Origin: Acidaminococcales bacterium
GTDB lineage: Bacteria; Bacillota; Negativicutes; Acidaminococcales; JAISLQ01
NCBI GenBank assembly: GCA_031290885.1
Contig: JAISLQ010000058.1
Coordinates: 1-33,963, forward strand
Length of the DNA: 33,963 nt
Reading direction: 5' to 3'
A model generated the notes under the pieces. That model did no database searches, had not been told where the DNA came from, and saw only the letters and a program-made list of their open reading frames with translations. Positions 1 to 33,963 of the stretch are shown piece by piece (positions within the stretch are counted from its first letter, which is position 1; every line of letters begins with the position of its first letter). The translations under genes were made by a program, and so were the position numbers.

Positions 1-1
1 C

Positions 2-103
2 AGGATCAAGGAGTTTCGCAGAGTCTGCACGCGCTATGACAAGACCGACGTCATGTTCTTGGCGTTCATTCAATTTGCGTTTGTAGCCATATGGCTAAAT
101 TAG
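2..103 (+). CDS. IS5/IS4-type transposase, C-terminal fragment (runs off left edge)
   Basis: The window opens inside a reading frame of 33 codons ending at TAG 101-103. The peptide contains RRVCTRYDKTDVMFLAF, which resembles the extreme C-terminus of IS5-group DDE transposases (pattern FRR-x-xTRYxK followed by a hydrophobic tail). The catalytic region lies outside the window, so it is unknown whether the element is intact. It sits just upstream of a terminator and the prophage HNH gene, so an IS copy may border or have inserted into the left part of the prophage. Family assignment is from motif recall only. Confidence 0.55.
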   Translation, partial: RIKEFRRVCTRYDKTDVMFLAFIQFAFVAIWLN

Positions 104-122
104 TATCAACAGTCTCTAAACT

Positions 123-156
123 GCCTCCGTGAGAATAATCACGGGGGCCTTTTCTT
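123..156 (+). terminator. Rho-independent terminator after the transposase fragment
   Basis: A 10-bp stem (123-132 with 139-148, one G-U pair) closes a 6-nt loop and is followed by a T-rich run at 150-156. It separates the transposase end from the HNH gene, whose ribosome binding site begins at about 161. Confidence 0.65.
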
Positions 157-171
157 ACCCCGGAGGCGGCT

Positions 172-531
172 ATGCCAAGAAAGCCAAAGCGCCCCTGTTC
201 ACATCCCGGCTGTCCAAATTTGACTGACAGCCGCTTCTGCCCTGCGCATCAGCAAGAGGAAAACAGGCACTACGAAAAGTACCAGCGCGACCCCGGCACG
301 AAAAAACGTTACGGCAAAGAGTGGAAAGCCATCCGCGACAGGTACGCCGCTTTGCATCCGCTTTGTGAAGAGTGCGGGAAAGAAGGCCGGCTCACGCCAG
401 CGCAGGAAGTGCACCATATCCTGCCCTTGTCACAAGGCGGCGCCCATGAGGATGGTAATCTCATGAGCCTGTGTACTGTCTGCCACTCCAGGATTACCGC
501 CAAAGAGGGCGGGAGATGGCGCGAAAAATGA
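172..531 (+). CDS. Phage HNH endonuclease
   Basis: This 119-residue protein has an N-terminal Cys/His-rich segment (CSHPGCPNL) and a C-terminal HNH fold: a CEECGK pair, the HHILPLSQGG motif, a conserved Asn in GNLMSL and a closing CTVCH. HNH proteins of this size lie next to terminase genes in cos-type phages. There they cooperate with the large terminase in specific cleavage at the cos end, which is family knowledge and not visible here. The ATG at 172 follows a GGAGG at 161-165. The gene looks complete, unlike many of the structural genes downstream. Confidence 0.9.
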   Translation: MPRKPKRPCSHPGCPNLTDSRFCPAHQQEENRHYEKYQRDPGTKKRYGKEWKAIRDRYAALHPLCEECGKEGRLTPAQEVHHILPLSQGGAHEDGNLMSLCTVCHSRITAKEGGRWREK

Positions 532-631
532 AAGAGCGTCGTATCAAAGCTCTGCATGGGTAGGGCGCAACCAATCTCTGCGGCTTTGAAAGCCCGCTAT
601 GGGCGCGTCCTTTCGTGAAAATTTTTTGGAA

Positions 632-727
632 ATCAAAAATCAAAAAATAAATCAAAAATCAAAAGAGGCCGACGCTACGCAGGTTTTTCTAAAATCAAGG
701 AATCAAGGGGCATCACAAAAATCAAAA
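632..727 (+). repeat. Iterated ATCAAAA-type motif between HNH and terS (possible packaging site)
   Basis: The 215-nt gap between the HNH gene and terS contains no convincing gene. It carries ATCAAAA at 632, 639, 651, 658 and 721, plus the variant ATCAAGG at 694 and 702, all in the same orientation. In HK97-like phages the cos/terminase recognition region commonly lies just upstream of terS. An iterated short motif there is compatible with small-terminase binding sites. That function is inference; simple A-rich low complexity is the alternative. Confidence 0.45.
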
Positions 728-746
728 TCGGAATGGGGCGACGCTT

Positions 747-1247
747 ATGCCCAGCGGAGGGTATCGTCCGGGGGCAGGCCGCCCCAGGAAAAAACCAATG
801 GACAAGAAACTTGAAGGCAGGCCGGCAACCTGCGCGGCGAAGCCGAAGCCGCCCGTCCAAAGGACGGCGCCGCAAAACGTCATGGCGGAGTATTTCTCCA
901 TGGCCATGAAGGAGTGCGAAAAGGAAGTCCCCTCGGCGGGCGCCCTGCGCGCCGAGATTGAGGAATATATCGCGGCGCGGGGTTGCGAAGGGCACGTCGC
1001 GCCGCAGACCATAACCGACTACGTCCTGAACAGGCAGGGTTTTCTTGCCTGCGAGTGTATGAACAGAAAAATAGGGCGCATGACCAAGGAACTGAAGCTC
1101 TCGCCCTACGTCACGGCGGGCCAAGGCTATTACAAAGCGATGCAGGGAGATTTCAACCTCATAACGCAAATCATCAACAGGCATGGCAACACGCAGAGTG
1201 AAGAGAAAAACGAGTTTCTGGAACTGCTCAAAAACAGGGGGTTCTGA
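747..1247 (+). CDS. Phage terminase small subunit, P27 family
   Basis: A 166-residue protein starting PSGGYRPGAGRPRKK, the basic GRPRKK-type N-terminus found in P27-family small terminases. A helical middle region follows (about 55-150) and it ends with NEFLELLKNRGF. Small terminases bind phage DNA near cos/pac and recruit the large subunit to start packaging. The gene follows the HNH gene and the iterated motif and precedes the HNH-AP2 gene by 2 nt. It appears intact, although the large subunit it should work with is broken, so it is probably non-functional in packaging. Confidence 0.85.
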   Translation: MPSGGYRPGAGRPRKKPMDKKLEGRPATCAAKPKPPVQRTAPQNVMAEYFSMAMKECEKEVPSAGALRAEIEEYIAARGCEGHVAPQTITDYVLNRQGFLACECMNRKIGRMTKELKLSPYVTAGQGYYKAMQGDFNLITQIINRHGNTQSEEKNEFLELLKNRGF

Positions 1248-1249
1248 TT

Positions 1250-1978
1250 ATGACATCAAAAAATTTATCTGGGCAGAAATTTGGGCGATGGGCTGTAATC
1301 GCTCCCACCACGGAGCGCAGAGCATCTGGGGCAATTAAATGGTTGTGCAGGTGTGAATGCGGAACTCGTCGCACGGTATCCTCTACCAGCTTATTAAGCG
1401 GAGCATCGCAGGGCTGTGGTGGGAGATGCCGTGTGCGCATAACAAACACATACGAAAGCTCCAATGACGGAACAACACTTGTCGGATGCGCCGATGGACG
1501 ATCATTCATGGTCGATACTTCCGATATCTTATTGGTTGCTCAATATCAGTGGTGGATTGATAGGAACGGATATGTGAAATCGAAAGTCAACAATCACCAG
1601 TTGTTGATATCTCGTTTTCTGCTCGGTGTCTACGAGAAGAGCGGATCTGTATTTGTGGATCACATATCAGGGGATACGCTCGACAACCGTCGCAGAAACC
1701 TTCGAATATGCCAACCGAGCGAAAACATCAAGAATCGAAAGCTAAACGCAAACAACAAGACGGGATATAAGGGTGTCAGCTTGCATCGAAAGCTAAGAAA
1801 GTATCGGGCGGATATTCGAGCGGGAGGCGGCAAAACGATATATCTTGGCGTTTACGATTCACCAGAAGAAGCGGCTGCGGCATACGACCGAGCCGCTTCT
1901 TTGCATCACGGACAATTTGCGCGCACTAACGCGCAAATACAAGGAGACCCGCGAAATGATAATAGCCAAGCGCTATGA
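1250..1978 (+). CDS. HNH endonuclease with AP2 DNA-binding domain (homing-type)
   Basis: This 242-residue protein has three parts. The N-terminal part (about 1-65) has a WLCRCECG Cys cluster followed by a CGGRC pair, probably zinc binding. The HNH nuclease core (about 115-165) contains VDHISGDTLDNRRRNLR. The C-terminal AP2 domain (about 168-230) runs from TGYKGVSLHRKLRKYRADI to the helix PEEAAAAYDRAAS. HNH-AP2 proteins in phages are usually free-standing homing endonucleases. It starts 2 nt after terS and its last 23 nt overlap the ParB-domain gene, between genes that would normally be adjacent, consistent with invasion. A DNA-modification accessory role is the alternative. Confidence 0.85.
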   Translation: MTSKNLSGQKFGRWAVIAPTTERRASGAIKWLCRCECGTRRTVSSTSLLSGASQGCGGRCRVRITNTYESSNDGTTLVGCADGRSFMVDTSDILLVAQYQWWIDRNGYVKSKVNNHQLLISRFLLGVYEKSGSVFVDHISGDTLDNRRRNLRICQPSENIKNRKLNANNKTGYKGVSLHRKLRKYRADIRAGGGKTIYLGVYDSPEEAAAAYDRAASLHHGQFARTNAQIQGDPRNDNSQAL

Positions 1979-2711
1979 AATGGTTCCACTTGACGACATA
2001 GTTGCATATGCAAGAAACGCACGAAAGCACTCAAAAGAACAGATTATGCAGATTAGAGCAAGTTTTCGGGAGTTCGGTGTCCTCTCTCCTTGCTTGGTTG
2101 ATGAGAAATACAACTTGATAGCAGGACACGGACGGCTTGAGGCTGCTCGCGCCGAAGGGCTAACCGAAATCAACTGCGTCGTTGTCGAGGGGCTTACCGA
2201 TGCGCAAAGAAAAGCGTTCATCATCGCCGATAACCGTCTGGCGCTAAACGCCGGATGGGACGAGGAACTCTTGGCTCTGGAATTCGGGGAACTCAAAGAC
2301 CTCGGCTTTGACCTCGAACTGACCGGCTTCGACGTGGCCAGCAAGGAGAAGGCCGCCACCCTCATGGGCAGGGACTACAAAGACATGCAGGCGGCAATCA
2401 CTCCGCAGTACGCCGTCAGAAGGCTCACGCCGACCGAGTGCGCCCTGCTCCAGGGTTTCCCGCCCGACTGGTGCGCATATTTAGAAACGCCGGCGCCTGA
2501 CGAAGAAGAAATATCCTTCTGGATGGAAGTCTTTGAAACCTATAGGCTTGCCGCGGGAAAAAGCAGTAAACCCAAAAGCCGGCGCCAAATTGTCAAATGG
2601 CTGCGAAACCCTCACAGTGACAGCGCCGAATACAAGATGTGGGGCAACGGCGTGGCGCTTCCCTGCGTATGCTTTGTTCTTGGCGGCATTGTCCGCAACG
2701 CGGAGCAATGA
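1956..2711 (+). CDS. Chimeric protein: ParB/Spo0J-like domain fused to C-terminal tail of a C5-cytosine methyltransferase
   Basis: Start ATG 1956 is chosen because AAGGAG (1941-1946) lies 9 nt upstream and the protein then opens with the ParB domain; 251 residues. Residues 1-125 are a ParB-like nuclease domain (AYARNARKHS, LIAGHGRLEAA, ADNRLALNAGWDEELLA) as found at the N-terminus of phage N4/N6 methyltransferases. From about residue 130 it changes to the end of a C5 methyltransferase: ATLMGRDYKD, then motif IX-like VRRLTPTECALLQGFP and motif X-like GNGVALP. The methyltransferase catalytic motifs (Pro-Cys, SAM-binding loop) are absent. I infer an internal deletion that fused two neighbouring modification genes in frame. 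Methyltransferase activity is not expected. Confidence 0.8.
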   Translation: MIIAKRYEMVPLDDIVAYARNARKHSKEQIMQIRASFREFGVLSPCLVDEKYNLIAGHGRLEAARAEGLTEINCVVVEGLTDAQRKAFIIADNRLALNAGWDEELLALEFGELKDLGFDLELTGFDVASKEKAATLMGRDYKDMQAAITPQYAVRRLTPTECALLQGFPPDWCAYLETPAPDEEEISFWMEVFETYRLAAGKSSKPKSRRQIVKWLRNPHSDSAEYKMWGNGVALPCVCFVLGGIVRNAEQ

Positions 2712-2756
2712 ACCTTGTTTTGCCTGATTTTTATATTTATATTTCTCAAAACACGC

Positions 2757-2784
2757 TTGTTATTACAGCCGAAAAGAGTGATAT
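2757..2784 (+). promoter_or_regulatory. Phage promoter, copy 1 (TTGTTA - 16 nt - TGATAT)
   Basis: TTGTTA at 2757-2762 and TGATATAT beginning at 2779, 16-nt spacer, upstream of the gene at 2844. A near-copy lies at 4283-4310 (TTGCTA, 16 nt, TGATATAT), which supports a real regulatory element. Confidence 0.5.
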
Positions 2785-2843
2785 ATATAACCACCGAAAG
2801 GGCGCACAGCCCTGCGGAATCAGGCAAAACGGAGGAATTCACA

Positions 2844-3779
2844 ATGAAACTAAGCTATAACGTAACGGGTCAGGAACGCAAATCGCTGGTGGGCGCTGTC
2901 CGTCAGGAACTTAACGCCACGACCAAGTATCTCGGAGCGCCTACCTTCGCCTACGAAGTCGGCGGCTACCACATCGACAAGGTTGGCACGGTCGTCGGAA
3001 TGGATGGCGAGGAACTGGTCGGCAAACTTGCCGCCCAAGGATTCACGGGCGAGGTCGAGTACGACAACCTGCCCCTTTGCGAAAAGGAAACCCCAGCGTT
3101 CGGGCTTGACGTCCACCGCTCCGATCCCGCCGGCGAGGACGGAAGGCAAGCGAGCGACGTTCCCGAAGCCACAGAGTCAGACCGCCTGACGGTGGAGTTT
3201 CCGCTCGAAGGCTTCTCGCCTGAAGCCATCGACAACCTGACCAAGATGGTCACGGCGAAGGAAGCCCTCATAAAGGCGGCTCTCGGCGCGGAGGACATTT
3301 CCATCAAAATGACCGCCGAGGCGCTCCGGTTTCCGTGGTTCACGCTGAACGACCCAAGCGAGGCCGCCTACTACGTGCAGTTCGTCTTTGCCCTTTGTCG
3401 GACGGCGAAGGAGAAAAAGCGCGTCACCGCCAAGGAGCGCGACGTGGAAAACCTGAAATACGCCATGCGGTGCTGGCTGCTCGCATTGGGTCTCATCGGC
3501 GGCGAGTACAAGAACGCCCGTAAGCTGCTCCTTGCCAATCTCGGCGGCAACGGCAGCTTCAAGGGCGGCAGCCGCCCGACCTATACGGCGCGCCTCTACA
3601 CCTATCCAAACGGCGAGGAAGGCGAGTCTATGGAATGCGAGACTTTCGACTTCACATCGCTTGCCAAGGCGAAAGCCAAGTGCGATGAATTCGCCGCCGA
3701 ATGCGAAAGCATAAAGTACGCCGGCGCGCACGTTGAGGACGATAACGGCAAATATGTTTATGAGTTGCTTTGCGACTGA
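2844..3779 (+). CDS. Phage protein of unknown function (often labelled virulence-related protein)
   Basis: The start ATG 2844 follows GGAGG (2831-2835); 311 residues. It opens MKLSYNVTGQERKSLVGA and continues with a TKYLGAPTFAYEVGGYHIDK segment, a pattern I associate with a family common in prophages of Bacillota. There it is often annotated, without good evidence, as a virulence protein. Two parts can be seen: an N-terminal module (1-85) with a mixed alpha/beta pattern, and a larger second module (about 115-240) joined by an acidic, Pro-rich linker. No membrane segment, signal peptide or catalytic motif is apparent. It lies between the methyltransferase remnant and small phage genes, under its own promoter-like element. 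Function unknown. Confidence 0.7.
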   Translation: MKLSYNVTGQERKSLVGAVRQELNATTKYLGAPTFAYEVGGYHIDKVGTVVGMDGEELVGKLAAQGFTGEVEYDNLPLCEKETPAFGLDVHRSDPAGEDGRQASDVPEATESDRLTVEFPLEGFSPEAIDNLTKMVTAKEALIKAALGAEDISIKMTAEALRFPWFTLNDPSEAAYYVQFVFALCRTAKEKKRVTAKERDVENLKYAMRCWLLALGLIGGEYKNARKLLLANLGGNGSFKGGSRPTYTARLYTYPNGEEGESMECETFDFTSLAKAKAKCDEFAAECESIKYAGAHVEDDNGKYVYELLCD

Positions 3780-3792
3780 GGGGGAACTGATA

Positions 3793-4218
3793 ATGAACTT
3801 TCCAAACAAAGAAACGGTCGAGCGGGTACGCAAACAGTACCCGCAAGAAACAAGGATTGAGTTAGTGTCGATGAACGACCCCTACGCCACACTTAAGCCC
3901 GGTGACAGAGGCACAGTATTCCATGTGGACGATGCCGCTACGGTCTTCGTGAACTGGGACAACGGCTCCACCCTCGGCGCGGTCTACGGCGAGGACGAGA
4001 TAAGGCTTCTTTCCAAAGCGGAACTCGTGAAGTGGCAATGCCACATGGTGGCGAAAACGGGCCGCACGAATATGTTCGACAGCAAGGCGGCTTTCGAGAT
4101 TGCCTTGGAGCTGGGCTTCGACGAACTCGCCGACTTCATCTTCATGGACACCAAAGCCTACGGGACGCTTATTTTGACGGGTGAGTTGAGCGACGGCGAC
4201 CTCAAGGAATGGCCGTAA
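3793..4218 (+). CDS. DUF4314 / DUF5049-like phage protein
   Basis: The start ATG 3793 is preceded by GGGGAA (3781-3786) and lies 13 nt after the previous stop; 141 residues. Residues 1-72 fit DUF4314 (RIELVSMNDPYATLKPGDRG, then VNWDNGSTLGAVYGEDEI), a small beta-barrel-like domain. Residues 80-135 fit DUF5049 (KTGRTNMFDSKAAFEIA then ILTGELSDGD). Here the two domains are in one polypeptide; in many phages I recall them as separate small genes. Neither has an established function. Intact, and probably co-transcribed with the gene upstream. Confidence 0.75.
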   Translation: MNFPNKETVERVRKQYPQETRIELVSMNDPYATLKPGDRGTVFHVDDAATVFVNWDNGSTLGAVYGEDEIRLLSKAELVKWQCHMVAKTGRTNMFDSKAAFEIALELGFDELADFIFMDTKAYGTLILTGELSDGDLKEWP

Positions 4219-4282
4219 AGTACAACAAACACGGCGGCTTCACAGCCCCGAAAGATTGTACGCTTTATATCGCTTAAAAGAC

Positions 4283-4310
4283 TTGCTATTATAGCGGTTT
4301 AGAGTGATAT
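4283..4310 (+). promoter_or_regulatory. Phage promoter, copy 2 (TTGCTA - 16 nt - TGATAT)
   Basis: TTGCTA at 4283-4288 and TGATATAT from 4305 with a 16-nt spacer, about 50 nt upstream of the start at 4360. The stretch around it (TTGCTATTATAGCGG and GAGTGATATAT) closely parallels copy 1 at 2757-2784. Confidence 0.55.
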
Positions 4311-4359
4311 ATGTGTATGCCGCAAGGCACACAACACTTTTCCCAAGGAGGTCACCACC

Positions 4360-4581
4360 ATGACAAACCAACTTCACCTGAACCAAACGGTACGCAACCT
4401 CGGCGTCCTCGCCAAGGTCGTCGGCTTCCACCAAATCACAGGCGACCCGGTACTCCGCCCGCTCTGGAACGACGGCACACGCTGGCTTGCCGACGCCGCC
4501 AAGTGCGAGGCGGTCGACGAAGCATCCGCCGAAGCCTACCGCCACAAGAACGGGCTTATCGCCCTCGAAGGGAGGGCTTGA
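4360..4581 (+). CDS. Small phage protein, unknown function
   Basis: A 73-residue protein with a strong AAGGAGGT (4345-4352) eight nucleotides before its ATG. It contains LGVLAKVVGFHQITGDPVLR and a C-terminal EAYRHKNGLIAL. There is no signal peptide, membrane segment or recognisable motif. It lies directly downstream of promoter copy 2 and its stop is 1 nt before the next gene, so the two are probably translated together. Typical of the many small early or middle genes found upstream of terL in Bacillota prophages. Function unknown. Confidence 0.65.
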   Translation: MTNQLHLNQTVRNLGVLAKVVGFHQITGDPVLRPLWNDGTRWLADAAKCEAVDEASAEAYRHKNGLIALEGRA

Positions 4582-4582
4582 G

Positions 4583-4747
4583 ATGGACTGCCGCAAACTG
4601 GTCAAGGAGCAGCTCGGCGAGGGCTTCACCTTCAAAAAGGCTTACAACGCCTTTGAAAACGGCGAACTTAGGATTATCGCCACGGACGCTTACGGACGCG
4701 AACACCGCTACCTTCTGGTCGACGGCAAGTTGACCGAGAAACCTTAA
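4583..4747 (+). CDS. Small phage protein, unknown function
   Basis: A 54-residue protein starting at ATG 4583, preceded by GGGAGGG (4570-4576) inside the end of the previous gene. It has a compact charged sequence including FTFKKAYNAFENGELRIIA and EHRYLLVDGKL. The alternative start far upstream at 4487 lacks a ribosome binding site and would overlap the previous gene by about 95 nt, so it was rejected. No known domain recognised. Part of the same small-gene cluster. Confidence 0.6.
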   Translation: MDCRKLVKEQLGEGFTFKKAYNAFENGELRIIATDAYGREHRYLLVDGKLTEKP

Positions 4748-4760
4748 GGAGGACAAAACA

Positions 4761-4970
4761 ATGTGGAACGAAGGGGTTATTACCTGCCCGGAAACGAACG
4801 GAAAATACAAATACTGGGTCAAGCATTTTGAGGAAGGATCGAAGTTCGGCATCGACGGCGGGCGCATTTCAAAGCTGACCATCCGCAGACTGGGTGAAAG
4901 CCGCGACCTTTACAACTATGACCGGGGGCTTGACACCGACTGCGCCAACGACGAAGTCAGGGCGGTTTAA
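4761..4970 (+). CDS. DUF7678-like small phage protein
   Basis: A 69-residue protein with AAGGAGG (4746-4752) eight nucleotides before ATG 4761. The sequence YWVKHFEEGSKFGIDGGRIS followed by KLTIRR and YNYDRGLDTD matches the pattern I recall for DUF7678, a small domain frequent in Bacillota prophages between the replication and terminase modules. Function is unknown. It is the last small gene before terL. The 144-nt gap after it has no recognisable gene or terminator. Confidence 0.65.
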   Translation: MWNEGVITCPETNGKYKYWVKHFEEGSKFGIDGGRISKLTIRRLGESRDLYNYDRGLDTDCANDEVRAV

Positions 4971-5114
4971 AACATTATTCTCAGCAAGTACAACTAATCA
5001 GGAAAACAATCTGAGGGCGCTCCCTTCCGGGGGCTGTTCCTCGTTGCCATAGATTTCATGAGACTGCGGCCGCGGTCTTTTTATTTGCCCATTTCACAGA
5101 AGGGAGGCTCGCCG

Positions 5115-6718
5115 GTGGGCGGCTACAAATATCTACCGACAGCTTTAATACTTCCCACATCGCGTTACGACAAGCGGCGAGCCGACTTCGCGGTGAACTT
5201 CATATCCATGCTGAAGCATACCACCGGCGAGTGGTGCGGGAAACCGTTTCGGCTCATGCCGTGGCAGGAGCGGATAGTCCGCGACATCTTCGGCATCGTG
5301 GACGCGGACGGCTACCGGCAGTTTCGCACCGCATATGTTGAAGTCGGCAAGAAAAATGGCAAGAGCGAACTGGCGGCGGCAATCGCCCTCTATCTTCTCT
5401 TTGCCGACGGTGAGGCGGGCGCCGAAGTCTATTCCTGCGCCGCCGACATCAACCAGGCGAGTATCGTGTTCAATACGGCCAAAGCAATGGTGGAACAATG
5501 CTCAGACCTGAACAAGATTTCCAAACTTGTGCCGTCCACCAAGCGGATAATCTTCCCGCACACAAACTCCTTTTACAGAGTGCTGTCAAGCGAAACCAAA
5601 TCAAAGCAGGGGTTCAACGTGTCGGGGCTTATTTTCGATGAGCTGTTCGCGCAGCAAACCAGAGAACTTTTCGATACCATGACCAAATATACGGGCGACG
5701 CGAGGCGCCAGCCGCTGTACTTTCTCATTACCACGGCGGGCAGGGACAAAACAAGTATCTGCTACGAAATTCATTGCAAGGCTCAGGCCGTGATTGACGG
5801 CTCAAAAATTGACCCGGCGTTCTATCCCGCAGTGTTCGGCATCAAGGACGGCGACGACTGGCAGGACGAGCGGGTATGGCGGCGGGTGAATCCGTCTTGG
5901 CGTGACCATACCCTTTGACACGGTACAGGCGGCTTATGAGCAAGCCAAACAGAACCCCGCCGAGGAGATGCATTTTCGGCAGTTCCGCTTGAACGAGTGG
6001 TGCAACGCCGACATCCGCTGGCTGCCTATGGACAAATGGGACGCCTGGGGGAGGAAATTGACTTTACAAACTATGAGGGGCGCGACTGCTACTGCGGCCT
6101 CGACCTTTCCAGCACGGGCGACTTCACGGCGCTGGCATTGGTGTTCCCGCCAAGCGGCGATTGCCCAAAGTACACTGTCCTGCCCTTCTTCTGGCTATCG
6201 GAGGAGGCCAAGACCTGAGAACCCGGCGCGACCACGTACCCTACGCCGTGTGGAAGAAGATGGGCGTGTTCAACACGACCGAGGGCAATGTCGTGGACTA
6301 CGACTACATAGTCGCGTTCATCGCCAAACTGTCGGAGCGGTTCAGGATAAGGGAAATCGCCTACGACCGCTACGGCGCGGAGAAAATTCGCAGGGATTTA
6401 GAGGAACTGGGCGCGGAACACGGCTTCGTCGTGTTCCCGTTCGGGCAGGGCTTTATTTCAATGTCGCCGCCAAGCAAGGACTTCTTCCAGTTTGTAATGG
6501 AGGGCAAGATACGGCACGGGAAACATCCCGTACTTGACTGGAACATGGCAAACGTCATTGTTGACCAGGACGCGGCGGGCAACATAAAGCCCAACAAGAA
6601 AAAATCCACCGAGAAGATTGACGGCGTTGTGGCGTTCGTGATGGGGCTTGCAAGAGCCACGCTCGGCGGCCGGGCCGTAGAGAGCGTGTACGACGGGAGG
6701 GGGCTGCTAATACTATGA
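5115..6718 (+). pseudogene. Terminase large subunit, broken by three frameshifts
   Basis: About 534 codons' worth of phage large terminase in three successive frame changes. The ATPase part shows Walker A (VGKKNGKSE, about 5344), Walker B-like GLIFDEL (about 5632) and the NPS boundary motif. The nuclease part shows GLDLSSTGDFTALAL (about 6100), an IAYDRYGAEKI stretch (about 6358) and DGVVAFVMGLA near the end. Frame is lost near 5895 (between NPS and the LGVTIPFDTV that should follow), near 6050 in a run of five Gs, and near 6215. GTG 5115 is preferred over ATG 5058 because GGGAGG (5102-5107) lies 7 nt upstream. No packaging motor can be made from it unless the indels are sequencing errors. 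Confidence 0.88.
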
Positions 6719-6736
6719 AAACATTAAGAATTCAGG

Positions 6737-7288
6737 TTAGAATAGTAAGTTTCTTAGTGCGCAATTCGTTCCCAAGATAAAAAATACAAGTGCCACAACT
6801 GCGCATAACGCAGGAAGAAAGTACAGTATCTGCATATGTTTAGGCGTTTTTCCATTTATATATTTTTCTTCTTTATAAAAGCTTTCCCATATTTTTTTTG
6901 TTTCTTTATCAAAGTTGGCCGCTTCGAGAGATTGGAAAATATATGTAAATCCTAAAGACGCTACTGTACTGATAAGTCCGAAAGAGAACCATCTTACGGC
7001 ATAAAGCAATACTTTTAATGCATGAGGGATATCATTGCCCGCAGTCGGCCAATTATGCGTAAGTATAGAAAGCAAGGCAATGATGGCACAGCCGTTCATG
7101 AAAAATAGGTACTTTAGTGTATTTTTGCCATATGTCATGGCGGCGGTGAAAAGCATTTTTTCTTTATTGCGCAAATCTTGTGATAAAAGCTGCATTCTTT
7201 TATTCTGCAAATCTATTCTTTTTAAGTATCGTTCGTGTTGGTGCTGAAGTTCCAATTTTTTAAAAGCATATTCATAATGCGTACTCAT
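6737..7288 (-). CDS. Four-helix membrane protein inserted between terL and portal (cargo gene)
   Basis: A 183-residue protein on the opposite strand to all neighbouring phage genes. Start ATG 7288 has AAGGAG eight nucleotides upstream; a GTG at 7297 overlaps that site and is disfavoured. The N-terminal 55 residues are charged and probably coiled coil (HQHERYLKRIDLQNKR). Four hydrophobic segments follow: about 60-80 (YLFFMNGCAIIALLSIL), 98-120, a short one near 112-128, and 153-178 (ILYFLPALCAVVALVFFILG), with a charged EEKYINGK loop between the second and last pairs. The base composition is clearly lower in G+C than the phage genes. It has its own promoter (7354-7383). I do not recognise the family; similar helix layouts occur in uncharacterised prophage-borne membrane proteins. 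A superinfection-exclusion or defence role is only a guess from position. Confidence 0.75.
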   Translation of the reverse strand: MSTHYEYAFKKLELQHQHERYLKRIDLQNKRMQLLSQDLRNKEKMLFTAAMTYGKNTLKYLFFMNGCAIIALLSILTHNWPTAGNDIPHALKVLLYAVRWFSFGLISTVASLGFTYIFQSLEAANFDKETKKIWESFYKEEKYINGKTPKHMQILYFLPALCAVVALVFFILGTNCALRNLLF

Positions 7289-7353
7289 AGCAAACACTCC
7301 TTGTTTTACTTACTTTGATAACAACAGCAACTTCAGTATTATCCTATACTTAT

Positions 7354-7383
7354 ATTATATTTCCAACGTAATCTTCACAACAA
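7354..7383 (-). promoter_or_regulatory. Promoter of the minus-strand membrane protein gene
   Basis: Read on the minus strand: TTGTTG (7383-7378), an 18-nt spacer, TATAAT (7359-7354), about 65 nt upstream of the start at 7288. It gives the inserted gene independent expression within a silent prophage. Confidence 0.55.
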
Positions 7384-7401
7384 TTTTCCGGGGGACGCAA
7401 T

Positions 7402-8648
7402 TTGAACATTTTATCATATTTCTTTAAATTACGGGACAAACCGCACAACTTACTTGGCGGATATTTCACTTTCCTCTTTGGTCCAACATCTTCCGGCAAG
7501 GCAGTGAACGAGAAGACGGCCATGCAGACGGCCGCCGTGTACACCTGCGTGAGAATACTCTCCGAATCCATCGCCGGGCTGCCCCTTCACGTCTACAAGT
7601 ACAAAGACGGCGGCGGAAGCGGCGCGCCCCGGAGCATCCGCTGTTCCAAATACTCCACGGCGCCCCCAGCCCTGAGATGACTTCCTTCGTCTTTCGGGAA
7701 ACCCTCATGACACACCTGCTCCTCTGGGGCAACGCCTACGCCCAGATTGTCCGCGACGGGAAAAACAGGGTTCTTGGCCTCTCCCCCCTCCTGCCTGACC
7801 GGATGGAAGTCAAAAGAGCGGCGGGCGGGGAAATCTTCTATTCCTATCGCCGCAGTTACGAGGAGAGCCGACTTGATCCAACAAGCGGCACAGTAATACT
7901 ATCCGGGGAAAACGTGCTGCACATCCCCGGCCTCGGCTTTGACGGGCTCGTCGGCTACTCCCCCATCGCCTTGGCCAAGAGCGCCGTTGGCATGGCCATA
8001 GCCACCGAGGAATACGGCGCGGCGTTTTTCGCCAACGGCGCCAGCCCCGGCGGGGTATTAGAGCATCCGGGAGTGCTGAAAGACCCGCAGAAGGTGAAAG
8101 ACTCCTGGAACAGCCTGTACAGGGGGAGCGGCAACGCCCACCGGGTGGCAGTTTTAGAAGAGGGGATGAAGTTTTCGCCCATAGGCATACCGCCCGAGCA
8201 GGCGCAGTTTCTGGAAACGAGAAAGTTCCAGATAAACGAGATCGCCCGGGTGTTCAGGGTGCCGCCCCACATGGTCGGTGACTTGGAGAAGTCCAGCTTC
8301 TCGAACATTGAACAGCAGTCGCTGGAGTTTGTCAAATACACACTCGGCCCCTGGGTGTGCCGCTGGGAGCAGTCGCTCAACCAGGCGCTGCTGCTGCCCT
8401 GGGAGAAAGCGGAATATTTCATCAAGTTCAACCTTGACGGCCTCTTGCGCGGGGACTACCAAAGCCGGGTGCAAGGCTACGCCATCGGCAGGCAGAACGG
8501 CTGGCTTTCCGCCAACGACATCCGGGAACTGGAGGACTTGAACCTCATACCGGAAGAGGAAGGTGGGGATTTGTACCTCATCAACGGCAACATGACAAAA
8601 CTTAAAGACGCCGGGCTGTTCGGCGGCAGGGATGAGAACAGGCAGTGA
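7402..8648 (+). pseudogene. Phage portal protein, HK97 family, one frameshift
   Basis: It starts at TTG 7402 with a purine-rich GGGGGA upstream and runs about 415 codons. N-terminal landmarks are TFLFGPTSSGKAVNEK-like sequence and AAVYTCVRILSESIAGLPLH, the classic HK97 portal opening. C-terminal landmarks are HLLLWGNAYAQIVRD, ENVLHIPGL, RVFRVPPHMVGDLE and SFSNIEQQSLEFV. Frame is lost between about 7610 and 7623 in a GC-rich run. The second frame continues RAPEHPLFQILHGAPSPE directly into the rest of the protein. The portal forms the dodecameric DNA channel at the capsid vertex. Its end overlaps the protease start by 4 nt (GTGA). Confidence 0.88.
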
Positions 8649-9358
8649 AAAGATTCTGGGACTGGGTTAAAAACGAAACAGCGGGCGAGAACAGGATTCT
8701 GCGACTTTACGGCGTCATCGCCGAAGAAGGCTGGCTGGGCGACGAGGTGACGCCCAGGCTGTTCAGGGAGGAACTGCTTGCCGGCGAGGGGGACATCGAT
8801 GTCTGGATACATTCGCCGGGCGGGGAGGCGTTCGCCGCCGCGCAGATCTACAACATGCTCATGGACTACAAATGCAAGGTCACGGTCAAGATAGACGGCC
8901 TGGCAGCCTCCGCCGCCTCGGTCATAGCCATGGCCGGCAGCCGGGTGCTGATGTCGCCCGTGTCCGTCCCGATGGTTCACCGCTCCTCCATGATAGCGGC
9001 GGGCGATTCGGAGGAAATGCTAAGAGCCAAGGCGCTGCTCGACGAGGTGGACGAGAGCGTGGCCAACGCCTACGAGCTAAAGACCGGCCTGCCCCGCGCC
9101 AAGATAGCGAGGATGATGGCCGCCGAAACCTGGATGAGCGACTACAAGGCGGCGGAGCTTGGCTTCGCGGACGAGGTGATGTTCACGGGGGACAGAACGC
9201 CGCAGAACTTTTCGGCGGGCTTCGTCTTCTCCCACCAGGCGGCGGACAGCCCGCCCGCCGGAAACTTTATGGAAAGAACGGGCGGTACAGAGGAAAAGCC
9301 GGGCGGACGGGTGAAGGCTGCCTCGCTTTATCAGCGGCTTAACCTGCTCCGCCGCTGA
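8645..9358 (+). CDS. Head maturation protease, ClpP-related
   Basis: This 237-residue protein starts with GTG 8645, overlapping the portal stop by 4 nt. The ClpP/crotonase-type fold is visible: IDVWIHSPGGEAFAAAQIYN, KIDGLAASAASVIAMAG with the nucleophile Ser in the ASAAS segment, and PMVHRSSM with the catalytic His. A helical region and a WMSDYKAAELGFADEV segment follow. In HK97-type phages it cleaves the capsid delta domain and scaffold during prohead maturation. The last 50 residues (about 185-237) are low-complexity, Gly/Pro-rich. It is intact, although both neighbouring genes (portal and capsid) are frameshifted. Confidence 0.9.
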   Translation: MKRFWDWVKNETAGENRILRLYGVIAEEGWLGDEVTPRLFREELLAGEGDIDVWIHSPGGEAFAAAQIYNMLMDYKCKVTVKIDGLAASAASVIAMAGSRVLMSPVSVPMVHRSSMIAAGDSEEMLRAKALLDEVDESVANAYELKTGLPRAKIARMMAAETWMSDYKAAELGFADEVMFTGDRTPQNFSAGFVFSHQAADSPPAGNFMERTGGTEEKPGGRVKAASLYQRLNLLRR

Positions 9359-9409
9359 ATGTGTTGCCGCAAAAAAAAATATATGCATTATGGACTGGAG
9401 GAAAACCGC

Positions 9410-10610
9410 ATGAACCAAATATTAGAACTGAGGGAAAAACGCGCCAAAGCATGGGACGCGGCCAAGGGATTTTTAGAGAGCAAACGCGGAGAAAATGGGC
9501 TCATGCCCGCCGAGGACGCCGCTATCTATGACCGCATGGAAGCGGACGTGGTGGCTTTAGGCAAAGAAGTTGATCGTCTGGAGCGCCAGGCGGCCCTTGA
9601 CCGGGAACTGGAAAAGCCCGCGAGCGAAAGAATAACAAACAAACCCTCTCCGGGCGGCGAAGAGGAAAATCCCGGCAGATCCGCCGCCGCCGCCTACAAA
9701 CGCGCCTTCTGGAACGCCCTGCGCGGGAAACTGGTGCCGGACGTGCAGAACGCCGCAGCTCGGAACCGACACTGAGGGGGGCTACCTCGCCCCGGACGAG
9801 TTTGAGCGCACCCTTGTTGAAGCCTTGGAAGAGGAAAACATTTTCAGGAAATTAGCCAATGTTATTACAACTTCCTCCGGCGATAGGAAGATACCGGTGG
9901 TGGCGGGCAAAGGCACAGCCTCCTGGGTGGACGAGGAAGGCGCAATCCCGGAGAGCGACGATTCTTTCGGGCAGGTGTCCATCGGGGCGTACAAGCTGGC
10001 CACCATGATTAAAGTTTCCGAGGAACTCCTGAATGACTCTGTTTTCAATCTTGAAAGCTACATCGCCAAAGAGTTTGCCAGAAGGATTGGCGCGAAAGAA
10101 GAGGAGGCCTTCTTTACAGGCAACGGCACAGGCAAGCCGCTCGGGATTCTCGCCGCGACCGGTGGCGGCCAGGCTGTCGTCACCACTGCCGGGGCGACGG
10201 CCATAACTTTAGACGAAATACTGGATTTGTTCTACAGCCTGAAATCCCCCTACAGAAAAAATTCCGTCTTTGTTTTGAACAACGCCACCGTAAAAGCCAT
10301 CCGCAAGCTGAAGGATTCCACAGGCCAATATCTCTGGCAGCCGTCCATCAAGGAAGCCACGCCTGACACCATTATTAACCGTCCCATGCACACTTCGGCC
10401 TACATGCCGGCAATGGCCGCAGGTGCCAAGACCATTGTCTTCGGCGACTTCTCCTACTATTGGGTGGCCGACCGCCAGGGCAGAGTATTTAAGAGGCTGA
10501 ACGAACTGTTCGCCTCCGCCGGGCAGGTGGGCTTCATGGCCTCCCAGCGGGTGGACGGGCGGCTGATTCTCCCGGAAGCGGTGAAGATACTCCAGCAGAA
10601 GGCTTCCTGA
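9410..10610 (+). pseudogene. HK97-family major capsid protein, one frameshift
   Basis: ATG 9410 follows GGAGGA (9398-9403); about 400 codons. Residues 1-100 are the charged, coiled-coil delta domain (LELREKRAKAWDAAKGFLES to DRLERQAALDRELEKP). The capsid fold follows: GGYLAPDEFERTLVEALEE, IPVVAGKGTASWVDEEGAIP, SEELLNDSVFNLESYIAKE, EEAFFTGNGTGKPLGIL and ending QRVDGRLILPEAVKILQQK. Frame is lost at about 9750-9757: the first frame runs to a stop at 9773-9775, while the next frame resumes at QLGTDTEGGYLAPDEF. A one-base difference restores it. The stop overlaps the next start (ATGA at 10608-10612). Confidence 0.9.
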
Positions 10611-10929
10611 TGCAAGGGAAAATGGCCAGCCTCTTAAACGAAGCCAAGGCGCACCTTGGCGTCACTTCCGGTGAGGACGATGCCCTCATAAAAAGTTACC
10701 TGCGCGCCGCCCTCGACTACGCCGAAAAGTATCAGCACCGCGCGGCCATTATGTACGCAGCTCCCTGTCTCCCGGCACCAGGCAGGCCGTCCTCATGCTG
10801 GCCGCCCACTTTTACGAGAGCAGGGACGGCTCGACCGGGGGCTTTTTCGCCGGCAACACCCACGCCGCCCGCGAAACATGGAACGCCGCCAACTCTCTTT
10901 TGCGACTTGACCGGGACTGGCGGGTGTAG
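10610..10929 (+). pseudogene. Head-tail connector (gp6-like), one frameshift
   Basis: The ATG 10610 overlaps the capsid stop. The first frame gives LLNEAKAHLGVTSGEDDALI and KSYLRAALDYAEKYQHRA, typical of the gp6-like connector family (helix bundle at the portal-tail interface). Frame is lost near 10755; the correct continuation is SLSPGTRQAVLMLAAHFYES, then FAGNTHAARETWNAANSLLR and RDWRV before TAG 10927-10929. The restored protein would be about 106 residues, normal for the family. The ribosome stays in the wrong frame to 10945 in the present sequence, overlapping the next gene. Confidence 0.8.
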
Positions 10930-10931
10930 CC

Positions 10932-11246
10932 ATGCGCTTAGATAAAAGGCTTTCCATCTTGAAACCCGTGTACACGGACAACGGCTCGGGCGGCCAGGAT
11001 GTGGAATACATTGAGGATGGAACCCTGCTGGCGAACGTGAAGGAATTGGAGCCAACAAGCGCAAGCGTCCGGGGCAAGGAAGTGAAGATAGCCAAGTATG
11101 AGGCCGTCGCGAGAAAACAAGAAATGCGGGCGGACTGGCGGCTTGTGTATGAAACCCATGTGCTGGAAGTGGAATACATAGGTAATATTGGCGGCGACCC
11201 GCCCTTTTACCTGAAAATATCTTGCCGGGAAGCGAGGAACGCATGA
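10932..11246 (+). CDS. Phage head closure protein (head-tail adaptor)
   Basis: This 104-residue protein starts RLDKRLSILKPVYTDNGSGG and contains a beta-rich core (DWRLVYETHVLEVEYIG, FYLKISCREARNA). This fits the SPP1 gp16-like head closure/adaptor family, which seals the DNA channel after packaging and offers the tail docking surface. It sits 2 nt after the connector gene and overlaps the gp10-like gene by 4 nt (ATGA), preserving the standard order connector - closure - gp10 - tail completion. The reading frame is intact. Confidence 0.85.
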   Translation: MRLDKRLSILKPVYTDNGSGGQDVEYIEDGTLLANVKELEPTSASVRGKEVKIAKYEAVARKQEMRADWRLVYETHVLEVEYIGNIGGDPPFYLKISCREARNA

Positions 11247-11698
11247 GCGCGCGCGGGGATTTTGTCCGCACAAAAGTAAAAGGGATAAAGTAAGCCTTGG
11301 ACAGCATCGGCAAGTATGACTACAAGGTACAGCTGGTAGCCGAGGAAGCCATAAACAAAGGCATAAAGAACATAAGCCGCCTGGCCAAGAACCGCGTCCC
11401 GGTAAGATCGGGAAAACTAAAAAAATCCGGCCGCTCGCGCTTTGACAAAAAGAACATGAGCGGGCGGGCGCAGTTTAACGCATCCTACGCCCACATTGTG
11501 GAGTTCGGCGCAAAGGGGCACAAGGTGAAGCCCAAAAACAAAAAAGCCATGACCGTAAAAGGCCAGGGCGAAACAACCTTAACAAGCAAAGAGGCCAGCG
11601 TTCCGGCTCTCCCGGCGCGGCCTTTTTTGTTTCCCTCTTTCCAGGAGGAAGTACCGAGCATAGAAAAAGAAATACGGGAGGCAATGAAAAAACCGTGA
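11243..11698 (+). pseudogene. HK97 gp10-family tail component with in-frame nonsense codon
   Basis: An ATG at 11243 overlaps the previous stop (ATGA) and encodes MSARGDFVRTKVKGIK, then TAA at 11291-11293. The same frame continues ALDSIGKYDYKVQLVAEEA, NISRLAKNRVPVRSGKLKKS, NASYAHIVEFGAKGHK and ARPFLFPSF, the HK97-gp10 pattern. Reading CAA for TAA would give one unbroken 151-residue protein, normal for the family, so a single C-to-T change explains the stop. Re-initiation at TTG 11297 could still yield 133 residues, but no ribosome binding site is obvious there. In intact phages this protein helps join head and tail. Confidence 0.82.
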
Positions 11699-12015
11699 TC
11701 AGACGCACGCCGCTCTTAGAACTGCAGACGGCTATATATACCCTGCTGAAATCCTACGGCGCGCCGGTTGTGGACAACCCCGCCCAATTGCCGGAGGGGA
11801 CGTATATAAACATCGGGGAGTACACAGGCAGGCCGGAAAGCAGCAAAGACAGGTTTATTCAGGACGTTACCCTTAATCTTCATGTGTACAGCACCCAGCG
11901 GGCAAAAAAGGAAGTAAACGACTATCTTAACGCCATTACCACCATACTGGAAGCGGCCATGCCGGAAGACATCGGCAACGGCGGGAAACAAATCCCCGCG
12001 CCCTGGGTACGCTAA
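11695..12015 (+). CDS. Tail completion protein, DUF3168-like, possibly truncated
   Basis: GTG 11695 overlaps the previous stop by 4 nt; 106 residues. LLELQTAIYTLLKSYGAPVV, a short GTYINIGEYTG strand and FIQDVTLNLHVYSTQRAKKE, followed by an ITTILEAA helix, match the layout of DUF3168/gp17-like tail completion proteins. The typical C-terminal strand region appears missing: after PEDIGNGGKQIPAPW the protein stops at once, and the next ribosome binding site lies 25 nt on. A small deletion or frameshift at the end is likely but cannot be shown from this window. Confidence 0.65.
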   Translation: MIRRTPLLELQTAIYTLLKSYGAPVVDNPAQLPEGTYINIGEYTGRPESSKDRFIQDVTLNLHVYSTQRAKKEVNDYLNAITTILEAAMPEDIGNGGKQIPAPWVR

Positions 12016-12054
12016 GCATTTTAAACCAAAAATACGCAAAGGAGTGAGAAATAA

Positions 12055-12543
12055 TTGCCACAGATAATTCTGCCGGATTTCCCCAATACATCCGAAGCGA
12101 CGGTAGGCAAAGACTATTTAATTTTTATAAAAACAGGCGCGGCGACGCTGGAAGCCTCCACCTACAAACTTATCGGCGGGCAAAGGGGCGGCGACAGAAG
12201 CGTAAAAGCAAACGAAATAGATGCCTCGGACAAAACCTCGGACGGATGGGGCTCATTTTTGCCTGGCACAAAAGAGTGGACGATAGACCTTGACCAGATT
12301 GCCATCTTAAATGACGAGGGCGCGGACACCCTGATGCAGGCACTCCTCAATGACAAAAAAGTATACATTTTACAACGCCACGCGAGCGGCAAAGCGGTCA
12401 AAGGCTGGATGAGCTGCCTTGAGCAGACGCTCGGCTCGCCGCACGATGATGTCGGCACTATTTCCGGCTCCTTGAAGGGCGTGGGCAAGCCGGAATTCGT
12501 GGACAACGAGCCTGACCCGCTGGCCGAAGATGATGAGGATTAG
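12055..12543 (+). CDS. Major tail (tube) protein, TP901-1-like
   Basis: TTG 12055 is taken as start because GGAG (12041-12044) lies 10 nt upstream; 162 residues. The sequence shows the tail-tube pattern: VGKDYLIFIKTG, YKLIGGQRGGDRSVKANEID, SDGWGSFLPGTKEWTIDLDQ and a C-terminal TISGSLKGVGKPEFVD with an acidic tail. Such proteins polymerise into the siphophage tail tube. It is the last recognisable structural gene. The expected chaperones, tape measure and baseplate genes are absent, replaced by a minus-strand Abi gene 20 nt downstream. Confidence 0.82.
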   Translation: MPQIILPDFPNTSEATVGKDYLIFIKTGAATLEASTYKLIGGQRGGDRSVKANEIDASDKTSDGWGSFLPGTKEWTIDLDQIAILNDEGADTLMQALLNDKKVYILQRHASGKAVKGWMSCLEQTLGSPHDDVGTISGSLKGVGKPEFVDNEPDPLAEDDED

Positions 12544-12562
12544 GAATTATGTTCTTATACAT

Positions 12563-13486
12563 TCAACGCCGCTTTTTAGACCATCTGTTTCTAACACGAA
12601 AGATGCGTTGAATGCCTTTAGGCTCAGACCCTTTGCGCAATGTCTTTTTCCAGTCGGGAGGAAAACCGATATGCTTTAATTGCACCACTTGCGCATATTG
12701 TTCAGTCAGAGCGGTTATTTCAGATAGAACCTCAGCATCCCACTTGCGTTTGTCAGGGTAAAGCTCCTTTGCAGCCAATATAGCTCCAAACAGTCGCCGC
12801 TTGCTGTCCGCGCTTGCGTTAGCAAAACCGGCGGGGATCGCACTAAAAATACGGTAATATAACCTGCCATAATGGGCGCAAATGTTGCGCAAGTCAGTAT
12901 AGCAGCGCAGCCAACTCTTAACATTCCCCGGCATTGAGTTAAAAAGGCTTTTGGCGAGATACTTTTGGTCGGGAACAAGCAAGTCGGCATAAAATTTAGA
13001 CAGCATGCCGAAAGTGAATATTTCCATTATTACCCAGATGGGGAAAAGTCCGGCGTATTTTTGATTATGGTGCCGCACAAAAAGTGTCGTGCTGTTGTTT
13101 TGTTTTTCTTTATCTATATGCGCAATAAATTTGTCATGCGAGTGCGAACTGTTGTAGTTATTGGCATCTAAATAGCCGGCTGCGCCATATTTGTGCGCGT
13201 GGTAATAAGCGATTTGCGCCTTCACGTAGACTTCAATTTCTTCAATGGCAGAAAAAAGAACGCGGCGCAGTTTCATGTCAAATTCGTACATTTTGAACAC
13301 TGTATAGAAATTGGTTCCCGGCCTATAAGCGCCGTCAGCCTGCTTGAAAGGCAGAAAATATGCGGAGAGTCTGTAATAGTTAAGTTGCGACAAAACTTGT
13401 TCACAGAATTTCTCATCTGAAATAGTGCAACCCCTGACGCGCAACTTTTCCATCTGCTGCTTATAGGACGCAGGCTGTTTCAACAA
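12563..13486 (-). CDS. Abi_2 (AbiD/AbiF) family abortive-infection protein
   Basis: This 307-residue protein on the minus strand matches the Abi_2 layout. The N-terminus (YKQQMEKLRVRGCTI) leads to the hallmark LNYYRLSAYFLPFK. A FDMKLRRVLFSAIEEIEVYV helix and IWVIMEIFTFGMLSKFY follow, then RNICAHYGRLYYR, an R-x4-H HEPN-type motif expected of an RNase. AbiD/F proteins protect against phages by stopping the infected cell; the target here is unknown. Start TTG 13486 has GGAG about 10 nt upstream. The opposite orientation and its position where tail genes should be suggest later insertion or retention as useful cargo. No partner antitoxin gene is visible. Confidence 0.85.
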   Translation of the reverse strand: MLKQPASYKQQMEKLRVRGCTISDEKFCEQVLSQLNYYRLSAYFLPFKQADGAYRPGTNFYTVFKMYEFDMKLRRVLFSAIEEIEVYVKAQIAYYHAHKYGAAGYLDANNYNSSHSHDKFIAHIDKEKQNNSTTLFVRHHNQKYAGLFPIWVIMEIFTFGMLSKFYADLLVPDQKYLAKSLFNSMPGNVKSWLRCYTDLRNICAHYGRLYYRIFSAIPAGFANASADSKRRLFGAILAAKELYPDKRKWDAEVLSEITALTEQYAQVVQLKHIGFPPDWKKTLRKGSEPKGIQRIFRVRNRWSKKRR

Positions 13487-13586
13487 TCCGAAAATCTCCC
13501 AGCAAAAAAATGTCTCCCCTGGGACACATCACACATTACTGTGGAGAGGTGCGGGGAGTCCTGTTGTTTATATTATTGCATTGCGC

Positions 13587-13983
13587 ATGGCACAGTCCGC
13601 GCTTTGCGACGCCACGGCTATTGACGCTGAACTCGCCGAGTTGAGGCGTGAGGTAGAAGTCCATCGCTGAATTATCACGTAAGGCAATCTACGAGAACGC
13701 CAGAACCACCCAAAACCAGGCGGATTTCAACGAGCGCAACAACGGCTATCTCGAACGCCACCGCAAAGCCACAAAGTGGGTTGACGAACTGGAAACCGCC
13801 AAGTGCGAGCGTCTCGCCAAAACTAAAACTCTCGACCGTTTCATCGCAGACATTGAGAAAAGGCTGCTCGTCCTTACCAAGTGGGATGAAGCCTTGTGGC
13901 TTGCGGTAGTGGACAAGGTTACGGTCGCTATGGACGGAACCATGACATTTACCTTCCGCAACGGCGCGGAGGTCGCCGCCTAA
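13587..13983 (+). pseudogene. Serine recombinase, C-terminal remnant with one frameshift
   Basis: Only the C-terminal part of a large serine recombinase remains. The first frame reads ALCDATAIDAELAELRREVE and then meets a stop at about 13668. A one-base change near 13662 (an extra C in GTCCATC) switches to IAELSRKAIYENARTTQN, RKATKWVDELETAKCERL, KTLDRFIADIEKRLLVLT and the end KVTVAMDGTMTFTFRNG before TAA 13981-13983. This is the coiled-coil and terminal region of phage/ICE resolvase-type integrases. The catalytic domain with the active Ser is missing, so the element cannot excise itself. The upstream limit of homology is uncertain. Confidence 0.75.
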
Positions 13984-14019
13984 CTGAAAACGAAAACTCA
14001 CGGCTCGCCGCCCCAGGGT

Positions 14020-14047
14020 CCCCAACGAATCCGCAGATTCGTTGGGG
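14020..14047 (+). terminator. Perfect 12-bp hairpin after the recombinase remnant
   Basis: Arms 14020-14031 and 14036-14047 are exact inverse complements (CCCCAACGAATC / GATTCGTTGGGG) with a 4-nt loop CGCA. There is no immediate T run, only GGGCTTTTTCG some 12 nt later. It may be a terminator, or a structure or recombination site left by the mobile element. The rest of the gap to ssrA (14048-14354) shows two copies of a CAATCGTTAAA-like motif (about 14131 and 14162) but no gene. Confidence 0.45.
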
Positions 14048-14354
14048 TGGGTCAAACGGGCTTTTTCGTGCTTTCAATCGCCCCTAAAACAGCCAATTTC
14101 AAATGTTTGAAAACATAGGCACGGGCAAGGCAAATCGTTAAATTTGAACACCCCTGACGGGGCAATCGTTAAAAGACACTCGGAAACCGCTACGGTTTAA
14201 GTCTTGTAACCGCTGAAAAAGCCCTCCGCCCCTAACCAACTATTGATACAGCCCAAAGCCCCGAAGGCGAAAAAGACCAGTATTACCAGACTTTCGGGCA
14301 AAACAAAAACCACCTACCGACAAAATTTCTTTTATCAATAGATGGTGAATGTTT

Positions 14355-14703
14355 TGGTGGAGGCGAGGGGAGTCGAACCCCTGTCCAAAAGCATTGACGC
14401 AAGACTTTCTCCGGGCGCAGCCGCTTGTTTGAGCGTCGTTCATAAAGCGCCAGGCGGCGGGCTCTTTATTCACCAGCCCAGATTAATTTCCCGCAAGGCT
14501 CCTCCGGGCGAAAAGCCACACGGTAGCCCACGAAATGACGCCTCATCCGGGTTAGTGGGCGCAACCCGGCGAAACGTTAACGGCTTAAGCCGCTAATGCA
14601 AAATTATCTTCTGCGTTTATAAAGGCCCACCGTTTTACGGTCTGATGGAACACCGGCTCGCTTATCTTGCCACAACTGCCCCTGTCGAAACCAGTACGCC
14701 CCC
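14355..14703 (-). ncRNA. ssrA: tmRNA (ssrA)
   Basis: Transfer-messenger RNA that rescues stalled ribosomes and tags the nascent peptide for proteolysis. On the minus strand the 5' end GGGGGCG (14703-14697) pairs with the 3' acceptor strand CGCCTCC, followed by ACCA ending at 14355. The T arm (GGGGTTCGACTCCCC) is present and the tRNA-like start CTGGTTTCGACAGGGGC is typical. The tag reading frame ends with codons for AEDNFALAA and then TAA near 14591, the usual C-terminal ALAA. The resume codon is most likely the GCA of that tag. The CCA is encoded. Length 349 nt is normal. The 3' end of ssrA is a common integration target, and a phage remnant lies on that side. Confidence 0.95.
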
Positions 14704-14737
14704 GGTTTCTCGAAAGGATCTGATTCGTACTTTAATG

Positions 14738-14766
14738 AGTATAGCATGTCCATAGGCAAAAAACAA
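14738..14766 (-). promoter_or_regulatory. ssrA promoter
   Basis: On the minus strand TTGTTT (14766-14761), a 17-nt spacer and TATACT (14743-14738), placing transcription start near 14731, about 28 nt before the mature 5' end of tmRNA. RNase P processing of that extension would be expected. Confidence 0.65.
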
Positions 14767-14845
14767 TACCGCCTGGGGCGGCACACGGAAATCAATTTTC
14801 AAAAAGCGCAGGGAAGACAAAACATATAGTAATTCAGTCTGACAA

Positions 14846-15199
14846 TTATAAAGTCAGGTATAACGCAAAAAAACATTGCGATATGGCGGACACCAAGTCA
14901 TCCGTTCCCGGCAAAATGTCGGCTGTCTCCCGCTTCATGTTTGCCCGGGGTTTTTCTATGGGGCTCAAGTCAGGCGAATATGCCGGCAAAAACAGGATGC
15001 GCGCCTCGTGCCTCCTCGCCAAGCCCTTGGGCTTCTTCTTTCGGGAAGGCTGCCCTGTCCAAGATCATGCTTGACTTACGCGGCACGGGTTTCACAAGAT
15101 CCTTCTTGAACCAATCTTCAAACCTCTCCCCGTTCATTGCGCCAACATAACAGTGCCACGAAACCACTTTTGTGCCCTCTGCGGTTATGCCATACTTAC
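14846..15199 (-). pseudogene. IS630-family transposase remnant (C-terminal part, frameshifted)
   Basis: Minus-strand sequence reads ITAEGTKVVSWHCYVGAMNG and ERFEDWFKKDL, then SSMILDRAAFPKEEA (the second catalytic Asp region of DDE_3). After a frame change near 15015-15025 it continues ARILFLPAYSPDLSPIEKPR, with the conserved YSPxLxPIE and final Glu, to a stop at 14846-14848. This is the last third of an IS630/Tc1-type transposase. The N-terminal helix-turn-helix region and first Asp are missing, as are recognisable terminal inverted repeats. It is an old, dead insertion between ssrA and the XRE regulator. Confidence 0.8.
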
Positions 15200-15267
15200 A
15201 TTATTGTTATATTTTGCCGAAACCTTAATATTTTTTTAGTTGAAACACTATATCATATTAAACATTC

Positions 15268-15310
15268 CCGCGCCGATAGGCTTTTGACCGTCAAAAGCTT
15301 GGCGGCGCGG
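15268..15310 (-). terminator. Long two-part hairpin over the 3' end of the XRE regulator gene
   Basis: Outer arms 15268-15275 and 15303-15310 (8 bp, GC-rich) enclose a small internal loop and inner arms 15280-15288 and 15290-15298 (GCTTTTGAC / GTCAAAAGC, 9 bp). The regulator stop codon (15291-15293) lies inside it. There is no clear T run on the minus strand, so termination is plausible but not proven. Confidence 0.4.
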
Positions 15311-15830
15311 CGATCCACAGTATTTTCGCCGCCCTTTTGCCAACGTTCGTCATGTAATGATTGGCGTTTGATTTATAACTGAAGGCTTCGCCCTGATGCG
15401 CTTTGTATTTCTTGTTGCCCAAGTGTATGTAAACGCTGCCGGACAACACATAGCCAAATTCTTCGCCCTGGTGGGCAATTTCTTCTTTCGACCTGCCGCC
15501 GGGCTCAAGCGTTATGATGATAGGCTCCATCACATTTTTTTGCGCGTTGGGAATTATCCACTCTATTTTAAACTTGTACTCTCTATCTTCCACCTGATAA
15601 AAATCTTCGTCGCGAAAGACAATCCGTTCGTCGGAATAATCATTGAAAAAGTCCTTTAAGGTGGTGCCGAGGCTTTCCAATATATTGGCAAGAGTGTTCA
15701 GGGACGGCGAGGTAAGATCGTTTTCCAGCTGGGAAATAAAACCTTTGGACAATTCGCAGCGGCTGGCCAGCTCATCCTGAGTGAGGCTTTTTTCCTGCCG
15801 TAGCCTCCGTATCTTAGCGCCAATGTTCAT
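15291..15830 (-). CDS. XRE-family transcriptional regulator with cupin sensor domain
   Basis: A 179-residue two-domain regulator. Residues 1-62 form a helix-turn-helix (IGAKIRRLRQEKSLTQDELA, then SKGFISQLENDLTSPSLNTL). Residues about 100-178 form a cupin barrel (EEFGYVLSGSVYIHLGNKKY, then HQGEAFSYKSNANHYMTNVG). This architecture matches PuuR-like and other small-molecule-responsive regulators, which in Bacillota are often found beside polyamine or amino-acid transport genes. No such operon lies next to it here, so its ligand is unknown. It is transcribed alone from a consensus promoter at 15908-15936, and a CAGGCG is the only ribosome binding site candidate. Autoregulation is common in the family but not shown here. 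Confidence 0.9.
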   Translation of the reverse strand: MNIGAKIRRLRQEKSLTQDELASRCELSKGFISQLENDLTSPSLNTLANILESLGTTLKDFFNDYSDERIVFRDEDFYQVEDREYKFKIEWIIPNAQKNVMEPIIITLEPGGRSKEEIAHQGEEFGYVLSGSVYIHLGNKKYKAHQGEAFSYKSNANHYMTNVGKRAAKILWIAAPPSF

Positions 15831-15907
15831 TTTTACGCCTGCAATTCCGCGCGATAGATAAAAAGTCCATCCGCTTGATCTACCAACAAAAGTTTACTTA
15901 TACTAAA

Positions 15908-15936
15908 ATTATATTTTTAAAGCGGTTAATTGTCAA
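15908..15936 (-). promoter_or_regulatory. Consensus sigma-A promoter of the XRE-cupin gene
   Basis: On the minus strand an exact TTGACA (15936-15931), 17-nt spacer, exact TATAAT (15913-15908), about 78 nt upstream of the start codon. The match to consensus is perfect in both boxes, so the gene should be strongly expressed unless repressed. Confidence 0.8.
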
Positions 15937-16103
15937 CAAAAACCGGCTTGCAACCACGGAAAGCAATTTTCAAAGCCCTAAGCGCTCTTTTTCAAGTCTT
16001 ATGCTTTTGTCTCGTTGATCCCGTATTCATTTTGAAACTGCTTCCGGCTTGGCATTTGCGCGAACTTTGAAAATTGATTTCCGTGCTTAAGGCGGCTTTG
16101 GTG

Positions 16104-16133
16104 TTGCCATCGATGGTTTGCCTGTGGTATAAT
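16104..16133 (+). promoter_or_regulatory. Candidate sigma-A promoter in the gene-poor stretch before pheS
   Basis: TTGCCA (16104-16109), 18-nt spacer, TATAAT (16128-16133). It points toward a short ORF at 16201 and, further on, the pheS T-box leader. The roughly 500-bp stretch 15937-16440 otherwise contains no recognisable gene. Confidence 0.45.
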
Positions 16134-16200
16134 TCTAAAAAGCAAAGTTGCCGCCATATCCGCAAGCGGTTGCCGGATGCTTAAGGAGCGGATCGGCGGC

Positions 16201-16380
16201 ATGCCGTGGCTGTTTTTCCTAAGAGCAGGTCAAACAAAGGTTTTTGCCGGTGACTTTGGATTTTCATCGCTGCGCTTGTTTTTTGGAAAGCCGATCGGCT
16301 TTATTTGCGGCTCGCCGCCTGTAAGAGGGGCAGTTCTATATATGACGTCCGCCTTAGGTTTTCTATGGCGTATTGTTTGA
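16201..16380 (+). CDS. Doubtful small ORF (59 codons) upstream of the T-box
   Basis: ATG 16201 has AAGGAG (16183-16188) 12 nt upstream and lies downstream of a good promoter-like sequence (16104-16133). The predicted peptide starts MPWLFFLRAGQTKVF and ends with ALGFLWRIV, mildly hydrophobic. An in-frame ATG at 16177 would add 8 residues but overlaps the ribosome binding site region. I do not recognise it. The length and composition are also compatible with chance or a decayed gene. Reported because the stretch would otherwise be empty. Confidence 0.2.
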   Translation: MPWLFFLRAGQTKVFAGDFGFSSLRLFFGKPIGFICGSPPVRGAVLYMTSALGFLWRIV

Positions 16381-16408
16381 GGCCGCCGGTTCTGTTGCCG
16401 CCTGCCTT

Positions 16409-16438
16409 TTGCGTGGAAAAATCATCTTTACCTAATAC
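16409..16438 (+). promoter_or_regulatory. Probable promoter of the pheST T-box transcript
   Basis: TTGCGT (16409-16414), 18-nt spacer, TAATAC (16433-16438), just before the sequence where the T-box stem I appears to begin (about 16447). Moderate match to consensus; chosen by position. Confidence 0.45.
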
Positions 16439-16446
16439 GCCAAAAC

Positions 16447-16677
16447 AATGAAGGGACAAAGTAACCGTAAGCCGGCCGCGCAGAAAGAGGCTTCTTGGCT
16501 GGAAAAGCCTTCCGCCGTTTGCGGTGAAGTTCTTCCCGGAGTTTTTTGCTGAAACATTTTCCGCAGGATTCGCAAAAGTAGGCAAAAACGTAGCTTCGCG
16601 TTAAGAAGGAAAGTGATAAACAAGGGTGGTACCGCGAGACTTTCGCCCCTATAGGGGCGAAAGTCTTCCTGTTTTTT
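16447..16677 (+). promoter_or_regulatory. T-box riboswitch leader, phenylalanyl-tRNA responsive
   Basis: The conserved T-box sequence AGGGTGGTACCGCG lies at 16623-16636, directly before a terminator hairpin and about 110 nt upstream of the pheS ribosome binding site. Upstream are stem I-like elements: AAGTAAC near 16459, AGAAAGAGGCTTCTTGGCTGG near 16481-16501, and GGTGAAGTTC with a UUC codon at 16530-16532 as candidate specifier. Uncharged tRNA-Phe would pair with the specifier and the T-box bulge to favour the antiterminator and allow pheST transcription. T-box identity is secure; the exact specifier position is my reading of the motif spacing. Confidence 0.9.
16637..16677 (+). terminator. 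T-box regulated intrinsic terminator
   Basis: A 13-bp perfect stem (16637-16649 with 16654-16666), 4-nt loop, followed by a six-T run at 16672-16677. Its 5' arm begins immediately after the T-box motif, as required for the mutually exclusive antiterminator. Confidence 0.9.
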
Positions 16678-16788
16678 GCCGGTCTGCGCACTGAAACGCA
16701 ACGGCCGGCAATTTTCAACTTGCCGCAGTTTTTTAATAGCCCCGCCGCTTTGCGGCGCGGGGAATATATAATTTAGGAGGCGTAAAAA

Positions 16789-17829
16789 TTGAGGGAACAA
16801 TTGGAAGCGTTGCAAAAAGAGGCGCAGGCGGAAATTTCCGCCTGCGGCAGCTTGGCCGCGCTCAATGATCTTAAAGTAAAATATCTGGGCAAAAAAGGCC
16901 CTATTACTGCGGCCCTGCGCGGACTGTCCGCTCTTCCGGCCGAAGGGCGCCCACGCCTCGGGCAGGCGGTAAACAGCGTGAGGACGCTGATCGAAAGCCT
17001 ATTGGAGCAAAAGGAAGCTGAGATCAGCCGGGAAGAACTGCAAAACCGCCTAAAGCGGGAGGAAGCCGACATTACCCTGCCCGGCCGCCGCCCGGCCAGG
17101 GGGCGGCTGCATCCTGTCACGCTGGTCATGGACAAAGTAAAAAGCATTTTTATGCGGATGGGCTTCGAGGTGCGCGAAGGGCCGGAGATCGAAAACGACT
17201 ATTATAATTTCGAGTTGCTCAATCTGCCGAAAGACCACCCGGCGCGCGATGCGCAGGACACTTTTTATATAACCGGCGAGTATCTTTTGCGCACACACAC
17301 CTCGCCCGTCCAAGCGCGTGTCATGCGCGGCAATGAACCCGGCGCGCCCATACGCATGATCGCGCCCGGCAAGGTTTACCGCTGCGATTACGATGCCACC
17401 CATTCGCCTATGTTTCATCAGGTGGAAGGGCTGTTGGTGGATCGGGACGTGGGGCTTTCCGACCTTAAAGGGACGCTGGAGTTGTTTATCAGGGAAATGT
17501 TCGGCCCGAAGGTGAAAGTGCGTCTGCGCCCAAGCTATTTCCCTTTTACCGAGCCGAGCGCCGAAGTGGATATATCTTGCGTCATCTGCGGCGGGCGGGG
17601 CTGCCGGGTGTGCAAAAATTCCGGCTGGCTGGAAATACTCGGCTCTGGCGTAGTGCATCCGCGCGTATTGGAAATGAGCGGCTACGACAGCGAAAAAATG
17701 AGCGGGTTCGCTTTTGGGATGGGCGTGGAGCGTATCGCCATGCTGGTTTACGGCATTGACGATTTGCGCCTGTTTTTTGAAAACGACCTGCGGTTCATCC
17801 GTCAGTTTGAGCGGGAGGCGGCATTGTAA
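16789..17829 (+). CDS. pheS: Phenylalanine--tRNA ligase alpha subunit
   Basis: This 346-residue class II synthetase subunit charges tRNA-Phe as part of the cytoplasmic alpha2-beta2 enzyme. Start TTG 16789 has a strong AGGAGG (16775-16780). Residues 1-90 are the N-terminal coiled coil that contacts tRNA. The catalytic core follows with motif 2 region [20 protein letters not shown] and motif 3 region [33 protein letters not shown] cluster in the insertion is usual for bacterial PheS. It is the first gene after the T-box leader and its stop overlaps the pheT start by one base. Intact and of normal length. Confidence 0.97.
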
Positions 17830-20255
17830 TGAGAGTGGCACTAAATTGGCTGAAAGAATATGTCGATATTGAGTATGGGCCGGAAGCGTTGGCGGAAAAA
17901 CTTACCCGCGCCGGCATAGCTGTGGAAAGGATAATTTATCCAGGCGCGGGGACAGAAGGCGTAACGACGGGGCGGATAATGGAAATATGTCCCCACCCGC
18001 AAACTGGCAAGCTGCTGGTTTGCGCCGTTGACGCCGGAGGGGACGCGCCGCTTAATATAGTTACCGGCGCGGGCAATTTGGCGCCCGGGGCGGTTGTGCC
18101 GGTAGCCGTGGAAGGCGCGCTCCTTCCCGATGGGCGGGTGATAAAAACTGCCGTTTTGCGCGGCGTGCGTTCGGAAGGGATGCTTTGTTCGGCAAGCGAA
18201 CTGGGCATAGAGGACAAGCTGCTGCGCCCGGAGGAACGGGAGGGAATATTTATATTGCCGCCGGGCACTTTAGCCGGATTGGACGTCAAAGCGGCTCTTT
18301 CCTGGGATGGCGCCGTGCTGGAATTGGAGCTTACCGCCAACCGGGGCGATTGCATGAGCATGATAGGGGTGGCGCGCGAGGCGGCCGCGCTGTGCGGCGG
18401 CAAGGTCAGGCACCCTCGCGTGGCGGTCAAAGAAGAAGGCGGGGCAATGCCGGCGGTGGAAGTAAAAATAACCGATCCACATCTTTGCCCGCGCTTTAGC
18501 GCGCGGGCGTTTACCAACATCAAGATACAGCCTTCCCCCCTTTGGCTGCAGAACCGTCTGCGGTTGTCCGGCGTGCGCCCGATAAACAATGTCGTTGATG
18601 TTACCAATTACGTCATGCTGGAAATGGGCCAGCCCATGCACGCTTACGACAGCCGGACGCTGGCCGGTTCCGCCGTGATCATAAGATCCGCCGCGCCCGG
18701 CGAAAAGCTCGTTACCCTTGACGGCGGCGAACGGACGCTTGAGGAAGGCATGATCGTCATAGCCGACCGAGACAAGGCCATCGGGCTGGGCGGCGTGATG
18801 GGCGGACTTGCCACGGAGATATCTGCCGCCACCGAATATGTGCTATTGGAAGCCGCCTGTTTCGACCCGGCGCAAACGCGCAGGACAAGCCGCGCGCTCG
18901 GTCTCGCGAGTGAAGCCTCCGCACGCTTTGTTCACGGCATAGACAGGGAAAATGTTGCCGCCGCGCTCGACCGGGCCGCCCAACTGCTGGAGGGGATCGG
19001 CGCGGCCAAAGCCTGCGTCGGCAAGATCGACAACTATCCCGGCAAAGTTGGCGCAATAAAAGTGCGGACAACCGAAACCGCCATGAACAAGCGGATCGGT
19101 ACGGACTTGCCGGTTGGCCGCATGGCCGCCATACTCGAAAATCTCGCTTTCCAAGTGGAAACAGCCGGCGAAAGCCTAAATATAACCGTGCCAAGCTGGC
19201 GCAACGACGTGAGGGAGGCCGCCGACATCAGCGAAGAAATAGCGCGCAGCGTAGGATTTGACAACATAGCCGGGACTTTGCCGCAAGCGGCCATGGCGCG
19301 GGGCGGGCAAAGCCGCTTGAGCGCGCTTGCCGGCAATGTCAAAAACTTGCTGACGGCCGCCGGGCTTAACGAAATTATCGGTTACAGCTTTATCGGCCGG
19401 GGGAAAATAGACAAATTGGATCTGGCGGCCGACGACCCGCGCCGCCGGGCGATACCGGTCTTGAATCCCATCGCGGACGATTTTGCCGTCATGCGCACAA
19501 CTCTTGTGCCCAGCCTTTTGGGCGCGCTTGCGCATAACATAGCGCATCGCAACGAGGACGCGGCGCTTTTTGAAATAGGCAGCATTTATCTGTCCGAAGA
19601 GTTGCCGCTCAACGCTTTCCCGCGCGAAGAAACTTTGCTTTGCGCGGTGCTGATCGGCGGGCGTTATCCCGCCGGCTGGAACCAGCCGGCGGGTCAGGTG
19701 GATTTTTATGATGTGAAAGGGCTGGCGGAAGAAATTTTTGCCCAACTTAACATCAAGGACTGCGCTTTCGCCGCCGGGACGGAAACCTACCTGCATCCGG
19801 GCAAGAGCGCGTGGATGATCCGCAAGGGGGAAAAAATCGGGGCAATCGGGGAAATACATCCGCAGGTAGCGGATGCTTTCGACCTGCCTGCCGCCTGCCT
19901 GCTGGAGTTAAACCTAAGTTCCTTGGCCGGCGATGCCGGGCAGACAGCGCGGTATGTGAAATTGCCCAAATATCCGGAAAACTACCGCGACCTGTCCATG
20001 ACAGTCCCGGCACAGGTCAGCTATGAAAAAATAGCGGCGGCAATCAGGGAAAATGGCGGGCCGTTTTTAAGCTCCCTGCGCCTTTTTGACCTTTATACGG
20101 GAAAACAGATCCCGGAAGGGTATAAAAGCATGGCCTGGCGCCTTTTTTTCCAATCGCCGGAACGCACTTTGGCCGACGGGGAAGTAAATGCGGCGATCGC
20201 CGGCATTGTCGCGGCTTTGGAGAGGGATCTGTCGATAAAGCTAAGGGCCGTATAG
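17829..20255 (+). CDS. pheT: Phenylalanine--tRNA ligase beta subunit
   Basis: This 808-residue partner of PheS is of normal bacterial length (about 790-810). The N-terminus [16 protein letters not shown] leads into the EMAP/tRNA-binding domain (about 40-150: TGKLLVCAVDAGG, VVPVAVEGALLPDG). B3/B4 editing domains follow (RLSGVRPINNVVDVTNYVML), then B5 (about 405-475), the catalytic-like core and a C-terminal FDX-ACB anticodon-binding domain (YPENYRDLSMTVPAQVSYEK). The editing site hydrolyses Tyr-tRNA-Phe in the family. ATG 17829 overlaps the pheS stop, indicating translational coupling. No frameshifts. Confidence 0.97.
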   Translation: MRVALNWLKEYVDIEYGPEALAEKLTRAGIAVERIIYPGAGTEGVTTGRIMEICPHPQTGKLLVCAVDAGGDAPLNIVTGAGNLAPGAVVPVAVEGALLPDGRVIKTAVLRGVRSEGMLCSASELGIEDKLLRPEEREGIFILPPGTLAGLDVKAALSWDGAVLELELTANRGDCMSMIGVAREAAALCGGKVRHPRVAVKEEGGAMPAVEVKITDPHLCPRFSARAFTNIKIQPSPLWLQNRLRLSGVRPINNVVDVTNYVMLEMGQPMHAYDSRTLAGSAVIIRSAAPGEKLVTLDGGERTLEEGMIVIADRDKAIGLGGVMGGLATEISAATEYVLLEAACFDPAQTRRTSRALGLASEASARFVHGIDRENVAAALDRAAQLLEGIGAAKACVGKIDNYPGKVGAIKVRTTETAMNKRIGTDLPVGRMAAILENLAFQVETAGESLNITVPSWRNDVREAADISEEIARSVGFDNIAGTLPQAAMARGGQSRLSALAGNVKNLLTAAGLNEIIGYSFIGRGKIDKLDLAADDPRRRAIPVLNPIADDFAVMRTTLVPSLLGALAHNIAHRNEDAALFEIGSIYLSEELPLNAFPREETLLCAVLIGGRYPAGWNQPAGQVDFYDVKGLAEEIFAQLNIKDCAFAAGTETYLHPGKSAWMIRKGEKIGAIGEIHPQVADAFDLPAACLLELNLSSLAGDAGQTARYVKLPKYPENYRDLSMTVPAQVSYEKIAAAIRENGGPFLSSLRLFDLYTGKQIPEGYKSMAWRLFFQSPERTLADGEVNAAIAGIVAALERDLSIKLRAV

Positions 20256-20319
20256 TTTGCGCGGCGGCACAGGCCCATGTTTAGGGGGGCAAGCGCAATT
20301 AAAAAGGGGGACAATAGTT

Positions 20320-21360
20320 ATGCTGACAAAAGTACGCCTGGGGAAAACCAATCTGACGGTTACGCGCCTCGCCATGGGCTGTTTGCCCATACAGCGCCTT
20401 AGCGCGCCCGATGCCGTCAAGCTTTTGCGCGAAGCTTACGAAGCGGGGATCAATTTTTATGATACCGCCCATGTCTATACCGACAGCGAAGCCAAAATAG
20501 GGGAAGCCTTTGCCGGCGGCCGGCGGCAGGATGTAGTTATTTCCTCCAAGACCATGAGCGAGGGTTACGACAAGACCGCGCGGCAGATCGACGAAAGCCT
20601 GCGCCGGCTGAAAACCGATTATGTGGATATATATCAGTGGCACAACCCCGACAATATAGACGGTTTCCTTGATGCGCACGGCCCTTACCAGGCCATGCTG
20701 GACGCTAAATGCGCCGGTAAAATAAGGTTTATCGGCATAACCAACCATAATCTTGGCAGGGCACATCAGGCCATTGATTCCGGCGCTTTCGATACCATGC
20801 AGTATCCTCTTTCCGTCCTGTCGTCGCCCGAGGAGATTGCCATGACCAAAAAATGCGCGGAGCGTGATATGGGCGTCATAGCCATGAAGGCCATGTGCGG
20901 CGGCCTGTTGGAGGACGGGCGGCTGCCTTTCGCCTTTTTGCGCCAATATCCGCATATTGTGCCGATCTGGGGCATACAGCGGCAGGAAGAATTGGAACAG
21001 TTCATTAGTTTGGAAAACCACCCCGAGCCTTTTACGGAGACAATGCGGGCGGAAGTGGAGAAAATCCGCCAAACTCATGGCGAGGGGTTTTGCCGCGGCT
21101 GCGGTTATTGCCTGCCCTGCCCGGTCAACATTGTCATACCGCTCTTTATGCGCATTTCGTTTATGGTCAACCGCAGCGGCATAGGCAGCCAATTCCATGA
21201 GGAGCGCCTGCAAGAAGCCGCGCGCATCGACGATTGCCTGAATTGCCGCGCTTGCGCCGACCGCTGCCCTTACAAATTAAATGTGCCTGAACAGCTCAAA
21301 AAGCAGCAGGCGGAATTTTACCGCCTTTACGATGAATATAAGAAAGAGCGGGGAGCTTGA
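20320..21360 (+). CDS. Aldo/keto reductase with C-terminal 4Fe-4S ferredoxin-type domain
   Basis: ATG 20320 follows AAAAGGGGGA; 346 residues. The N-terminal TIM barrel (1-265) has the AKR tetrad Asp48, Tyr53, Lys77 and His108 (NFYDTAHVY, ISSKT, YQWHN). The C-terminal part has two Cys clusters, CRGCGYCLPCPVN and CLNCRACADRCPYK, suitable for two 4Fe-4S clusters. This architecture is widespread in anaerobic Bacillota; substrates are unknown. It lies 64 nt after pheT with no visible terminator, so it may be read from the pheST transcript, and ends 46 nt before cas3. An intergenic promoter is possible but none is obvious. Confidence 0.9.
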   Translation: MLTKVRLGKTNLTVTRLAMGCLPIQRLSAPDAVKLLREAYEAGINFYDTAHVYTDSEAKIGEAFAGGRRQDVVISSKTMSEGYDKTARQIDESLRRLKTDYVDIYQWHNPDNIDGFLDAHGPYQAMLDAKCAGKIRFIGITNHNLGRAHQAIDSGAFDTMQYPLSVLSSPEEIAMTKKCAERDMGVIAMKAMCGGLLEDGRLPFAFLRQYPHIVPIWGIQRQEELEQFISLENHPEPFTETMRAEVEKIRQTHGEGFCRGCGYCLPCPVNIVIPLFMRISFMVNRSGIGSQFHEERLQEAARIDDCLNCRACADRCPYKLNVPEQLKKQQAEFYRLYDEYKKERGA

Positions 21361-21406
21361 TGAAGCAAGCGGACGGCTTAATTAATCCGACAAGGGGCGA
21401 TATATT

Positions 21407-24235
21407 ATGCTTTTATCACAGCAAGCAAAGGCGCTTTGGGCAAAAGCGGCCAAGTCTGGCGGCGGTTGGCTGCCGCTTTACAAGCACATGGAAGATGCCG
21501 CCATAGTGGCGGAACTGCTATGGGATAACTGGCTGCCGCCAGGAACCAAGGATATTGTTGCCCGCGCCATTGCCGACGGCAGTGCCTGCTTTGCCCTGGA
21601 AGATGCGCGGGCCAAGGCGCGGAAAACATTCATATTTCTGGCGGCGGCCCATGATTTAGGCAAAGCCACGCCTGCTTTTCAGTATAAAAAGATATATCCT
21701 AATGCCGAAATAGGCGAGCAATTGGCCGAGCGGCTGAAAAGAGCGGGATTGATTGCGAAAAGAATGCAAGACCCCTACGCGATACATCATTCGCTGGCAT
21801 CTCAGGCCATATTGGAACGGCGCGGCTTTACCCGCGCAATTGCGGTGGTATTAGGCGGGCATCACGGCAAGCCGCCCTCAATTTATGACATTGACGATGA
21901 CAATATCAACGCTTACCCCAACAATACAGGTTTTAAGGACAAAGCGGCATGGGGCGCCGCGCAGTCGGAATTGTTCAATTATGCCTGTCAACTGGCGGAT
22001 ATGCCTGTGGACGAAGAGGAACTTTTACGTACCCTGGCATTGGACATTCCCGCGCAAGTTATTTTAAGCGGCCTTGTCATCATGGCGGATTGGTTAGCCA
22101 GCGACGAAAACCGTTTCCCTTATCTTGACGGCAATGATTTTAACTTAAAAATTCCCGTGCGTAAAAGAGCGGCCGATGCCTGGGAGAACATAGGATTGTC
22201 ACGTTGGGCGGCAACGGAGGAATGGGCGAAAGCGGATCTTTACAAAACGCGTTTTGACAAAGAGGCGCGACCGGTGCAGAAGGCAGCTGTCGCCGTCGCC
22301 GCGGCGACAAAGGCGCCCGGACTTTTCATTGTTGAAGCGCCGATGGGCGAGGGAAAAACGGAAGCGGCCTTGGCTGTAGCGGAGATTTTCGCGCAAAAGA
22401 GCGGACGGGGAGGCTTGTTTTTTGCCCTGCCCACGCAGGCCACCTCCGATGGAATATTTGTCCGCTTTAAAAATTGGGCGGACAAAATAGCAAAAGTGGC
22501 GGGCGGTATCTACTCGCTTTCATTGGCGCACGGCAAGGCGCGTTTGAACGAAGAATACCGGGGGTTGAAAGCTCACCCGCAAGGAATTGAGGATGCGGAA
22601 GGAGGCGTGGTGGCGCAGGCATGGTTCAGCGGGCGCAAGAAGAGCCTGTTGGCGGATTTTGTCGTCGGCACCGTCGATCAGGCGCTAATGGCCGGACTGA
22701 GGCAGAAACATCAGGCCATGCGGCATCTCTCCTTGGCCAACAAGGTGGTGATCATTGACGAGTGCCACGCCTATGACGCCTACATGAGCCAGTACCTCTA
22801 CAAAGCGCTGAACTGGCTGGGCGCTTACCGAGTGCCGGTCATACTGCTGTCGGCCACTTTGCCTGTGGGCAAAAGGCAAGACTTAATCAACGCTTATAAA
22901 GGCGGCCAAGCGGAAAATGGGGCAAACCTATCTTTGGCTTTTATGCGGGGCTACCCTATAATCACATCTACCGACGGCGGCGAAGCGGGGCAAACGGTGG
23001 TGGCTCCTTCTGAGCGCGGCATAGATGTTTCTTTGTCGTGGCTTTACGAGGATGCGGACATTGAAACGGCAGACGAAGGGGAACTGCCGATAATCGAAAA
23101 AATAGCGGACATACTCGACGAATATTTATCAGGCGGCGGTTGCGTTGGAATTATCGTCAACACCGTGCGGCGCGCGCAAAAAATTGCCCAGGGATTGGCG
23201 GCGCGTTACGGCACGGAAAATGTTCGTCTGCTACATTCCCGCTTTATCGGGGCTGACCGCGTTGCGAACGAGATGAAAATCAGAGAATTGTTGGGAGCGC
23301 CAACTAAAGAAAATACCGTAAAGCGTCCCGAAAAACTCATTGTTGTCGGCACGCAAGTGATGGAACAATCGCTCGATGTAGATTTTGACCTGCTTTTTAC
23401 CGATATTTGCCCGATGGATCTGTTGCTGCAAAGAATCGGACGTCTGCATCGGCACGAACGCCCAAGGCCGGAAAAGTTGCGAAAGGCGGTTTGTTTTATT
23501 ACTGGCGCACAAAAAGAAGGATTTGAAGCCGGAGCGGAGAAAATATATGGTAAATATCTTTTGTTTAACACTCAGCAATTGCTTTTGTCCAAGTTGGTTT
23601 TAAACCTGCCGGCAGACATTCCCGGACTGGTGGATGCGGCTTACGACCCGGACGGCGTAGATGTCGCGCCCGATTTGCAAGCTGAATACGCCGAAGCTAA
23701 ACACCGGCAGGAAAACAAAATAAAAGAGAAGACAAACAGGGCAGACCAGTTCCAGATTTTCAAGCCGGGCAAAGGGGAAAATCTCGGTACGCTTATTGAT
23801 TGGCTGGACATTGGCGTCAACGATCCTACCGGCAAAAGGGCGGAAGCGACGGTACGCGACACGGACAACTCGTTGGAAGTTATTGTTTTGCAAAAACGCC
23901 GCAGCAAGGTTTATTTGCTTCCCTGGCTGGATAAATCTGGCGGGCGGGAAATCTCCCGCGAGCGATCGCCCGACGAAGATATCGCGGCGAAGCTGGCCGC
24001 CTGCACGGTAAATTTACCGGGAAATTTTTCTTCTCCTAAGGTGATTGATGCTGCGATTGGCGAGCTTGAACAAAATAACATTGACGAAGGTTTGTCGGCC
24101 TGGCAGCAATCGCCTTGGCTGAAGGGGGAGTTGTTTTTGTTGTTGGACGAAAACCTTTCGGCGCGCTTAGGCGGCTATACGCTTAAATACGATGAAAAAT
24201 ACGGTCTGTGGGTGGAAAAGGCAGGTGAAGAATGA
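21407..24235 (+). CDS. cas3: CRISPR-associated nuclease/helicase Cas3 (type I-E)
   Basis: The 942-residue effector nuclease recruited by Cascade to unwind and degrade target DNA. The HD nuclease domain is N-terminal: His27 (LYKHMEDAA), His82-Asp83 (AAHDLGK), later HHSLASQAI and GGHHGKPP. The SF2 helicase shows Walker A APMGEGKTEAAL (about residue 315), DECH box VVIIDECHAYDAY (about 450), LLSATLP, and motif VI LLLQRIGRLHRHERP. All key residues are present, so it should be active. Start ATG 21407 has AAGGGG upstream. The stop overlaps casA (ATGA), so the whole cas set is probably one operon. No strong promoter is visible in the 46-nt gap before it. Confidence 0.96.
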   Translation: MLLSQQAKALWAKAAKSGGGWLPLYKHMEDAAIVAELLWDNWLPPGTKDIVARAIADGSACFALEDARAKARKTFIFLAAAHDLGKATPAFQYKKIYPNAEIGEQLAERLKRAGLIAKRMQDPYAIHHSLASQAILERRGFTRAIAVVLGGHHGKPPSIYDIDDDNINAYPNNTGFKDKAAWGAAQSELFNYACQLADMPVDEEELLRTLALDIPAQVILSGLVIMADWLASDENRFPYLDGNDFNLKIPVRKRAADAWENIGLSRWAATEEWAKADLYKTRFDKEARPVQKAAVAVAAATKAPGLFIVEAPMGEGKTEAALAVAEIFAQKSGRGGLFFALPTQATSDGIFVRFKNWADKIAKVAGGIYSLSLAHGKARLNEEYRGLKAHPQGIEDAEGGVVAQAWFSGRKKSLLADFVVGTVDQALMAGLRQKHQAMRHLSLANKVVIIDECHAYDAYMSQYLYKALNWLGAYRVPVILLSATLPVGKRQDLINAYKGGQAENGANLSLAFMRGYPIITSTDGGEAGQTVVAPSERGIDVSLSWLYEDADIETADEGELPIIEKIADILDEYLSGGGCVGIIVNTVRRAQKIAQGLAARYGTENVRLLHSRFIGADRVANEMKIRELLGAPTKENTVKRPEKLIVVGTQVMEQSLDVDFDLLFTDICPMDLLLQRIGRLHRHERPRPEKLRKAVCFITGAQKEGFEAGAEKIYGKYLLFNTQQLLLSKLVLNLPADIPGLVDAAYDPDGVDVAPDLQAEYAEAKHRQENKIKEKTNRADQFQIFKPGKGENLGTLIDWLDIGVNDPTGKRAEATVRDTDNSLEVIVLQKRRSKVYLLPWLDKSGGREISRERSPDEDIAAKLAACTVNLPGNFSSPKVIDAAIGELEQNNIDEGLSAWQQSPWLKGELFLLLDENLSARLGGYTLKYDEKYGLWVEKAGEE

Positions 24236-25842
24236 TGAAAGAAGTTGAAAAAGATTTTGATTTGCTTAATAACCGATGGATTCTGGTTTTAAACGCAAAA
24301 GGCGAGGTTGAGGAGATATCTTTGCTGGAATTTTTCCGCCGGGCGCACGAACTGAAAAGTTTGGCCGGAGAACTCGTGACGCAGGATGTGGCGATGCTGC
24401 GGCTGCTGCTCGCGATAGTTTATGCCGTCTTTACCAAGTTTGACGCGAACGGCAATCCGTCGCCCCTAAAAAATATTAGTGACGCGCTAAAACGCTGGGA
24501 ACAAATCTGGCAATTGCGTCAATTCCCTTTGGGGGCAATAGAAAAATATCTAAAAAAATACGAAGAGAGATTTTACCTTTTTCATCCCGAAAGGCCATTT
24601 TATCAGGTTCCTGCCCTTGACAAGGGAACGCCTTATTCCGCCGCCAAGCTTATGGGCGATTTGTCGGAAAGCAGCAACAAAGTAAGATTGTTTGCGTTAA
24701 AGACAGGCAGAGGGAAAAAACATGTCGGCAAAGCGGAAGCCGCCAGATGGCTTTTGCATTTGAATGCCTTTGACGATACGTCAAGCAAGCCATCAACACG
24801 GGGGGCAGGTCTGCCTTCGATCGGGGCTGGCTGGCTTGGCAAATTGGGCTTGGTTTTTGCCGTTGGAGCCAACATGTTTGAAACTTTGCTGCTGAACTTT
24901 GTTTTAGCTGATGAGAAACAAACCGTCTTTAGCAACGGGAAAACTACTTGGGAACAAGATAAAATCAACAAAGCCGAAAGAGTGAAAATTTCCGTTCCCG
25001 ATAGCATGCCGGAACTGTTGACTTTGCAATCGCGCCGTGTTTTGCTGGAAAAAACTGCGGACGGCGAATATGTCAGTGGGTACAAGTTACTGGGCGGCGA
25101 TGGATTCGAGAAAGATAACGCCGTTATTGAGCAAATGACTTTGTGGAATACAAAGGTAAACGGCAATCTTACTGTTTTTTCGCCAAAGCGCCATGACCCC
25201 GCGCGATTTTTGTGGCGGGATTTCCCGGCGCTTGTCGCTAACAGCCAAGATTTTAGGAAGCCTGGCGTTGTGCGTTGGGTTGGCATCTTGAAAAATCAAA
25301 AACTGATTGGCAACAAATTGGCAAGTTTTCAAACCGCAAGCATAAAATATGGAGACAAAGATTTTTTTATTGATGACGTTTTCAGCGATTCTATTACCTT
25401 AAACGCCGATTTGCTGACGGAGTTGGGCGGGGAATATGTCGGCAGGATTGTTGGCTTGCTGGACAAAACCGACAAATGCGTGAAAGCGTTGGGCTACTTG
25501 GCCGCCAATATTGCCGCAGCTGCCGGCGGCAGCGAGGTTCAAAACATAAGCGGCGTCAGTGAGGAAGCCCGCGAACAAGCATATTTTTCTTTGGACAAGC
25601 CGTTTCGCAATTGGTTGGCAGGCGTCGACCCGGAAAAAGACGATCTTGACGACATTGCCGCCGAATGGCTGCAAAAAATGAGCAGGATTGTTACTAAGCA
25701 AGGGGAGCAAATAGTCGCGCAAGCCGGGGAGAAGGCTTTTGTCGGCAGGTATAAAGAAATAAAGGGCAAGCGGGTTGCGCAGACGGCGGCAAAGGCGTTT
25801 TCGAGTTTTAAAATGGCAATAAAAAATACAATTAATGGTTAG
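24232..25842 (+). CDS. casA: Cascade large subunit Cas8e (CasA/Cse1)
   Basis: This 536-residue large subunit of type I-E Cascade recognises the PAM and recruits Cas3. The N-terminal signature DFDLLNNRWILVLNAKGEVE and LLEFFRRAHELKSLAGELV is characteristic of Cse1, as is the segment FYLFHPERPFYQVPAL. The C-terminal third is helical (four-helix bundle; KPFRNWLAG, IAAEWLQKMSRIV). ATG 24232 overlaps the cas3 stop; a second in-frame ATG lies at 24235. It ends 18 nt before casB. Intact. It has diverged from the E. coli protein, as is normal for this fast-evolving subunit. Confidence 0.93.
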   Translation: MMKEVEKDFDLLNNRWILVLNAKGEVEEISLLEFFRRAHELKSLAGELVTQDVAMLRLLLAIVYAVFTKFDANGNPSPLKNISDALKRWEQIWQLRQFPLGAIEKYLKKYEERFYLFHPERPFYQVPALDKGTPYSAAKLMGDLSESSNKVRLFALKTGRGKKHVGKAEAARWLLHLNAFDDTSSKPSTRGAGLPSIGAGWLGKLGLVFAVGANMFETLLLNFVLADEKQTVFSNGKTTWEQDKINKAERVKISVPDSMPELLTLQSRRVLLEKTADGEYVSGYKLLGGDGFEKDNAVIEQMTLWNTKVNGNLTVFSPKRHDPARFLWRDFPALVANSQDFRKPGVVRWVGILKNQKLIGNKLASFQTASIKYGDKDFFIDDVFSDSITLNADLLTELGGEYVGRIVGLLDKTDKCVKALGYLAANIAAAAGGSEVQNISGVSEEAREQAYFSLDKPFRNWLAGVDPEKDDLDDIAAEWLQKMSRIVTKQGEQIVAQAGEKAFVGRYKEIKGKRVAQTAAKAFSSFKMAIKNTING

Positions 25843-25860
25843 GGGTGAAACAAAAACGCA

Positions 25861-26493
25861 ATGAACGATTATGAAAGGATAAAAATTTTTGTCCGAAAGA
25901 AAATTATTCTGCTTGACAAAGAGACCCCTTGGGCGAAGGCCGCTTTGGCCAAGCTTCGGCGCGGCGCAGGCAAACCACCCGGAGAAACGCCGGAAATCTT
26001 TGACGTTACTTTAGGGAATCTGCCGGAAGAATTGGCCAGCCGGGGAAAAATTGCCGAAAGCGGACCCACGCGGGCCGAATGGGCCATCCATACCGTTCTG
26101 ACCCTTTATGCTTTGCACCGGCAAGGGAAAGCAGCGACCATGAACATGGAAACAAAGGAGATCGCAGGCAAGAAAATATATGGCAATTCGCTCGGGGCAG
26201 CCGCCCGCAAACTTGTGAAAAGCGACAATGAAGAAACTATAAAAAGGCGCTTTGACACTATTGCCACCGCAAAAGATCTTGCCGAGCTTGCGCACCATGC
26301 CCGGGGTTTGGTGCAGCTGTTCAAAGCCGATGACATACCCTTGGACTACCCCCGTTTGGCCGAAGATTTATATTGGTATCAGTTTCCTGACCATCAGAAT
26401 AAATTAATATTGCGCTGGGGGGAGGATTTTTGGCGGGGGACAAGCGGAAACGAGCGGGAAATAGATAAAGAACAAAAAGAAGGAGCAAAATAA
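25861..26493 (+). CDS. casB: Cascade small subunit Cas11e (CasB/Cse2)
   Basis: A 210-residue, mostly helical protein. WAKAALAKLRRGAGKPPGET and EWAIHTVLTLYALHRQGKAA match the Cse2 family. Two copies of it form the belly of the Cascade complex and stabilise the displaced strand. The C-terminal LAEDLYWYQFPDHQNKLILR followed by RWGEDFWRG is also typical. The start ATG 25861 has a GGGGTGA element some 13 nt upstream. Its stop overlaps the casC start (TAATG). Function is assigned from sequence pattern and operon position, which agree. Confidence 0.92.
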   Translation: MNDYERIKIFVRKKIILLDKETPWAKAALAKLRRGAGKPPGETPEIFDVTLGNLPEELASRGKIAESGPTRAEWAIHTVLTLYALHRQGKAATMNMETKEIAGKKIYGNSLGAAARKLVKSDNEETIKRRFDTIATAKDLAELAHHARGLVQLFKADDIPLDYPRLAEDLYWYQFPDHQNKLILRWGEDFWRGTSGNEREIDKEQKEGAK

Positions 26494-27587
26494 TGATGAA
26501 AAAAGTGTTTGTCGATTTTCACGTCATCCAGACCGTGCCGCCCAGTTGCGTCAACCGCGATGACACCGGCAGCCCCAAAACCGCCGTTTATGGCGGAGTG
26601 CGCCGTGCGCGCGTATCTTCACAGAGTTGGAAGCGCGCTATGAGAAAGATGTTTCGTGAACATTTTGACGAATTTGAATTGGGGCAGCGCACCAAAAAAA
26701 TCGTTGCGCTTGTGGCGGAAAAAATAAGTGCTTGTGACAAGGCGAAGAGTGAAGAGCAAAGCAAAAAACTTGCGGAAGAAATTATCAACCTTGCCGGTGT
26801 AACGACTAAAGACGCGGAAGCCAAAGCGTTATTTTTCATGACCGGCAAACAAGCGGAAAACCTCGCCGGGCTCGTTCTCGACAGGGATTTTGGCTCAAAA
26901 AAAGATACGCAAAAGAAAAAAGAAGCGCAAATCGCCCTCAATAAAAACCAAGGCGTTGACATAGCCTTATTTGGCCGCATGGTAGCGGACGACCCTTCGC
27001 TTAATGCCGACGCATCCGCCCAGGTGGCGCATAGCATATCCACCCACCGCGTGGACAATGAATACGACTACTTCACCGCCGTTGACGACTTGGCGCCGGA
27101 GGACAACGCCGGCGCCGGCATGATCGGCACGGTAGAATACAACTCATCCACCCTTTATCGCTACGCTACAGTAGCCGCCCATGAACTTTTTAAACAATTG
27201 GCGGAAGAGCCGGACGCGCTCGCCAAAGCAATAAAAGAATTTGCCCGCGCTTTTATCGCCTCCATGCCGGATGGCAAGCAAAATACCTTTGCCAACCGCA
27301 CCTTGCCGGATGCCGTGCTTGTTGCCGTGCGCGCGGATCAACCGGTAAACCTGGCCGGCGCTTTTGAGGAAGCGATAAGAAGCAAAGAAGATGGCTTCGT
27401 CAAAGAATCCATCAAAAAATTAAAAGGTCATGCCCAAAAAGTTTATGGGGAATTCGCCTGTGCGCCGGCCAAAAGTTACGTGATTAACGCCGACTTGTCC
27501 GAACTTGGCGTGCCAGTCGATTTTAAGACTTTGCTGGACGAACTGGAAAAAGAAATGAAAGACAGATTTTCTCCGGGAAACAATTAA
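26493..27587 (+). CDS. casC: Cascade backbone subunit Cas7e (CasC/Cse4)
   Basis: This 364-residue RRM-fold protein polymerises (six copies in E. coli) along the crRNA spacer. Characteristic segments are FVDFHVIQTVPPSCVNRDD, RRARVSSQSWKRAMRKMF, DIALFGRMVADDP and AHSISTHRVDNEYDYFTAVD, then GAGMIGTVEYNSSTLYRYAT. AAGGAG lies 11 nt upstream of the ATG at 26493, which overlaps the casB stop; a second ATG follows at 26496. Length and motifs are those of a complete protein. Confidence 0.95.
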   Translation: MMKKVFVDFHVIQTVPPSCVNRDDTGSPKTAVYGGVRRARVSSQSWKRAMRKMFREHFDEFELGQRTKKIVALVAEKISACDKAKSEEQSKKLAEEIINLAGVTTKDAEAKALFFMTGKQAENLAGLVLDRDFGSKKDTQKKKEAQIALNKNQGVDIALFGRMVADDPSLNADASAQVAHSISTHRVDNEYDYFTAVDDLAPEDNAGAGMIGTVEYNSSTLYRYATVAAHELFKQLAEEPDALAKAIKEFARAFIASMPDGKQNTFANRTLPDAVLVAVRADQPVNLAGAFEEAIRSKEDGFVKESIKKLKGHAQKVYGEFACAPAKSYVINADLSELGVPVDFKTLLDELEKEMKDRFSPGNN

Positions 27588-27601
27588 CGGCGGGGATGAC
27601 T

Positions 27602-28305
27602 ATGAGCACATTATTGATTAGACTGGCCGGGCCGCTCCAAGCATGGGGGACGGACAGCAAATTCAACAAAAGGATGACCGGGCGCGAACCCACGAAAAGC
27701 GGAGTTGTTGGCCTCGTGGCCGCCGCGCTCGGCCTTAGGCGCACGGACGATGCCGCCAAACTATGCAAGCTCCGCTTCGGCGTACGGGTGGATCAGCCGG
27801 GAAAACTTGTTGTGGATTTTCATACGGCTCGCAGGCATGATGGGAAATCTGATATAACACATCGCTATTACATAGCTGACGCCGTGTTTTTGGCAGGGCT
27901 GGAAGGAGAGGAGCCTCTGCTAAAGGAAATTGACGCCGCCTTGAAGACACCGTGGTTCCCTCTCTTCTTGGGGCGGCGCGCCTGTCCGCCGGTCGGCCAA
28001 CTTTCGTTGGGCGTAAGAGATGGCGCGGCCCTTATGGAAGCCTTGCGCGATGAACCGTGGCAAGCCGCCGGCTGGTATAAAGCAAAAACCGAACGCGCAG
28101 AAATGGAAATAGTCCGCGATGCCGTGCCGGAAGATAACTATGCCTTTACTGTTCGCGACCAGCCCCTTTCTTTTGACCAAGTACATCGCCGGTATACTTT
28201 CCGTCCGGTTGTCAGCGATATAAACGCCGTAAAAATCATTAACCTTGCCCAAAAACCTGATTTGCCGGAAACGCCGACAAGCCACGATGCCATGGCGGAG
28301 GTGCC

Positions 28306-28309
<4 letters not shown>
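27602..28309 (+). CDS. casD: Cascade subunit Cas5e (CasD)
   Basis: The Cas5e subunit binds the 5' handle of the crRNA and caps the Cas7 backbone. The start TTLLIRLAGPLQAWG-like pattern (here STLLIRLAGPLQAWGTDSKF) and GREPTKSGVVGLVAAALGLR are the family hallmark. HTARRHDGKSDITHRYYIAD and FPLFLGRRACPPVGQLSLG follow. ATG 27602 is preferred over ATG 27596 because GGGG (27592-27595) then lies at proper spacing; 235 residues. The C-terminus overlaps casE by 4 nt. No catalytic role is expected, since Cas6e does the processing in type I-E. Confidence 0.94.
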
Positions 28310-30034
<1,725 letters not shown>

Positions 30035-30035
<1 letters not shown>

Positions 30036-30931
30036 TGGTAGTGATAACGCTTACCAATTGCCCGGCCGCCCTGTGCGGTGATTTGACAAAATGGCTGCTG
30101 GAAATCGGCGCAGGAATTTTTGTCGGAAAGGTCAGCGCCCGTGTGCGGGAAAATATCTGGGAACGGGTAAAGAAAGCCGCCAAAAAGGGCAGGGCGACTA
30201 TGGCTTACAGCGCAAACAACGAGCAGCGGCTTGACTTTAAAGTGCATAACGGCGAATGGGAACCTATTGATTTTGACGGTATAAAGCTGATGTTGCACCC
30301 GAGCCCGGCCCGCACAAGAAAATTGAGCGGAATAAGGCTCGGCTACAGCAAGGCCAGCCGGTATCAAGCGATAAAACGTCGGGCAGCCTTTAAGCTGCGG
30401 GAGGAAGCATTGCCGGCATCGTATGTGGTCGTGGATATTGAAACATCCGGACTGTCGGCACGCAAAGACGCGATTGTCGAAATCAGCGCCTTACAGGTAA
30501 CCGACGGCAAGACATTAAATACTTTCAGCGCATTAATTCGCGGCGATGTCCCTATTTCCGCCGAAATAGAAGAAATGACGGGGATTACCAATCCTATGTT
30601 GCAAAAAGAGGGGCGGGAACTTGCGCTGGTACTCCCGGAATTTCTTGATTTTATAGGGCGCTCCCCTATTATTGCCCATAATGCGCCGTTTGACATCAAT
30701 TTTCTCAATGAAGCCTGCCAAAAACATTCCTGTGTTCCGCTTGCCAACAAATGCATAGACACTCTTTCGTTGTCCAAAAAAATTGTTCAGGGTGCGAAAA
30801 GGCATACTTTAACAGCGATGGCAGAATATTTTGGCATAAATATGACGTCCGCGCACAGAGCGTTATCAGACTGCTTTGCAACAAAAGAATTATATGAAAA
30901 ACTAAAAGAAATGCAAACTGAAAAAAATTAA
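30035..30931 (+). CDS. cas2: Cas2e fused to DEDDh (DnaQ-like) 3'-5' exonuclease
   Basis: This 298-residue fusion starts at ATG 30035 (TGATG overlap with cas1, GGAGG 30023-30027 upstream). Residues 1-95 are type I-E Cas2 (VVITLTNCPAALCGDLTKWL, GIFVGKVSARVRENIWERV). After a basic linker (about 96-128), residues 129-298 form a DEDDh exonuclease with Asp134-x-Glu136 (VVDIETSGL), Asp220 (HNAPFDINFL) and His274/Asp279 (AHRALSDCFAT). All catalytic residues are present. Such Cas2-DnaQ fusions are known in S. thermophilus CRISPR4 and Megasphaera-related systems. There the exonuclease trims prespacer 3' ends to spacer length before integration. The unusual 429-nt first spacer next to it is notable in that light. 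Confidence 0.95.
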
Positions 30932-30960
30932 AATCGGCTTGGCTACTGGAAAAAATTAGT
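30932..30960 (+). promoter_or_regulatory. Very short CRISPR leader between cas2 and the first repeat
   Basis: Only 29 nt separate the cas2 stop from the first repeat. They include TGGCTACTGGAAAAAATTAG next to the repeat. Repeat orientation (TTCCCCGCGC..., ending TGATCC) and position after cas2 make this the leader side, where new spacers enter. If transcription of the array does not begin here, the array may be read through from the cas operon. Confidence 0.55.
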
Positions 30961-30988
30961 AACTTCCCCGCGCAAGCGGGGGTGATCC
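30961..30988 (+). repeat. Leader-proximal CRISPR repeat, isolated from the rest
   Basis: Exact copy of the array repeat, 29 nt after cas2 and 429 nt before the next repeat. Together with the repeat at 31418 it flanks the anomalous insert on both sides, as Cas1-Cas2 integration with repeat duplication would produce. Confidence 0.95.
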
Positions 30989-31081
30989 TCTGATGGTGGT
31001 TTCCTTGGTGAAGTTAAAACTAATGCTCGTGAAATTGGTAATTGGCTTTCTGATCTTAATCCTTTTGGTTCAAGGTGGTGA
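30989..31081 (+). CDS. 3' end of a phage-like ORF in the insert (30 codons, 5' truncated)
   Basis: The frame is open from the first base after the repeat and ends with TGA 31079-31081. The residues are SDGGFLGEVKTNAREIGNWL followed by a short SDLNPFGSRW tail. Codons are strongly T-ending. The order (end of a larger protein, then small peptides) and the NPFG-type ending would suit the C-terminus of a microvirus pilot protein (VP2-like). That identity is a guess from weak resemblance. It has no start codon of its own and is presumably not expressed as a protein here. Confidence 0.45.
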   Translation, partial: SDGGFLGEVKTNAREIGNWLSDLNPFGSRW

Positions 31082-31085
31082 TTTT

Positions 31086-31184
31086 ATGTCTTGGACTTTA
31101 CTTGCTCAAATTGTTAACTTTTTTATTCTTTTTGTTATTTTGTTTTTGGTTTTTCGTATTCTTTGGCGTTTAGGTTCTAAATAA
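31086..31184 (+). CDS. Small membrane peptide (32 aa) in the insert
   Basis: ATG 31086 lies 4 nt after the previous stop, with AAGGTGGTG (31072-31080) as ribosome binding site. The 32-residue peptide is one hydrophobic helix (LAQIVNFFILFVILFLVF) with a basic end RILWRLGSK. Tiny single-helix proteins of this kind are common in small ssDNA phages. The in-frame extension upstream to 30993 is rejected because it overlaps the first fragment and lacks a ribosome binding site. Confidence 0.45.
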   Translation: MSWTLLAQIVNFFILFVILFLVFRILWRLGSK

Positions 31185-31224
31185 TTTCTGGTATTTTCAA
31201 ATTTGGTGATTAGAGGTGTCTCTT

Positions 31225-31332
31225 TTGTTTGGTAAAATTATTCGTTTTTGTGTTGCTGTATGGGCTATTTTCTTCACTATCGCTTTAATTGTTGTTCTTT
31301 GTCATACTCTTTATTGGAATCTCTTTCGATAA
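31225..31332 (+). CDS. Second small membrane peptide (35 aa) in the insert
   Basis: TTG 31225 follows AGAGGTG (31212-31218) at 6 nt. The peptide reads FGKIIRFCVAVWAIFFTIAL and continues IVVLCHTLYWNLFR: basic N-terminus, one long hydrophobic helix, basic C-terminus. No known family recognised. Same T-rich codon use as the rest of the insert. Confidence 0.4.
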   Translation: MFGKIIRFCVAVWAIFFTIALIVVLCHTLYWNLFR

Positions 31333-31371
31333 TTTTGTGTAAGTAAATTTTATATAAAAGAGGTGAATATT

Positions 31372-31419
31372 ATGGCAAAACGCGCTCAGCTCTCAAAATC
31401 CGGATCCAAGCGACTTTAA
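31372..31419 (+). CDS. 5' end of a small basic phage protein, truncated at the repeat
   Basis: ATG 31372 follows AAGAGGTG (31358-31365). The frame gives MAKRAQLSKSGSKRL and is then cut: the last insert base T plus the first two repeat bases make a stop. The Lys/Arg/Ser-rich start resembles the small DNA-binding proteins of gokushovirus-type microviruses, whose sequences continue with Phe after KRL. Here the remaining CTT-T would also allow Leu-Phe. The assignment is by pattern only. Confidence 0.45.
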   Translation: MAKRAQLSKSGSKRL

Positions 31420-33963
31420 CTTCCCCGCGCAAGCGGGGGTGATCCCGTGACGCCCGCGGCGGCACACGCTACACCGAAAACTTCCCCGCGCAAGCGGGGG
31501 TGATCCATACCGGAATAATAGATCTAATCTCTGAACGTAAACTTCCCCGCGCAAGCGGGGGTGATCCCAGATTGCGATGTGCTATTAAGCAAGTTGGCCG
31601 AACTTCCCCGCGCAAGCGGGGGTGATCCACGCGATTTCAATCTCGCCCGCCGCGCTGGTTACAACTTCCCCGCGCAAGCGGGGGTGATCCTCGCTTCTTG
31701 CCCAAGGCATAGACTTTCATGGCAACTTCCCCGCGCAAGCGGGGGTGATCCGACTTCATCGACCGCGCCGATACTGATGTTGCAACTTCCCCGCGCAAGC
31801 GGGGGTGATCCTATCCGGCATAGGCTCGCGCAAGGACATCACTACAACTTCCCCGCGCAAGCGGGGGTGATCCTAGAGATTTCTATAATCCTCAAACCCC
31901 CACCTGAACTTCCCCGCGCAAGCGGGGGTGATCCCTATAAGCTGCGCCGCGTCCCCTGCGGCTATGTCAACTTCCCCGCGCAAGCGGGGGTGATCCGTGC
32001 TACAAAGGCATCCCGATGGAGACCGTCGCTAACTTCCCCGCGCAAGCGGGGGTGATCCGATGACGAAAAATTATTCATGCAGCCAGATACTAACTTCCCC
32101 GCGCAAGCGGGGGTGATCCTGCGCACTATACCTTGGTATCCGACCTGGACAGAACTTCCCCGCGCAAGCGGGGGTGATCCTTGAGTACGGACACATTGAT
32201 ATCCCTCTTAGTCGAACTTCCCCGCGCAAGCGGGGGTGATCCGATAAAGGGAGCGTGTAACATAATGACGAATAAAACTTCCCCGCGCAAGCGGGGGTGA
32301 TCCTCACTTTTTTTCACCTCACAAAAAAAAATTTCAAACTTCCCCGCGCAAGCGGGGGTGATCCTTGCGTTTTACAGCGTTGTAGATATGTGCAAAGAAC
32401 TTCCCCGCGCAAGCGGGGGTGATCCGAGGGATATCGATATGTCCATACTCTATCCGCTAACTTCCCCGCGCAAGCGGGGGTGATCCTCTGCCGTTGGCTT
32501 ATGCGACTGTATGCACAGCAACTTCCCCGCGCAAGCGGGGGTGATCCTCATACAAATAAAATTTATCGTTGTCGCCGTCCAACTTCCCCGCGCAAGCGGG
32601 GGTGATCCTATACATTTCCATTATAATATCTGCGGGTTCACAACTTCCCCGCGCAAGCGGGGGTGATCCTATCATTTGATTTGGTTAATACCTGAATAAT
32701 CTAACTTCCCCGCGCAAGCGGGGGTGATCCCGGACATAAAGCCCGGCGTCAGGACATCGGAAAAACTTCCCCGCGCAAGCGGGGGTGATCCTGACAGAAA
32801 ATTCAGACATTAAAAGTGAATGACAACTTCCCCGCGCAAGCGGGGGTGATCCTATTTTTATCTGCGGCAAAAAGAGTACGGCCAGAACTTCCCCGCGCAA
32901 GCGGGGGTGATCCTCGCTTAGCCGCTATAGCGCCATTGTCAACAAAAAACTTCCCCGCGCAAGCGGGGGTGATCCTAAAATTTTTGCTTCTTACAAATAT
33001 TGGGACACAACTTCCCCGCGCAAGCGGGGGTGATCCTCCTCTTGGCAAAAAAGGCCACGGAGCTTGGCTAACTTCCCCGCGCAAGCGGGGGTGATCCTTA
33101 GTGACTAGAAGATTCTTATCAGGTGTATTTAACTTCCCCGCGCAAGCGGGGGTGATCCCTTGGTATGTCGATGGTGCTTTTTACGTCGTCGAACTTCCCC
33201 GCGCAAGCGGGGGTGATCCTTTCCTGGTCGTTCAAAAAGGCTTGCTTTATGGAACTTCCCCGCGCAAGCGGGGGTGATCCGTTACTTTTTTGTCTTTCTT
33301 CCCGCGCTGCGCGAACTTCCCCGCGCAAGCGGGGGTGATCCCTCTTTTATTGGCCGACCCTTTCCGCTATGCCGAACTTCCCCGCGCAAGCGGGGGTGAT
33401 CCTTCAAGACGTCCGCCGAATTCTGGACAAAGACTAACTTCCCCGCGCAAGCGGGGGTGATCCGTCGGCGCGCTTTTCATGGTCATGGGGACGGGCAAAA
33501 AACTTCCCCGCGCAAGCGGGGGTGATCCTCGTCAGGCGAGGCCCCGTATTCGTCAAAGGCAAACTTCCCCGCGCAAGCGGGGGTGATCCCGGCGGCGGAG
33601 CATGACAAGCTGGCCAATGAAAAACTTCCCCGCGCAAGCGGGGGTGATCCCTTTCTTACGGTGCTTTTCCAAAAGGTCGGTGAAACTTCCCCGCGCAAGC
33701 GGGGGTGATCCTGGACTAAATTTTACTAAATAATCCTCTGCGATAACTTCCCCGCGCAAGCGGGGGTGATCCGATACCTGGAAGGCGGCGCTGCTTGTTT
33801 GGGACAACTTCCCCGCGCAAGCGGGGGTGATCCTCATCCAAATCAACCACACCCTAACAAAAGATAAACTTCCCCGCGCAAGCGGGGGTGATCCACTACA
33901 TCAGCGAAGGCGCGGGCGGGGCGACCAAACTTCCCCGCGCAAGCGGGGGTGATCCTACTCCAA

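What the first reader, a model, noticed from the sequence alone, without database searches (positions are those of the whole stretch)
30961..31445. A 429-nt giant spacer flanked by two perfect CRISPR repeats at the leader end
Every other spacer is 32-37 nt, but the first interval is 429 nt. It sits in the leader-proximal (newest) position, is bounded precisely by intact repeats, and its composition and content are foreign. Both ends interrupt open frames, as expected for a random piece of an invading genome. Normal type I-E integration has a strict length ruler, so a fragment about 13 times too long would mean integration without trimming, stepwise capture, or recombination. Alternatives are an assembly chimera or an insertion into an existing spacer. 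If real, it raises the question of whether a long transcript from this unit is processed or targets a phage over an extended region.
Basis: partly seen in the sequence, partly recalled or inferred. Interest (0 to 1): 0.9.

Follow-up and report, generated by a model that had tools for sequence, protein, structure and literature searches.

The report
Phage DNA wedged into CRISPR array
A bacterial CRISPR memory array appears to hold one entry 13 times too long; the entry is a real piece of a small phage (a gokushovirus), but it is more likely two normal entries stitched together through the phage genome, probably by assembly software, than one giant captured fragment.

Summary
Two identical 28-nt repeats (30961-30988, 31418-31445) flank 429 nt, whereas the other 41 complete spacers are 32-37 nt. 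The insert is gokushovirus (Microviridae) DNA in native order: the C-terminus of VP2, two tiny hydrophobic ORFs, and the start of the small basic VP8-like gene. The next spacer (31446-31478) matches gokushovirus capsid gene VP1 (32/33 identities to KT264813), so the newest entries record gokushovirus attack. The array sits beside a type I-E cas operon with a Cas2-DEDDh fusion. A characterised relative of that integrase needs a 23-bp duplex, and arrays beside other Cas2-DEDDh genes are rigidly spaced: in 71 arrays (1,614 intervals) only one other has a comparable leader-end insert of known sequence. Neither repeat-phage junction shows homology, so both are probably true spacer edges. The simplest account is two ordinary spacers from one phage, joined through the phage genome by the assembler (or, less likely, by recombination). 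A toy de Bruijn graph reproduces this at k=31-33. Evidence against: the array's PAM is 5'-AA, and the right-hand 33-mer lacks AA in normal orientation. The source phage was not found, and reads were not available. Giant capture is not excluded (about 0.2).

The parts
21407..29007 (+). type I-E interference genes: cas3 (21407-24235), cse1/cas8e (24232-25842), small subunit ORF (25861-26493), cas7/CT1975 (26493-27587), cas5-like ORF (27596-28309), cas6-like ORF (28306-29007)
   Evidence: Pfam Cas3_HD, CRISPR_Cse1, Cas_CT1975; cse2, cas5 and cas6 named from order and size only
28974..30035 (+). cas1
   Evidence: Pfam Cas_Cas1, E=1.6e-15
30032..30931 (+). cas2 fused to a DEDDh exonuclease (trimmer-integrase subunit)
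   Evidence: Pfam Cas_Cas2CT1978 residues 2-86 and RNase_T residues 132-288; D135, E137, D221, H275, D280 conserved with a relative
30961..30988 (+). repeat R1 (leader end)
   Evidence: identical to 42 other copies
30989..31417 (+). 429-nt gokushovirus insert between R1 and R2
30989..31081 (+). C-terminus of gokushovirus VP2 (SDGGFLGEVKTNAREIGNWLSDLNPFGSRW, stop)
   Evidence: tblastn to VP2 of MK496752 and MN862338, 69% over 16 aa; C-termini
31086..31184 (+). tiny hydrophobic ORF (32 aa)
   Evidence: reading frame with upstream ribosome-binding-like AGGTGGTG; no family
31216..31332 (+). tiny hydrophobic ORF (38 aa, GTG start)
   Evidence: no family
31372..31417 (+). first 15 codons of a VP8-like basic gokushovirus protein (MAKRAQLSKSGSKRL)
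   Evidence: profile match from position 1, above all frames of 5,000 shuffles; 69% to several microviruses
30989..31021 (+). putative ordinary spacer S1 under the join model
   Evidence: inference; left PAM unknown
31385..31417 (+). putative ordinary spacer S2 under the join model
   Evidence: inference; preceded by GCG, not AA
31418..31445 (+). repeat R2
31446..31478 (+). spacer 2, gokushovirus VP1 (RDARGGTRYTE)
   Evidence: 97% to KT264813.1 and matches in 27 microvirus records; motif in over 100 viral contigs
31418..33963 (+). rest of the array: 42 repeats, 41 complete spacers, cut by the contig end

Best explanation
The 429-nt 'spacer' is most likely two ordinary spacers acquired from one gokushovirus (S1 next to R1, S2 next to R2) that have been fused through the genome of that phage, losing the short repeat between them. 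The likeliest agent is the assembler: at k up to about 35 spacer and phage share k-mers, the short S1-repeat-S2 edge can be pruned when phage coverage is higher, and the host path is threaded through the phage stretch. Shown: the phage identity of the insert, its exact edges, and a neighbouring spacer from the same virus group. Inferred: that S1 and S2 were separate spacers, and that the join was made in the assembly rather than in the cell.
For: The insert is contiguous gokushovirus DNA in native gene order and strand. The adjacent spacer is from gokushovirus VP1, so repeated acquisition from such phages did occur. Neither edge shows phage-repeat homology, so both edges look like real spacer edges (sequence). 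The integrase belongs to a kind with a strict 23-bp duplex ruler (PMC10284694), has intact DEDDh residues, and 1,595 of 1,614 intervals in 71 comparable arrays have a period of 57-63 nt. The assembly is a draft whose contig breaks inside this array. A toy graph with two ordinary spacers plus a co-occurring phage yields exactly host-429 nt-host at k=31-33 when phage coverage exceeds host coverage; feasibility only. A comparable locus, L136, has an N gap at the same leader-end position. Short-read assembly of arrays is known to give chimeric contigs (PMC6617893).
Against: The array's PAM is 5'-AA (six of eight spacers matching the L153 prophage, a seventh with one-base slip), but the last 32-34 nt of the insert are not preceded by AA. 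It fits only if S2 is 37 nt (one of 41 spacers has that length), flipped (the phage probably continues TT or TC) or had an atypical PAM. Assemblers that finish at k of 55 or more would avoid the join unless small-k contigs are carried over. No phage contig is in the bin. No reads were available.
Confidence: 0.55

Rival explanations
1. Genuine giant capture: Cas1-Cas2/DEDDh (or Cas1 acting in a casposase-like, two-ended manner) inserted a 429-bp piece of the phage's double-stranded replicative form as one unit, bypassing the ruler.
For: Exact repeat borders, leader-end position, contiguous phage DNA, both ends inside genes. The missing AA before S2 is then unproblematic. A second leader-end oversized interval (331 nt, single copy) exists beside a Cas2-DEDDh gene in L090, on a 322-kb contig.
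Against: Biochemistry of the nearest studied integrase: only a 23-bp duplex is tolerated and trimmed (PMC10284694). No such event in the other surveyed arrays apart from L090. No report found under several phrasings of long or giant spacer.
Confidence: 0.2
2. Recombination in the cell: two ordinary spacers recombined with the infecting phage genome across the short spacer homologies, replacing the repeat between them with the intervening phage DNA.
For: Gives the same product as the assembly join and explains the exact borders; S1 plus the following AA gives up to 35 nt of homology.
Against: Requires two crossovers in about 33 nt each, and meets the same PAM problem at S2.
Confidence: 0.1
3. 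Insertion into an existing spacer by a mobile element or other illegitimate insertion.
For: L090 shows that oversized intervals can hold non-phage DNA.
Against: No terminal inverted repeats of an element (the only inverted pair found is a 12-nt match that reaches into R2); single copy; no residue of a host spacer at the edges, since phage reading frames run to both repeats.
Confidence: 0.05
4. The block is a leader or other host element, not phage.
For: It is AT-rich, as many leaders are.
Against: It lies after a perfect repeat; related loci have the first repeat at similar distance from cas2 without such a block; it encodes gokushovirus peptides; only short chance matches in 381 genomes of the class.
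Confidence: 0.02

Closest known systems
Type I-E CRISPR-Cas with Cas2-DEDDh trimmer-integrase (Megasphaera NM10-related, PMC10284694)
   Same: Cas1 plus Cas2 fused to DEDDh, 33-nt spacers, 5'-AA PAM on the spacer strand (TT on the overhang), array directly after cas2
   Different: One 429-nt interval, which that integrase's ruler would not make
Gokushovirinae / Microviridae genomes (KT264813, MK496752, MN862338, PQ006405, MG945701)
   Same: Insert carries VP2 C-terminus and VP8-like N-terminus in the same order and strand; spacer 2 matches VP1
   Different: No close relative in the collections searched; two tiny ORFs between VP2 and VP8 have no recognised relative
Leader-end 331-nt interval in L090 (JAUNIB010000002, Selenomonadaceae MAG)
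   Same: Cas2-DEDDh array, first interval oversized, identical repeats on both sides, single copy
   Different: No phage similarity found; its last 34 nt would be preceded by AA, as two fused spacers would
Casposase integration (Cas1 homologues that insert long DNA, PMC6977970)
   Same: Shared Cas1 chemistry would allow long DNA to be joined at both ends (only under the giant-capture rival)
   Different: No casposon ends; Cas2-DEDDh present; not shown here

Membership tests
Type I-E CRISPR-Cas with Cas2-DEDDh | cas3, cse1, cas7, cas1 and Cas2-DEDDh genes beside the array | tested here: met
   Pfam hits
Type I-E CRISPR-Cas with Cas2-DEDDh | intact DEDDh catalytic residues | tested here: met
   D135, E137, D221, H275, D280 conserved; activity not tested
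Type I-E CRISPR-Cas with Cas2-DEDDh | 5'-AA PAM for ordinary spacers | tested here: met
   six of eight spacers on L153, a seventh with one-base slip, one not; spacer 27 in G035 also AA
CRISPR spacer (ordinary) | length set by the ruler, about 33 nt | tested here: not met
   429 nt
Join of two ordinary spacers | S2 (last 32-34 nt) preceded by AA PAM in normal orientation | tested here: not met
   preceded by GCG / CGC; a 37-nt S2 would be preceded by AAAA
Join of two ordinary spacers | S1 preceded by AA PAM in the phage | not testable with these tools
   source phage not found
Join of two ordinary spacers | reads with S1-repeat and repeat-S2 junctions, depth step over the insert | not testable with these tools
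   no raw reads
Gokushovirinae (origin of the insert) | VP8-like basic protein start downstream of VP2 | tested here: met
   profile match at model position 1, above all frames of 5,000 shuffles; order as
Gokushovirinae (origin of the insert) | VP1 and replication protein genes | not testable with these tools
   insert too short; spacer 2 alone matches VP1
Mobile element in a spacer | terminal inverted repeats or several copies | tested here: not met

The most novel reading that the evidence does not exclude
A Cas2-DEDDh type I-E integrase inserted a 429-bp duplex of an ssDNA phage's replicative form as one unit, each end joined to one side of the repeat in a casposase-like manner, giving a natural giant spacer in a live array.
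Probability: 0.2. Interest if true: 0.78.

Novelty: not a real feature. Interest (0 to 1): 0.36.

Why it matters
If the giant interval is real, it breaks the length ruler that defines spacer acquisition and makes casposase-like long integration by Cas1-Cas2 testable. If it is the join argued for here, it describes a recognisable artefact: 'giant leader-end spacers' made when new spacers and the phage they come from are assembled together. That can be screened for, and it also flags a host-phage pair. Either way, the newest entries of this array link the host to gokushoviruses.

Tried and rejected
Searches for the source phage found nothing close: VP2 end, VP8 start (relaxed form, one distant hit) and the middle ORF in viral contigs; the insert's DNA in phage records and in 381 genomes of the class (short chance matches only). 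No microvirus capsid gene is in the genome's own bin. The exact repeat in genome contigs gave nothing. The only other genome of the genus, G001, has no Cas2-DEDDh match and only a repeat-like fragment, so no near strain could be compared. Considered and rejected: leader or host element, transposon in a spacer, conserved block in relatives. That 429 = 13 x 33 was noted and treated as coincidence. In the survey, L136's 287-nt first interval is an N gap and L071's 123 lies near a contig start and was read as a missed repeat (not inspected further). Protospacer matches with 6-8 mismatches in other families of the class show no consistent PAM and are taken as chance.

Full report
OBSERVATION. The window ends with a CRISPR array of 43 identical 28-nt repeats beginning at 30961. 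The first interval, 30989-31417, is 429 nt. The other 41 complete spacers are 33 nt (33), 34 (6), 32 (1) and 37 (1). R1 follows the cas2 stop by 29 nt, and arrays beside other Cas2-DEDDh genes start at comparable distances, so R1 is plausibly the leader-end repeat. The insert is 32% GC and 46% T and occurs once in the 2.13-Mb, 85-contig genome. The contig ends inside the array.

WHAT THE INSERT IS. The left edge is inside a frame ending EIGNWLSDLNPFGSRW*, which matches VP2 C-terminal regions of two gokushovirus-type genomes at 69% over 16 aa. The right edge cuts an ORF starting MAKRAQLSKSGSKRL, preceded by a ribosome-binding-like AGAGGTG. It aligns from position 1 to a profile of microvirus VP8-like basic proteins and scores above every frame of 5,000 shuffles; it is 69% identical to several members. 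In these viruses the VP8-like gene lies downstream of VP2 on the same strand. Two tiny hydrophobic ORFs lie between. The insert is therefore a gokushovirus segment in native order. The individual database E-values are weak because the peptides are short; the case rests on two independent ends agreeing in family, order and strand, plus spacer 2.

THE NEIGHBOURING SPACER. Spacer 2 (31446-31478) encodes RDARGGTRYTE of gokushovirus VP1, with 32 of 33 identities to KT264813 and hits in 27 microvirus records. A degenerate form of the motif hits at least 120 viral contigs. The newest entries thus derive from gokushoviruses.

THE INTEGRASE AND THE PAM. Cas2 is fused to a DEDDh exonuclease with conserved catalytic residues. 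Eight spacers match one contig of the sister species (L153) with 2-8 mismatches. Six are preceded by AA, spacer 5 (34 nt) fits AA with a one-base slip, and spacer 42 does not; spacer 27 in G035 is also preceded by AA. This agrees with the TT PAM on the overhang strand of Megasphaera Cas1-Cas2/DEDDh (PMC10284694). Spacer 2's protospacer is preceded by GAA in 31 and GAG in 57 of 88 microvirus sites. [quoted passage not shown]

SURVEY. Of 80 loci with Cas2-DEDDh relatives, 71 gave arrays with 1,614 intervals, 1,595 of which have a period of 57-63 nt. Three first intervals are abnormal: L136 is an N gap in the assembly, L071 is a two-unit interval near a contig start, and L090 holds a 331-nt single-copy sequence without recognisable phage genes. 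Other long intervals lie mostly at the distal ends of arrays. Oversized leader-end intervals are therefore rare.

HOW IT MOST LIKELY AROSE. Neither edge has phage-repeat homology long enough for an assembler to jump there, so R1|phage and phage|R2 should be real spacer edges. Two ordinary spacers from one phage plus the phage genome give a graph in which S1 and S2 are shared nodes; S1 is followed by AA in both contexts, making 35 shared bases. In a toy graph with host at 20x and phage at 80x, deleting low-coverage short edges at k=31-33 removes the S1-repeat-S2 edge and leaves host-429 nt-host; at equal coverage and k=33 it does not, and at k=55 nothing is shared. The toy used random filler for the rest of the phage and one simple pruning rule, so it shows feasibility only. 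Chimeric contigs are a recognised problem in short-read assembly of CRISPR arrays (PMC6617893).

EVIDENCE AGAINST THE JOIN. The last 32-34 nt of the insert are not preceded by AA. A 37-nt S2 would be preceded by AAAA, and a flipped S2 would have its PAM if the phage continues TT. That is plausible but unseen: the next codon is Phe in 35 of 36 homologues, and Phe is TTT in 9 of 12 cases in the insert, but TTC is commoner in the homologues. I judge that this lowers the odds of the join about sixfold, against a prior that strongly favours it. That weighting is judgement, not a computed result. The phage was not found, so the left PAM is untested.

VERDICT. The giant-capture reading remains possible (about 0.2) but is not the best supported. 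Two ordinary gokushovirus spacers joined through the phage, most likely in the assembly (0.55) or less likely in the cell (0.1), explain it with known processes. Raw reads would decide. The novelty label 'not a real feature' applies to the giant interval, not to the array or to its gokushovirus content.

Noticed in passing
L090:6983-7313 (JAUNIB010000002, Selenomonadaceae MAG): A second Cas2-DEDDh array whose leader-end interval is oversized (331 nt, single copy, no phage match); its last 34 nt would be preceded by AA. Another 568-nt interval closes the same array.
   Followed up: partly
L153 (G001:C189) and window array: Eight spacers of the array match one phage-like contig of the sister species at 2-8 mismatches, giving a 5'-AA PAM.
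   Followed up: yes
window 172-13486 and 14355-14703: A prophage (terminase, portal, capsid; Pfam) lies near a tmRNA gene, and an Abi_2-family gene sits at 12563-13486 on the minus strand beside it. No spacer of the array matches it within 7 mismatches.
   Followed up: partly
window 31086-31332: Two tiny hydrophobic ORFs between VP2 and VP8 of the gokushovirus insert, with no recognised family; possibly membrane or lysis peptides.
   Followed up: partly
window 33464-33500: Spacer 35 is 37 nt and ends in AAAA before the repeat's AA, the only other length outlier of the array.
   Followed up: no
L136:6938-7153: The leader-end interval of this Cas2-DEDDh array is a run of N, i.e. an assembly gap at exactly the newest spacer position.
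   Followed up: partly
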